The notes under the pieces: model-generated | Database searches by the model: none | Seen by the model: only the letters and a program-made list of their open reading frames with translations | Told to the model about the DNA's origin: nothing | Program-made: the position numbers and the translations under genes | Shown: piece after piece, positions 1 to 64,000 of the stretch | How the letters are laid out: every line of letters begins with the position of its first letter | How positions within the stretch are numbered: position 1 is the first letter of the stretch | NCBI GenBank assembly: GCA_949317995.1 | Contig: OX439047.1 | Span: 37,114,950 to 37,178,949 of the forward strand | Source: Acholoe squamosa | Taxonomy: Eukaryota; Annelida; Polychaeta; Phyllodocida; Polynoidae | Length of the DNA stretch: 64,000 nucleotides | Direction of reading: 5' to 3'

Positions 1-249
1 GTGTGACATGGTAGTTAATCATGCCTTGACTGTCAACCCTACTTCAACGTTCGTCCCTTAGTACCACCCCCAGCCACTCATTTCCCTCTCACCGCCGCCC
101 ACACAGTGCCCCACAGCTTCCCAATAGCATCTACAACCCATCAGAATTCACTGCCTTTGAAGGTGCTACGCCATCCCCACGTCAGTCTCATGACATTCAC
201 ACGTCACTAACAGATAAGTGTTATGCCATGCCTACACTTAAACTCACAA
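1..249. other. Flanking host sequence, no gene seen
   Basis: Non-coding sequence with no recognisable gene or repeat. It is the left flank of the (TA)n tract that hosts the Ty3/gypsy element. Confidence 0.5.
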
Positions 250-252
250 CCC

Positions 253-310
<58 letters not shown>
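250..310. repeat. (TA)n microsatellite
   Basis: Almost pure TA dinucleotide tract that directly abuts the 5' LTR. The same kind of tract resumes after the 3' LTR at 10421, so the retrotransposon inserted inside a TA microsatellite. A target-site duplication cannot be resolved because both flanks are TA repeats. Confidence 0.9.
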
Positions 311-313
<3 letters not shown>

Positions 314-663
314 GGCGGAGACGGAGGGGCCGTTGGCGGAGCCGAAACCATCCTGGTGTGGGGGCGGCGAGGCCAGCGGTCCTGAAGTAACGCGGTTACG
401 TCGGCAATAGTGGTTGGCGGAGGAGATCCTCCAACGCTGGCCTGCCGTAAAGCAGGCCGGGGTCGGAGTTGTTACTCCGATCAGGCAGTTCTGAGTTGCA
501 GACAAAGAGGAGCAGAACTCTAAAAGGCTTACCTCCGGATTAATATATATACGATACAAGACTTAGATGGTGTGGCGAAGACTGCCAGGAAATAAAAGAC
601 ACTGAAGTCAAGCTGTCGGAGTTGTGTAATTCTTTATTAACCATAGAGTCGGAAAACGCTACA
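311..663 (+). repeat. 5' LTR of Ty3/gypsy element (TATA-less deletion variant)
   Basis: 353 bp, starting TGTGGCGGAG and ending ACGCTACA. Compared with the 3' LTR it lacks 26 bp after position 468, the stretch that carries TATAAATA in the other copies. A poly(A) signal AATAAA lies at 591-596. A U3 hairpin (429-468) is present but one stem position is altered (CTCCAAC instead of CTCCGAC). Confidence 0.93.
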
Positions 664-664
664 T

Positions 665-682
665 TGGTGACAGCGGTGTTTG
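665..682 (+). promoter_or_regulatory. Primer binding site (PBS)
   Basis: One base after the 5' LTR the sequence continues TGGTGACAGCGGTGTTTG. The leading TGG is the complement of a tRNA CCA end, as expected for minus-strand priming. I could not assign the tRNA. Confidence 0.6.
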
Positions 683-703
683 AAGACCCACGAGAGAAAG
701 AAG

Positions 704-2059
704 ATGGCGGAGGCTTCAGAAACGATAAACTTACCTGTGGAGAAGAGGGATACGGAGGAGATTAAGCGGGAAAAAGGGGTTTTACTGGAAGTGGTGGACG
801 AGGAAGTGACGCTACGGCAGAGAGGGGTGGTGAGGCCGGAAGAGATGAATCCGGAGAGACAAGCAGAACCCGCCGATAGGGCATCCCGGGATGAGGTGCC
901 GGACACGGGATATGAGGAACCACGCGTTAAAGAAAGGGAGCCCTACCTGTGGCCATGGGAAAGGGAGGAGAAACCGGCGGCCTGGAGGCTGAGACACCCT
1001 AAAGGAAAAATGGGTGATGCAAATGCCTGGCTGGGGTTCGACCCGGGAAGGGACGATGGCGGGAAGGTGCTTCGGTGGCCGGAGGAGCAGGCGGAGATGA
1101 ATAACCCAAGGAAGGGGAGCAAGCGGGCACGGGCCGAGGTTCGCCCCGAAGCCAGGAGATGTGCGGAGGAGGCGGATAAGGACGAAGTAGGGGAAGGTGG
1201 AGATCTCCGGCAGGGTAGAGGAGTTATGGGTCGTCCGAAGGGCGGCTGGAGAGGAGGTGCTGATGGGGAGAAGGAGGCAAAGGGTAAGCCAGTGGTGAAA
1301 CCCGCTAAATATGATGGCACCACAGACCTATCTGACTACCTCAACCACTTCGACCTGTGCGTCAAGGTAAATGGATGGAAGCCGGAGGAGGCGGGTATGT
1401 TCCTAGGCCTGAGTCTGTCGGGGGCAGCCCGGAGATTGTTGACGGGAAGGAAACCAGCCACGCCGGAGGGGTATGAGGAGTTAAGAAGGGCACTCGTGGA
1501 AAGGTTTGAGCCTACTAATCAGGAAGAGATCTACAAAGCCTTCCTCCGCACTAGGGTCAGGCGAAAGGGAGAGGGACTGCAAGAGTTACAAGAAGAACTA
1601 AAAAAGTACACTAAGTTAGCATATCCGGAGGCGGACGCCCGGACGACAGACACCTTAGCTCTCGACAGATTCCTATTGTGCCTCGACAATCCACTCAGGC
1701 AGTGGGTGTATCAGTCAACACCGAAAGATTTACAATCCGCAGTAATGACGGCGGTGGGAGCGGAGGCGTACCTAAAAGTGGAGCAGGAGAATATCCACAA
1801 AGTGCGGGCGGCGGATGCGTCAGTAAATGAACACCTCAAGTCCAACAAGGAGGAAATGAGCAAAATGGCGGAGTTGATGGAGCGGTTAGTTCAAAGGTTG
1901 GATGATCCGGCGGTGTTGGGGAGGAAGAAAAAACCAAGCAATGGTGCTTGCTTCGGATGCGGACAGGAAGGCCATTTCAAGCGAGAATGCCCAAATATCA
2001 ATGCCAAGGAGGCATCCAAGCCAGTGAGCGAACAGGCTACTCCGGCGGCGGGAAACTAG
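704..2059 (+). CDS. gag: Gag polyprotein of Ty3/gypsy element
   Basis: 451-residue Gag, the structural protein of the virus-like particle, which binds and packages element RNA. The frame is open from a TTG at 680, but the first ATG is at 704, inside AAGATGGCGG with a strong Kozak context, so I take 704 as the start. The first ~190 residues are very charged and probably disordered. The middle (about residues 200-370, starting KYDGTTDLSDYLNHF) is a retrotransposon gag/capsid-type domain. The C-terminus has one CCHC zinc knuckle (CFGCGQEGHFKREC, about residues 416-429) for nucleic-acid binding. The ORF ends at TAG 2057-2059, immediately after the slippery heptamer GGGAAAC. It overlaps the pol frame, which is -1 relative to gag. 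No internal break is seen, so Gag is probably functional. Confidence 0.9.
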   Translation: MAEASETINLPVEKRDTEEIKREKGVLLEVVDEEVTLRQRGVVRPEEMNPERQAEPADRASRDEVPDTGYEEPRVKEREPYLWPWEREEKPAAWRLRHPKGKMGDANAWLGFDPGRDDGGKVLRWPEEQAEMNNPRKGSKRARAEVRPEARRCAEEADKDEVGEGGDLRQGRGVMGRPKGGWRGGADGEKEAKGKPVVKPAKYDGTTDLSDYLNHFDLCVKVNGWKPEEAGMFLGLSLSGAARRLLTGRKPATPEGYEELRRALVERFEPTNQEEIYKAFLRTRVRRKGEGLQELQEELKKYTKLAYPEADARTTDTLALDRFLLCLDNPLRQWVYQSTPKDLQSAVMTAVGAEAYLKVEQENIHKVRAADASVNEHLKSNKEEMSKMAELMERLVQRLDDPAVLGRKKKPSNGACFGCGQEGHFKRECPNINAKEASKPVSEQATPAAGN

Positions 2060-5000
2060 AATCGACCTATACTAAAGGCCAAGTACAGGTCGAGGGAAGT
2101 GGGCCTATCAATGTGATACAGGGCCGCCGAGAGAGGGGCGGAGGAGGATTGATAGTAGAGGGCCGGCTGGCAGGGGCCCCCATCCAATTGCTGGTGGACA
2201 CTGGTGCGTCGCTTAATCTGGTCTCCGAAGGATGGTGGAGCAGGTGGGGCGGACGGGAACGCCTGGGAGAAACGGCGGAGAAGATCTACTCCGTCGATGG
2301 GCGGCCTATGGACATAAAAGGGGAAGTGCACACAGAGCTGGAAATCAGGAGGCGTACTATCAATGTGCGTTTCGTAGTCAGCGACACCGGGACGGAGGGA
2401 ATCCTGGGGGCGGAGTTCCTCCGCACCAACAAACTAATGGTCGACGTGGCAAAAGGGCGCCTAGTGTGGACAGAGGAGGATTCTGTATGTCGAATCGTCA
2501 GCACCCGGGCGGCGGTGCTGGGATCCGGACAGGAGGTCATGCTAGAGGGAACTCTAGCCGGACCCTGGCAACAGGGGGACGACGGGGTGATTGAAGGGAT
2601 GGCCGGACACAAGGGTGAACCGAGCTTCCTGGTGGGGCGGGGGCTGGTATGCCCCGAGGGGAGGGTCACTTGGGTCAGGGTGCTCAATCCCGGTCCTGAG
2701 CCAGTGGTGATATATAAAGACATGACTCTAGGAGCCATTCAACGAGTGGAGTGCAGAGGCGGAGGCGAGACAACGGCCGGAGAGGGATGGTGCCGGATGG
2801 TGGAGAGAGGTGAGCCGGAGGAACTAAAGCGCTTGGTAGACGGGCTAGTGAGCGGGACGGAGGCTCACCGTAGAAAGGAGCTTGCACGGCTTAAAAGGAA
2901 ACACCTGGGGGCATTTCAGAGGCATAAGGGCGACAAAGGGCACACTCAATTGGCCAAGCATAGGATTGATACGGGGGTACATCCACCTATCAAACAACCG
3001 CCGAGGCGATTGGCACCCCATAGACGAGAGGCTGTAGAAGAGGAGGTGGAGAAGATGTTGGAAGCCGGAGTGATTGAGCCATCCACTAGCCCGTGGGCTT
3101 CTCCGGTGGTCCTAGTAAGAAAAAAAGATGGTACCACTCGCTTCTGTGTGGACTACCGGAGGCTCAACGCCGCCACCGTGAAGGATGCTTATCCCCTGCC
3201 TAGAGTGGAAGATTGTCTCGATACCATGGCGGGGGCCGCTTGGTTTTCGTCAGTGGATCTGGCCAGCGGCTACTGGCAGTTGGATATAGAGGAGGGGGAT
3301 AAAGAGAAGACAGCATTCACGACACACCGGGGGCTGTTCCAATTCCGGAGAATGCCCTTCGGTTTGTGCAATGCGCCAGGCACATTCGAGAGGGTGATGG
3401 AAGTGGCCATGAGGGGACTACAGTGGAAAACTTGTTTGGTCTATCTAGACGACATAGTCGTATTCTCCGCCACCTTCGAGGAACATATGGAGCGCCTGGG
3501 GGAGGTACTTCAAAGGCTGGAGGATGCTGGGCTTAAAATCAAGCCCTCCAAATGCCAGTTGGCTCGCCGCAGAGTGTTATTCCTGGGCCACCAAGTGAGT
3601 GAGGCGGGAGTAGGGACAGATCCGGAAAAGATAGAGGCGGTGCAGTCGTGGCCCACTCCGACCACGGTGACGGAGGTCCGGAGTTTTCTGGGGCTAGCCG
3701 GCTACTACAGGACCTTCATTCCCGAGTTCTCTACGAGGGCTAAACCACTGAGTGCGTTGGCCGAGAAAGGGAGGACGTTCCGGTGGTCGGAGGAATGCGA
3801 GGCATCATTCCAAGACCTAAAAAGGAGATTAACCGAGGCCCCTATCCTAGCTTTCCCCCAGGCGGAGGGACAGCTTACCTTAGACACCGACGCCAGTGAC
3901 ACAGGCCTCGGAGTGGTACTGTCCCAGGAACAGACGGGGGTAGAGAGGGTCCTAGCCTATGGCAGCCGCACTCTCAGCAGGCCGGAGCGTAACTATTGCG
4001 TTACAAGGAGGGAGCTGCTGGCTATAGTCTTTGGCCTCAGGAAATTCAAGCATTACCTAATAGGGAGGAGGGTGGTAGTCCGAACAGATCATGCCTCCCT
4101 GCGGTGGCTGTTGGAGTTCAAGGAGCCGGAGGGCCAGCTGGCTCGATGGCTGCAGATCATAAGTACTTACGACATAGTAGTGCAGCATAGGCCGGGGAAA
4201 TTACATGGGAATGCGGATGGGCTGTCCAGGAAGCCCTGCAAGCAATGTGGACGAGAGGGCGAGGAGGAGCTGCTGCATTGCCGGGTTTTCACAAGGTCTC
4301 AATGCCAGGAGATGGTTCGGGGGGCGCCTCTGGCGGCGGAGGACTCCACTCCGCCGGCAGGGAGAGGGTGGGGCACACTCCAAGCGGAGGACACCGTGCT
4401 GACTCGGGTCAGAGCATGGGTGAACGGGGAGGCGACCACCACAGAGGAGGAAAGACGGACCTGGGGCTATGAGCTGAGGGCCTGGCATGCCCAATTGGGG
4501 CGCACGAGTATAGAAAAAGGGATACTGGGCCGGTGGTGGGAAGGCGCGGCGGGGGAACGATGCTTCCAAATTGCTGTACCCGCCCGGAGCAGGAATGATG
4601 TGCTCAGGGAGGTCCACGGAGAACCCTTGGCGGGGCATCTGGGCCGAAACAAAACCATCCGGCGCCTCCAGACAGGTTACTACTGGCCTGACTTCAGGAG
4701 GGATGTGACCCTGTGGTGCGCCAGCTGTGAACCCTGTGTCTGGAGGAAGGCGGCTCCACCTCCGCACCGGGCACCAATGGGACATGTGGGTGCTGGACTA
4801 CCCCTACAGAGGATAGCTCTAGACGTGATGGGTCCATTGCCCTTGTCCTCCGCCGGGAACCAATATATTTTGGTGGCGGCGGACTACTTCACTAAATGGA
4901 CGGAAGCGTACGCTTTACCCAACCAGGAGGCACCCACGGTGGCCAGGGCTGTGGTGGAGGAGTTCATCTGTAGATTTGGAGCCCCGGCGGAGGTGCACAC

Positions 5001-6123
5001 AGATCAGGGCAAGAACTTCCAGTCGGGACTATTCAGGGAAATGGTGGCCTTACTGGAAGTCAGGCAGACCAGAACCTGTTCCTTTAGGCCCCAAAGCGAT
5101 GGGATGGTGGAGCGGGCCAACAGAACGATTGAAATGCTGCTGGCGACGGTGGTGGCGGAGGACCAACGGGACTGGGACCGGCGGCTGCCATTTGTAATGG
5201 CGGCGTATCGCTCCTCCGCACACGCCTCCACGGGTTTGTCCCCCAATCTTCTGATGTTGGGGCGGGAAACGGTCATTCCCCTGGATTTGGTTTACCCACT
5301 GGAGCCCAATGTAGGGGGAGGAGTCGGTTACGTGGCCGAATTACAAACCACCATGGCAAAAGCATACTCCATCGCTAGGGAGGCCCTCGGAAGGTCCCTC
5401 TGCAGGCAACAGAGGAACTATGATGCAAGAGCCTCGGCAGGCGAATTCCCTGTCGGGGGCAGGGTCTTCTACTACCACCCTCTCCGGAAGAGGGGCCTGA
5501 CACCTAAACTCCAGAGCTATTGGACAGGCCCATGGGAGATAGTGGGGCGCTTAGGGGAGGCGGTGTATAAAATTAAAAAGGGCAAAACTACCAGGGTAGT
5601 CCATTACGACGCCCTAAAACTGGCCCCGGCGCTGGCCACGGCGGAGGATGTTCCCATGGAGGATGAAACAAGGGAGGCCGAGCCCCTATCTTCTGACAAT
5701 TCAGACGAGGAGGAAGAAGGATCCGGAGGGGGCACCATCCGGCTGGTTCAGGTGACCCCGGAGACTGGAGCTGACCTGGAGGCGAAACTGCTGACCTGCA
5801 AAGAGAAAAAGAGACATCAAATAACTGAAACCAGTAAGGGAGGGGCAGCGGATAAAGGAAATCGTAAAGAAGGTCTGCGGAGGAGTGCACCGAAGCCTGC
5901 CGGAACCAGCGTAGCCCGGGCCGTCAGACTGGCGCCTCAACTGGATACTTACCTTGGGGCGGAGTGGCGGAGCCGCAAAAGCAGGATGAGTCAAGAAGGC
6001 CTCGACTGGTGCGATGTATGGCTGGAAAATGAAAGAAGGTTGAAGAAAGAAGCCGAAATGTCACATTGGAAGGGGGTAGAACCAGAGGAGGACCCTCCCT
6101 ACGAGGAATGGTCCCTCCCCTAG
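1948..6123 (+). CDS. pol: Pol polyprotein of Ty3/gypsy element (PR-RT-RH-IN)
   Basis: The pol frame is open across the gag end. It should be translated as Gag-Pol by -1 slippage at 2050-2056, so the product begins in effect at about 2057. Domains in order: aspartic protease with DTGAS (GAC codon at 2197); RT with FCVDYRRLN, a VDLASGYWQL motif and YLDD (near 3440); RNase H with TLDTDASD, a RRELLAIVFGL helix, VRTDHASLRW and HGNADGLSR; integrase with an HHCC zinc module (HLGRNK to CASCEPC, about 4635-4740), DDE residues near 4818 (LDVMGP), 4998 (HTDQG) and 5107 (VERANR); and a GPY/F-like module (YWTGPWEIVG, about 5520). No chromodomain is visible. The last ~170 residues are an acidic/basic tail without a known fold. 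The stop TAG at 6121-6123 directly abuts the next ATG in the same frame. Confidence 0.92.
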   Translation: MLRMRTGRPFQARMPKYQCQGGIQASERTGYSGGGKLESTYTKGQVQVEGSGPINVIQGRRERGGGGLIVEGRLAGAPIQLLVDTGASLNLVSEGWWSRWGGRERLGETAEKIYSVDGRPMDIKGEVHTELEIRRRTINVRFVVSDTGTEGILGAEFLRTNKLMVDVAKGRLVWTEEDSVCRIVSTRAAVLGSGQEVMLEGTLAGPWQQGDDGVIEGMAGHKGEPSFLVGRGLVCPEGRVTWVRVLNPGPEPVVIYKDMTLGAIQRVECRGGGETTAGEGWCRMVERGEPEELKRLVDGLVSGTEAHRRKELARLKRKHLGAFQRHKGDKGHTQLAKHRIDTGVHPPIKQPPRRLAPHRREAVEEEVEKMLEAGVIEPSTSPWASPVVLVRKKDGTTRFCVDYRRLNAATVKDAYPLPRVEDCLDTMAGAAWFSSVDLASGYWQLDIEEGDKEKTAFTTHRGLFQFRRMPFGLCNAPGTFERVMEVAMRGLQWKTCLVYLDDIVVFSATFEEHMERLGEVLQRLEDAGLKIKPSKCQLARRRVLFLGHQVSEAGVGTDPEKIEAVQSWPTPTTVTEVRSFLGLAGYYRTFIPEFSTRAKPLSALAEKGRTFRWSEECEASFQDLKRRLTEAPILAFPQAEGQLTLDTDASDTGLGVVLSQEQTGVERVLAYGSRTLSRPERNYCVTRRELLAIVFGLRKFKHYLIGRRVVVRTDHASLRWLLEFKEPEGQLARWLQIISTYDIVVQHRPGKLHGNADGLSRKPCKQCGREGEEELLHCRVFTRSQCQEMVRGAPLAAEDSTPPAGRGWGTLQAEDTVLTRVRAWVNGEATTTEEERRTWGYELRAWHAQLGRTSIEKGILGRWWEGAAGERCFQIAVPARSRNDVLREVHGEPLAGHLGRNKTIRRLQTGYYWPDFRRDVTLWCASCEPCVWRKAAPPPHRAPMGHVGAGLPLQRIALDVMGPLPLSSAGNQYILVAADYFTKWTEAYALPNQEAPTVARAVVEEFICRFGAPAEVHTDQGKNFQSGLFREMVALLEVRQTRTCSFRPQSDGMVERANRTIEMLLATVVAEDQRDWDRRLPFVMAAYRSSAHASTGLSPNLLMLGRETVIPLDLVYPLEPNVGGGVGYVAELQTTMAKAYSIAREALGRSLCRQQRNYDARASAGEFPVGGRVFYYHPLRKRGLTPKLQSYWTGPWEIVGRLGEAVYKIKKGKTTRVVHYDALKLAPALATAEDVPMEDETREAEPLSSDNSDEEEEGSGGGTIRLVQVTPETGADLEAKLLTCKEKKRHQITETSKGGAADKGNRKEGLRRSAPKPAGTSVARAVRLAPQLDTYLGAEWRSRKSRMSQEGLDWCDVWLENERRLKKEAEMSHWKGVEPEEDPPYEEWSLP
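2050..2106 (+). promoter_or_regulatory. Programmed -1 frameshift signal at the gag-pol junction
   Basis: GGGAAAC (2050-2056) lies in the correct X_XXY_YYZ phase directly before the gag stop TAG (2057-2059). After a 5-nt spacer, TCGACCT (2062-2068) can pair with AGGTCGA (2087-2093). The loop segment AGGCC (2076-2080) can pair with GGCCT (2102-2106), giving an H-type pseudoknot. GGGAAAC is an established retroviral slippery heptamer. Phase, spacing and structure all fit a classic -1 signal that sets the Gag:Gag-Pol ratio. The fold was found by eye, not by energy calculation. Confidence 0.8.
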
Positions 6124-7701
6124 ATGGGCGAGTCGGATGAAGAGGGGGTGAGTGATGAGAGTGAGTTGGCCCGCAGAAGGCGGAACCATGGCCAAAACGA
6201 GGAAATCAGGGCAGAAAGATTAAGGAGGGCGGCGGATCCAGGCCGGAGGAGAATCAGGGAGAAGCATAGGGAAAGATGGTTTATTTACGAGATGATCAAG
6301 GAAGCCATCTACAACAACCATGAAAACGAAGAGAGGGAAGCCAGGAGGGTGGGACGCTGCAGAACAGCCATGACGCAGGGGAGGTCGGAAGGCCAGGCTC
6401 CAAATTCCTCGACGGCGGGCGGTGAGGCCGGCCGGCCGGCGGCCGGAGCGCCGCCTAGAGGGGTAGGGCCGGAGAGGCGGGAGTCGCTAAGCAGCCCTCA
6501 TAACAAGTTCTCCCCAATAAAAGGCGGGGGAAGGGCCGTTAACGGTCAGTCTACAATGCAGGCCGGAGATGACACGCGGTTGGTGGTTCTAAGAGGGACA
6601 GGGCCCGAGGGTGAATCGAGTCGAGGCAAAGATGCTGGTGGAGGGTCAAAGAAAGTGTCTTCTACAGTGTCCAGCCAATCCCGGGAGGGCTCCACACGCT
6701 CAAGACACAGGGAGAGTCGGCGGAGGAGGAGAGAGAGAGAAAGATCCTCCAGCCACTCCTCCTCTAGCCGCTCCACTAGTGGCCACAGAAGGGACGGAGT
6801 GTCTGCCCGGACGGAGGCAGCCAGACATGGGAGGAGGGACTCGGAGAGCCGTAGTCGGAGTGGGAGCTATCGGAGGCGGAGGTCCTCGGCTGACCGCGGA
6901 TCACGTTCCCACGGTTCACAGCAGGCACGTGAGAGCGGAGGCGCCACTGGCGACCACAGTGTGCGGAGTAAGGCTATGATGCAATCGGGGGTTTCCCACG
7001 GCGTGGTGACGGAGGGTGGCCTGACCCAGGGGACGGTGATTGGAGGAGTGGGGAAAGGGGGCGTGACCACCGGGGGGAATATAAGGGAGCGCTATCCGCC
7101 TCACCCTTCAATTCCTGTTAGCCTATGGACAACGCCGCAACTAGTAATGCCTGTCTTCAAAAACAGAGACCAGAAGCCGGTCCCCACGGAGTGGGTGGAC
7201 GGGGTGGAGCTGCCGAAGTATCGGTGCGAGATCTGCCGGAAAAAGGGGGACTCCAAGCAGTGGTACTTCATGAGATCCGATGGGATGAACCGCAATCTCC
7301 GCACTCATGACGAGATGCAAGAGGGCTACCAGTGCCCTAAGTGTGAGTACATGGTAGCCAAGATCCGGGTGGATGATCTCCGGCGACACATCACGCGTAT
7401 TCACCCCGAGCTGAAGGACTGGCAGCCGCCGGAGGAGTGCAGGATGCTACCGGTGGGCCGGGCAACGGAGGCGGGAGGATCCTCGGCGGACAGTAGCCTC
7501 GTGGCCGCCCCAACTAGCCCGGAGGAAGCTGTCAAGTTCACCACCACAAAGGGGAAGAGGGGGAGTGCGGTGGCCAAGAAAAAGAAACCAGGGAAGGCCA
7601 CCTCCAAGGCCGTGGCCCCCCCGCCGCAGCAGGGCAACTCGGCGGGTGGAGGGGGTGCGGGGGACAGCCCCAGTGGATCTACCTTCAGCGGCATGGCATA
7701 G
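6124..7701 (+). CDS. Post-pol ORF: SR-rich protein with zinc-finger motif
   Basis: 525-residue ORF that starts with ATG directly after the pol stop (TAG ATG) in the pol frame. It may be made by termination-reinitiation, by stop readthrough or from a spliced RNA. Residues about 180-275 are rich in Arg-Ser dipeptides, like SR splicing-factor domains. Residues about 368-428 carry paired cysteines (CEIC) and then CPKC followed by H-x4-H, a C2H2-type finger (C-x2-C-x14-H-x4-H). The C-terminus is Lys/Pro/Gly-rich. There is no signal peptide or membrane segment, so it is not an envelope protein. The composition suggests a nuclear, RNA- or DNA-binding accessory protein, which is inference. It ends at TAG 7699-7701, after which the same frame stays open for another 795 nt. 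I do not recognise the family. Confidence 0.7.
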   Translation: MGESDEEGVSDESELARRRRNHGQNEEIRAERLRRAADPGRRRIREKHRERWFIYEMIKEAIYNNHENEEREARRVGRCRTAMTQGRSEGQAPNSSTAGGEAGRPAAGAPPRGVGPERRESLSSPHNKFSPIKGGGRAVNGQSTMQAGDDTRLVVLRGTGPEGESSRGKDAGGGSKKVSSTVSSQSREGSTRSRHRESRRRRRERERSSSHSSSSRSTSGHRRDGVSARTEAARHGRRDSESRSRSGSYRRRRSSADRGSRSHGSQQARESGGATGDHSVRSKAMMQSGVSHGVVTEGGLTQGTVIGGVGKGGVTTGGNIRERYPPHPSIPVSLWTTPQLVMPVFKNRDQKPVPTEWVDGVELPKYRCEICRKKGDSKQWYFMRSDGMNRNLRTHDEMQEGYQCPKCEYMVAKIRVDDLRRHITRIHPELKDWQPPEECRMLPVGRATEAGGSSADSSLVAAPTSPEEAVKFTTTKGKRGSAVAKKKKPGKATSKAVAPPPQQGNSAGGGGAGDSPSGSTFSGMA

Positions 7702-8499
7702 CCGGGAATAACGCTGGAGGAGGAGACGGAGGCTGCTGTCGCCTCCAAATACTTGGAGCAATTGCTGGGATTCCGCGTGGAGGGGACCAGCACACCCCAG
7801 AGCTGTCTCTCCGTCAGGTCCACCCGGAGTACGTCAGGGAAGGGGGTCAAGAGGGTCTTCGAGCCGGAGGGGGAGGAGGAATCGGCGGAAAAGAGGAAGA
7901 GACAATCCCCACGGGGTAAGGAGCGGCAGGCGGAGGAGGAAGCGGGACCCTCCACCCCGCCACTGACCACAGGGATACCCGACCTGACACCTCTATTGAG
8001 CGGGGGGGAGGTGGAAATAGACGAAGAAATGGCGGGGAAACTGAAGTTCGTCATAGGATTACTGGTAGAGAGATATGGACAGGCGGGGGAGACCCCCACC
8101 AAGACTCTGTTACGAATGCAACGGGAGGTGCCTCTAGGGGAGGTCAATGTGAGGGCCCTGGAGGCGGAGTACGAGGAAACCAAGAAGGACACTCCGACCT
8201 CCCGAACCTCCATCAAGTCGGCTGCCTACGAGGACATCTCCGCCACGAGTGGGGAGGACGGAGAGAGCTTGGGACTAGGGGGAAATGGGCTGGACTCTAG
8301 CCCCGAGAAGCAGCCTCCTTATGAACTAATCAACAAGCCCAAACCCACCCTCTCCGGTGCCAGTCCCGAGACGTTGCCCTCCTATGAGGATATGAGTAAA
8401 CCTTCCCCTGGCAAACCGAAACCCATCCTGAAGACAGTTACAATCGTGACGCCTGAGTTGCCGGAGAAGGGTGAGGTGGAGGGGGTGGGGGGGGGGTGA
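7702..8499 (+). CDS. Post-pol ORF, middle segment (no own ATG at start)
   Basis: Same frame as pol and the SR-rich ORF, separated from the latter only by TAG 7699-7701. It opens with CCG GGA ATA and has no ATG near its start (its first possible alternative start is a TTG at 7753). This suggests it is really a continuation of the preceding protein, reached by readthrough or cut off by a nonsense mutation. It encodes about 265 charged, Pro/Glu/Lys-rich residues with a short hydrophobic helix (KLKFVIGLLVERYG). The ORF runs into a run of ten G (8487-8496) and stops at TGA 8497-8499. No known domain is recognised. Confidence 0.5.
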   Translation, partial: PGITLEEETEAAVASKYLEQLLGFRVEGTSTPQSCLSVRSTRSTSGKGVKRVFEPEGEEESAEKRKRQSPRGKERQAEEEAGPSTPPLTTGIPDLTPLLSGGEVEIDEEMAGKLKFVIGLLVERYGQAGETPTKTLLRMQREVPLGEVNVRALEAEYEETKKDTPTSRTSIKSAAYEDISATSGEDGESLGLGGNGLDSSPEKQPPYELINKPKPTLSGASPETLPSYEDMSKPSPGKPKPILKTVTIVTPELPEKGEVEGVGGG

Positions 8500-9700
8500 T
8501 GAGGCGGAGGAGGTGGAAGGGGAGGATGAAACCAGCGAGGAGTCAGAGGAGGTGGCCATTCCGGCCTACGTACAATCCTGCCCTAAACTGAAAGCCCAGT
8601 TCCTGGCCGTACTCAGCGATGCTAAGGAGGAGGAGCGAAAGAAGAAAAGAGAAATTAAACGGAAAGAGAGAGAGGAGGCAGAGAGGAAGGCCAGAGAGGC
8701 TGAGGAGCGCCGGAGGGCGGAGGAGGAACAGCGGAGAAAGGAGGAGGAGGAGAGGAAGGCCAAAGAGGCGGAGAAAGAAAGACTGAGGAAAGAGAGGGAA
8801 ACTAAAAGTAAAAGCCCTAAAGGAAAAGGGGCGGGAAAGTCTACGAGGAAGTTGAGCCTGGAGGGAGTGTTAAAAGAGGCGGAGGAGGAGGCCATACAAA
8901 ACCTATCCATGGATGAGGGCACCGCCCAATTAATGAGCAAATTTCAATCGTGTTCCGTAGGGACACCGGTGAAGGAGAAAGGACAGGCGGAGAAGGTACC
9001 GAAGACCCCCCCTGTAAAGCCGGGGACCTTATTTGCTCTACCCAAGTTGGATAAGTACCCCCGAACTGTGACTGTGGGGTTGGACGGGCTAGTCATTCGC
9101 TCGCCCAAGGGGGAATTCTTGCTGCAAGTAGAAGTGGGGGAGGAGAGTGGACGGGCGGAGACCATGGTGATGGTGCCGGAGGGGGTCGAGACGGTGGTCG
9201 GAGGGTCTGGGGATCCGGAGCCCCTACCCAACACTGAGACAGACCGAGTGATTGTAGTAACCGGATTACCTATAGGAGATATGGGAGAAGGGGGAATCGC
9301 CAGCACTGAGGGGTTAGCGGGGGTAGAGGAGGTGCACCGCCTGCCGCTAGATCAACGAGGAGATAAAGCGGGTGACAATAGGGACGAGGAGGCGGAGGAG
9401 GATGGGGCTATGCCATGGCATTCGGATTTTACCGGGCCGGAGGCCCTCAAGGAACACTCTAGACGACTGGGGCAGCCTCAGACCCTAGGACCTGAGATGA
9501 GGGTTATACCCGGGGGACTGCAATCTTCCTCCATTCACACTCTCCCCAATGGAGATATTGAACTGGTCCATGTTACCCGGACCCGTTATGGCCGTGATAA
9601 GAGGGGATGCTGCAGCCGCTGCAGACAGCGGTGGCCGAAGCCGTTGGCGGCGCGGACGACCAAGGCTGGAACCAACGAGGGCGGCGACAAGACATCCTGA
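8471..9700 (+). CDS. Post-pol ORF, distal segment with ER/K-rich helix
   Basis: Open frame of 409 codons, +1 relative to the preceding segment. It overlaps at the G10 tract and begins only with GTG. One G fewer in the tract would fuse the two segments, so this is probably the C-terminal part of one ~1190-residue accessory protein. About 75 residues (about 8620-8845) are an unbroken alternation of Glu, Lys and Arg, typical of a single alpha-helix or coiled coil. The rest is acidic and low-complexity. The C-terminus (Cys-Cys-x2-Cys, basic) ends at TGA 9698-9700. The function is unknown. Alternatively a frameshift is used on purpose at the G tract. Confidence 0.5.
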   Translation: MRWRGWGGGDEAEEVEGEDETSEESEEVAIPAYVQSCPKLKAQFLAVLSDAKEEERKKKREIKRKEREEAERKAREAEERRRAEEEQRRKEEEERKAKEAEKERLRKERETKSKSPKGKGAGKSTRKLSLEGVLKEAEEEAIQNLSMDEGTAQLMSKFQSCSVGTPVKEKGQAEKVPKTPPVKPGTLFALPKLDKYPRTVTVGLDGLVIRSPKGEFLLQVEVGEESGRAETMVMVPEGVETVVGGSGDPEPLPNTETDRVIVVTGLPIGDMGEGGIASTEGLAGVEEVHRLPLDQRGDKAGDNRDEEAEEDGAMPWHSDFTGPEALKEHSRRLGQPQTLGPEMRVIPGGLQSSSIHTLPNGDIELVHVTRTRYGRDKRGCCSRCRQRWPKPLAARTTKAGTNEGGDKTS

Positions 9701-10041
9701 GGCGATCCGGAGGGCGACGGAGAAGGGGCGGTGGGGAACGCTCCACCGAAGGGAGGCGGAGGATGTCTGCCGGATCCAGACGAAATGACGTCGTATTATT
9801 GTATAAAAGTTGTTGTTATGGTTATACTCCGCATAGGGGACGGCGGATTCGGTTCACTTAGTAGTTAATGCCGCCTACAGAGGAGGTTTAAGTAGGATTT
9901 ACTTGTGTGTATATGTGTAGCTATTTACTTAAACGCCCAGGGGCCATGGCGTGGCAGGATTATTCAAAATTGGAAACCCATCTGCAGGAGGGTAATATCA
10001 CACTCTTTCTCCCGGTAAGGCTATAGATTAGTTGGGGAGAG
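9701..10041 (+). other. 3' untranslated tail and polypurine tract of the Ty3/gypsy element
   Basis: Non-coding 340 bp between the last ORF and the 3' LTR. It ends in the purine-rich AGTTGGGGAGAG (10030-10041) immediately before the LTR start, the expected polypurine tract for plus-strand priming. A truncated duplicate lies at 13370-13790. Confidence 0.75.
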
Positions 10042-10159
10042 TGTGGCGGAGACGGAGGGGCCGTTGGCGGAGCCGAAACCATCCTGGTGTGGGGGCGGCG
10101 AGGCCAGCGGTCCTGAAGTAACGCGGTTACGTCGGCAATAGTGGTTGGCGGAGGAGATC

Positions 10160-10199
10160 CTCCGACGCTGGCCTGCCGTAAAGCAGGCCGGGGTCGGAG
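10160..10199 (+). other. Two-tier hairpin in LTR U3
   Basis: CTCCGAC (10160-10166) pairs with GTCGGAG (10193-10199), and inside it GGCCTGC pairs with GCAGGCC around a CGTAAA loop. It lies just upstream of the TATA box. The 5' LTR copy has one mismatch. A regulatory role is possible but not shown. Confidence 0.6.
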
Positions 10200-10211
10200 T
10201 ATCTGCCTATG

Positions 10212-10219
10212 TATAAATA
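10212..10219 (+). promoter_or_regulatory. LTR TATA box (TATAAATA)
   Basis: Perfect TATA box in the 3' LTR, also present at 13961-13968 in the duplicated LTR but deleted from the 5' LTR. It marks U3 and predicts transcription start about 30 bp downstream. Confidence 0.7.
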
Positions 10220-10417
10220 AGGGAGTTGTTACTCCGATCAGGCAGTTCCGAGTTGCAGACAGAGAGGAGCAGAACTCTAAAAGGCTTACCTCCGGATTAA
10301 TATATATACGATACAAGACTTAGATGGTGTGGCGAAGACTGCCAGGAAATAAAAGACACTGAAGTCAAGCTGTCGGAGTTGTGTAATTCTTTATTAACCA
10401 TAGAGTCGGAAAACGCT

Positions 10418-10420
<3 letters not shown>

Positions 10421-10489
<69 letters not shown>

Positions 10490-10494
10490 CAGTT
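10421..10494. repeat. (AT)n and (TG)n microsatellites
   Basis: AT run directly after the 3' LTR, then a TG run up to the left end of the foldback-like element. Duplicated at 14170-14255. Confidence 0.85.
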
Positions 10495-12741
10495 GGTGTA
10501 ACCGGCAAATTGGGGACATTAATGCGAACACACACCTACAAACTGGGGACATCTTGCGAACCGGGGACGGCTCACTTCGCATGACCTTGAGAAAAGGGGG
10601 ACAATGGGTTTGGGTATCACAAAGGACCTTGAAAAATGGTTATGAACATGATTTCTAATGTGTCAACAAAATGTCCCCAATTTGGCCCGGAGCAACTTGT
10701 GCTGTGTGTAAAAAGTAAGAGCTATTTTTTTGTGATTTTTGCCTGTGTGTAAAAGTCCCCAATTTGTTTTGCACACTGAGAGATCTGTGTGTCCCCAGTT
10801 CACCCACTGATCTGGGTGTATTGCCTAATTGGTTTTATTGCCATTTTTGACCTCTTAGGGATTAATCCAGTGTATTTGCATAAAAATTGTCACAAATTTG
10901 AGCCAGACATTGAATCTGTGTGCCTGCAAACTGAGAAATTTCCTTAATAGACCCTGTGTGTCTACAAAGTGAGGACATGACTTCACAGTGTGTGCTTGCA
11001 AACTGAGGCCTACGGGACTTTCTCTTGGGTATGGTCAAATGCAAAGAGTGTAAACAAACTGAGGTCTTGATATTAGGCATTATATCTTTTTCTACCCCTA
11101 TACAAAAGCATTCAGTCTATTTACAAAGAATAGATACATTTAAACAAGAACAAGACATCATTTTCTAGCTGTGTGCTCAAATGAATTGAGGACTCCACAC
11201 AGTGTTTAGGCAAACTGAGGACATGACCACACATTGTGTGTATGCAAATAGAGGACTTGGCCTTAGATATACTCCACACAGTGTGTGTATGCAAATAGAG
11301 GACTTGGTCTTAGATACACTCCACACAGTGTGTGTAGGCAAACTGAGGACATGACCACACAGTGTGTGTAGGCAAATAGAGGACTTGGTTTTAGATACGC
11401 TCCACACAGTGTGTGTAGGCAAACTGAGGACATGACCACACATTGTGTGTATGCAAATAGAGGACTTGGCCTTAGATATACTCCACACAGTGTGTGTATG
11501 CAAATAGAGGACTTGGTCTTAGATACACTCCACACAGTGTGTGTAGGCAAACTGAGGACATTAGTATACAGAATGTGTATGCAAATAGAGGACTTGGCCT
11601 TAGATACACCCGACACATTGACTCAAAAAGAAGGATTCCAGAGTCAGGTAAGTGAACCTCCAGGCTTACTTTAGCAAAGTTGAATTTAACTTATTTTGGC
11701 AGGCAATACATAGTATTTGAGGGAACTGATGCTCTCTCCACACATATTTTCTTTGGATTAAGTCTAAATGTTTATGAAACTTTGAAGGTTTTCTAGCAGG
11801 TCAACCTAACTGAGTGTATTGGGATTCTGGAGTATTGTGTATCTTTTTACCATAAGGTTTCAACTCTACTGTCACTTAACCAGTTCCTCCTATATCCACT
11901 CACTCCCAAGGGGAACCTTATCACAAGGACTCCCTCTAGAATGAAAATCTAATTTTGGATATGTCATCCTAAGTCATGCTAAGAGTATGTATACACTAGT
12001 TTTCTATTTGCAGATGCATACTGTATTAGTTTGTACACACACACTTTATGGACCTTACCTTTAACCAGGTCCTGTATTTGCCCACATGGTGTACTGATGT
12101 CCTCTATTTGCATACACATACTGTGTGGCCATGTCCTGAGTTTGCATACATATACTGTGTGTCCTCAGTTTGCATACACACGCTGTCTGGTTAAGTCATC
12201 GGTTTGCATACAGATACTGTGTGTCCTCTATTTGCATACACACTCTGTGTGGCTTAGTCCTCAGTTTGCAAACACACTGTGTGGAGTATATCTAAGATCA
12301 AGTCCTCTATTCGCATACACATACTGTGTGATTATGTCCTCAGTTTGCATACACATTGTTTGACTCACCAATTTCTACATAGGTAGGTAATAACGTCTTG
12401 CTTATCTAAAAAAAAACAGTCTATTCTTCATAAATAGACTGGATACTCTTGTGATTAGGATCAGAAAAGTAGATATAAGATAGCTATTCGAATTGTACAA
12501 ATGTCCTCACTTTGCTTATGAAACACTGGCAATGTCCTCAGTTAAGGCACATCATACTGTTCTACTTGGGAGCACCAGAGACCAATTTGATATTTTGCAC
12601 TAGGACTGTTTACTGTTTTATGGGAGCTAAAATAGACTTGTGCTCTAAATTGAACCAGAATTAAGTGAAAGCTGGGTGAATGTAGGAATGTCCCCGCTTT
12701 GGAGGAGTGTGCAACATTGTCCCCAATTTGCTGGTTACACC
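10495..12741. mobile_element. Foldback-like non-autonomous element A, copy 1
   Basis: The ends are inverted copies: GGTGTAACC-G-GCAAATTGGGG on the left (10495) and its reverse complement with one change on the right (ending 12741). The left arm holds repeats of CAAACTGAGGACAT and CAAATAGAGGACTT separated by CACACAGTGTGTGTA, and the right arm holds the same motifs reversed (12030-12360). Long inverted repeats built of short tandem repeats are typical of Foldback-type elements. It lies between (TG)n tracts, so it probably inserted into a TG microsatellite. No transposase ORF. ORFs read through the repeats are artefacts of the repeats. Confidence 0.7.
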
Positions 12742-13369
12742 TGTATGTGTGTGTGTGTGTATGTGTGTGTGTGCTTAAAAAAGGAATTGTCAATATCCAT
12801 CAAACCAATAACTAATCAAATGCTAGATCGACACATTGACACGAGCTGTAGCCTGTTGCATCAATAGAAATGTGGACAGTAAAAAACATTGTCTTGCACC
12901 ATATTGTTTATTTGTTTCTTTAATTTCGTTCTCCTTTCTCTCTCTTTTTGGTTTCATATCAAAATGGACTTGGGTGGAGTTTCCGGTCAACTATTGAATA
13001 AGAAAGAAACACATAACTTTTGCATCCACTTTTGCGACAGATGGACCATCCATCTCCCTTCGTCGTTTTTTTTTCTCCATAGAAATCAATTGTAAATGAT
13101 ACGGATGAAACTGACGGAGGGTCTATCTGTCGGCATTGGATGCACCCCTTTGGACACGGCAGGTCAGGTCAAAGACATGCAGGTCAGGCCTAAGACAATG
13201 CAGGTCAGGTCTCAGACTAAGCAGGTGATCAGGTCTAAGATGAGGCAGGGCCCCCCCCCCCTCAACTCCCTATGGAAAACTGCTTGCAAAGCTGGGATTC
13301 GAACCCACATGTGCCACCACAGACTGAAAAGAGGTACCAAAGGTGGGATAATGGGAAATAAGTGCATCT
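12742..13369. other. GT microsatellite and unique flank in duplication unit 1
   Basis: (GT)n at 12745-12774, then sequence without a recognisable gene. At about 13292-13307 the minus strand reads GGGTTCGAATCCCAGC, a perfect tRNA T-arm/B-box, but no A-box is found upstream, so it is at most a tRNA-derived remnant. Small ORFs here have no support. Confidence 0.5.
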
Positions 13370-13790
13370 GCGGACAGCGGTGGCCGAAGCCGTTGGCGGC
13401 GCGGACGACCAAGGCTGGAACCAACGAGGGCGGCGACAAGACATCCTGAGGCGATCCGGAGGGCGACGGAGAAGGGGCGGTGGGGAACGCTCCACCGAAG
13501 GGAGGCGGAGGATGTCTGCCGGATCCAGACGAAATGACGTCGTATTATTGTATAAAAGTTGTTGTTATGGTTATACTCCGCATAGGGGACGGCGGATTCG
13601 GTTCACTTAGTAGTTAATGCCGCCTACAGAGGAGGTTTAAGTAGGATTTACTTGTGTGTATATGTGTAGCTATTTACTTAAACGCCCAGGGGCCATGGCG
13701 TGGCAGGATTATTCAAAATTGGAAACCCATCTGCAGGAGGGTAATATCACACTCTTTCTCCCGGTAAGGCTATAGATTAGTTGGGGAGAG

Positions 13791-14166
13791 TGTGGCGGAG
13801 ACGGAGGGGCCGTTGGCGGAGCCGAAACCATCCTGGTGTGGGGGCGGCGAGGCCAGCGGTCCTGAAGTAACGCGGTTACGTCGGCAATAGTGGTTGGCGG
13901 AGGAGATCCTCCGACGCTGGCCTGCCGTAAAGCAGGCCGGGGTCGGAGTATCTGCCTATGTATAAATAAGGGAGTTGTTACTCCGATCAGGCAGTTCCGA
14001 GTTGCAGACAGAGAGGAGCAGAACTCTAAAAGGCTTACCTCCGGATTAATATATATACGATACAAGACTTAGATGGTGTGGCGAAGACTGCCAGGAAATA
14101 AAAGACACTGAAGTCAAGCTGTCGGAGTTGTGTAATTCTTTATTAACCATAGAGTCGGAAAACGCT

Positions 14167-14169
<3 letters not shown>
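13791..14169 (+). repeat. Third LTR copy (made by tandem duplication)
   Basis: Appears identical by eye to the 3' LTR 10042-10420, with the same upstream retrotransposon tail. It is not an independent insertion but part of duplication unit 2. It has TATAAATA at 13961-13968. Confidence 0.93.
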
Positions 14170-14250
<81 letters not shown>

Positions 14251-14255
14251 CAGTT

Positions 14256-16502
14256 GGTGTAACCGGCAAATTGGGGACATTAATGCGAACACACACCTAC
14301 AAACTGGGGACATCTTGCGAACCGGGGACGGCTAACTTCGCATGACCTTGAGAAAAGGGGGGCAATGGGTTTGGGTATCACAAAGGACCTTGAAAAATGG
14401 TTATGAACATGATTTCTAATGTGTCAACAAAATGTCCCCAATTTGGCCCGGAGCAACTTGTGCTGTGTGTAAAAAGTAAGAGCTATTTTTTTGTGATTTT
14501 TGCCTGTGTGTAAAAGTCCCCAATTTGTTTTGCACACTGAGAGATCTGTGTGTCCCCAGTTCACCCACTGATCTGGGTGTATTGCCTAATTGGTTTTATT
14601 GCCATTTTTGACCTCTTAGGGATTAATCCAGTGTATTTGCATAAAAATTGTCACAAATTTGAGCCAGACATTGAATCTGTGTGCCTGCAAACTGAGAAAT
14701 TTCCTTAATAGACCCTGTGTGTCTACAAAGTGAGGACATGACTTCACAGTGTGTGCTTGCAAACTGAGGCCTACGGGACTTTCTCTTGGGTATGGTCAAA
14801 TGCAAAGAGTGTAAACAAACTGAGGTCTTGATATTAGGCATTATATCTTTTTCTACCCCTATACAAAAGCATTCAGTCTATTTACAAAGAATAGATACAT
14901 TTAAACAAGAACAAGACATCATTTTCTAGCTGTGTGCTCAAATGAATTGAGGACTCCACACAGTGTTTAGGCAAACTGAGGACATGACCACACATTGTGT
15001 GTATGCAAATAGAGGACTTGGCCTTAGATATACTCCACACAGTGTGTGTATGCAAATAGAGGACTTGGTCTTAGATACACTCCACACAGTGTGTGTAGGC
15101 AAACTGAGGACATGACCACACAGTGTGTGTAGGCAAATAGAGGACTTGGTTTTAGATACGCTCCACACAGTGTGTGTAGGCAAACTGAGGACATGACCAC
15201 ACATTGTGTGTATGCAAATAGAGGACTTGGCCTTAGATATACTCCACACAGTGTGTGTATGCAAATAGAGGACTTGGTCTTAGATACACTCCACACAGTG
15301 TGTGTAGGCAAACTGAGGACATTAGTATACAGAATGTGTATGCAAATAGAGGACTTGGCCTTAGATACACCCGACACATTGACTCAAAAAGAAGGATTCC
15401 AGAGTCAGGTAAGTGAACCTCCAGGCTTACTTTAGCAAAGTTGAATTTAACTTATTTTGGCAGGCAATACATAGTATTTGAGGGAACTGATGCTCTCTCC
15501 ACACATATTTTCTTTGGATTAAGTCTAAATGTTTATGAAACTTTGAAGGTTTTCTAGCAGGTCAACCTAACTGAGTGTATTGGGATTCTGGAGTATTGTG
15601 TATCTTTTTACCATAAGGTTTCAACTCTACTGTCACTTAACCAGTTCCTCCTATATCCACTCACTCCCAAGGGGAACCTTATCACAAGGACTCCCTCTAG
15701 AATGAAAATCTAATTTTGGATATGTCATCCTAAGTCATGCTAAGAGTATGTATACACTAGTTTTCTATTTGCAGATGCATACTGTATTAGTTTGTACACA
15801 CACACTTTATGGACCTTACCTTTAACCAGGTCCTGTATTTGCCCACATGGTGTACTGATGTCCTCTATTTGCATACACATACTGTGTGGCCATGTCCTGA
15901 GTTTGCATACATATACTGTGTGTCCTCAGTTTGCATACACACGCTGTCTGGTTAAGTCATCGGTTTGCATACAGATACTGTGTGTCCTCTATTTGCATAC
16001 ACACTCTGTGTGGCTTAGTCCTCAGTTTGCAAACACACTGTGTGGAGTATATCTAAGATCAAGTCCTCTATTCGCATACACATACTGTGTGATTATGTCC
16101 TCAGTTTGCATACACATTGTTTGACTCACCAATTTCTACATAGGTAGGTAATAACGTCTTGCTTATCTAAAAAAAAACAGTCTATTCTTCATAAATAGAC
16201 TGGATACTCTTGTGATTAGGATCAGAAAAGTAGATATAAGATAGCTATTCGAATTGTACAAATGTCCTCACTTTGCTTATGAAACACTGGCCATGTCCTC
16301 AGTTAAGGCACATCATACTGTTCTACTTGGGAGCACCAGAGACCAATTTGATATTTTGCACTAGGACTGTTTACTGTTTTATGGGAGCTAAAATAGACTT
16401 GTGCTCTAAATTGAACCCGAATTAAGTGAAAGCTGGGTGAATGTAGGAATGTCCCCGCTTTGGAGGAGTGTGCAACATTGTCCCCAATTTGCTGGTTACA
16501 CC
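14256..16502. mobile_element. Foldback-like element A, copy 2
   Basis: Near-identical partner of 10495-12741, of the same length (2247 bp), carried in duplication unit 2. Confidence 0.7.
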
Positions 16503-17131
16503 TGTATGTGTGTGTGTGTGTGTGTATGTGTGTGTGTGCTTAAAAAAGGAATTGTCAATATCCATCAAACCAATAACTAATCAAATGCTAGATCGACACA
16601 TTGACACGAGCTGTAGCCTGTTGCATCAATAGAAATGTGGACAGTAAAAAACATTGTCTTGCACCATATTGTTTATTTGTTTCTTTAATTTCGTTCTCCT
16701 TTCTCTCTCTTTTTGGTTTCATATCAAAATGGACTTGGGTGGAGTTTCCGGTCAACTATTGAATAAGAAAGAAACACATAACTTTTGCATCCACTTTTGC
16801 GACAGATGGACCATCCATCTCCCTTCGTCGTTTTTTTTTCTCCATAGAAATCAATTGTAAATGATACGGATGAAACTGACGGAGGGTCTATCTGTCGGCA
16901 TTGGATGCACCCCTTTGGACACGGCAGGTCAGGTCAAAGACATGCAGGTCAGGCCTAAGACAATGCAGGTCAGGTCTCAGACTAAGCAGGTGATCAGGTC
17001 TAAGATGAGGCAGGGCCCCCCCCTCAACTCCCTATGGAAAACTGCTTGCAAAGCTGGGATTCGAACCCACATGTGCCACCACAGACTGAAAAGAGGTACC
17101 AAAGGTGGGATAATGGGAAATAAGTGCATCT
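16503..17131. other. GT microsatellite and unique flank in duplication unit 2
   Basis: Copy of 12742-13369 with a longer GT run and a shorter C run. No gene seen. Confidence 0.5.
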
Positions 17132-17489
17132 TGTAGGCTAGCTTAATGCACATGCATAAGGCCTAGCAAGGAGGATTTTGAGTTAACAGGACGGAGGGGG
17201 GGGGCGGCTGAGTCTGTTAATCAGCATGATGAATATAAATGTACTTAATTGTTAGACCAGACTGAGGGCCTATATTCAGGTTGGGTAAAGCCATCAGTTT
17301 TTGTGAGATAGGAGGGGGGTTTGGAGGCATGTATGAAGAGAATGGGCATGATCAGGTGCTGAGTGCGAATCCCTGTTCGACACATTTTTTAACCGCCTCA
17401 CCCTCGGGGGCACCCCTTCCCCTCTGACAATTTCGCCTGTCTCCCCACCCATTCACGACAAACATGTCAGCATAGTCCCTACGATTGTA
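17132..17489. other. Intergenic sequence, no gene seen
   Basis: Unique-looking flank between the tandem duplication and the next foldback-like element. It has G and C homopolymer patches and no supported feature. Confidence 0.5.
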
Positions 17490-17593
17490 CCATGGAAAGC
17501 CCCATAGAAGAAGGCCTCATCTTCCACAGCCCCATGCTAAAGGCCCCCCGGGCCTAAGGCCTCCCGTTCCTAAGGCCCCAAGGTCCTATCACC

Positions 17594-17890
17594 CCAATTA
17601 CGTCATAATTACATCATAATTACATCATTCTTACATCATTCTTACGTCATAGGTTGCAGGGTCCTTAGATTACGTCATTCTTATATCATTCTTACATCAT
17701 TCTTACATCATTCTTACGTCATAGGTTGCAGGGTCCTTAGATTACGTCATTCTTACATCATTCTTATGTCATTCTTACATCATTCTTACATCATTATTAC
17801 GTCATTCTTACATCATTCTTAGGTCATTCTTACATCATTCTTACATCATTCTTACATCATTCTTAATCATTCCTACATCATTCTTACGTC
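17594..17890. repeat. 11-bp minisatellite (ATTCTTACATC) with CRE-like variants
   Basis: Tandem 11-mers, many in the form TTACGTCAT. A 28-bp spacer beginning GTCATAGGTTGCAGG recurs three times (about 17646, 17719 and 17888). Confidence 0.85.
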
Positions 17891-17914
17891 ATAGGTTGCA
17901 GGGTCCTTAGATTA

Positions 17915-17944
17915 ATAGCTGGGAGGTTTACACCTCCCAGCTAT
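17915..17944. other. Perfect 13-bp hairpin
   Basis: ATAGCTGGGAGGT (17915-17927) and its exact reverse complement (17932-17944) around a 4-nt loop. It lies between the 11-bp array and the inner part of element B. Confidence 0.8.
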
Positions 17945-18114
17945 AGTACAGCGTCGATGGATGTTAGTGACCATTGGAAAACCTCAACTACCCAATTCTT
18001 TTGTTTTCCATGTGTGTCGGCCATCTTGGTTTTCGGAAACACAGGGATCCAGGCCATATATGGTGAATTTTGATCTTCAAAAGTTATCAGATGGATATTA
18101 GTGACCAATTATTC

Positions 18115-19150
18115 AACATATATTAGCAATTACTCACTATTTGTCAGCAATTAGGCAATATACGTCAGTATTTACTCACTATTTGTCAGTACTCAGTCAA
18201 TATATGCCAGTTTTTAGTCATTATATAACAACACTTAGTCCACATATGTCAGTAATTACTCACAATTTGTCAGATATTAGTCAATATATGTTAGTAATTA
18301 CTCACCATTTGTTAGCAATTCGTCGAAATATGTCAGTATTTACTCACAATTTGTCAGCAATTAGTCAATATATGTCAGTACTTAGTCACTCTATATCAGC
18401 AATTATCAATACATGTCAGTATTAACTCACAATAAGTCAGCAATTAGTCAAAATATAACCGAGGAATAGCCATTGATTCAATTGTGCATCCTCCCTTGAC
18501 TGGTATTTGTCCAAATATGCAGTATCTATGGACTATTTGTCAGCAATTCGTCAATATATGTCAGTAATTACTCACTTTTTGTCAGCAATTATTCAATATA
18601 ATTTACATTAGTAATTACTCACTCTTTGTCAGCAATTAATCAATATATGTCAGTATTTACTCACTATTTGTCAGCACTCAGTCAATATATGCCAGTTCTT
18701 AGTCATTATATAACAACACTTAGTCTACATATATGTCAGTAATAACTCACAATTTGTCAGATATAAGTCAATATATGTCAGTAATTACTCGCCATTTATC
18801 AGCAATTAGTCAATATATATTAGTAATTACTCACTATTTGACAGTAATTAATCAATATACATCAGTACTTAGTCACTCTATGTCAGCAATTATCAATACA
18901 TGTCAGTATTTACTCACAATCTGTCAACAATTAGTCAATATATAACAGAGAAATAGCCATTGGTTCTTCCTCCTGTGCATCCTGCCTTGACTTGTATTTG
19001 TCAAAATATGTCAGTATCTATGGACTATTTGTCAGTAATAAGTTAATATATGCTAGTAACTGTTCACTATTAATTTTGTCAGCAATTAGTCAATACATGA
19101 TAGTTGTTACTTACATTTTATTCAGCATTTAATCAATATATGTTAGTAAT
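18115..19150. repeat. 21-bp satellite array with ~480-bp higher-order repeat
   Basis: Monomers alternate between TTACTCACTATTTGTCAGCA-type and TTAGTCAATATATGTCAGTA-type 21-mers, giving a 42-bp dimer. A non-repeat marker (AATAGCCATTG..., at about 18465 and 18949) recurs with ~480-bp spacing, showing a higher-order duplication. The 21-bp period keeps several reading frames open, so small ORFs here are not genes. Confidence 0.85.
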
Positions 19151-19154
19151 TGCT

Positions 19155-19520
19155 CACTATTGACGAATATATATCAAATTGTGAGTAATTACTGACATAT
19201 ATGGACTAAGTGTTGTTTTATAATGACTAAGTACTGGCATATATTGACTGATTGCTGACAAATAGTGAGTAATAACTGACACATATTGACTAATTGCTTA
19301 CAAAGAGTGAGTAATTAATGACATATTGTCTAATTTCTGATAAATAGTGAGTAATTACTGACATATATTGACTAATTGCTGACAAAGTGAGAAATTACTG
19401 ATGTATATTGACTAATTGCAGTTATATAGTTACTAAGTACTAACATATATTGACTAATTGCTGACAAATAGTGAGCAATTACTAACATATATTAACCAAT
19501 TGCTAGTGAGTAATTACGAA
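19155..19520. repeat. 21-bp satellite array, inverted arm
   Basis: Reverse-complement orientation of the 18115-19150 array (TGACATATATTGACTAATTG-type monomers). It forms the right arm of element B. Confidence 0.8.
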
Positions 19521-19957
19521 CATTTATTTATTAAAATGCGAGTAAATAATGGAAAGGTTTCAATATTTAATCTTCAAGAGGTCATCTGCCACTACAACAA
19601 TGTTGTACCTATCAGTTACTTTTTTTTAAAAGTATCTTAAAGTATGATGTAAGTATGACGTAAGTATGACGTAAGTATGACGTAAGTAGGATGGAAACTG
19701 CACCAGATGATGTAAGTAAGACGTAAGTATGACGAATAAATTGGATAGGGGAGGTAACTAACAAAATGGTATGATGTAAAAATGACGTAAAAGGTGGATA
19801 GGGGAGGTAATGGATGATGTAAGAATGATGTAAAAATGATGTAAGAATGACGTGTTTGGTGCCGAATAGGTATGGGGCCTTACGACCAGGGGGCCTTAGG
19901 ACTTTGGGGCTTTCGTTAGGGGGCCTTCATGGATGGGGCCTTGGTGAATGGGGCTTA

Positions 19958-20596
19958 GAGGCATAATCTCAGTCCCTACTCACCGTATGACACCCAATCC
20001 TCCCACCTTTAACACTGCAGCTCTGCCCTCTGTAGTGCCCACTTCATCCCAATATAAATCGCACCTGACATTTGTGCAGTCTGACATGTATGTATACATC
20101 ATTAAGAGCTTTGCAATATCTTCTATAAAATAAAAAGAATAAATTAAATAGATTAGATTGTACAGAGTTCATAGAAAAAGGGTAGGTCAAAACAGGAGAA
20201 CCACTGTTTTGACCTTTATATAGAATACTATGGATATGCATTTTCTAGAATGAAGGGGATATCTTTTTCTACTGCACAGACAACCTTTTCGTGAAAGCAG
20301 CGTTCCATAAAGAATTGAGTGAAATAAGGATAAAATAAGAAGTAGACTTTTACTTTCTCATAGAAAAGGGTTTACTACAACCAAATTGGCTTGGTATCAG
20401 TTTACTTCATGATTGAAATAACTTATGTTGGGATAGCCTCCAACCACAAAAATAAGCCTTATTTCAGCTATTTCATGCTATTTCAAATTGAAATAGCCGT
20501 TTATGGAGCGGCAACATGTTAAAAACAAGTCTTTTTTCAAAATGAGGTAAAGCTTATGGGACCCTACCCTGATCATTAGGTAAACATATATAAAAC

Positions 20597-20598
<2 letters not shown>
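19958..20598. other. Intergenic sequence, no gene seen
   Basis: AT-rich, with no recognisable gene or element. Confidence 0.5.

Positions 20599-20651
<53 letters not shown>
20599..20651. repeat. (TA)n microsatellite
   Basis: About 53 bp of TA repeats. Confidence 0.9.
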
Positions 20652-20654
<3 letters not shown>

Positions 20655-21022
20655 AACCAATTTTACCCTCCACCCCCTCCCCACCCTTGGTTTTGTGTAG
20701 TGGCCAAGGTGAAATGCACACGCTAGAAACTATAGATTGCTGTCCACCTAAATGCCAACTCTTCATTGTATCCAATCTCATTAGATTTGACATTTCTTGT
20801 TTATTGCCCTCCGTCTATTTCTGGTACAGTGGTCACAATAGTTTCCCTTATAATACTGCACCTCCATTATTCCCCAATGAAAGTGAAAATCTATATTTGC
20901 CTAATAGTAGAGCAATTATTGTACCAATCTAAGCGACTGCACTGTGCCCTTACTGTATATCATGTAGCCATTAAGTCAATGACCCACACTCTCCAAACTT
21001 CCTGATGTAGGGGCTGGCATCG

Positions 21023-21023
<1 letters not shown>
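20652..21023. other. Intergenic sequence, no gene seen
   Basis: No recognisable gene or element between the two TA tracts. Confidence 0.5.

Positions 21024-21077
<54 letters not shown>
21024..21077. repeat. (TA)n microsatellite
   Basis: About 54 bp of TA repeats abutting a putative LTR on the right. Confidence 0.9.
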
Positions 21078-21079
<2 letters not shown>

Positions 21080-21560
21080 TGCGGGTCACCCGAGAGACGT
21101 GTTTGTGTGTTGCTTGTTCCTTCTATACCAACCAGGTGTCGCTTCGCGATACACGTTTGGTACAAGAGGGGGCAACACCATGCCTCGCGTCCAGCTCCTA
21201 CTAAGGAGCCGGGTGATCGGCAGAAGGGGACTGGACCTTGTCCAGTAAAGACACATTACCTGACCTTCTGATTGTACATATTAAAGGTCATCAGAGAGGT
21301 GAAAGTTAAAGGCTTTGCCCAACAACTGTTGTGTTGGTTCTTATAGCTAATAAGCAAGCCAAAGAGCCACCCATATCTATTTACAATAAAACGAACCGTT
21401 ACACTGATGCTGTGACCAGTTGGTTCAGGGGTGGAGCGTGGCCGGACAGCCGAAAGCCACGAGCAATGTGATGCGAGTTCTTCGAGTCTAGGACTAGAAG
21501 AATTCCAAGAGGATGGCGGAGTATCTAAGCTTCTTGGCGTAATTTTGATTAATGTGTTGT
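21080..21560 (+). mobile_element. Putative LTR-retrotransposon 5' end (LTR plus leader fragment)
   Basis: 21080-21403 starts TGCGGGTCACC after a TA tract and ends ACCGTTACA, with AATAAA at 21385-21390 shortly before the end, as in LTRs. It is followed by GATGCTGTGACCAG, which resembles the leader/PBS of BEL/Pao-type elements, and then by ~130 bp that look like the start of a gag leader. There is no matching second LTR or pol in the window, so this is a truncated or solo-like remnant. Family assignment is tentative. Confidence 0.4.
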
Positions 21561-22115
21561 TGAGTGTTTCACCCTTCTCCCACATGCTATCGACAACAAC
21601 TTACCACCCACTGACATTTTTATTTCCCTCCTCTAATGAAGTTTACATGGTGTCATAGCATGACTGCTGCCTCTGCTTCTTCAGAACATCCTCAGTCTGT
21701 CCTACTCAATCTATTAACGGGATTAAATGACAAAGTTCCGTATGCTATATTTACCCTGGCAGACTCTGTGTGGATAAGAAACAGGTAGTCATCTTTTACT
21801 GGAAATATGAACATCATTATTTTAGGGGATAACATTACCATGCACCTCCTCCCCCTCCGATATAAAAGCTCATTCCCAATATATGCACTCTGATACAAGC
21901 AATAAACAATTGGACCTCTTGTGTTTAGCCGACCTTCGCAGATATGCTCCATTTTGTAAATCTACTGTGAAGTGGACGTGGAATCATCTAACACCAAACA
22001 TGTTATCATGTAAGTGGCTGCCAGATGATAGAGATCATTGGAAATTTTAACAGATTATTTTGAGAAAAATGTCTACTGCTTTGTACATACATTGCTCGAG
22101 ATATGACAGGTACCC
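21561..22115. other. Intergenic sequence, no gene seen
   Basis: No supported feature. Confidence 0.5.
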
Positions 22116-22481
22116 CTGGAGGGTGTTGCTCCTATAGTAAAAGAAAGAGCTGGCTAAAAATGCCCTCATGTCCAGTCCTTTCTTTTCATGTCACTATAAC
22201 CTGTCCCCTTTGTTGCTCACAAGTGGTCATTCAAGTACAGTGCTAAAAAAGGGGGATTTGAGTAGGTACCTAGTTGGGAGAAGTCAGTCAGTATAATAAA
22301 CTATAGAGCACTTGACATGAGTAGGTACCTGTTAGTGCAGCTCTCTCTATTTTAAACAAGGCAGGTGACTTTTCAGACTAATGTGGTGAGTGCAAGTTGA
22401 ATGGTTAAGCAGTGCATGACTTGTTTAAAAAAGAGGGCACATACTCACAGCCCTTTTTACAATAGGAGAAACACCCTCCAG
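22116..22481. mobile_element. Degenerate inverted-repeat element
   Basis: CTGGAGGGTGTTGCTCCTAT (22116) and, inverted, the related ATAGGAGAAACACCCTCCAG (ending 22481), followed inwards by further matching A/G-rich sequence. The arms are diverged and no ORF is present. Confidence 0.4.
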
Positions 22482-24294
22482 AATATCGCATGTAGGCCTA
22501 CCCCTAATGTTACTGCAGGTGCATCTAAAACATGACAGGTGATAACATAGGGTTATGATACATTCTTTTACTTGTGTGCATAGTTAGAAATCAACCAGCA
22601 AAAATGCAAGGGCCGAGATAATGATAAAACTATGATCACTATCATCTTTCAAATAAAGTAAGCTACAGAATAGTAAAACATATGTTACTTCTCAAAATAA
22701 GCAAGATTTTTACATCTAGCAGTGAAGGTAATCGGAAGCAGTAGCCTTACTTGTCCCACTTTACCCAATGTTCTACTTTACATAAGTCCACCAAAATTAC
22801 ATTTTAGATTTCTGGATATCAATTTATTCAGCAAGGGCTACTCTCTCTGCCATGTCACAGGACGGTGGCCTGCGGGCAGACAATGACTGTATCACTTGAG
22901 TCAGGTACCTCATGTTTAAAAACACCTAATCGAACTCTTTCACTTTATATATACTAAACTGAGCAGCCATTCTGATCATCTCCGTGGTCTGACAATTCTA
23001 ACATATCCCACATATGTAAGACATAGGGACACAATACGTATCAGTATGGGTAATTGGTTTCAAGCGAGTGAGATTGAGTCAAACTGCTCTACCTACACCC
23101 AGACCTTAAGGCAATGTCAAGGAAGTTTAAATCACTCCACTGGAAAGTGAGTGGATTTAGGTAAAGAAGAACGATAAAAAAAAATGAGGTACTGATTTCT
23201 TTTCACTATAATGACCTTTCCTCATTTACATGAACATGAGTGGGCGGTAATTGTAAGATCATGCAGGCTATGTTCTGGTAGCAAATGGATATCCTCGAGA
23301 TTAAGAAAGAAAATAGTCTATGTGAACCTAACATTAGGCAAATTTCATTGACTAATGATAATGCGCCCTAATTACTAATTTACGTCAGTAGTTTGTTTAT
23401 CATCATTAAACTATGGGTAATGTTTTCGATGTAATAGATACTAGCCCTTAGAGTACAGTGGTCTTTTTCACTGGTGGAGGGTTATCGTTACTAACGATAG
23501 GCACAAATGCACAAAGATATGCTGAAGATAGTTTCGTGGATATCTTCAGAATTCTGTTTCTATATAAGTTGTCTTCACTAGTCATGGATTTAGATCCAGA
23601 GGATAACTCACTTGTCATCGATCTTAGCATATGTCATCTTCAAATAATCATATCTTCAGGCTATTACTTCCCCTTTTCTTTATTCTGGTTTATGTTATCT
23701 TTTACAAAAAATGGGGGGGGGGCACTCACCACTTTCTTGCCAAAGTGAACCTCTCTCCTTACTATAAATAGCTGTGCTAGGGGGATGTCCCATTCATCAG
23801 TGACATCATCATAACTTTTAGAGTTGCATGAAGACAGGTCTGAACACAGGTCTTCATGAATGGGCCTGGTAGATCGTGAGCGGGGCTGAGAAGATAGGGA
23901 ATGGGCAAGAAAGGTCAGAAATGGGCGAGGGGGGTCGGGAATGGACTAGGTAGTTCGGGAAAGGGCCTACTGTATTACCTCATGTATAAGGAGCACTCCA
24001 AGTATTTATAGGGTTGTTGATGTCTTCAAAATTACACTAGAAAAAAATTATATTTTCACAGTTTAAACTGAGTGCCCCTACCAGAAAAAGCGAAATATCG
24101 ATGTAATTAGTATGGGACATCCAGAATTGAAGGGAATACTATAAGGTACAGTTTGGTCTTAATTTCGAGCAGTTTAGTACTGTTCTGTGGTGCAATATCA
24201 CCACCTATAAGGTGTACCCCTAACTTTTGCTGATTCTATAAAGCACCGAAGGGTTCATCCTTACATGTAACCTGTGCCTTGTATGTGAGGTAGT
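22482..24294. other. Intergenic sequence, no gene seen
   Basis: No gene or strong repeat recognised. The short ORF at 23458-23748 has no domain and no coding signature that I can see. Confidence 0.45.
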
Positions 24295-24300
24295 ATGGTA

Positions 24301-24533
24301 AAGGTCGAATCCCACATGGCGAAAAATGGCTAAAATATCTCTGTGATTCTGTCCTTTGCATTCTAGGGGTGTTCCTGAGCCCCTAGATCGCAAGGATTGT
24401 TCAACTTTGACCGAATCCTACAGTAAATATGCAGCTATCCTTGTGATCTATGGGCTCAGGAACACAGCTAGAACGCAAAGGACAAAATCGCAGAGATATT
24501 TCAGCCATTTTTCGCCATGTGGGATTCGACCTT
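24301..24533. mobile_element. MITE with ~100-bp inverted arms
   Basis: Starts AAGGTCGAATCCCACATGGC and ends with its reverse complement. The arms remain complementary for about 100 bp each (including AGGAACAC/GTGTTCCT blocks), so the RNA would fold into one long hairpin. ATGGTA flanks both sides (24295-24300 and 24535-24540), a likely target-site duplication. No coding capacity. Confidence 0.75.
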
Positions 24534-24540
24534 AATGGTA

Positions 24541-26097
24541 GTGGGTATTATGGTAGTGGACTGAAAACGTTATTTCTATGCACAGTATCGAGTCATGCAC
24601 TCTGCCCAAGGCACTCTAGTTTGAGAGTATTTCTATATGATTCTACCACTGGGTGGGCAATCTACCAGATCACCTGGCCAGTGTCTCATTTTGGTTAACA
24701 CAGGCTTCAATGGGATTACACTGCCCAGCTCCATACTACTTAGTAGAACCAACATTATCAAGCAGTTTTTTACCGTAAACCCCTGCATATAAGATATACC
24801 TTGTGTATGAGGCCAAAGATGTTCCTAGGATATTTTGGAATGGGACAATGGTGCACTTACAGGAGAAATAAATCACCATATCAAATAGCTATGGGTCAAT
24901 TTATGCCTCCCTTCTCAAAAATAGGGAGAAAATGCATAGAGAATGAATATAATCAATCACCTCATTGAAGAGAGTGAAAACAGCCCATCTCATGATGTCC
25001 CCCACTCATGCTGCCATCCACCTTCTGCTCTTATGAAACCAGGACCTCTCTTTCCCGGCCTCTCTTCACTTTTAGAGACAAGTGAAGATAACTTGCATTG
25101 TTGTACTAATAATTTTGCTGTAAAACTATGTATAACATTATCTTTTATAATTTAAAATCATTTGAAAGAGTATGTGCATTGGAAACAGATACTAATTGCC
25201 TTATCTGAGGTGCGTATTAAAGACTTTTTAGGTCTAGAGGTGACACCATCCACCCAATAGACTGGCTTTTTGAAATGACATATTTGGGGTTAAAGACAGG
25301 TCTTCAGGCTATCTTCAGAGGCTAAAGACATGTGTTAGAAATGAAAGTATATCAGTCAAAAGACAGGTTAGATATAGGATTTCTCAAGATATCTCCAATA
25401 ATTCAAAGATATCTTCAGTTCAGTTTGAAAATGACTTTCACCTATTGTTACCCTTTGAAGATATCTTTGCCCTCAGTGAAAAAGACCACGGTTGTTTGAC
25501 ATGCGGGAAATTATCCACACATTCAAGCCTTCTCCCCTCGGCAGATCCTACAGCTCAAAAAGAACATTTTAGAAGTTTTATCTCATTCAGATTTTAATGT
25601 GAATCCCCTACTAGTCCCATAAGTCATACAGATAAAGTTCCACCTCCACTAATAGGTATATTGATTGTTTATTTAAAAAAAATTAATATTCTAACATTTG
25701 GATATCAAAACTAATTATAATTGAATATTATCATTTGCAAACTGTACCAAAGATTTTGATTTTTGGTACAGTTTGCAAGGTACAAATTATATCCACATAG
25801 CCTCAGGGGTTAATAACATGTTTCAAACTGTACTCGCACTGAAATCATCAACTTACTTCACGGTGTAGAAACAGTTGGCTGAAATAGACATTTTGAAACT
25901 ATGACAACAGCAGATGGTTTGTGACTGTCTGTTGTGTATGTTATCAGTGCACTGGGGGATTTGGGGCAACCATAGGTTACCACAGGGCCGTCCCTATCCT
26001 CCATAGAATAATGCCAAGATGATGTACATTCAGAGAATACCAAATATATCCTACTAGATATAGTAGCTTACTACGCTGGTCTGCCCATGTCTAACTT
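24541..26097. other. Intergenic sequence with one short hairpin
   Basis: No gene recognised. A perfect 17-bp inverted repeat is annotated separately at 25735-25778. Confidence 0.45.
25735..25778. repeat. 17-bp perfect inverted repeat
   Basis: TTGCAAACTGTACCAAA (25735-25751) and its exact reverse complement (25762-25778) with a 10-nt loop. Confidence 0.8.
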
Positions 26098-26362
26098 TAG
26101 GGAATGGTCAGGGGGGTGGTAGTTTTTCATGCAGCCATGCGGAAATTCTTTACACCTTCCCCTCAACAGTAGTCAAAATCTTTTGCGCCCCTCTTTGATG
26201 TATAGTAGCGCGCTGGCTTTTTTGCTAAAAGAGGCTAACTTTTTTTAGCCCAACCTTAAGAGGGGTCAAAATTGTCTTAGCCCAGGGAGGGGTCTGAAAT
26301 TTTTTACGCCTCCCCTCAAACCCACCACCCCCCTGTTGATAAATAATGACCACTCCCTTAGA
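26098..26362. mobile_element. MITE, related to 51022-51257
   Basis: The ends read TAGGGAATGGTCA...GGGGGGTGGTAG and, inverted, TAAGGGAGTGGTCATTA...GGGGGGTGGTGG. The interior contains repeated TTTTTACGCC/CCTCCCCT phrases. The same phrases occur in a similar inverted-repeat element at 51022. Confidence 0.5.
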
Positions 26363-26868
26363 TTCAGCAAATTTCATAAGATCCTCTTCTAACTCTGGGG
26401 GAGGTGTAGGACATGTCTGTGATCGTACAAGCACAGGTCAAGAGGAAGGTCCCTCTTCTGTCATAGTGCTAGCATCGTGTGAAATGGCCCTTGACTACTG
26501 TCCCGTGCCCTCTCCCTTCATTTAATAAGATGTATATGTCTCTGTGTCTCTGCAAGTGTCATAAAAGCTCCTGGCAGAGTGATAGATACACATAAGTAAA
26601 AATGTGGCAGACTTAATATGTTTCCGCTCCCTCTCCCCCATGTCTGTCTGTCTGTCTTTGTCTGTCTCTATGTCTCTCTGTCGTCCGGCTCTGTCTCTCT
26701 GTCTGTCTGGCTCTGTCTCTCTCTATCTGTCTCTTTCTCTGTCCCTCTCTCTCTCTCTGTCACTCTCTCACTCAGTCACTGTCTTCATATCTCTCCTCAA
26801 TACAGCTGATAATACTGTGCAATGGCAAAAAGGAAAAAACAAAATTACGGGTACCAGACATACCAATT
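26363..26868. repeat. Intergenic with CT/TCTG microsatellite
   Basis: 26630-26790 is a TCTG/TCTC-rich microsatellite on the plus strand. The ORF read through it is low-complexity Ser/Leu sequence and not a gene. Confidence 0.7.
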
Positions 26869-26900
26869 ATGGGACTATATACACCCGTGTATATATATAT

Positions 26901-27035
26901 AAGTTAATCATGTTCGTTGGGAATAATAATAACAAATATTATAATAAATATTATAACAATATTACAAGTGGAATAAGGAAGGAGACAGTGGGTTTGGTGA
27001 GAATTGACTTAGTCAATATCAATTCTGTACATGCC
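26901..27035 (-). repeat. B2 split direct repeat (younger element)
   Basis: 135 bp, nearly identical to B1 (27363-27497). It forms the 3' terminus of the element. Confidence 0.85.
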
Positions 27036-27154
27036 TTTATTAAGACAATAATTGATAATACAATACATAAATACAATATAACAATATAAATACAATATAA
27101 CAGTAAAAATACAATATAACAATGTAAATACAATATATACAAGATAAGATTTAA

Positions 27155-27362
27155 AAGTTAAATTTCCCGGCACCACCCAGCGTGGTGTGTGCCGACCTGA
27201 GAAAACTCGCCAACTGACGGTTAATTTGGATCCCGCAGTTTATATAGGCGCTGGATGTTTACGGTGACGTCACACATACCAATGCGCGCTCCTGGAGGAA
27301 AAGTAGGTCCAGCCACTGCACATATTAATTATATATATATACACGGGTGTATATAGTCCCAT
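27155..27362 (-). repeat. A2 split direct repeat (younger element)
   Basis: Internal copy of the 5' terminal A1 (31387-31592). It directly abuts B1, so the B1-A2 junction mimics the junction of a circular intermediate. Confidence 0.85.
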
Positions 27363-27497
27363 AAGTTAATCATGTTCGTTGGGAATAATAATAACAAATA
27401 TTATAATAAATATTAGAACAATATTACAAGTGGAATAAGGAAGGAGACAGTGGGTTTGGTGAGAATTGACTTAGTCAATATCAATTCTGTACATGCC
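27363..27497 (-). repeat. B1 split direct repeat (younger element)
   Basis: Partner of B2, located just downstream of the recombinase ORF. Confidence 0.85.
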
Positions 27498-27533
27498 AAA
27501 AACCGCCAAACACAATGGATACACCATTCCACA

Positions 27534-28442
27534 CTATAACATCACATCCAGAGCTAGTAGGTCTTGCTTAGAATCATGTAAATAATTATATACCACATTA
27601 GATTTCCAATTTGCTCTCTTTTTAATATCATCGACCTTTAAACCAGAGTTCTTTAGAAGTGTAGCTCCACCATGTCGGAGTGAATGAGTTGAAACTCTGT
27701 AGGGAATATCACATTTTATAGCAATAGCCTTCAACCTGGTATTAACATAGTTATAAGTTAAAGGTTTGTTTCCTATAGTGAACAATAGTCTACTTTTAGA
27801 TGTCTTACAAATTTTCAAGTATCTAGCTGGACAAAGACCAGAATAATCATTTCTTTTCAAATATACCACGTAAGGTTTCCTACCATATTGGTCAGTTTTA
27901 GAAGATTTAACATCAATGCGAATGCAGTCAATAGATAAAGAAACACTTTTAGATTTAAAGTTATGAGGAGAATCGACTACATGACCCACCCTGAACACAC
28001 CTCGGTAACACAATAAGATAGCTGACCAGAAGACCACATCCTCATATACAGACAAATTCAATTTAGATTTGATCTTCAACATATCACTGGGAGTTAATGG
28101 ATTAGTTCTAATAGAAGAACCTTTATAATTACGTTCAATACCGTCCAGTGTCTTTTTAACAATGAAACTACTACTATAATCAGAATAACCTTTTAATTTC
28201 TGATAATACCACACTGCGGATAAATAATTTCTAACCGATATAGGTTTCATTTTATCTGATAAATATACACTATACAACGAGGCTTGAGAAGGAGAACATG
28301 GTAGGGGGTAGAAATTAAACTTTTTACAAAATTTTTTGTACCTGCCAAACTGCTGTTTGCGAACCTTACGTGTGGACTCAGCCACGCCCCTGTACAAATA
28401 CCTTCTCCTTCTCCGCTCTAGTTCCCTGAGATCTGGAAGCAT
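27534..28442 (-). CDS. Tyrosine recombinase of YR retrotransposon
   Basis: 302-residue tyrosine recombinase that integrates the circular DNA copy by site-specific-type strand exchange, in place of a DDE integrase. The start is a true ATG at 28442. The N-terminus (residues ~1-40) is Arg/Lys-rich. Residues ~25-105 form the SAM-like core-binding domain. The catalytic domain has Arg151 in YRGVFRVGHV, Lys near 182, the H253-x-x-R256 box (STHSLRHGGA), Trp279 where many recombinases have His, and the nucleophilic Tyr at 285 or 287 (VVYNYLHD). It overlaps the RT/RNase H ORF by ~65 nt in another frame, so it may be translated by reinitiation or from its own RNA. It is intact, unlike the copy at 34741-35648. 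Confidence 0.9.
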   Translation of the reverse strand: MLPDLRELERRRRRYLYRGVAESTRKVRKQQFGRYKKFCKKFNFYPLPCSPSQASLYSVYLSDKMKPISVRNYLSAVWYYQKLKGYSDYSSSFIVKKTLDGIERNYKGSSIRTNPLTPSDMLKIKSKLNLSVYEDVVFWSAILLCYRGVFRVGHVVDSPHNFKSKSVSLSIDCIRIDVKSSKTDQYGRKPYVVYLKRNDYSGLCPARYLKICKTSKSRLLFTIGNKPLTYNYVNTRLKAIAIKCDIPYRVSTHSLRHGGATLLKNSGLKVDDIKKRANWKSNVVYNYLHDSKQDLLALDVML

Positions 28443-30297
28443 AGCAACACATGTTATAACTAGTTAAAACATTTTTACATTTCAGAGGAACACCTTTGTA
28501 ATCTAATCTAGACAAATGGTCCGCCAAAACATTATCCTCAGATTTAATATATGTTGCATATATTTTAATATTATGTATAAAACATAGCCAAAAAAGTTCC
28601 CTCAACCAGGACATACACAACTTATTCTTGGATCTACCAGTGTTCAACATAGCCAAGACTTGCATGTTGTCCGTAATGCAATGAACTCTAGTGTTGGAGA
28701 ATTTATTCACCCAGCGCTTAAGACCTACCACTACCGGATAGAGCTCGTACACATTAATATTTCTATGATGAACTTTTAGATTATCGAGCTTAGGGGCATG
28801 AACAAAATGACCCACACAGTCCAACATAGGGTTGGAATCGTCCCAGGTACCATACAAATAATCCTTACCAAACCAGGCTCCAAAGCCCCGTATAGATGAA
28901 TCAGAATACATAGGGGTACATTCATTATCATTCAAAATGATATTTTTACAATTGAAAATTCTACAGAAATCCCTCCACCACAGCAGGTCATTTTGGGTTT
29001 CCTCATTAAGTTTAATAACACCCCTATTCCTGGCCTTTGCACAAAGATCAAATAATCTCCTGCTGAAGGTTCTACCACCACGTACTACCTGGGAACAAAA
29101 AGACATCAAACCACCAATCTTCTGCAATGTCTTCTTAGATACGAACTTTCTGCCCAAACACTCGTCTATAGCTGAAGTCAACTTATCTAACTTACTCTGT
29201 GGGAGCGACAACTCCATAGCAGTAGAATCGATGGTTATACCTAGAAAAGTACACACCTGGCTGGGCTCAGTCACCTTCTCTTTAGATACCACAAACCCTA
29301 AATATTCCATACATTCAATCAGGGTGTTCCTTTTACGTAAACATTCCTCCTCAGTCCGAGCTATGATAATAAAATCATCCAGGTAATTTACTATCCTATC
29401 TACACCATAAAATTTTGCAATAATAGCCAACAAATCAGATATTCTACTAAATATATATGGAGCGCACTTCAGACCAAATGTCAACCGGTTACTTTCAAAA
29501 AACTCATCTCCATTACCCAGATTCCATCTGAAGCCTTGATAGCCCACATGCGGACCATAAACGTTAATACTCCTATAAGCAGACTTTAAATCCACTACAC
29601 ACATAAAATCATTTCTATCAAGTTGGCAGGTAACAGTGTTAATAGAGTTATACGAGAAACTTTTGGACGTAGTACTCATAAAGTTATTAATAGAGATATC
29701 TGCTGGCATACTGCAGTCAGTGATGGGACGAAGTTTACCATTAGATTTTTCCACACCCCCTAGGGAGTGAATACATTTGGGTTTAGATTCAGTTTTTGTA
29801 ACTAGACCATGGTCCAACTCCTCCTCAATAATACTACACATTTCATTATAAAATCTATCTTCCAGAATAGACTTATAATTTTTACAATCATATGTTGTAT
29901 CACACTCTGGGTCAACTATTTTGAAGCCTTCAGTAAATCCACACCATAGAAAATCCGACTCAATCTGATTGATATTAATAAGGTCTGACTGCCTGAGAAA
30001 ACTGGCCAGTCGACACGGGAGTATCTGAGCCTTCCTACCATAAATGAAATGCTCACACATACATACACCGTTAACACAACTGTCATAGACCCTGATGCTG
30101 GGTCTATTTAAACATTCCACTGTAAAAAGTGGTTCAACCTCACCCTGTACTGGGCAACTATAAGAATTAAATAAATTCTTTGACAAATCACAAGGATTAT
30201 ACATATTTACACTATCATTATTAATTTTTTCACCCGGAATGATAGAAACGGGGGGCTTAGGCGGGTCAACCGTACATACTAAATTAAAACCAGGCAT
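28378..30297 (-). CDS. Reverse transcriptase/RNase H of YR retrotransposon
   Basis: About 639 residues from ATG 30297 (a GTG codon precedes it). The RT domain occupies roughly residues 150-400, with VVDLKSAYRS (Asp ~236) and NYLDDFII (Asp-Asp ~307-308) as catalytic motifs. RNase H follows with MYSDSS (Asp ~465), NVYELYPVVVG (Glu ~518), CITDNMQVL (Asp ~543) and VLADHLSRL (Asp ~593), the full DEDD set. No protease or methyltransferase is seen. Upstream, the same frame is open back to the gag stop codon (a single TAG, 30345-30343), so the real product may be a Gag-RT fusion made by stop readthrough. The ORF end overlaps the YR start. Confidence 0.9.
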   Translation of the reverse strand: MPGFNLVCTVDPPKPPVSIIPGEKINNDSVNMYNPCDLSKNLFNSYSCPVQGEVEPLFTVECLNRPSIRVYDSCVNGVCMCEHFIYGRKAQILPCRLASFLRQSDLININQIESDFLWCGFTEGFKIVDPECDTTYDCKNYKSILEDRFYNEMCSIIEEELDHGLVTKTESKPKCIHSLGGVEKSNGKLRPITDCSMPADISINNFMSTTSKSFSYNSINTVTCQLDRNDFMCVVDLKSAYRSINVYGPHVGYQGFRWNLGNGDEFFESNRLTFGLKCAPYIFSRISDLLAIIAKFYGVDRIVNYLDDFIIIARTEEECLRKRNTLIECMEYLGFVVSKEKVTEPSQVCTFLGITIDSTAMELSLPQSKLDKLTSAIDECLGRKFVSKKTLQKIGGLMSFCSQVVRGGRTFSRRLFDLCAKARNRGVIKLNEETQNDLLWWRDFCRIFNCKNIILNDNECTPMYSDSSIRGFGAWFGKDYLYGTWDDSNPMLDCVGHFVHAPKLDNLKVHHRNINVYELYPVVVGLKRWVNKFSNTRVHCITDNMQVLAMLNTGRSKNKLCMSWLRELFWLCFIHNIKIYATYIKSEDNVLADHLSRLDYKGVPLKCKNVLTSYNMCCYASRSQGTRAEKEKVFVQGRG

Positions 30298-30345
30298 CAC
30301 ATCTTCAGATTCTAAAATAGGACCCAGCCTAAGGGCGCCACCCTA
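30297..30345 (-). promoter_or_regulatory. In-frame UAG junction between gag and RT
   Basis: The gag stop reads GAT TAG GGT, and the 15 codons from there to the RT ATG are all sense codons in the same frame. The older copy has GAC TAG GAA with the same uninterrupted frame (32834-32885). Conservation of a single UAG with open sequence after it argues for readthrough. Confidence 0.55.
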
Positions 30346-31341
30346 ATCCTTTTTGTTTTTCTGGCACTTGTCCTTGCCATGGCTTGGGGATCCACATACA
30401 TCACAAACATGGCGGTATTTACAGGGATCTTCTCTACAGCCCTCAGCTCTATTAAAAGCAAAGCAAGTACGAGCTGACCTAGATTTGAAAGGCTTGGGTT
30501 TTGCCACCTGTCCCTTTTGGGCCTGAACGGTCCCGTCGTAAGATAAATACCTAAGGATATCAGAGTTATCTACCCTCTCGAAGGCATTCAATCCATTCTT
30601 GTTTGCCCTATCCTTTACAGACCTGTCATATTTAGTTAAAGCTGAAACTGTATAGATTCTTGTACTAGATTTTTCGATCAGCATTTCAAGGTGGTCAAGC
30701 AAATGGAAAATATCCTCGCCCTCCTCATACTTGTCTTTCGCAAGACGTACATTCACCAGCATTAACCGTTCGATACAATCAATTTTAGACTTCCTATCTA
30801 GGTAATTCTTCTGGTCAAACTCACCCCGATGTTTTTTCCGCGTAGAATGGGTAGTATCAGTAGAAGAACTCCTTGAAAATGGTGAATCTGTATCCGAACC
30901 CGACGAAGAAGAACGGTCCCGCCGCCATCTTGGATTCTTGTCGTCATGGCTCCTCCGGTCACTAGGCGAGCGCTGTCTACGTCTCCCCCGTTGCTTGGTT
31001 ACAGCGCATTTGGAATCCTGCGTCAAAACATTCCCACGTGAGTCCGCTCGACACGTCCCTTCTACCGGATTGATCTGTTTAGCCGCTATGGTTTCAAGTA
31101 AACCCTTGATATCAGCAAGCTGGTCTTCCATTACCGTAGTCCTCTCCTCCAAATTGATGAACGTCTGGTCAGCAGCTAGACCCAAATTAACTCCTGAAGC
31201 TTTCGGAGTAGGTGACACCGGGTCAACCATATTTGGATCAGAGCTGCTCGAAGTCCTAGAGTTGGCCTTATTCCTCGTATTCTTTGTAGTTTTCTTCGTA
31301 CTAAGCCTGGCATTAGCCCCACCTGTCGATTTCCTACCCAT
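30343..31341 (-). CDS. gag: Gag-like protein of YR retrotransposon with CCCH and CCHC fingers
   Basis: 332 residues from ATG 31341 (MGRKSTGG...). The frame is open further upstream into the A1 repeat, but that part is probably leader. The N-terminus is basic and Ser/Thr-rich, residues ~60-90 form a short acidic helix (LEERTTVMEDQLADIKGLLE), and the centre is an RS-rich basic stretch. A helical domain follows (about residues 185-265). At the C-terminus a CCCH finger (C-x8-C-x4-C-x3-H) is followed immediately by a CCHC knuckle (C-x2-C-x4-H-x4-C). The pairing suggests RNA binding and packaging. It stops at TAG 30345-30343, in the same frame as the RT ORF. Confidence 0.85.
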   Translation of the reverse strand: MGRKSTGGANARLSTKKTTKNTRNKANSRTSSSSDPNMVDPVSPTPKASGVNLGLAADQTFINLEERTTVMEDQLADIKGLLETIAAKQINPVEGTCRADSRGNVLTQDSKCAVTKQRGRRRQRSPSDRRSHDDKNPRWRRDRSSSSGSDTDSPFSRSSSTDTTHSTRKKHRGEFDQKNYLDRKSKIDCIERLMLVNVRLAKDKYEEGEDIFHLLDHLEMLIEKSSTRIYTVSALTKYDRSVKDRANKNGLNAFERVDNSDILRYLSYDGTVQAQKGQVAKPKPFKSRSARTCFAFNRAEGCREDPCKYRHVCDVCGSPSHGKDKCQKNKKD

Positions 31342-31386
31342 ATTGCAGGGTATTATACCGTAGAATTCGAAAAAACAAAGAATAAA

Positions 31387-31592
31387 GTTAAATTTCCCGG
31401 CACCACCCAGCGTGGTGTGTGCCGACCTGAGAAAACTCGCCAACTGACGGTTAATTTGGATCCCGCAGTTTATATAGGCGCTGGATGTTTACGGTGACGT
31501 CACACATACCAATGCGCGCTCCTGGAGGAAAAGTAGGTCCAGCCACTGCACATATTAATTATATATATATACACGGGTGTATATAGTCCCAT
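31387..31592 (-). repeat. A1 terminal repeat (younger element)
   Basis: 5' terminus of the younger element. The outermost 32 bp (31561-31592) contain the near-palindrome ATATACACSSGTGTATAT. It abuts the remainder of the older element's A1 at 31593. Confidence 0.85.
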
Positions 31593-31765
31593 AATTAATA
31601 TGTACAGCGGTTGGATCTACTTTCTCCTCCAGGATGCGCATTAATATGTATGACGTCATAGTAAACAGATAGCGCCTATATAAGCTCCGGGATCCAAATT
31701 AACCGTCAGTTGGCGGATATCCTTCGAGCGGCACACACCACGCTGGGTGGTGCCGGAAATTTAAC
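31593..31765 (+). repeat. A1 repeat remainder (older element)
   Basis: Matches the inner part of A2 (35850-36023). The outer 32 bp of this A1 are now at 26869-26900, on the far side of the nested insertion. Confidence 0.85.
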
Positions 31766-31811
31766 GGTTTTATCCGTTTTTCCAAGTTAATACGGTGTTT
31801 AACCTATCATT

Positions 31812-32839
31812 ATGGGTAGGAAAGGAACTACTAGCGGCACACAAAGGTCCAAGACCAAGAAGTCGCCTAAAAAACCAAGGAATATTGCCAACTCTAGGAA
31901 TTCGAGCAGTGCAGATTCCAATGGGGATGGTCATGGATCATCTTCCCCAACTGCTACTGGGGGTTCATTGGATTTGCCTGTTGACCAGACGTGTATCGGG
32001 GAGCTGGAAGAACGTACCACTCGTATGGAGCAGCAGCTCGAAAACATCCGGTCCTTATTGGAGAACCAGGCGGTTAAACGGACATGTACTTCAGCGGCGG
32101 CATGCGAGTCTGAGTCGGGTCGTACACGTAGTGGTGTTGATAAACATTCCACAGTCAACATGGTAACCAAGCAACGGGGGCGTGGCCGGCAGCGCCCGCC
32201 TGACTACCGGGGTCTCCACGGCGACAGGGCAGGTCGGCGCCATCTTGGATCTTCAATAGATCGTCTTCATACCGTAGTGTTTCGACGAATTCATCGGTCT
32301 CTATTGGGTCTAGTACTTCAAGGAGTAATCGTCGACATGCTACAAAGTCTAGAGGTACGTTTGATCAGAGAAATTTCTTGAAAAAGGGTGAAAAGCTGGA
32401 TAGTATCGAGAAACTGTTGATCGTTAACGTCAGAATGGTAAAGCAATTGCTGGAGGAGGGTGAAGATGTGTTCGATGTGGTTAAGCATATTGAAGTTCTG
32501 GTGGAGAAATCTTCTACCAGAATATATACGTTGAAGGCCCTCATAGCATACGACTCAGCAGTCAAAAATAGAGCTAATTTTGAAGGTGTTGGATCGTTTG
32601 GCGATGTTAGAAGTGAGGATATTCTGAGGCACTTGTCTTATGACGGGACGGTGCAAGCGCAGAAGGCGGGTGGGTCTAAACCTAAGGCGTTCAAATCAAA
32701 GCAGTCCAACCGGACCTGTTATGCTTTCAATAGGGCTGAGGGTTGCAGGGAAGACCCGTGCAGGTATCGTCATATTTGTGAGATTTGTAGCATGTCAAAC
32801 CATGGCAAAGACAAGTGTCAAAAGAACAAAAAAGACTAG
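31812..32839 (+). pseudogene. gag: Decayed gag of older YR element
   Basis: ATG at 31812. Reads like the intact gag until about 32230, then the frame shifts. The first frame ends at 32381, while the second frame resumes homology (RSSS-rich, then the helical domain) to TAG 32837-32839. The C-terminal CCCH and CCHC fingers are preserved. The next codons after the stop remain open in frame to the RT ORF, as in the younger copy. Confidence 0.8.
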
Positions 32840-32884
32840 GAAAATTCACTTGGGCAAGGTCCTGCTTTAGAGTCTGATATTTTG

Positions 32885-34811
32885 ATGCCTGATTTTAGTG
32901 CAGTACGTGTGGTAGACCTTCCTGAGCCTCCCGTTTCTATCATTCCGGGTGAAAATGTTAATAATGATAGTGTAAATATGTATGATTCTTGTGAATTGTC
33001 AAAGAATTTATTTAATTCTTATAGTTGCCCAGTACAGGGTGAGTTTGAACCACTTTTTACGGTGGAATGTTTAAATAGACCCAGCATCAGGGTTTATGAC
33101 AGTTGTGTAAATGGGGTATGTATGTGTGAGCACTTCATTTTTGGTAGAAGGGCTCAGATACTCCCGTGTCGACTTGCTAGTTTTCTTAGGCAGTCAGACC
33201 TTATTAATATCAATCAGATTGAGTCTGATTTCCTATGGTGTGGTTTTACCGAGGGGTTCAAAATAGTTGACCCAGGGTGTGATACGACATATGATTGTAA
33301 AAATTATAAGTCTATTTTAGAAGATAGATTTTATAACGAGATGTGTAGTATTATTGAGGAGGAGTTGGACCAAGGTCTAGTTACAAAAACTGAGTTTAAA
33401 CCCAAATGTATTCACTCCTTAGGGGGTGTGGAAAAATCTAATGGTAAACTTCGTCCTATTACTGACTGCAGTATGCCTGATAAAATCTCTATAAATAATT
33501 TTATGAGTACCACTTCTAGTCCATTTTCATACAATTCTATTAACACTGTTACAGCTCAGTTAGATAGAGACGACTTTATGTGTGTAGTAGATTTAAAATC
33601 TGCCTATAAAAGTATTAATGTTTATGGCCCACATGTGGGCTATCAAGGCTTCAGGTGGAATTTTGGTAATGGAGACGAGTTCTTTGAGAGTAACCGTTTG
33701 ACATTTGGTCTAAAGTGTGCTCCGTATATATTTAGTAGAATATCGGATTTTTTGACTGTTATTGCTAAATTTTATGGTGTAGATAGGATAGTAAACTACC
33801 TGGATGATTTTATTATCATAGCTCAGACCGAAGAGGATTGTTTACGTAAGAGGAACATCCTAATTGAGTGTATGGAATATTTAGGGTTTGTTGTGTCGAA
33901 AGAGAAGGTGACTGAGCCCAGCCAGGTGTGTACTTTTTTAGGTATAACCATTGATTCTACGTGTATGGAGTTGTCGCTACCTCAGGGAAAATTAGACAAA
34001 ATGAGCCTGGCAATAGACGAGTGTTTGGGTAAGAAATTTGTATCTAAAAAGACATTGCAGAAGATTGGTGGTTTGATGTCCTTCTGCTCCCAGGTAGTAC
34101 GTGGTGGCAGAACCTTCAGCAGGAGATTGTTTGATCTTTGTGCAAAGGCCAGGAATAGGGGTGTTATTAAACTTAATGAGGAAACTCAAAAGGACCTGCT
34201 GTGGTGGAGGGATTTTTGTAGAATTTTCAATTGTAAAAATATCATTTTGAATGATAACGACTGTACCCCTATGTATTCGGATTCTTCAATTCAGGGTTTT
34301 GGTGCCTGGTATGGTACAGATTATTTTTTATGGTACTTGGGACGACTCTGACCCTATGGTAGACTGTGTGGGTCATTTCGTTCAGGCCCCTAAACTTGAT
34401 AATCTCAAAATTCACCACAGGAATATAAATGTGTACGAGCTCTATCCAGTAATGGTAGGTCTTAAACGCTGGGTGAAAAAGTTCTCCAACACTAGAGTTC
34501 ATTGCATTACGGACAACATGCAGGTCTTGGCCATGCTAAATACCGGTAGATCCAGGAATAAGTTGTGTATGTCCTGGTTGAGAGAAATTTTTTGGCTATG
34601 TTTTATACATAATATTGAAATATTTTCAACATATATTAAATCTGAGGAAAATATTCTAGCTGATCATTTGTCTAGACTGAATTACAAGGGTGTTCCTCAG
34701 AAATGTGAAAATGTTTTAACTAGTTATAACATGTGTTGCTATGCTTCCAGGTCTGAGGGAGCTGGAGCGGAGAAGGAGAAGGAGAAGGTTTTTGTACAGG
34801 GGCGTGGCTGA
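32885..34811 (+). pseudogene. Frameshifted RT/RNase H of older YR element
   Basis: ATG 32885. The RT domain is intact with VVDLKSAYKS and NYLDDFII. After the RNase H MYSDSSIQGFGAW motif a T6 run (34324-34329) is one T longer than expected, which shifts the frame and ends it at 34351. The other frame continues with NVYELYPVMVG, CITDNMQVL and ILADHLSRL to 34811. It is closely related to the 28378-30297 copy and clearly of the same family. Confidence 0.85.
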
Positions 34812-35648
34812 GTCTACACGTAAGGTTCGCAAACAGCAGTTTGGCAGGTACAAAAAATTTTGTAAGAAATTTAACTTCAGTCCCCTACCATGTTCTCCTT
34901 CTCAAGCTTCATTGTATAGTGTATATTTATCAGATAAAATGAAACCTGTATCTGTTAGGAACTATTTGTCTGCAGTATGGTATTATCAGAAATTGGAAGG
35001 TTATTCTGATTATAGTAGTAATTTTATTTTACTTTGGATGGTATTGAACGTAATTATAAATGTTCTTCTATTAAAACATATCCTTTAACTCCCAGTGATA
35101 TGTTAAATATCAAATCTAATCTGGATTTGTCTTTGTATGAGGATGTAGTCTTCTGGTCTGCTATCTTATTGTGTTACCGAGGTGTGTTCAGGGTGGGTCA
35201 TGTTGTCGACTCCCCCCATAACTTTAGATCCAAAGATATTTCTTTATCTGTTGACTGCATTCGCATTGATGTTAAATCTTCTAAAACTGACCAATATGGT
35301 AGGAAACCTTACGTGGTATATTTGAAGAGGAATAATGATTCTGGTCTTTGTCCAGCTAGGTATTTGGAATTTTGTAAGGAATCTAGAAGTAGATTTCTGT
35401 TCACTATATGTAACAAACCTTTGACTTACAACTTTGTTAATACCAGGTTGAAGGCTATTGCTATTAAATGTGATATTCCCCACAGAGTTTCAACCCATTC
35501 ACTCCGACATGGTGGAGCAACACTTCTAAAAAACTCTGGTTTAAAGGTTGATGATATTAAAAAGAGGGCAAATTGGAATTCTAATATTGTGTATAATTAT
35601 TTACATGACTCCAAGCAGGACTTGTTAGCCCTAGACGTAATGTTATAG
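34741..35648 (+). pseudogene. Frameshifted tyrosine recombinase of older YR element
   Basis: ATG 34741. Homology to the intact recombinase breaks at about 35023-35031, where ~7 nt are missing, and resumes in another frame (35034-35648). That part still contains the YRGVFRVGHV, STHSLRHGG and VYNYLHD catalytic motifs. The protein cannot be made as one piece. Confidence 0.85.
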
Positions 35649-35685
35649 TGTGGAATGGTGTTTCCATTGTGTTTGGCGGTTATTT

Positions 35686-35817
35686 GGCATGTATAGGATT
35701 GATATTGACCACGTCAATTCTCACCAAACCCACTGTCTCCTTCCTTATTCCACTTGTGATATTATTATAATATTTATTAATTATTATTACATTATCCAGA
35801 GCGAACATTATTAACTT
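35686..35817 (+). repeat. B1 split direct repeat (older element)
   Basis: Direct copy of B2 (36146-36272). It begins GGCATGTATAGGATTGATA, with a 5-bp indel difference between the two copies. Confidence 0.8.
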
Positions 35818-36023
35818 ATGGGACTATATACACCCGTGTATATATATATAATTAATATGTACAGCGGTAGGATCTACTTTCTCCTCCAGGGTGCGCATTA
35901 ATATGTATGACGTCATAGTAAACAGATAGCGCCTATATAAGCTCCGGGATCCAAATTAACCGTCAGTTGGCGGATATCCTTCGAGCGGCACACACCACGC
36001 TGGGTGGTGCCGGAAATTTTAAC
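35818..36023 (+). repeat. A2 split direct repeat (older element)
   Basis: Full-length A repeat, including the 32-bp tip with the near-palindrome and a TATATAAG box (about 35935). It shows the sequence expected at the element's true 5' end. Confidence 0.8.
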
Positions 36024-36145
36024 TTTTAAATCTATTGTATATATTGTATTTATATTGTTATATTGTATCTATTATTGTATATTGTATTTATACTGTTATA
36101 TTGTATTACTGTATTGTATTGTTAAATTATTGTCTTATTAATAAA

Positions 36146-36272
36146 GGCATGTATAGGATTGATACGTCAATTCTCACCAAACCCACTGTCTCCTTCCTTA
36201 TTCAACTTGTGATATTATTATAATATTTATTAATTATTATTACATTATCCAGAGCGAACATTATTAACTTAT
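36146..36272 (+). repeat. B2 split direct repeat (older element)
   Basis: 3' terminus of the older element. AATAAA at 36140-36145 immediately precedes it and is a candidate poly(A) signal. Confidence 0.8.
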
Positions 36273-37337
36273 AATATTATTTAGTTTTAGGGTGTTGATT
36301 GTAAAATTGTGGTTAAAAACTGCCTCGTGGCTCTCAGGTTTGAGATACATATAGGGGGCCATATATTTGCTGAGGATCCCTTGCCAACAATGAAACAGCA
36401 ATATATTCACCTTTATAGTGTAGTCATTTGATGCACAATATCATTCTTTTGCCATGCCTGACATTTGTCTGGGTAATACCAATAATTTATCTGACACTAC
36501 TGCACACCTGCACACCATATTTCACCCAAATGTGGTTCCTAGGCCTGTGTATCCCATGCATTGTACCCATTTTATGGATTATTATGTGACTGGTCTTGAA
36601 ACTCGATAATGTACAGTTCTAGTAGCATGGGTATCCCACAACCAAGAGTCCAACTTGGTTCATGCCACTAGGCTTGATTCCATGCACATTGGATGATAAC
36701 CACTGGTTTCAAGGTTATATTGCTTTATTCTAGTACAAGGGCAGCCACATTAAGAAGACAGACAAATTCCATGAAAATTTCATCTAAACACTGAGTTTTG
36801 AATTGTTTAGAGCTAAAAGCTGGAATTCATGGTGAGTAAGATTGCATCTAGACATCATGGTTATCCATAGTCATGTGATTTAAATGAGTTATTCGATATT
36901 ATAACCAGAAATAGGCCACATTGTAAGGGGAATTAAGTCATGGCTTGCACTGAAAGCAGTCATAACATGATTCTAGCTGGGGGGGGGGCAGCCAGCTCAA
37001 ATGTCGATAATTACAAAAGTGCTGGTGTTGAGAGCAGCACAAGATATCAGAGATGGATCTGGGTATTTCAATAGTGGTGATTCCGAATCTGGCCTGTGTA
37101 TCTTGATATCTAGGTCGGAACAATGTCAAAATAAAGACCAAAGGTAACGATCTGGTATATAGGACAGAGAGAGGGCATTAACACTAGAGGTCCCTAGTGC
37201 GTGGTAGATTCCCCATTCATATGAATCCTAAGTTGTTTGGGATCCATCGAGATACGCAGGCAAGATTAGGAATAAGCACTACCAAGGAAAGTGCCTACCA
37301 TCTCGGGGAGAAGACCTCTGCTCGGGTCTGAAGGGTT
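36273..37337. other. Intergenic sequence, no gene seen
   Basis: No recognisable gene or repeat. Confidence 0.5.
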
Positions 37338-39177
37338 CCATGGTGTAAGGCCCCCAAGACTCAAAGCCCCCTGACACAAAGCCCCCTGACATAAAGCCCT
37401 AAGACATAAACCCCCAAGACATAAAGCCCCCAGGACAGACGGCCCCAAAATAATTATCTAAATGTACGTCACATGGTACGTCACATTGTACATCATGGTT
37501 TTTTTGTGATCTTTTCCCCCGGATGCATTTTTTTTTCTTTTTTTTTTTTTTTTTTTTGGGGGGGGTTATTACTCTCAGCATTTGGGGCCATCCATAAATT
37601 ATGTTATCTTTTATGTTACAAGGTTTTATGGGTGGGGAGTCTGTTCGAATTGAGTCTGTTCCAGGTATGTACAGCAATGTACCCGTTATGTACTGCGTTA
37701 TGTACAGCGACGTACATGTTATGTACAGCGTTATGTACACGAAATGTACAGCAACATACATGTTATGTACTGCGACGTACACGTCGCTGTACATAACATG
37801 TACGTCGCAGTACATAATGTGTACGTCGCTGTACATAATGTGTACGTTGCTGTACATAACGTGTACTTCGCAGTACATAATATGAAGATTGCTGTACACA
37901 ACATGAACTTCGCAGTACATAATGTGCACGTCACTGTACATAACGTGTACATAAGGCTGTACATAACGTGTACATAAAGCTGTACCTAATGTGTACCAAA
38001 TGCTGTACATAAGGTGTACATAATGCTGTACATAATGTGCACTTCACAGTACATAACATGTATGTTGCTGTACATAACATGTACCTTGCTGTACATAACA
38101 TGTACATAACGTGTACATAAGGCTGCACGTAACACTGTACACAATGGGTATATTCCTGTATGTAACATGTACATTGCTGTACATAATGTGTACATCACAG
38201 TACATAACATGTACGTTGCAGTACATAACATGTACGGTGCAGTACATAATGTGTACGTCACTGTACATAACGCTGTACATAATGTGTACATAGCATGTAC
38301 ATAAAGCTCTACATAATGTGTACATAGCAGTACATAACATATACGTCGCAGTACATAATGTGTACATCACAGTACATAACATGTACATCGCAGTACATCA
38401 CATGTACGTAGCAGTACATAACATGTATGTTGCTGTACTTAACGTGTACATAACACTGTACATAACATGTACTTCACAGTACATAATGGGTACGTTGCTG
38501 TACATAACGCTGTATATAACATGTACATAACGCTGTACATAATGTGTACTTCACAGTACATAACATGTACGTTGCTGTACATAACGTGTACATCGCTGTA
38601 CCTAATGTGTACATCGCTATACATAACGTGTACATCGCTGTACAAAATGTGTACATAATGTGTTCATCCCTGTACATAACATGTACATCCTTGTACATAA
38701 CATGTACATCCTTGTACATAACATGTACATCGCTATGCATAACTTGTTCAACACTGTACATAATGTGTACGTCGCTGTACATAATGTGTACTTTGCTGTA
38801 CATAATATGTACATCGCTGTACATAACATAAACGTCGCTGTTCATAATGTGTTCATCGCTGTACATAACACTGTACACAATGGGTACATTGCTGTATGTA
38901 ACATGTACATTGCTGTACGTAACGTGTACATCCCAGTACATAACATGTATGTCGCAGTACATAGTATGTACGTCGCTGTACACAATGTGTACATAACACT
39001 GTACATAATGTGTACATAACGTATACATAACATGTACAAGCGTGACATAAAAGACCACAAAATGTTTTTGGGCTGTCTGCCATGGGGGCTTTGTGTCTTG
39101 GGGGCCTCGTGTCATGGGGGCCTTGTGTCAGGGGGATATATGGCAGGGGGCTTAATGTCTGAGGGGCCTTATGATGG
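37338..39177. mobile_element. Foldback-like element C built of 21-bp satellites
   Basis: The left end has tandem AAGGCCCCCAAGAC / AAAGCCCCCTGACA units (37345-37450). The right end has the same units inverted (GGGGGCCTTGTGTCA, 39075-39170). The interior (37665-39040) is a satellite of ~21-bp monomers such as CTGTACATAACATGTACGTC, each with an internal palindrome around GTAC. The outer GGCC-rich repeats resemble those of element B, so the two belong to the same structural class. No transposase. Confidence 0.65.
37665..39040. repeat. 21-bp GTAC satellite array
   Basis: About 60 diverged 21-mers. Higher-order duplication is visible: the phrase ACTGTACACAATGGGTA recurs at about 38133 and 38871. 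Because the monomer is a multiple of three and stop-poor, long ORFs appear on both strands (MYSDVHVMYC-like), but these are not proteins. Confidence 0.9.
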
Positions 39178-40217
39178 GCGACCAGTCTGGTGTGGGCTGA
39201 GTCCACTTACTATCACTTTAATCACATGATTTGGGTAGCCATGATGTCTAGATTGTTTGTTAATGGTAATTTAAGACAAATTAATCATATTCGATGTAAA
39301 ATTTGTTGTTTCGTACTCTTTGTACAATTATGGATCTTACTAGTGAGGATGAAAATTGGCAATTCTAGAGTAGTATGTGTATCCCATAACTTGTAATTCC
39401 CCAAGTCAAAGTACATAAGATGAAATGTGTTTCAGCTCCATCTTTTCAAAAAGTGAAAATTTGTAGTACAGTGTAATATGATTGTAACCATAGTGGAATC
39501 ACCTAATAATGTAATAAGCCAACCATGAAAGGAGCCACCTTATAACAGGTCCTTTTGAATATTAGAGTTGTGCTTCCTATAGTCCAGTTACTATGAGCTT
39601 TCATCCTGGAACCCTTTGTGGCATTTGCATAGATCTGCTGGGTCAAAACACACCTGGTTATAATGCCCACTGACAGTGGTCATATACCAAGGTACGTATG
39701 ACATCCATAATGTGCGGAGATTAGAGGGTTGTGGGGAGCTCTGTCATGAGTACTCCCGTGTGGTCAAGTTGGTCAATAGTAACAGGTTATTTGGGGAAGC
39801 TTTACACAATAGGGAGGTGCGTGCTTTATGGTTGTTCTTAATTATAGACTGTTGTGGGCAAACATACCTATAATGTATGTGAATGGATAATTGTGTAAGC
39901 AGACAAATAGAAAGGATAACCCGTCTTTTGGTGTATGGGCCTGCAGAAAACGATGCTACCTTGCAGGTCTACACTGCCATATAGACCTGAGTTCAGACTC
40001 TCTCCAACCTTACCTTGATTTACATGTTATATTCCCAAATATGTCATTCATGGACATTTTATCCTCTAAAAAGTCTTTAATATTGATTGGGTTTAAGGGA
40101 GTACTCCACTGAGCACGTGCAGAAGGAAAAATGGTTCCTAGAAGACTCACTAGGTTTTATTAGGATCTTAGGCCCTCTGCTTGGAGATCATTCTCATCTT
40201 TCCCTCTAAATCAGCCA
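39178..40217. other. Intergenic sequence, no gene seen
   Basis: No recognisable gene or repeat. Confidence 0.5.
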
Positions 40218-41403
40218 CACTGTAAGAAGTTTATGTTTTATAACAGAAATGTCTCTTGTAAGCTTACAGAGAAAAGTGCTGAAATCTCAAATACTGTGAC
40301 TCTTACTGTAATATCAAGGCCTTTCAGGTGTAGATATATGTGTACAGTGAGTGATCCTGTATAATTACTCTGTATGCAGTATGCTCTAGGCCAGCCGGTC
40401 ACCCTAGTGGCCCTTCAAAGGGTTTACCAAAATAGCCTTACTTTCCCCCACTGGAGGCCAGTAGTATACAATATGTTTAGTTTGTTTAGTCTTATATTGC
40501 ACACTGACAATCCAATATTGTCCCCAAAGCTTAATAATGAATTGCAATATGATAATAACCTCAACAGGTTTAATCTAGCATTGTGCACCAATGATATTGT
40601 ACAAGGTTTCCTGAGCGGAAACTAGGGACAACCAATAATATGCATACATGACACCATAACTGTGTCTAAATCTGAAATACAAGTCCCTGGACTCTGGGGT
40701 TGAAGCTAACATAGGCCTACCTGCCTTTAGGTTATTTCAGAGTTAAAACTGAATAACCATGAAACGGTTTTGGTGAGATGGTTCTTTCCTTCTCTTACCC
40801 TCAATAGTGCCTCACTTCATTGGGATTGGAGACAGTTTTGTTTTCATTAGACATGCATGGTTTACAGTATCAGTGCATGCATGGAGGGCACACATAAAAT
40901 AATGATATTTTGGGGATGATTACCATGAATTGACCCCAATAGCAGAGTATATAGCAGTGTCTTTTATAACATAACTGTATATATAATACATTTGTTGTTG
41001 ATTAACAGAATCCCTTGCTGTAATTCTACAATGTGAGTTTCTGTAATTTTTCAGCAATAGTTGCTGGAACCTCAGTTGCAGCAAAGGTTTCTGTAAATTA
41101 ACAGTATATTTTATTGTTCATTTACAGCAAAATTTGCTGTCCATTTACAGAAAATATTGCTGTTTATTTACAAGAAATTTCTCTGTAATTTTACAACACA
41201 TCCTGCTGTTAATTTACAGCATATGTTTCTGTAGAACTGATTGATCTTGCTGTATGATCACAGTGACTGTTACTGTATGATTACTCTGAAGTGTTCTGTA
41301 AAATTACAGTGATACACCTCCTGTAGATTTACAGCAAAATGTGCTGGAACCAAAGTTGCCAAGAGATTTTGCTGTAAAATAACACTGCCTACTTCTTACA
41401 GTG
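40218..41403. mobile_element. Inverted-repeat element D with TTTACAG repeats
   Basis: Terminal CACTGTAAGAAG (40218-40229) and its exact reverse complement CTTCTTACAGTG (41392-41403). The right half (41000-41350) is a dense set of TTTACAGCAAAATTTGCTGT-like palindromic repeats, with a shorter matching set on the left (40240-40320). No transposase ORF. Confidence 0.55.
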
Positions 41404-42214
41404 CATTCGAAGAACACTACAAGTGGCTCACCATAAAGTTAATCAGATATTAAAATGGATGTGAAACCAGTATGAGAATAAGACAGTTAATAAGAATAGA
41501 AATACGATATATCATAAACCCTCTGTTCTGAAATATGTTTTTATGATAAAACTGGGTCCAGGAAGGGATCCGTTCTGATATAACAGAAATGCCAATTGTT
41601 TCATGGAAAAGGCGGCAACAGGTGTCCAATTTCTTTCATGATATCACTGAGAAAACGATAGGTGTACTCATATGTTATGCCTTTGCCCACATTGGAGTCA
41701 AAACTCAGTTCAACGGTCGCTATCTTGAATGACATGAAATGATAGAGGCCAAAGGTCTGATTCCTATTCCTATTCCTATTTCAAATGGATGGGAGAGGTT
41801 CAGATATAATGCATTGACAGGAAAATGCTAGTGGATATGAAAGGTTGTGGCATAGAACATAATAATTATGATATCATTCTATGGCATCCATTCTTGAAAC
41901 AAATGAGTACAAAAAAAACTCATGTGTTGTCATAGATTCTGCAATTTGCGCTTCTTGCAGATATGGGAATCTTGCTTCCACTTCATTCCCCCTGATGCAT
42001 TGTACCTCAGCTATGAAAATTTCCCACCAGGGTGTATCTTAGCTCTAGTTTAGCAAGCACCACCATGTGGGAATGAGGGACAGTGTGAATTTTAGCTATA
42101 CTCTTTGGTGAACTGGAGAGCTACACAACTTGCTTTTCTATGATTTCTCAATGTTTCAACTTCATTTTTACTTACCCCCATGTATGATCCAAGAGAATAT
42201 GTCATTCTATTATA
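41404..42214. other. Intergenic sequence, no gene seen
   Basis: No supported feature. Confidence 0.5.
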
Positions 42215-42285
42215 TGTGACATGTACTGGGAAAGGGGGCCTTATTTCCCCCTGCACTAAGACCCCTATTCGCAGATTGTGTCACA
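42215..42285 (+). mobile_element. 71-bp MITE, copy 1
   Basis: TGTGACATGTACTGGGAAAG...GCAGATTGTGTCACA, with TGTGACA/TGTCACA ends. The related copies are at 44560-44630 and 54615-54684. Confidence 0.75.
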
Positions 42286-43499
42286 TATGATAATGTGAGA
42301 ATTCCCAGCAAAATTATGAGAAATAAGCAAATGTGATTTTCCATCAGCAGTGCCTATTTCAGCCTGGGCTAGATGTGGGCAGTTCTTATTTTAGAACTGT
42401 GCTGGATTTGGCAGTGCGAAAATTCACCCTGTTGCATTTTACCTCAGCAGTGCCAATTTCCCTTACCTGAACTGTTGTGATTATGTTGTACATTTTATAT
42501 AGTGTGGGTTTGTAATTTATGCTGTATTGTTCAAGCCTATGATTGCAGTGAAAAGCTATTTGAATTAACACCATCAATTTACCAAGCATAATTATCTCAT
42601 TTGTCATCTTAGACTATTAAAGGTCATTATACGCATTAAAATTTTATATAATATCAAACACAATAATTGTACCATCAAGATGGCTATAGCATCAAAAGAT
42701 GATGTCCGAGCGTATAAACTTTTACCCCCAGACCTGGAGATAGGGGACATTACTGTATCAAGCTACATCTTTTGGCTCTGTCAACAAAACTTCTTCCATC
42801 ATTCCTGGATCTTGTGCTATAAGCCTCTACAGCGGTAGCGAAGTACCTAGGCTAGCCTATGGTGAAATAGGGACACACCGTGGCCCCTTTTACCGAGCCA
42901 TTCCCTGAAACAATAGCTTTACGATCATTTTAATATAATATGCCCTCAATGGATGGCAGGCCTAGGTTTGGTTACTAAGGAATGACCTGTGGATGTCTTT
43001 GTTTCAACTTCTCTATTTAATGTTGCTCATTTCCATAAAGCTTTCTTTCTCCACCCATCTAAATATGGTAACTGCTAGGGCATGACATTTTGCCCTTGAG
43101 CCTGCCGTTGTACTCTGATGCAACAGGACAGGCCCATTTATTCTAATATTCATAGAAGTCCCTGCTCTGCATGTCCTCTGGTACAGACCTTGCATAACAA
43201 CTATTGTTAAACCATAATTAATAGTTGCCAATCCGTGTATAGATTATACTGTGCCAATCTAACCCAGCCTCGATCTTCCAGGCCCTATAGTGGGCCTAGA
43301 AGTTTTCTTATCAAATCACTGCAATGCCTCCTCTAAAATGATTCAGGATCCTAGATCATTTTCTCATAAGGTAGTGACCTCACTGATTGGTGCATTCCCC
43401 TATGTGCTAATGATTATTTATGAATGAAACTTGTTCCCCTGTGACCATACCTGTTGCAACTTCATTACTAGAACCAGCAGGCTCAATGAAAATACAAAA
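42286..43499. other. Intergenic sequence, no gene seen
   Basis: No supported feature. Confidence 0.5.
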
Positions 43500-43577
43500 C
43501 CTGGGCTAAGGCTGGGATTGAACTCACGACCCTTGGATTTGGAAACCTCTGCTCTCCCAACTGAGCTAGCCAGGCAA
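43500..43577 (-). ncRNA. tRNA-like sequence, probably a SINE head
   Basis: On the minus strand it reads GCCTGGCTAGCTCAGTTGGG...GAGTTCAATCCC, with a good A-box (TAGCTCAGTTGG) and a slightly degraded B-box (GAGTTCAATCC). The D-arm is intact. The anticodon stem and T-stem carry mismatches and the acceptor pairs poorly, so it is not a working tRNA. It may be a tRNA-derived SINE whose body continues toward lower coordinates, but no poly(A) tail is evident. Confidence 0.5.
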
Positions 43578-44559
43578 TCGATTTACCAGCAGCCAAGGGA
43601 ACAGCATATTCTCTTGGTTGTAGGGTTAGGGTCAGGATACAACATAGATAAGTTTTTGACACCTGCTTTAACCTGTTGCAATGTCAGTGGATCTATAATA
43701 AAACCATAGTGTTGTAGATTTTAATACAATAGTAGAGAATAGTCCTGTGAGACTTGGCGTGGCAACTTGTAATCTTGTGTCTAGTTTCAGTTGGTGAGAC
43801 TGATAGATAGGGCATACTATCATCTGGGCTTTTGTTAGTATATAGCACAAATTCAACCCGAACTACCCACTGCAGCTAAGTACTAATAGCCTGTAGACTG
43901 TCCATTCTACATGCACCTCACTCAGCTGTCACAGGGACCTGTCTTATTCAATGTTCAATGCCATAGTCAACAGGTAGGTCATTATGAGTGTACACTGTCT
44001 CAGATCGCCAGGAGCCTGCTCTGTCTCAACCCCCCCCACACACACACCCAACTGCCAATCACCTTGTAATAGATCTGTACCTCGTCACAGGCCAGTGGTC
44101 AGCAAACCGGCCAGTTCACTCCACCTCTCTGTAGAGGGGGAGCACAGTGTAAGTACCTCTGTGTACATACATGTTTTCAGTGTTCCACAAAATCGTTTAT
44201 ATAATGAAAGGAGTAATTAAATTAATGTTTCATCACCAATAGCAGATTCATATTCTGAGAAAGCATTATTTCAATATAACCTAAAAAAAGTTCACACAGA
44301 AAAGAATGAAGCAGTTCCAAAGGGTGTCCTTACACTTCAACCTCCTCTGATTTACAAAAATGCACATATTGCAACACATACTTTAGCACTGATTTCTCCA
44401 TAGAGATCTTTAACATTGAATACTTTGCTCAAATACAGAAAATATGATCCAATTGTACCATAACCCACTGAGATGAAACCTATACTACATATATATAGTA
44501 GTTTCAGAACGAACAATTCTAAAACAAAGGCTACAGAGATGCATTTCTGAATCTTAAAA
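43578..44559. other. Intergenic sequence, no gene seen
   Basis: Contains a C8/(CA)n patch at 44030-44050. Nothing else is supported. Confidence 0.5.
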
Positions 44560-44630
44560 TGTGACATGTACTGGGAAAAGGGGTCTTAGGGACCTCTGCA
44601 CTAAGCCCCATTTTTGCAGATCGTGTCACA
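44560..44630 (+). mobile_element. 71-bp MITE, copy 2
   Basis: Same length, ends and order as copy 1 (TGTGACATGTACTGGG...GCAGATCGTGTCACA). Confidence 0.75.
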
Positions 44631-46917
44631 AATGTCTAATGCTAATCTGCCATAGGGCTCCAAATGATGAAATGTCTTATCTGTGAATAAATCAAAAGTA
44701 TGAGATATATTCTGTAAATTCCATCACTGATAAGTAAAGTACACACACTGTTGTTATTACATTAGAATAGGGAGCAGGAATAGTCCACAGCAGAGGAGCC
44801 ACAAACAAAAATAGACTGCAAGGCCTCCCTATCACCTACACCGTTGCCACTGTGAACCATACACTAGTCTACTCATCTCACGAGTAGTATTCACTAGTTG
44901 CCGCGCTAATAAATCTCCCAGACTGTATAATAGTACAGTCTGGGCTTATCCGAGACTGATCTAACCATGCTGCCATGTGAAAACAACTAGTAATGCCATT
45001 ATGATCTCAATATCTTTAGTAATTATAGAAATCTAAACCACTTTGCAGAGGCAGTCCACAGTTTTTTGATGAAAATGAATGGCAATAGCAATGTCATTTG
45101 CCTACGTAAGGAGAGCCCTTACTAACAATCGGCACAAAACCTCAAATTAAACAATATTGAAACGCCCTTAATTATCAAACATCCGAGTTTCAATGTTAAA
45201 GTATAGATTCTGAAGTTGTCACTTATCCAACAATATTTCATTCAGTAAAACTGTTATCAGTATCATATACTTCTTATCAAACCCTTCATCTTTATAGACA
45301 AAGGTTTCTGTTTAGCCTATGAGGGACAAAGTGATAGAAGTGATGAATATGACAACTCAGAATTCCTCTCTTCTTATAGTTGGGAAGTCTTTCTATGGGC
45401 AGAGTATTGGAGTGGAAGACAACCCCTGAAAAAACAGAGAACTGCTCACCCTGCAGTATCTAATTTCTATCTACCCTGCTGAAGAGTGTCTCCATGCCCC
45501 TACAGCAGCTCTCCAGAGACATCTGGCCTACGTTAAGGTCAACTCCAGGGTCCCCTGTTAAAGACTTCCGACAGCCACTTTACAAAGCCAAATACAGCTA
45601 GCTAATCACATTTGTCTTTTTCTGAAAGCATAGGCACCCCACTGGAGAAGTGCTCCTCTTATCCCCTAACAGAAACCTACTGCAGTCGGAAGATTCAGGA
45701 AGCCCATTTGCCTTTTGTCCAAATAGTCACGTGACTGAAGCAGCCAATAAACGGGCTCAGGATAGTCTGGCCTACTAGAAAGCTCCAGAGCAAGAAGAGG
45801 AGTCTGAAGCACCAGGCAATCTGTAGAAACTTGATACCGGTGACAGATGAGTGATTTCATGCAGGTCAGTGAAAGATACAACGTACACTATTCGATGTCA
45901 GGCTCATATAAGTATCACCATTCCAGGAAGACTGGAATCAATTTCAATCATCTGGGCCCTACAACCCTAGAACTGATGTTTTTATGAGGTATAATATACA
46001 TTGCTTGATTTTCCAAACATTTCTAAAGGCTTTAAGGATTGGTGGAATTCTTAACGGGTACTATCAAGTTTGGACATAAAACACACCCTAATGCCATCCT
46101 TTCCTATTTACAGCGGCCATCTTGATATTGTCATGAATGAATGCGAAAGAAATACTCAAGGGCTATGAATTATACTTTACAGATGTCACAAAATAAGACA
46201 TCAATGTACTATCAATAAGAGATTTTTTAAGCTTAACTTTGTTGCACAAATTGGTCATGCACGGTATGGTCACATGGTAATTTTTCAGAATTATGCAAAT
46301 TATGATTAAATCAAAAGACAACCCTTTAGCAGTTTAGTAAAAAAAGTAAAGTACATTCAGACCAGTGCTTTAGACCTTGAAATTAGCTATCTCTGTTTGA
46401 GGAATGTAGGGAAATCATGATGATTTTTGTTTAGAACTGTAGGGGTCTAACATATCCAGAGTTATAACACAGACGTAGTTTTTATACGACAAAACAGGCT
46501 AAACATTTCATTACAAATCCATTTATGCAAGTAAAGAGAACAACTATTCTCCTTGAGAGATAATAACCATTTCTCGGATGTCATATTCCAAAAAAGATGG
46601 TCAGGAGGAAATGAGAGAACATCCCTTCTCTGCTAAGCATTTTCCTCATTTTCCTCTCGAATAGGAGATTGGCAAACCTTCAAACCTTCTAATTGTATAG
46701 TCTTGGCCTCATTTCTTGAAGAAGGTGAATTGGTTTCGTGAAGTGATCTCTCAAAATATGTATTTTCTCAGTATTCTCGAGAATATCGAATTGCTGTTGC
46801 CAGCGGTTACTCCATTTTTATTTTTTATCAGTAATTGTTTGCTACACATGCATACATGAACAATGGTGAAAGATAACATTGCAATATCATCATTATTATT
46901 TTTTCTATGGAAAATAA
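44631..46917. other. Intergenic sequence with a dispersed repeat
   Basis: About 45470-45640 shares phrases with 62345-62525 (ACCCTGCTRAWGAGT, AGCCACTTT, TCACATYTTGTCT), a diverged interspersed repeat of unknown family. No gene recognised. Confidence 0.4.
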
Positions 46918-47088
46918 TTACTTCGGCCCGGCATAGATATAAAACATCACAGAAACGACCTCCTTATCAATATGTAAAGCCCTATCTTCGATATGATGTG
47001 AAGCAGACACTATGTCACCGCAGTCCCTCCCCATGACAGCATCATTCCTATATTTAAAGACAAACGCTACCCGGTACACAGAAGCAAC
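46918..47088 (-). CDS. Possible terminal exon, unknown protein (low confidence)
   Basis: On the minus strand, after an AG at 47090-47089, an open frame of ~56 codons (VASVYRVAFVFKYRNDAV... ending YIYAGPK) runs to a TAA at 46918. Its composition looks more protein-like than other ORFs nearby. There is no matching upstream exon, no domain I recognise and only a weak pyrimidine tract. It could equally be chance or an old retrocopy. Confidence 0.2.
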   Translation of the reverse strand, partial: VASVYRVAFVFKYRNDAVMGRDCGDIVSASHHIEDRALHIDKEVVSVMFYIYAGPK

Positions 47089-47112
47089 CTGGTGGCAGGA
47101 ATCCGAACTCAT

Positions 47113-48060
47113 CAGTTATACTATTTTGATACTGGCATCACTTGTGTAATACTAGTGTTACATGTTAGGCACTAGTCTATCCTCCTTGACAGTGGCAAGT
47201 AGTAAATATTATAAAGTTGATTAACTCCCTGCTGAAAACGTCCATGCTGTACCAGTTGTTCATGGACTAAACCGGGGACGTACTTTGGTATTTTTTACAT
47301 GAGAGGGTGGGGGCAAGGAGAAGTGCAACAGCAGATGATGGGATGGATGTGTTACGACCTTATAACTGACTGGTAACCACGCTGTGCGATTGAATAATAA
47401 TACATATCTCCTAAATTCCTCCAATCACAATCATTTTTTCGGGTTACAGGTAAACTAAGAAGATAAATTATGTAGATTAAATTTGAGAATTGAAAACTCC
47501 AAATCAAAGACTTATATGAGATCAAATCTTAGAGGCTACAGCGATGAATAGGTATACACTCTGAGAAACATTGTGATATTGCAAAGTGAATGCTTCTCTG
47601 ACTCCCACAGACCTGCAGACCTATTTTAATCGGTTCCTCACATCAAATTTTCTATATTCTAATGAATGTATTTTAATGAAGTAGTAGCTTACTGCAGTTA
47701 CAGAAATCTGTTGATTAACTTGTTGAAAAATCTTGCAATGTGATCAAACATTCTGTACCTGACTTAAAGTCTAGCACTTAAGACTCTTGGTGTGATTGGT
47801 GAGACCTATCTACGCTATGCCTTGTGAGTTGTCAGACGGGCCTATCACCTCATTCTCTACAGAAAATTACCCTTGTGACAACACTAATGGCGGCTAATGG
47901 ATCCTTATAGACTGGCACAAATTGAGACAGTGGTTTCTGAGTAATTGTTTAAATGTCCAGCAAGTCTTGAGGTAAAGGAAGTGTTGACCACCCCAAAACA
48001 CTTTCGTATATACACGGTTGCGTATACATACAATAGTAGTAGAGAGTACTTTTTAAGTGT

Positions 48061-48064
<4 letters not shown>
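47113..48064. other. Intergenic sequence, no gene seen
   Basis: No supported feature. Confidence 0.5.
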
Positions 48065-48119
<55 letters not shown>

Positions 48120-48140
48120 TATATATATAATATATATATA

Positions 48141-48203
<63 letters not shown>
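48065..48203. repeat. Long interrupted (TA)n microsatellite
   Basis: About 139 bp of TA repeats with a few ACTATATATAATATA interruptions. The tract is self-complementary. Confidence 0.9.
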
Positions 48204-48205
<2 letters not shown>

Positions 48206-50245
48206 CATGCCACCCTTAAATGGTAGGCTTGATTCTGATGTTATAAATTCCTGCCCTGCCTACAAGGTACATCCTGGCTTTAGAAACGCAGGTGCAGCTA
48301 ATCGGTGAAACAGCCTCCTGAGAGTATGAAGTTTTGTATGAAGAAAGTGGATTGGATCGGCATGGTTACAATCTGCTGCTTATAATTATGATATATATAC
48401 AAGGGGTCATTTCCGTTCAAAGATGCAACTGAAGAGGTTCCTGCATCTGTTTTAATCATAGTGATTTTTAAGTCATCCAATGCGACATCAAATGGAGACG
48501 ATTTGGGTTCAAAGGGCGAAGAACAAAGATTTCTAAACCTTTCCTTTTTTTATTATTAATTTTGACGTTTAAATAACATGACCCATAAGTAGCACGTCAT
48601 ATTTTTCGGAATACCACGTTGAGATAAAAGACCTCTCATTTGACACCCAATCAAGAACATTTCAGTTCTTGGGGGGGGGGGTAGAAGTTTTAAAACCTGT
48701 ATGAATCATGCTGATGCTCATTTGCAATGCTAAAGAATACGATGCCCAAGGTCGTTCAACCAAATCGAGACTCAGAGTGCTTTACGGTGATCGCTATCCC
48801 CACAGTGACAATGGTTGGTGCTGTGGACATGCTCTACTTGGCTATAATATGGGACACTATACTGTGCCCTACTAAAGGTGTCATGGGTCTCTGGGCCTGA
48901 TAAACTTACATTCCTTAACACGACACACGTGAAGACGAAGCTACCCAAATTTAACACACACCCAACGGCAAAACGCCAGTTTACAACGGATATTTCTCTG
49001 GTTTAAAAAGGTCGTGGACTTTGGATGAAGGTATGGTGCCTTTATAAATACTAGTGTAGTGTACCATTGTACCCTCATTAATTGAATCATTGTCCATAAT
49101 ATAAAATGTTATCTCAAGGCGTACAGAAATATAAGACCCCCCCAATTTAAAATACAGTCGCTGTCCGATATTTGTGAACTGCTAAACTGCCAACTGGACA
49201 TAGGCTGACCAGCTGCCTGCGTCTACTGACTATTGGCCACTAGCGGGTCTGGAGCTGGTTCCAGCGACCCACACTGATAAGAACTGATAAGATGGGACCA
49301 GCATGTTCCAGGAAGTGGATGTTAACTAGGGACAAGGTACCCATCATGGTAGGTCTTAACAGTGGGTTTAACCTCAACCAGCAAAATTCAAAATGGCGGC
49401 TTCACTAGGCCTCCATACTGAGTCCTGCCAACCGCAGATTCTCAGAGTAAACTGGACACAGCAGCCCCCCTGCCCTATTTCAGCTCTTGCCCCCCTTCCT
49501 ATAACAAAGCAGCAAAATGAAAGGCTTCACCATAGCTGTTTAAGTTTCATGAAGAACCCATCGAGTAGCCTATATATAGGGGTCAGATTTGGGGGACTCT
49601 GGTTAAAATGTAACCTCTCCTTGGCCAATTTCGGCTGAAAATAGGGCAATTTGAACTTTGGTGAAAAAAATCACCTAATTGACAGGCGATCACAAGTGTC
49701 CGGGATTGTAGAGTATGGTTACGCTTGACCTGACAAACAGCTATGTGATACATTTTAGCCGGGGATGACCCAGGCTCGCCCTCTCCAGCCCGTCACACTA
49801 CTGGTATCAATAGACGCTGGCCGAGGCCGGGGATAACTCCGTCCCCCTCTCCCATGCATGCCAGAGTGACACCATGTGCATTAGGCAAAATAAAACTTTG
49901 TGTAACAATAAAGGTCTAGGCTCGGTAGGTCGTACTTTTTCTCTCTTTAATTTTCCTATAAATGTATGGTTAGAAACACTAAGGGAATATGACATATTGT
50001 GTCAACCTAGAAAACTGCAAGCTAATTAATCTGAAAATGTGAAAACGTGGTGGAGAATAATTATTATGAAAGACAGTTCAAACAATGAAAAAAAAAGTAA
50101 AAACAAATGTATACGAATCATAATGGAAATAATTAAGAAAATGGCCCCAATTCCTTTGTGGCTTGGTCTGGCATCAAATGTCGTGTGAGTGAGTGAGTAA
50201 TAGATGTTTAACGCCATCATGGCGAGAAGTACATTACACAATTTC
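48204..50245. other. Intergenic sequence, no gene seen
   Basis: G homopolymer at about 48669-48680. A GTGAGTGAGTGAG motif near 50187 is followed by TTTAACGCCATCATGG, a phrase seen in dispersed invertebrate repeats. No gene. Confidence 0.45.
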
Positions 50246-50316
50246 ACCATAAGTAGGTCAGTCACGTGACCTATCCCATTGGCCAGAACAGGTCACGTGA
50301 CTGACCTACTTATGGT
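50246..50316. repeat. 27-bp perfect hairpin with CACGTG E-box in each arm
   Basis: Left arm 50246-50272 and exact reverse complement 50290-50316, 17-nt loop. Each arm contains GTCACGTGAC, a bHLH-ZIP (USF/TFE type) consensus. Confidence 0.85.
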
Positions 50317-51021
50317 AATTAGCAGGAAACTGCCTAGAACAGAAAGGATTATGGGCAACCTCAATACCCTCTATACTCTTAGGGAAGCCACATATAAACA
50401 TATTTCATATCAGAAGTATGTTAATAGGTTGAAATGGAAGGTTCATATCCTAAACATTTTAGTATTTTCTTGTAGAGAAGGCTTTGAACTTTTTACATCG
50501 ACATGAAATTTAACACCAAAATCGGAAATATGTTTTAGTGTTATCTACAGGTGCACTTTATGGTCATTTAGACACAAAATCCATGATTTACTTCACATAT
50601 TTACTGTGATTCTACATGCTGAGTCTGTACCTGGGTAAATAAATGTTCCTTTTTTTATGTATAGCTATCATCAAAACCATAGAAATAACAGAAACTGGTA
50701 AAAAGATACACTATTCAAGTCACTTTAACCATGCTGAATGCAGGGCTAGAAATGGCCATGGTCCTACATCTGGGCCTGAGGCAAGAAGGAGTGCAGTCTT
50801 CAACCTGGTATAAGACCCAAGTAGGATGCATAATTAGCCAATCAGAACTTCCCTCTGTTCACTGCAAAATGTTTTGGGTACATTATGGAACTGGTACCCA
50901 TCATGCTGATTGTTTTCAGTGCCTCTCTCGCCAGGTGCCAGATCAAGCAATGTCAGACGCAATCAGCGCCCATTTTACCGGACCCAGGATACATTAATTA
51001 TCAACCAATCAGAGTTTATTA
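50317..51021. other. Intergenic sequence, no gene seen
   Basis: No supported feature. Confidence 0.5.
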
Positions 51022-51257
51022 GGTTATAAGGAAGTGGTCATTTTTTTTATACAAAAGGGGAGGGGTAATAGGTTTTCAGGTGGGCACGTCAAAGTTTTTT
51101 TGGCCCTCCCCCTAGAAGGGGTCAGAAGTTTTTCGCCTCCCCCTCCTTTATTTTATACATTTAATGTGCAGGCTATTTCACTAAGTAGGGGTGAAGGTTT
51201 TTCTCCCTCCGTCCAATTTTTGTCCCTCCCCTCTTGTTACAAAATGGTAACTTCCTA
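51022..51257. mobile_element. MITE, related to 26098-26362
   Basis: Left end AGGAAGTGGTCATTTTTTT...AAAAGGGGAGGG and, inverted, right end AGGAAGTTACCATTTTGTAAC...GAGGGGAGGG. The interior has the same TTTTTCGCCTCCCC phrases as the 26.1-kb element. Confidence 0.5.
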
Positions 51258-51674
51258 AATCAGCAGTTATATTGAGACTGTGGCAAGTTTACTAGAGCTG
51301 CTACAAGTCTACCCTCACCTGACCTTGTCACCTGACCTCACCGGCTGGCACTGTACAGGTGGGACCTCCAGGTATATACCAAGGTTCCGGGAGCCTCAGT
51401 TTAGGGGACACCCTTATTTGCACTGATAATAGCCAGCGTGATGGGTACCACGTGTTATGTAATGTACCCTAAAACTCTACACTGCCACTGATGAAGGGAA
51501 TCATCTTATTGTTATTGGTAAATAATATATCCCGCTAGGTCAGTGTAGCACCCCGGGTAGCACCTGGCCTCATCTATGCCAGTCCCAGCTAGCACAGCTC
51601 GTGCCATATATAAATACGTCATTCCTACGTGGAATGTGGACGCTCACAGAGAATCACCACTGACTGATATAACC

Positions 51675-51738
<64 letters not shown>

Positions 51739-52095
51739 CACATATTTATTTCTCTTTATGTTGCGTTTATTGTTTATTATGCCTGTAAATGAAGGGATGG
51801 ACTTTTGAGAGGGCAGAACTATACACCAGCATCACAGGAACAATAAACCAGTTTATATAGACCTTCACATGGTAAGCATGATGTTTTATTGATAAAATCG
51901 AAAGGTTTGGAAATAACCAAGACATTGTCAGGGGGAAATATGGCTAGGTTGTGACTATTTATAACATCAATGACAAAGATGTAGATGATGATAATACCCA
52001 AGCCCTCGACACCAAATGAAGATAATGGTGGTACAGTCAAGAATAGTATAGGTTCCCTAGGATATGTTACTCCATAGAGTCCTATAGTGCAAGCC
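51258..52095. repeat. Intergenic with (TA)n microsatellite 51675-51735
   Basis: About 61 bp of TA repeats. The remainder holds no recognised gene. Confidence 0.7.
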
Positions 52096-52670
52096 ACCCC
52101 CCTCTACCCCCTTAAAAGTAGCCTACCTTTTGTGTTCAGTACTGAGTCCTTTGTAAGATAAGGGGGTTTATGGAGATGTCAGAAATCTTTATCAGAGTGA
52201 TATCAAATGGAAACAAGGGGCCACCTACACCAAAAAATCCTGCTGAATCCAAAAAATGTAAAAAAGTTATATTGAAAATGATTGGAACTTTTTATAGATG
52301 CAACGCAACATGCTAATCAAAGTCAGTACCTAAATCTACATATCCCAATGTTTGCCTATCCCAACCTGACAAGTACTCTGCCTGTGTATGGCTCTGCCTC
52401 TCCCACATACTGCCTATCCCTTAGTATGCCTATCACTCACTTTTGTACATTTTTAAAATATTCTCATCATCAAGCCTCTTTTTTAGGTACTTTTGGTCAA
52501 ATTTTGAGAATCAAGATCACAAATTTTGGATTCAGCAGGATTTTTTGGTATAGGTGGCCCCTTGTTTCCATTTGATATCACTATGATACAGATTCCTGAC
52601 ATCTCTATAAACCCCCTTATACTGAACACTAAAGGGAGCCTACGTTTAAGGGGGGGGGGGTAGAGGGGGG
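52096..52670. mobile_element. Inverted-repeat element E (575 bp, ~160-bp arms)
   Basis: The left arm runs from the CCCCCCTCTACCCCCTTAAA end through TGATATCAAATGGAAACAAG to CCTGCTGAATCC. The right arm is the reverse complement of the same order, ending in a G-run plus TAGAGGGGGG. The two arms agree closely apart from small indels (the left has an extra CTGAGTCCTTTGTAAG-like piece). No ORF. Confidence 0.75.
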
Positions 52671-53762
52671 TCTGTTACACTGTGTCCATAGGTAAAGCTC
52701 TGAGTTTCACCTCCTATCTGTTGAAGCTTCTTGGTACAGTCATAGACAACATAATCACTAATGCATCTAATATCATTCAACATCATTCAACATCATGTAA
52801 TGCCTATGTTTATTAGTGATTTTTATAATATGTCAAAATATTATCTATGAATTTCTAAAGTATTTACCATTATCTAAAACGATAATTTCTTTTCCTGTTA
52901 ATATTGAACAATCAGAAGCCAGCACCATCTGTATGCTGCAGAGGGTTGTTTGTCTTTTACCTTACACACTAAATACAATATGGCTACCCAGACCAGATCC
53001 CAGACATGTCTTGTGTTTTGTCTGTAGATACCTGAGAGTGATCACCGCCCTGTTTAATGTGTTGATACCTGAGAGTGATCACCTCCCTGTTTAATGTGCA
53101 CAGAATAAAAATAGAGAACCGTTAATGATACAATAATTTAGAGGAAGGACCTATCGCAAATATTGTTAAAATGAATTAGACGAGCACCTTTTATACACTA
53201 ATTGGACTAGGTTTTACTTAGAAAAAGACCTGGTATAACAAAGGACATATTATTCGAAAATAGTTTGAAATATTTGAATTAAGTCTGCTCAATAAAACTA
53301 ATTAAGGATAAAGGGGAAAATGCTCAGTGGATACCACAAGACATTGGGTATAATAAGTCAGTAAAAGTGTTAACCACAAGCTTCACATGCTAGGCCAAAT
53401 TAGGAAAATTCCTCACTGAAAAACCAAGCCTCATGATATATAAACAAATGGCTATCCCTTACACAGAATATGCCAGTTTCACTATTGGTTGTACACATCA
53501 ATATATCATAGGTAAATCACAGAAAATGCAGAACGTGGGCATACTTGTTTGTAAGTTAAGTAACTACTATAAATGGGTTACTGTAACGGCCTTACAAAAT
53601 AAGGATGACATCGGGTATGAGTATGCGTATGACATTAAAGTTTAGACGACTTGTACAACTGCTCATGATGATATATAAAGAATCACAGGTTGAGAGCATT
53701 GTTCTTCAGCCTTTATAACACAGAACAAGGTATGACAATAAAGCTGAATCTAGAAATATCCC
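52671..53762. other. Intergenic sequence, no gene seen
   Basis: A short direct repeat GATACCTGAGAGTGATCACC occurs at about 53026 and 53066. No gene. Confidence 0.5.
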
Positions 53763-54748
53763 AGGTAACAAAATGATGTAATTTCAACGTTAAATTAACG
53801 TCATTTCCAAGTAGAAAAAACGTTCAAGGGTGGTTCAGCTTAACTCCATTTCATTGACTCAAAACAACATACAATAAATGTTGAAAAAAAAACATTGATT
53901 TAACACAAAGGTTCCACTGAAAATATGCTTAAAAATGACATTGGATTAACCTTGAACCAACCTCATCTTGCTCCCTATGATACCTGCACATAAGCATAGG
54001 ATATTTACTTTCATTTTAATTTTCTTATAATAGGATTCATTCCTCCTCATTCTCTTGATGCTCCAATGGTACACTGACCCTCTTTTGCAAAAGGACCATG
54101 TGCTCCATGTGTTAGAGGAGCAGCACATTGATTCATATGGGGAAACAGAACAGGGATGGCTTATACAAAGTCTAAATGTTTCAATAAGGGTGTCTACCAC
54201 ACCATGGACCATGATACATGGACAATTCTCATTTATTCATGGATATTCTTAACACCAGGATATTTCTGGACGTGGGACCTTGATGATAAGGTTCATACAA
54301 GTACCATATTATCATCACTATGATACATATCAGACAGATACCTGTGTGCAGCATCCAGCTCAGTCTTACCATAACATTTCCTGCCATCCAATGAGTCATT
54401 TGGGAACCATAGAATAATGTTTAATCAACGTTTTTTTAAACCAGTTAAATCAACGTTGCTTTGAGTCCACAATCTGAATGTTGATCATCGTTCATCAAAG
54501 GTTATCTGGAAAAACGCTGCCTGTTGAACATTCTTTAAATGTTAAACCAACGTTTATGAAAAAACGTTTCCTTAAACGCCCCAAATCAACATTGAAACAA
54601 CGTTTTTCAACAAATGTGACACGATCTGCGAAAAGGGGGCTTATTGCAGGGGGACTAAGACCCCTTCTTGCAGTACATGTCACAAATATTAGTCCAACTA
54701 ACCATCAGTTAACGTTGATTAACGTTTACTTAACGTTTCTTGTTACCT
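53763..54748. mobile_element. Inverted-repeat element F with AACGTT repeats
   Basis: The ends are AGGTAACAA (53763) and TTGTTACCT (ending 54748). Sub-terminal regions hold many TTAACGTT/CAACGTTT repeats in both arms, densest at 54420-54740. A 71-bp MITE copy (54615-54684) is nested in its right arm. No transposase. Confidence 0.5.
54615..54684 (-). mobile_element. 71-bp MITE, copy 3 (inverted, nested)
   Basis: TGTGACACGATCTGCGAAAA...GCAGTACATGTCACA, the reverse orientation of copies 1 and 2, inserted in element F. Confidence 0.75.
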
Positions 54749-54944
54749 AATATTAGGGTACAATAATTATGGTGCCACAGATAAATGTCCGTTGCTGAGT
54801 GGAGTCACACTTTGAGATAAACTGGGGACTGAAACACAAAAAGCTGGATACAGCTGATGAGAGAATACGAAAGAAGCTTGGTCCAATTAGGATGGCCAAA
54901 AAGCCGCCTTATTAGATAATACCTTAAAGCTTAGTGAGAGACAG

Positions 54945-56071
54945 GATATCCCGTGGGAATAACACTCTTATTCGCACAGGATTTTCTAGTACACAGGACA
55001 TGGAAATTCTGGGAAACGGGACTGCACAGAAATTCTGGGAAACAGGACAAGTTCTTTGGGAAACGGGACTAGTTATTAGGGAAACGGGACTAGTTATTAG
55101 GGAAATGGGACTAGTTATTTGGGAAACTGGACTAGCTATTTTTGAAACAGGACTAGCCATTGGGGAAATGGTGGAAGCTGTTCTCAGCAGGATTTAGCAA
55201 ATTATTTATCCATTCACCTTGCCTATAAGGTGCACCCATCAGCTCTGCTTTAGTAGCCTGGTACAGGTAGATACCTGAGCTGCTCGAACCCTGATAGATC
55301 ATATAGCCATACATCTACTGTGTCCTTAAGGAAATAGGTTTCCAGACACACATAATTACTCTGTGTATGTGGAACTATTATTTAATGGTTAATGCTCAAT
55401 AATTTCTCGTCTATACACATGTCCCTAAATGAGGAGCTCACCTTATACTCAAGGAAAAAGATGATTTAATCTCAGTCCTGCTGTAAACAGTTTAAAGTAA
55501 GATGTATTTGAAGATGATGGTTCCAAAACGCAATAATTGCCATTTTGAAAAAAAGAGGCAAATATCTCAAAGGTCTACATGTTAGAGATGGCTAAATGTT
55601 ATAAAGAACCCATTTTCTTTTAAAAGATATATTTTCCCGCTGACTAGGGTTTATACACCCAAGATGTCATCATGATAGCACTGACATTTACTTCAGGGGA
55701 GCAATACAAACAGGGGTATATGGTGCAATTCTGGAATGGATTTGTTGCTTTGAAGAAAGTCCGTGGAATTTGGGAAACAGGACATTTGGTAAACAGGTCA
55801 TCTAGAAATATGGGAAATGGGACAAACTAAGAAATTAGGGAAACAGGACTTTTGGTGTCCTGTTTCCTAGAAAATCTTGTGCAAAAAGGTATGTTATTCA
55901 CACAAAGGTCCCGTGTACAGCATGGTGTAGTCCCGTTTCCAAAATATCATCGTTTTTGTCCCATTTCTCAAATGTCCTGTTTCCAAGATTTCTTGGTTTT
56001 GTCCTATTTCTCAAATGTCCCATTTCCTAGAAAATCTTGTGCAAATAAGAATCTTACTCGCATGAGATGCC
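54945..56071. mobile_element. Foldback-like element G with 21-22-bp minisatellite arms
   Basis: The left end GATATCCCGTGGGAATAACA...GCACAGGATTTTCTAG and the inverted right end (GAAAATCTTGTGCAAATAAG...GAGATGCC) align along ~45 bp. The left arm then has repeats of GGGAAACGGGACTAGTTATT (55060-55170), and the right arm has the inverse (TTGTCCCATTTCTCAAATG, 55930-56030). A second partial copy of the right end lies at 55857-55912. No ORF. Confidence 0.65.
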
Positions 56072-56268
56072 CGAGCTAGTATCATCAGCCTTGAGAGACT
56101 GACTTATTAGAGTGGTCCTCGATATACTGATGCAGTTTCACCTAGCTTTTATTTAACTTGTACTTAAATGCAAATCTCATTCCTCCACTAAAGGCAAACT
56201 AAGATAGTGCCGACCTGCTGACATCATCACTTCTACCCACCTCTCTGTTTTTTGAGTAATAATACATG

Positions 56269-56489
56269 TGTAGGGGTTCGTTCCCCCGTCGGGTGCGCAG
56301 AGCCTTCAGAGGGACTGTTCACTTGATTGTGTCACTCCCCCTATATATATAACATACCGATCCAGGGTAGTTGGAAGGTAGAGAATGTCAGGCCAGGATG
56401 TAGCTCAGCAGTAGAGTGCTCGACTTGCAAGCGAGAGACCCGGGCTCAAATCCCGGTGTCCCAAGAGACGTTTTTTACTGACCACTACA
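56269..56489 (+). repeat. tRNA-containing repeat, copy 1
   Basis: Begins TGTAGGGGTTCGTTCCCC, contains a short TA run, then AGGGTAGTTGGAAGG, the tRNA-like gene and a T6 stretch, and ends CTGACCACTAC. Repeated 467 bp downstream (56736-57006). Confidence 0.85.
56394..56464 (+). tRNA. tRNA-Ala(TGC)-like, degraded acceptor
   Basis: D-arm GCTC/GAGT, anticodon loop CTTGCAA (TGC), T-stem CCGGG/CCCGG fully paired with loop CTCAAAT, A-box TAGCTCAGCAG. The first two acceptor pairs are lost (CAGGATG against TGTCCCA). T6 terminator at 56471-56476. Probably a pseudogene. Confidence 0.6.
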
Positions 56490-56805
56490 GTGGTGGAGAC
56501 ACCGAGTGGTCCTGCCTCGCAAGGGGGACCTTTAGAGAGCTCGGTACCTGGGGCGGTGTGGTATAGACAAGCGCTTCAACTTGCTAGTGCTGAGGGACTT
56601 GGTAACAGGTGGCACCCACAGCAATTCCTGGGAACAGGAGTGTGTTACTGCTGTGTGTGACTCAGTACCGGTACCGTTCAGACTGGACTGGAGGACCGGT
56701 TCTGGTGGGATACGGTTGAAGCTGGTTGGGAGGAGTGTAGGGGTTCCTTTTCCCGTCGGGTGCGCAGAGCCTTCAGAGGGACTGTTCACTTGATTGTGTC
56801 ACTCC

Positions 56806-56870
<65 letters not shown>

Positions 56871-56912
56871 ATTCCGATCCAGGGTAGTTGGAAGATAGAG
56901 AATGTCAGGCCA

Positions 56913-56983
56913 GGGGATGTAGCTCAGCGGTAGAGCGCTCGACTTGCAAGCGAGAGACCCAGGTTCGAATCCCGGTGTTTCCA
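56913..56983 (+). tRNA. tRNA-Ala(TGC), plausible functional gene
   Basis: GGGGATG acceptor pairs with TGTTTCC (four wobble pairs). D-stem GCTC/GAGC, anticodon loop CTTGCAA (anticodon TGC), B-box GGTTCGAATCC matches the consensus exactly. One mismatch each in the anticodon stem (A-G) and T-stem (A-C). Pol III terminator TTTT at 56992-56995. Because it sits in a duplicated repeat it may be a tRNA-derived SINE-like unit rather than a housekeeping gene. Confidence 0.65.
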
Positions 56984-56991
56984 GAGACGTT

Positions 56992-56995
56992 TTCA
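56992..56995 (+). terminator. Pol III terminator (T4)
   Basis: TTTT nine bases after the tRNA-Ala discriminator base. The first copy has T6 at 56471-56476. Confidence 0.6.
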
Positions 56996-57006
56996 CTGAC
57001 CACTAC

Positions 57007-57942
57007 ACATGTATACTTTATTATACAAAATAGGAGTGTATCAACGGCTGGTTTTTGTGCTGGTACTGGCTCAAGTTCATGTGCTGCTACCCCCCACGGT
57101 CTGATTCTCTATTTATGACGTCAATACTTTATTATACAGTTATCTTAAATATTATTTTATATTGATGTCATCATCTATAAAAAAAAAGAGTTCTCATGCT
57201 ATAAGGACTGATGTTACCCATTACCTTTGAACACTTTGATTATGCTTGCATCATCATCTGTGCCAGGACACAACTACATGGGAGACACTTTCACCTATCA
57301 TGCGTCAGATAACATATTACGCTGAGAAGAGCTTATGATGTTAGCCTCGGTCTGAGTATTTTTCTTACTCTATTGTGTAATAGGTTATTACTTATTATCT
57401 ATATCGCTTATTTCAGAATGTTTATCTTGTCTAATAATGCAACTGACGTTGTAGATATAATTATACCACACTCGTGTGAATGAGTGTTTATTTATGAAAT
57501 TATGATTATTTATCTTTATGGAGACTATATTCACCCAGTGATTCTGGTATTTTGCTGCTATAAATAGTTATAATGTTATATTGTACCTTCTTCCGACATA
57601 TATCATTATATACCATTGGTGTCTGGTCAGCTGACATCCACAAAATAGGGAGACCACTTACTGTGATGTCCCTATAAAGATTTTTCAAAACTCCAACCAT
57701 GTTATGAGGTATTAAGGTTCGTGTAGTGTGCAATACATTATGAAAATGGGCATAGATACATTATACTAGATACATTTTCTATAAAAGTTGTTACATTTAA
57801 TAATATATACTCAGAAATTTACTGTTTTGAAATTTGTACTCACCCCCTCTGATCTAATCTGAGGGTTATGAGGTGGTCTGAAAAGAATAGTTTTGGGCAG
57901 TTCCGACTGGATTGGTTATAATTTAATTGTCATTAAACAAAG
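57007..57942. other. Intergenic or intronic sequence upstream of methyltransferase exon
   Basis: AT-rich, with no coding exon recognised. It may be intron if the gene has an upstream non-coding exon, as the splice acceptor at 57961-57962 suggests. Confidence 0.4.
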
Positions 57943-57962
57943 TATCTCCTTTTTTCCTACAG
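57943..57962 (+). other. Putative 3' splice site upstream of methyltransferase ATG
   Basis: A pyrimidine-rich tract ending TCCTACAG, ten bases before the start codon at 57972. This suggests a 5' UTR exon further upstream, outside what I can recognise. Confidence 0.6.
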
Positions 57963-57971
57963 ACTAATACG

Positions 57972-58805
57972 ATGCCGTATATCCGCCAGGGGCTGCTCAT
58001 ATGTGTGGCTCTACTGTTTGCTGTCTTTGTCATGATACAACGTCAGAAATCACTGACATCACTGAGAGCTAGGATGATACGTGAGGAATGGAAAGATCCT
58101 GTACTGAGAAGTTGGTTCTCCTTTGTCCCAGCAAATATCAAATGGTGTGAGGTACTTTTTGAACCTAGAGAGGAGAAGGTGTACCCACCTCTGTACCACA
58201 AACATATATCTGCCTTTAACAAAGCTTTTTGGAAAGCAAGGCCACTTCTGACCATCCCTGAAGGGCACACTGGTGATGGTGTCCACGAAGAATATCTAAC
58301 TTTCTCCCACTTGGCAAATCTTAGTTTTGTCAAAACTATTTGTGAGACAGGATTTAATGGTGGTCACAGCACATTCAACTACTTGACCAGCAATCCACAT
58401 GCTCATGTGTACTCCTTTGATCTTGGGGTCCATGAATACTCAAGACCAATGGCGGACTATCTTTATAAAACCTTCAATGGACGACTGAATGTAACATGGG
58501 GTGACTCTACAACCACTATACCTGCATTTCAGAAAGAGAACCCTAATATCAAATGTGATCTAGTTATTGTGGATGGTGGACATGCCTACCCAGTAGCTAA
58601 AGGAGATATAAGAAACTTGCGGTCAATGGCAAATAAAGAGAAACATCTGCTTTTGCTAGATGATTATCCTCGGAATAAGGCTGATGATGTTAAGACTGTT
58701 TGGTTGGAGGAGTTAAAGGCTGGGCAGGTGGAAGAGTATTGGAAGTGCCAATTCTACTATACCAGGGTAAAAGGGTTTACAGTGGGAAGATACATTGGAC
58801 TCTAA
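57972..58805 (+). CDS. Type II membrane class I SAM-dependent methyltransferase-like protein
   Basis: 277 residues from ATG 57972. The frame is open upstream to a TTG at 57927, but the acceptor AG at 57962 marks the exon edge. Residues 5-22 (RQGLLICVALLFAVFVMI) are a single membrane anchor followed by basic residues, giving a cytoplasm-to-lumen type II topology. The rest is a Rossmann-like methyltransferase: motif I CETGFNGGHST (about 124-134), acidic end of strand 2 VYSFD (Asp150), motif for strand 4 CDLVIVDGGHAYP (Asp196, Asp201) and LLLLDDYPRN (Asp230-231). This matches the Methyltransf_24-like class found as membrane-anchored proteins in many animals. The substrate is unknown. Possible N-glycosylation at Asn116 and Asn173 fits a lumenal domain. 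The reading frame is intact with no retrotransposon features, so it is a host gene. It may be an intron-poor family member. Confidence 0.85.
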   Translation: MPYIRQGLLICVALLFAVFVMIQRQKSLTSLRARMIREEWKDPVLRSWFSFVPANIKWCEVLFEPREEKVYPPLYHKHISAFNKAFWKARPLLTIPEGHTGDGVHEEYLTFSHLANLSFVKTICETGFNGGHSTFNYLTSNPHAHVYSFDLGVHEYSRPMADYLYKTFNGRLNVTWGDSTTTIPAFQKENPNIKCDLVIVDGGHAYPVAKGDIRNLRSMANKEKHLLLLDDYPRNKADDVKTVWLEELKAGQVEEYWKCQFYYTRVKGFTVGRYIGL

Positions 58806-60235
58806 TATCGTGATGACAGATATTATGACGGAGGGTAATTCATAAAAACTGACCATCTTTCCGTGGCCATAAGATGCATTAAGGAGCAAACGTTTTAGAG
58901 AAGGAGGATAGCCCTATTTTGATTATGTATTTCCAGTGTTACATCTGCCTAATCGACTTTAGAATTAGTATAGAAATATCAATTACCAATATGCTAGACC
59001 TCCTCAGATAACCCACGAAAATTGACGAAAATTGCAATTCTACACGGTGAGTTATTATGAATCACCCTCCTTTAAAAAATCAATATGCAGTCAATATGAA
59101 TTGAATTTAAGCTTTCAGCTAGAGGACATTAACGTCAAATGGCCAAAATATCTTAAGAAAGATGGAGGTGAACAAGGATTATATAGGATGAGAAGTAAAT
59201 AGCATAATAGTATAAAATGCATAATGGATAAAAAATAAACTCAATGCATAAAGAGAAAAAAGTGGGTGGCGGGGGGGGGGGGTGTTCAGTCCTAGTCAAG
59301 GGGAAATACAGTCTATGGGACAAAAAGAGGAAAAATGTATTCAGTTTAGGCTTCTATCTATGATCTACTGTATCCAGTCAGTGACTAAAAGATATAATAG
59401 GCCCTATGTGGTTTTCATAATAACTGACAATTCCTCTTTACCAATCGTGCTTTGGGTTACGGCATCGGGTTCGTCCCATGCCTGGATCCTCCTTGGCCAA
59501 GGTTCTTTTATACGTTTCTGTATTCATGGAGATTTACCATGTTGTCCGTCCCTTGTTCGCCTTTGATTCTCCTCAATGACATACCCTATCGTGAGTGATT
59601 TCTTATACATGTACAACATTTGAGACAACTACATGATTGTGTGTATTTAAATGTGAGTGCAAATTGGATGAATGAACTACATGAAACTGTGCTTGGTTAG
59701 TGCCTGGCTACAATTAGGTAAGAATATAACTAACGATAGCCAATTGATCAGGTAAGTCATTTTGTCATATTTAGTTAGTTAGTTAGAATTAGCAGCATTT
59801 AAACTTCAACCATGCATAATTGAGCTAGTAAATCAGAATCAGGAAACCATGTTTGGATACTGGTGGCTGATACACGAGCACTGTGATATTTTAATGTGTC
59901 TAGATTAGGTATTCTGCTTTAGCACTGTAGACTAGTAATATACTTCATTCAAAGGTCTGACTTATGTTACCGCAACATAATATGTAGCTAGACCTCCCTG
60001 TGAAATAGTTTGTTGACTATTAAACAGTAGGGGTATCGATTAGCACAGAGGCTTGTGTGAGTGATCCAGTAGAAACAATTTTTTGTCAAATAAATATATG
60101 CTGTGCTAAAGGCATCGAGTACTTACATTTATTTGAACACCCTGTGGCACTGTCTTTATGAAAATTGAATATGTACCTAGTAATATGTAATAAGACAAAT
60201 GTATTATCTCTATTCAGGAGGTTAATTCAAAAGGC
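58806..60235. other. 3' UTR and intergenic sequence, no further gene
   Basis: G homopolymer at about 59271-59282. No other recognisable gene. Confidence 0.5.
59234..59239 (+). promoter_or_regulatory. Candidate poly(A) signal AATAAA
   Basis: Consensus hexamer about 430 bp downstream of the methyltransferase stop codon. Other AT-rich variants exist nearer, so usage is uncertain. Confidence 0.35.
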
Positions 60236-60903
60236 TCTGCCATCACTACCTATGAGATGTTAGCGTAGGCACATCTCATACCATCTCATAAGACCTAGTG
60301 TTACTACACTAAATTTTCTAGTGGTGTTAGGCCAGTCAGGAATAGCAAGTACTATGCAATCCTTCACTATTCCAGTTCCACTTCTGATACCACCTGATGT
60401 TAGTGTGATAAAATTGTGGTTTCCCTTGAGAGCAAGTGCACCTGTGTGGGGGGACATTCCTCATCACAAAAGTGAATGCACATGCTGAGGGTCCATGGGG
60501 GCTCTTGAGGCTACTCACGAGTTAGGAGCACTTGAATAAATTATCTCTGAGTCCATGAGGGCTCTTAAGTGTACTCATGTGTTAATGGTATAGTAATCCC
60601 AGTTACATTTTAGGGTCAAGTGCACCCAACAGGGTATATATAATTAGCAGAAACCCAGTGCAGCCACTCTTGAGAGAATGAGTTTTTCCACTGCTATTTC
60701 CTGTCTTCCACGGCTATTTTCTCTCTGTGGACCTGTTGCCACTGTGCACAGTGTGTTCTGCTTGGAATAGTGAAAGCAGGGCTGAGACTAACAGAGCTTA
60801 CAAAATAGTACTGGCTATCAGAAAGGAAGGCAGGCTGACCTTACTATCGCAGTAAAGAGTAAGGGAGGGAAATCACTAACATCTCATAGGTAGCGATGGC
60901 AGA
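60236..60903. mobile_element. MITE-like element with ~28-bp TIRs
   Basis: Left TCTGCCATCACTACCTATGA... (60236) and right inverted partner ending ...TAGCGATGGCAGA (60903), one mismatch in ~28 bp. A short direct repeat GTCCATGRGGGCTCTT (about 60491 and 60551) lies inside. No ORF of note. Confidence 0.65.
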
Positions 60904-61143
60904 AATGTACAGGGTTATGGTAGAATGGGGTCCACCTTGTCAGGGTCGAGTTGGTAAAACCTATGAGTCAAGATTTTCATGGTTGACTTTGTCAGGGTGG
61001 ACCTAGTTAGGGTCGAGTTGACTGTTACCCATCAGTGGCTTGACTTGTTGATCTTTAAGAACACAGCCAATTTAAAGATGGGGTTAAATAATTAGCAGCC
61101 TGGTGTAGAAGGTACATGGAAGCTAATCAATGTTCAATATAGG
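60904..61143. other. Intergenic sequence, no gene seen
   Basis: Repeats of TCAGGGTSGA (GTCAGGGTCGAGTTG, GTCAGGGTGGACC, TTAGGGTCGAGTTG) suggest a small degenerate tandem repeat at 60936-61022. Confidence 0.45.
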
Positions 61144-61615
61144 ATATGTGACCCATCCTTACAAAATGGTATGGAAGTCGCACATACAAAATGTTTAGTT
61201 ATTGGCATATTCATTTACAGCTCATCAAGAGCTTTCATTTGGTATATAACACTTGCATATTTGAACCAGGTGGTCCTCTAAGGATCTGCCGTCGGTAAAT
61301 TTAGTCGGATGAATTAAAAATCGTTTAAACTGAGATAATTGACAATTTAAACATATAATAATTTATGAATCCTATATAATTGCCATGTAATTCTATATAA
61401 CCAAGAAAACTATAGCTATGTCTTTTAGGCATTTGGGGCTTAAATTCAGTTTAGTAGGCAAGGATTCTGAAAGATATCTACCCATAGGTTAGAAAAATGC
61501 TAAAATATCAATTTTAAAAAATCTGATATTTTTTACACTATACCACTTGAGAAGCCTATATCTAGGCTTCTAAATGTGCGACTTCAGTACCACTTTGTTA
61601 GGATGGGTCACATAT
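61144..61615. mobile_element. MITE with ~45-bp TIRs
   Basis: ATATGTGACCCATCCTTACA (61144) and its inverse (ending 61615), with complementarity extending through GAAGTCGCACAT. 472 bp, non-coding. Confidence 0.7.
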
Positions 61616-61642
61616 GTCAATAAAATGGTAAAGGTGAATGAT

Positions 61643-61762
61643 GATTAGTTTGAGCTGACCGTTTCTTCATGAGTGTGTCCTGCACGTTCCGCACGAGGCC
61701 GGTAGGCCGAGTGCAGAGCAGGCAGGACACGCGAGTGAAGAAACAGGAGGCTCAAACTAATC
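61643..61762. repeat. 120-bp palindrome
   Basis: GATTAGTTTGAG...TTTCTTCA...GTGTCCTGC on the left and the inverse (GCAGGACAC...TGAAGAAA...CTCAAACTAATC) on the right, around CCGGTAGG. It starts ~30 bp after the MITE at 61144-61615. Confidence 0.8.
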
Positions 61763-61776
61763 AGAGTTCATCTTTA

Positions 61777-62035
61777 CATTTATGTCAAGGTGTTTGGGTG
61801 GATAATTATTCGTTATTTGATCAATATCCTTCAAAATTAACCCTTATTCACCTACCACCAATGCGAAATGCTGACCGCCGCCATCTTGAATGTTTACGTT
61901 TCAAAAAAGCTGCGCATGCGCGATAGACCTTTGACGTCATCGTGCGGATTTGGCGCCGGTTATTCAACGCAGGGGTACAATACACTGTCTCAGTGCTATC
62001 TCTATGGAACTACGATATTCACCTTGACATAAATG
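61777..62035. mobile_element. MITE-like element with 16-bp perfect TIRs
   Basis: CATTTATGTCAAGGTG (61777-61792) and CACCTTGACATAAATG (62020-62035). The interior has CCGCCATCTTGAA, a YY1-type site. Its left end merges with the 61643-61762 palindrome, so the two may be one compound element. Confidence 0.6.
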
Positions 62036-63525
62036 CTTTTATTTGTAAACAACTGCTGGAAAAGGGACTGGAATAGATGGCAGTTAACTATCATCTAAGT
62101 ACCTGGTCGAAGTAGCATCAATCAAATAGACATCCTTAGCCATTACTCAAAATGATATATACTGGATGGATTCTCTCTAGCTATAAAAACGTTGCTAAGG
62201 CAAAAATTGTAATATTTTCTTCTTTTGAATTTCTGTCCGAAGATCATTTAGGAACTTGATACTTCCCGATCCCTCCCTGTGCCCAGTGTAAATCGAGTGG
62301 GATAAGTAACTTTATATATCACAGATCACTCTGGACTGTAGTGTCCAATATCCATCTTCCACCCTGCTAATGAGTCTCTCCATATACCCCCTTCAGACCT
62401 TCTCTATTGCCATAGGGACTATTCTATGACTCTCTAAACCTTGGAGAGTTCTGGGAGCCACTTTGCATGGCCAGATATAGCTAAGTTGTCACATCTTGTC
62501 TCTGCCTAAAAGTAAGGAACGCTGCTGTAAAAGTGTTGCTGCTGGTCCTAGTAATTGTTGGCTGAAACTGCAGACACCTAATTACATGTATTTAGGTGTC
62601 TTCTCACTAAGCCCTAAAAACCAATCTGCTTGGATTGTTTTGAAATTGTGTGTCCAAAATACTGGCGCACTGAGGCATCTACCCTGAAAATTGGGAACAC
62701 TAATATCAGAAATTGCCAATTTTAGAGTCAATTTCATTATTTAGCATTAGTTCCTATGGGATTACGGTCCAAATAGGCTCATTTTTGGGGAGTTAATTTT
62801 TCCACCATCAAGTGAACACATTAACATGATATCATTTTTATGTGATGCTGGGCATATAACAGTAATCTGTCATAACAACAAAACTTTTTAATTCATGATA
62901 TTTCAGGCATTATACATATTGTGGCATGTTTGGTTCCATGTGGCACATAAGGTTCCTGACATGGAAAAACTGCCACTTCCATTGAGTTGTATAATGGGAC
63001 TGTAATATTTACATGCAAATAGGTGCATAAGTGGTTAATCTTTATGACAATGCATCTCTAGGAAATCCCATAACTATGCACTGGAGGAATCACTTTATGT
63101 GGCATGTATGGTTCCTCTAAAACTACACCAAATCACATTGCAATTTCAAATATGGCAATACTGAGGTATAATGTTAATGAATCTAAAATTCTTTACCTAA
63201 TGACTGATAGTTGACACCTAAGGCTTTCTAATTATATTTTTGCATTTGATAAATATGATTTTTATTTCTCCCCACTATCATGTATTAAAAAATGAGGCAC
63301 GTATGGTTCCACTTTACCTATACCACAAGGTTTTTAGCAATAACTCCAGGCAGATAAGGGGAATAGTTCTTGAATTGATTATATATATTGCTAAATATTG
63401 GGGGCTAGTGGAAATATAAAAAAATTATACATTTCCAATGCATTTTCTCATTACTTTGCCCCATACCAGTGGGAGCACTAAAAAGGCAGTTGTTGTACGC
63501 CAATTCTCATTGCTGAAATGTTTCC
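62036..63525. other. Intergenic sequence with a dispersed repeat
   Basis: 62345-62525 is the partner of the repeat at 45470-45640. A phrase GGCAYGTATGGTTCC recurs (about 62924, 63102 and 63297), a hint of a weak tandem or dispersed repeat. No gene. Confidence 0.4.
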
Positions 63526-63643
63526 CACTTGGCAGAAAACGTTTGTAAACGTTTTTTTAACAAATTTTCAACCAAATAACCAATAGGGAAACCAATAAAA
63601 AAAGTGTTTTAACGTAAAAAAAACATGTCTTTATGCCAAGTGG
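63526..63643. repeat. Short inverted repeat (MITE-like)
   Basis: CCACTTGGCA (63526-63535) and TGCCAAGTGG (63634-63643) flank an A/T-rich interior with AAACGTTT motifs. Confidence 0.45.
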
Positions 63644-64000
63644 ATTTTTTTTTTCAAAAACAAGTTTCGCCGGGCCTTTAGACAATGGAAAGGGAATCAG
63701 CATTGAGTCCACAAACAGAAATAACTTAAAACATCATTTGGTAATATTGCTTATAGCTTAAATGAGATAATCGCGCCTGAGACATATATATAGATTAATT
63801 TATCAGAAATGAAACTTGAGAAGACGTGGGCGGAAACCAGCTATCGGAATACATCTCATACAGAGATGAATTTCGGTTTCATGGAGCGAACAAGGTCAAG
63901 GTAGGCCAAGTTCACCAGTCCTTATCTCCCTTTATCCCTATTTTTTTTTAAATGCAAGGGCTTTGTTCTTTGGTGATCTGAGAAGTCTATAATAATTTGG
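63644..64000. other. Intergenic sequence, no gene seen
   Basis: No supported feature. Confidence 0.5.

What the first reader, a model, noticed from the sequence alone, without database searches (positions are those of the whole stretch)
6124..9700. Ty3/gypsy element with a 3.6-kb post-pol module encoding an SR/zinc-finger/ER-K-helix protein
Seen: after pol, where env sits in errantivirus-like elements, there are ~1190 codons almost continuously open. They comprise an Arg/Ser-rich region, a C2H2-type finger near residues 368-428, an acidic middle and a ~75-residue Glu/Lys/Arg helix. There is no signal peptide or membrane segment, so it is not an envelope. Known: most Ty3/gypsy elements have only gag-pol, or gag-pol-env. 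Inference: this is an accessory nuclear or RNA-binding protein that may act in splicing, nuclear entry or chromatin targeting. It is the best candidate here for an undescribed retroelement module.
Basis: partly seen in the sequence, partly recalled or inferred. Interest (0 to 1): 0.75.

Follow-up and report, generated by a model that had tools for sequence, protein, structure and literature searches.

The report
Microsatellite-targeting retrotransposon with giant Pol tail
What looked like an extra gene behind the enzyme genes of a retrotransposon is really a very long, conserved tail on its integrase-bearing polyprotein, in a family that inserts mostly into AT repeats, so the tail may be the part that helps choose where the element lands.

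Summary
The open frames are real, but they are not a separate post-pol gene. In 34 of 34 other copies fetched from the same genome, the codons at the apparent pol stop (6121-6123) and at the inner stop (7699-7701) are sense codons. At 43 of 82 scored places the module's first part lies in one open frame of 2,544 codons. The module is part of a ~1,350-codon C-terminal extension of Pol beyond integrase. The window's copy is broken.

It is under purifying selection: dN/dS 0.15 in the zinc-finger part, 0.20 and 0.33 in the later parts, 0.25 in pol; the Arg/Ser part is not clearly constrained. Fused finger-bearing extensions occur in relatives from other sources.

The family inserts into (AT)n microsatellites: 33 of 36 paired elements have ATATATAT directly after the 3' LTR, and 17 of 20 elements read at the 5' side follow an AT tract of at least 22 bp. 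About 24% would be expected if any ATAT were used.

Best explanation: the extension is a nuclear/chromatin tether that helps integrase find AT repeats. Fusion, constraint and targets are shown; the causal link is inferred. No module-less control family could be examined.

The parts
311..663 (+). 5' LTR (353 bp, TG...CA), inserted inside an (AT)n tract; carries a 26-bp deletion relative to the 3' LTR
   Evidence: self-comparison and alignment; 3 substitutions in 353 columns against the 3' LTR, counted by eye
664..677 (+). primer-binding-site position directly after the LTR (TTGGTGAC...)
   Evidence: sequence; LTR end plus this motif occurs 211 times in the genome; identification as primer site is by position
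704..2059 (+). gag (ATG 704, zinc knuckle)
   Evidence: PF00098 E=3.7e-5
2050..2056 (+). G GGA AAC, in phase, directly before the gag stop: likely -1 frameshift site to pol
   Evidence: motif type recalled, frameshift inferred
2155..2418 (+). aspartic protease
   Evidence: PF13650 E=6.1e-8
3115..4170 (+). reverse transcriptase and RNase H
   Evidence: PF00078 E=7.5e-35, PF17917 E=1.9e-32
4576..5619 (+). integrase: H2C2 zinc domain, DDE core, GPY/F-like end
   Evidence: PF17921, PF00665, PF22938; end placed at HYDALK
5620..9697 (+). C-terminal extension of Pol (~1,350 codons); in this copy interrupted by stops at 6121-6123 and 7699-7701 that 34 of 34 other copies lack, and by a frame change at a G10 tract (8487-8496)
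6499..7080 (+). Arg/Ser-rich part
   Evidence: R 16%, S 20%, net +22; dN/dS 0.73 over 6502-7080
7225..7404 (+). pair of C2H2 zinc fingers; seven of eight ligand positions are kept in 34 of 34 other copies and one in 33 of 34; one ligand is lost in the window's copy
   Evidence: dN/dS 0.15 over 7081-7473
7702..8496 (+). mildly acidic middle part
   Evidence: net -13 of 265 residues; dN/dS 0.20 over 7702-8460
8600..8848 (+). Glu/Lys/Arg-rich stretch, probably a long single helix
   Evidence: dN/dS 0.15; helix inferred from composition, not modelled
9029..9697 (+). C-terminal part of the extension
   Evidence: third piece 29% identical to P0002 over 375 residues; dN/dS 0.39 over 9029-9619
10030..10041 (+). 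purine-rich tract directly before the 3' LTR
   Evidence: sequence
10042..10420 (+). 3' LTR (379 bp), followed by (AT)n

Best explanation
The module is the C-terminal part of a Gag-Pol-X polyprotein of a young Ty3/gypsy family. Ribosomes shift by -1 at the end of gag, translate pol and run on into a ~1,350-residue extension beyond integrase, so the extension is made at the level of Pol and carried into the particle. There its basic Arg/Ser and Lys parts and two C2H2 fingers act beside integrase: they take the pre-integration complex into the nucleus, hold it on chromatin and help put new copies into (AT)n microsatellites, where they do little damage. The Glu/Lys/Arg helix would be a spacer. 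SHOWN: one frame with pol, purifying selection, fingers in relatives, insertion into AT repeats. INFERRED: frameshift, packaging, nuclear entry, and the extension's part in target choice.
For: Sense codons at both stop positions in 34 of 34 other copies; 43 of 82 scored places in an open frame of 2,544 codons, the length expected for pol plus module; 6 of 34 copies open through 3.1 kb of pol and the whole module. In-phase G GGA AAC directly before the gag stop. dN/dS 0.15 finger part, 0.20 acidic part, 0.33 third piece, 0.25 pol; wrong phases 0.79-3.15. Variants shared by at least 3 copies include no stop; finger part 7 synonymous, 2 nonsynonymous. P0002, P0007, P0008 and P0010 carry 993-1,152 residues beyond integrase with C2H2 motifs. 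LTR ends genome-wide: 456 exact (reversed-pattern control 12), 211 followed by the primer site, 200 by ATATATAT. First 100 ends: 33 of 36 paired elements followed by ATATATAT; the other 3 start ATAC, ATATAA, ATATATAA. 17 of 20 5' tracts at least 22 bp, the rest 10, 7 and 1. Random-ATAT expectation: 24.5% followed by ATAT, 23% in tracts of 20 bp or more. Parallel: the Ty3 integrase chromodomain, C-terminal to its CTD, contacts TFIIIB and target DNA (PMC8632968, passages).
Against: Drosophila gypsy-group elements have 4-bp ATAT/TATA target motifs (PMC3276498, passages), so the integrase core may supply part of the preference. No module-less family of this genome was examined: 13 requests did not complete, the last. 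RGRP/KGRP (AT-hook-like) motifs found in 3 of 8 relatives examined are absent from the window's pieces. The Arg/Ser part shows little constraint. Insertions in repeats may survive better than others. 18 of 34 copies enter the third piece in a closed phase; slippage, assembly error and real loss cannot be told apart.
Confidence: 0.5

Rival explanations
1. The AT-repeat preference comes from the integrase core alone, helped by better survival of insertions in repeats; the Pol extension does another job in the particle, such as binding the genomic RNA, helping reverse transcription, or nuclear import.
For: ATAT/TATA 4-bp motifs in Drosophila gypsy-group elements. Basic, Arg/Ser-rich composition suits RNA binding. 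One element here has a 4-bp duplication ATAC outside a long tract (L043/L073).
Against: A bare ATAT requirement predicts about 24% of sites in AT repeats, against 33 of 36 and 17 of 20 seen. The finger part is among the most constrained parts of the module (0.15, as is the Glu/Lys/Arg stretch).
Confidence: 0.33
2. It is a nuclear regulator of unspliced RNA, working like CERV of Cer1 or retroviral Rev.
For: CERV is a nuclear protein with a possible C4 zinc finger, needed for export of Cer1 genomic RNA (PMC10309623, sections read). Arg/Ser composition. ATG kept at 6124 in 32 of 34 copies.
Against: CERV comes from a spliced mRNA; here the protein is in one frame with Pol, and the acceptor-like site at 6123 ranks only 77th of 962 AGs with a rough recalled matrix. 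Two of 34 copies lack the ATG.
Confidence: 0.1
3. It is a separate third ORF that begins after the end of pol.
For: In the window's copy a stop is followed directly by ATG.
Against: 34 of 34 other copies have no stop there, frames long enough for pol plus module are open at 43 of 82 places, and relatives are fused too.
Confidence: 0.02
4. It is an envelope or cell-to-cell transfer protein.
For: Its position downstream of integrase.
Against: No hydrophobic segment in the three pieces, no Pfam envelope match, in one frame with Pol.
Confidence: 0.02

Closest known systems
Gypsy_Ds1 of the ostracod Darwinula stevensoni (PMC7998251, passages)
   Same: A gypsy Pol with an atypical extension beyond the GPY/F end of integrase; [quoted passage not shown]
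   Different: 250 residues with remote similarity to viral spike coiled coils and no reported zinc finger (the term zinc finger does not occur in the text); no sequence comparison was made here
Chromoviruses and Ty3: chromodomain at the C-terminus of integrase
   Same: Ty3/gypsy; an extra domain placed C-terminally on integrase and connected with the choice of integration site (PMC8632968 passages; PMC3605345 search listing only)
   Different: No chromodomain among Pfam matches at E<=1 in pol or any piece; here two C2H2 fingers in an extension about twenty times longer; the target is a DNA repeat
Cer1 CERV protein (PMC10309623, abstract and three sections)
   Same: Large non-envelope extra protein of an LTR retrotransposon, nuclear, with a possible zinc finger
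   Different: CERV is made from a five-exon spliced mRNA sharing gag exons; this one is part of Pol. No sequence comparison was made
Bdelloid rotifer ORF3s (PMC5408684, abstract and section 3.3)
   Same: Non-envelope extra coding region after pol in LTR elements
   Different: Those are ORF3 enzymes (GDSL esterase/lipase, DEDDy exonuclease); this is a finger-bearing extension fused to Pol
Drosophila gypsy-group target motifs (PMC3276498, passages)
   Same: 4-bp duplication and an ATAT-type core
   Different: Here the preference extends to long (AT)n tracts
MuTAnT elements of Medicago (PMC4486113, abstract)
   Same: Insertion into TA microsatellites
   Different: Mutator-like DNA transposon, not an LTR element
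Ginger1 transposases (PMC2836005, passages)
   Same: gypsy-type integrase followed by extra C-terminal domains
   Different: DNA transposons; the domains are OTU or Ulp1 proteases and PHD fingers

Membership tests
Ty3/gypsy (Metaviridae) | PR-RT-RNase H-IN order | tested here: met
   Pfam order in the 1906-6120 frame
Ty3/gypsy (Metaviridae) | GPY/F integrase end | tested here: inconclusive
   PF22938 25.8 bits, cut-off 27; YWTGPW at 5518
Ty3/gypsy (Metaviridae) | LTRs with TG...CA and a short target duplication | tested here: met
   LTRs 311-663 and 10042-10420; 4-bp duplication ATAC readable in one other element (L043/L073); hidden by the repeat in the window
Errantivirus-like (gag-pol-env) | env with membrane segment | tested here: not met
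   maximum 19-residue hydropathy 1.13; no Pfam match
Chromovirus | chromodomain after integrase | tested here: not met
   No chromodomain among Pfam matches at E<=1
CERV-like regulator | separate spliced mRNA | tested here: inconclusive
   No transcript data; fused frame; acceptor-like site rank 77 of 962
CERV-like regulator | needed for export of genomic RNA | not testable with these tools
   needs an experiment
Microsatellite-targeted elements | most copies flanked by the same repeat | tested here: met
   33 of 36 3' ends; 17 of 20 5' ends with tract of at least 22 bp

The most novel reading that the evidence does not exclude
A lineage of Ty3/gypsy elements has built a sequence-reading targeting device into Pol: a ~1,350-residue C-terminal extension of integrase whose two C2H2 fingers, with disordered basic parts and a rigid helix, steer integration into AT microsatellites. 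It would be a targeting module unrelated to chromodomains, and the finger-bearing Pol extensions in a second pol lineage would be parallel or older versions that may read other targets.
Probability: 0.33. Interest if true: 0.82.

Novelty: new variant of a known kind. Interest (0 to 1): 0.62.

Why it matters
How integrases choose their sites is an open question with few natural examples of a reading domain carried on the integrase itself. Here one family combines a huge, constrained, finger-bearing Pol tail with a strong choice of AT repeats, in many young copies. That makes the link directly testable: binding of the isolated fingers, and comparison of targets across relatives with and without the tail. 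It is also a caution for annotation: the apparent extra gene was created by stop codons private to one copy, and only other copies revealed the fusion.

Tried and rejected
Rejected: a separate spliced ORF3. The TAG|ATG at 6121-6126 looked like a splice acceptor, but it ranks 77th of 962, and other copies have no stop there. Rejected: 3' LTR beginning near 9619; that break belongs to a tandem duplication, and the LTR begins at 10042. Rejected as evidence: homology of the C-terminal ends between the close clade and the second group (hhalign probability 0.07) and between P0007/P0008 and P0002 (E=0.45).

Led nowhere: searches with the 525-residue piece, whose length filter shuts out polyproteins of 2,000 residues; viral contigs with four queries; single-sequence fold of the finger region, mean pLDDT 38.3, not used. 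The finger model of P0007/P0008/P0010 found P0002 (1.1e-5), P0015 (1.4e-4) and, from the second group, P0099 (2.3e-5), but not the window's own piece at E<=1. Finger profiles of the two groups align globally at 70.8% probability, and locally at 93.9% but with finger 1 laid on finger 2, so this is generic C2H2 likeness.

Literature: no listed title or abstract start names a finger-bearing Pol extension or an AT-repeat-targeted LTR element. Only open-licence PMC papers are held. On checking, one listed paper (PMC7998251) does describe a 250-residue Pol extension of another kind (passages), so Pol extensions as such are in print. Two other listed papers, looked at for passages, held nothing relevant.

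Not done: the control with a module-less family of the same genome.
Full report
WHAT WAS CHECKED. The finding says that a Ty3/gypsy element carries, after pol, a 3.6-kb open region (6124-9700) coding for an Arg/Ser, zinc-finger and Glu/Lys/Arg-helix protein that is not an envelope. The open frames are there: 525, 265 and 416 codons. The longest exceeds each of 1,000 dinucleotide shuffles (median 141, maximum 286 codons), and for each piece 0 of 500 shuffles were fully open. Among plus-strand frames, a codon score trained on gag and pol prefers the pol frame up to about 8,500 and the shifted frame to about 9,420. It is uninformative at 6424-7023 and 9424-9700, and a minus-strand frame ties or leads in two 300-base windows, 7324-7623 and 7624-7923.

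THE ELEMENT. The LTRs are 311-663 and 10042-10420 (TG...CA). They differ by three substitutions in 353 columns plus a 26-bp deletion in the 5' copy (substitutions counted by eye). The primer site follows at 664. Gag starts at 704 and ends with an in-phase G GGA AAC directly before its stop at 2057-2059, a likely -1 frameshift site (motif type recalled). Pol holds protease, reverse transcriptase, RNase H and integrase and lies in the -1 frame. A 3.75-kb stretch holding the 3' end of the element, its LTR and flank is duplicated in tandem (9619-13369 and 13368-17131, 99.4%).

NOT A SEPARATE GENE. A DNA search with the module found 45 stretches, the window's own included (40 of 574 first-look candidates were scored). 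I fetched 34 of the other 44, the nearly full ones, and aligned each to the window. At the apparent pol stop 34 of 34 have a sense codon, and at the inner stop 34 of 34 have a sense codon. A protein search scored 82 of 6,272 first-look candidates, so 82 is a lower bound; 43 of the 82 lie in an open frame of exactly 2,544 codons, the length expected for pol plus module (counted by hand). Pol and module are therefore one polyprotein, and the extension starts where integrase ends, about 5620. The window's copy is a broken member: two stops and the loss of one zinc ligand that 34 of 34 others do not share, and a G10 tract at which it changes frame. That tract varies in length between copies, and a 28-bp deletion covers it in 10 of 34. 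Other copies have damage of their own: the first piece is free of stops in 28 of 34 and of frame-changing indels in 30 of 34; the second in 31 and 34; the third in 30 and 17. Sixteen of 34 enter the last piece in the open phase. Ten of 34 run open through the whole module, and 6 of these also through the 3.1 kb of pol examined.

SELECTION. Over 33 sequences (the window and 32 copies; two copies with rearranged pol left out), pairwise dN/dS is 0.25 in pol, 0.47 in the first piece (0.73 in its Arg/Ser part, interval 0.43-1.34; 0.15 in its finger part), 0.20 in the acidic part and 0.33 in the last piece (0.15 in the Glu/Lys/Arg stretch, 0.39 at 9029-9619). Wrong-phase controls gave 0.79 to 3.15. 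Intervals come from resampling codons, not lineages, so they are too narrow. As a check, variants shared by at least three copies contain no stop in any part: pol 73 synonymous to 39 nonsynonymous, fingers 7 to 2, acidic part 26 to 12, last piece 36 to 35. Single-copy variants contain stops, and their ratios are higher in each part. This is what is expected if the module was under constraint while the family spread and decays after insertion.

RELATIVES. The pol part found 3,713 proteins among the 7,976 candidates scored; 120 were listed. Of 119 whose integrase end could be placed, 16 have a C2H2-type motif in the part beyond it; P0015, not placed, has one too (read). Shuffled extensions have the motif in 13 of 1,660 trials. 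Of 28 extensions of at least 150 residues 12 lack it; several of these are repeated or chimeric entries. In a tree of 103 sequences the window, P0002 to P0008 and P0010 form a clade of nine (support 1.0). Four relatives in it (P0002, P0007, P0008, P0010) carry 1,152, 993, 1,149 and 1,023 residues beyond integrase. The other four (P0003 to P0006) carry only 252, 247, 11 and 109, which may be truncation or absence. The next neighbours, P0042 and P0043, carry 12 and 53. The window's pieces match P0002 (39% over 64 residues, 29% over 153, 29% over 375) and P0015 (26% over 288) with E from 3e-6 to 9e-18 in a set of 120 proteins, without low-complexity masking; pol is 65% (P0002) and 71% (P0015, over 726 residues) identical. 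A second set (P0021, P0025, P0027, P0048, P0063, P0071, P0075, P0086, P0088, P0099, P0106, P0118) lies elsewhere in the tree with extensions of 152-416 residues and, where aligned, similar finger pairs. C2H2 fingers are generic and the C-terminal ends do not match, so common descent of the two sets is not shown.

TARGET SITES. The window's element sits in (AT)n on both sides. In the eight loci, the LTR end could be read in six (L001, which is the window's own, L002, L004, L005, L007, L008) and all six are followed by AT repeats; in the other two no LTR end was found. Genome-wide there are 456 exact LTR ends (reversed-pattern control 12), 211 followed by the primer site and 200 followed by ATATATAT, the last counted with a pattern one base shorter at its start; about 45 are neither, of which about 12 are expected by chance. 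Among the first 100 listed ends, 46 are followed by ATATATAT and 36 are 5' LTR ends with a partner 8-11 kb downstream; of these 36 paired elements 33 have ATATATAT after the 3' LTR. I read all 18 remaining ends: 3 of paired elements (ATAC, ATATAA, ATATATAA), 9 primer sites, 3 beginning with ATAT (L046, L050, L055) and 3 unrelated (L048, L056, L059), about the number expected by chance. For the first 20 of the 36 paired elements I read the 5' side: the perfect alternating tract before the LTR is at least 22 bp in 17, and 10, 7 and 1 bp in the others; the last lies after TATATATAC and gives a 4-bp duplication ATAC. In 46.8 kb of the window beyond the element, 163 of 665 ATAT tetramers (24.5%) are followed by ATAT and 23% lie in tracts of 20 bp or more. 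That background is small and local. If sites were random ATAT, 46 of 52 (the three chance-like ends left out) would have a binomial probability of 3e-22; with those three counted it is 46 of 55.

HOW IT MOST LIKELY WORKS. Being fused behind integrase and made with Pol, the extension is best placed to act in the particle and the pre-integration complex. Its basic parts suit nuclear import and nucleic-acid contact, the constrained fingers suit contact with DNA or chromatin, and the long helix suits a spacer. Together with the AT-repeat preference this suggests a tether that helps choose the site, as the C-terminal chromodomain does in Ty3 (PMC8632968, passages). Shown are the fusion, the constraint, the fingers and the insertion pattern; inferred are the frameshift, the packaging and the causal link. 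The strongest rival is that the integrase core supplies the preference, since Drosophila gypsy elements have ATAT/TATA motifs (PMC3276498, passages). The control that would separate them, a module-less family of the same genome, was asked for 13 times and not answered (last).

COMPARISON WITH WHAT IS KNOWN. It belongs to Ty3/gypsy by domain order. It is not errantivirus-like (no membrane segment) and not a chromovirus (no chromodomain at E<=1). [quoted passage not shown] CERV of Cer1 is the nearest accessory nuclear protein that I saw, but it comes from a spliced mRNA (PMC10309623, abstract and three sections). Bdelloid ORF3s are enzymes (PMC5408684, abstract and section 3.3). TA-microsatellite targeting is known for MuTAnT DNA transposons (PMC4486113, abstract). 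In my searches of open-licence PMC papers no listed title or abstract start names a finger-bearing Pol extension or an AT-repeat-targeted LTR element; subscription papers and repeat databases were not searched. I call it a new variant of a known kind.

Noticed in passing
window 9619-13369 and 13368-17131: Tandem duplication, 99.4% identical, of the element's 3' end, its 3' LTR and about 3 kb of flank; real or an assembly artefact.
   Followed up: partly
window 311-663 vs 10042-10420: The 5' LTR lacks 26 bp present in the 3' LTR, between short direct repeats; the missing stretch holds a TATA-box-like sequence.
   Followed up: no
own genome: 43 of 82 scored places share an open frame of exactly the same length, nearly all with the same score: a very recent burst of one subfamily. 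Ten of 34 aligned copies share a 28-bp deletion at the G tract.
   Followed up: partly
window 27534-31488 (-) and 31803-35648 (+): Two inverted, 87% similar elements; the first has reverse transcriptase and tyrosine-recombinase matches (PF00078, PF00589), so DIRS-type (label recalled).
   Followed up: partly
window 57927-58802 (+): Host-like ORF with PF13578 Methyltransf_24 (E=4.5e-9), 292 codons.
   Followed up: no
P0021, P0025, P0027, P0048, P0063, P0071, P0075, P0086, P0088, P0099, P0106, P0118: A second group of Pol proteins with shorter finger-bearing extensions (152-416 residues); in those read, the extension follows a KPVWAKDYV-like Pol end. Possibly an independent gain.
   Followed up: partly
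window 37777-39050: Long array of diverged tandem repeats that yields overlapping mechanical ORFs on both strands.
   Followed up: no
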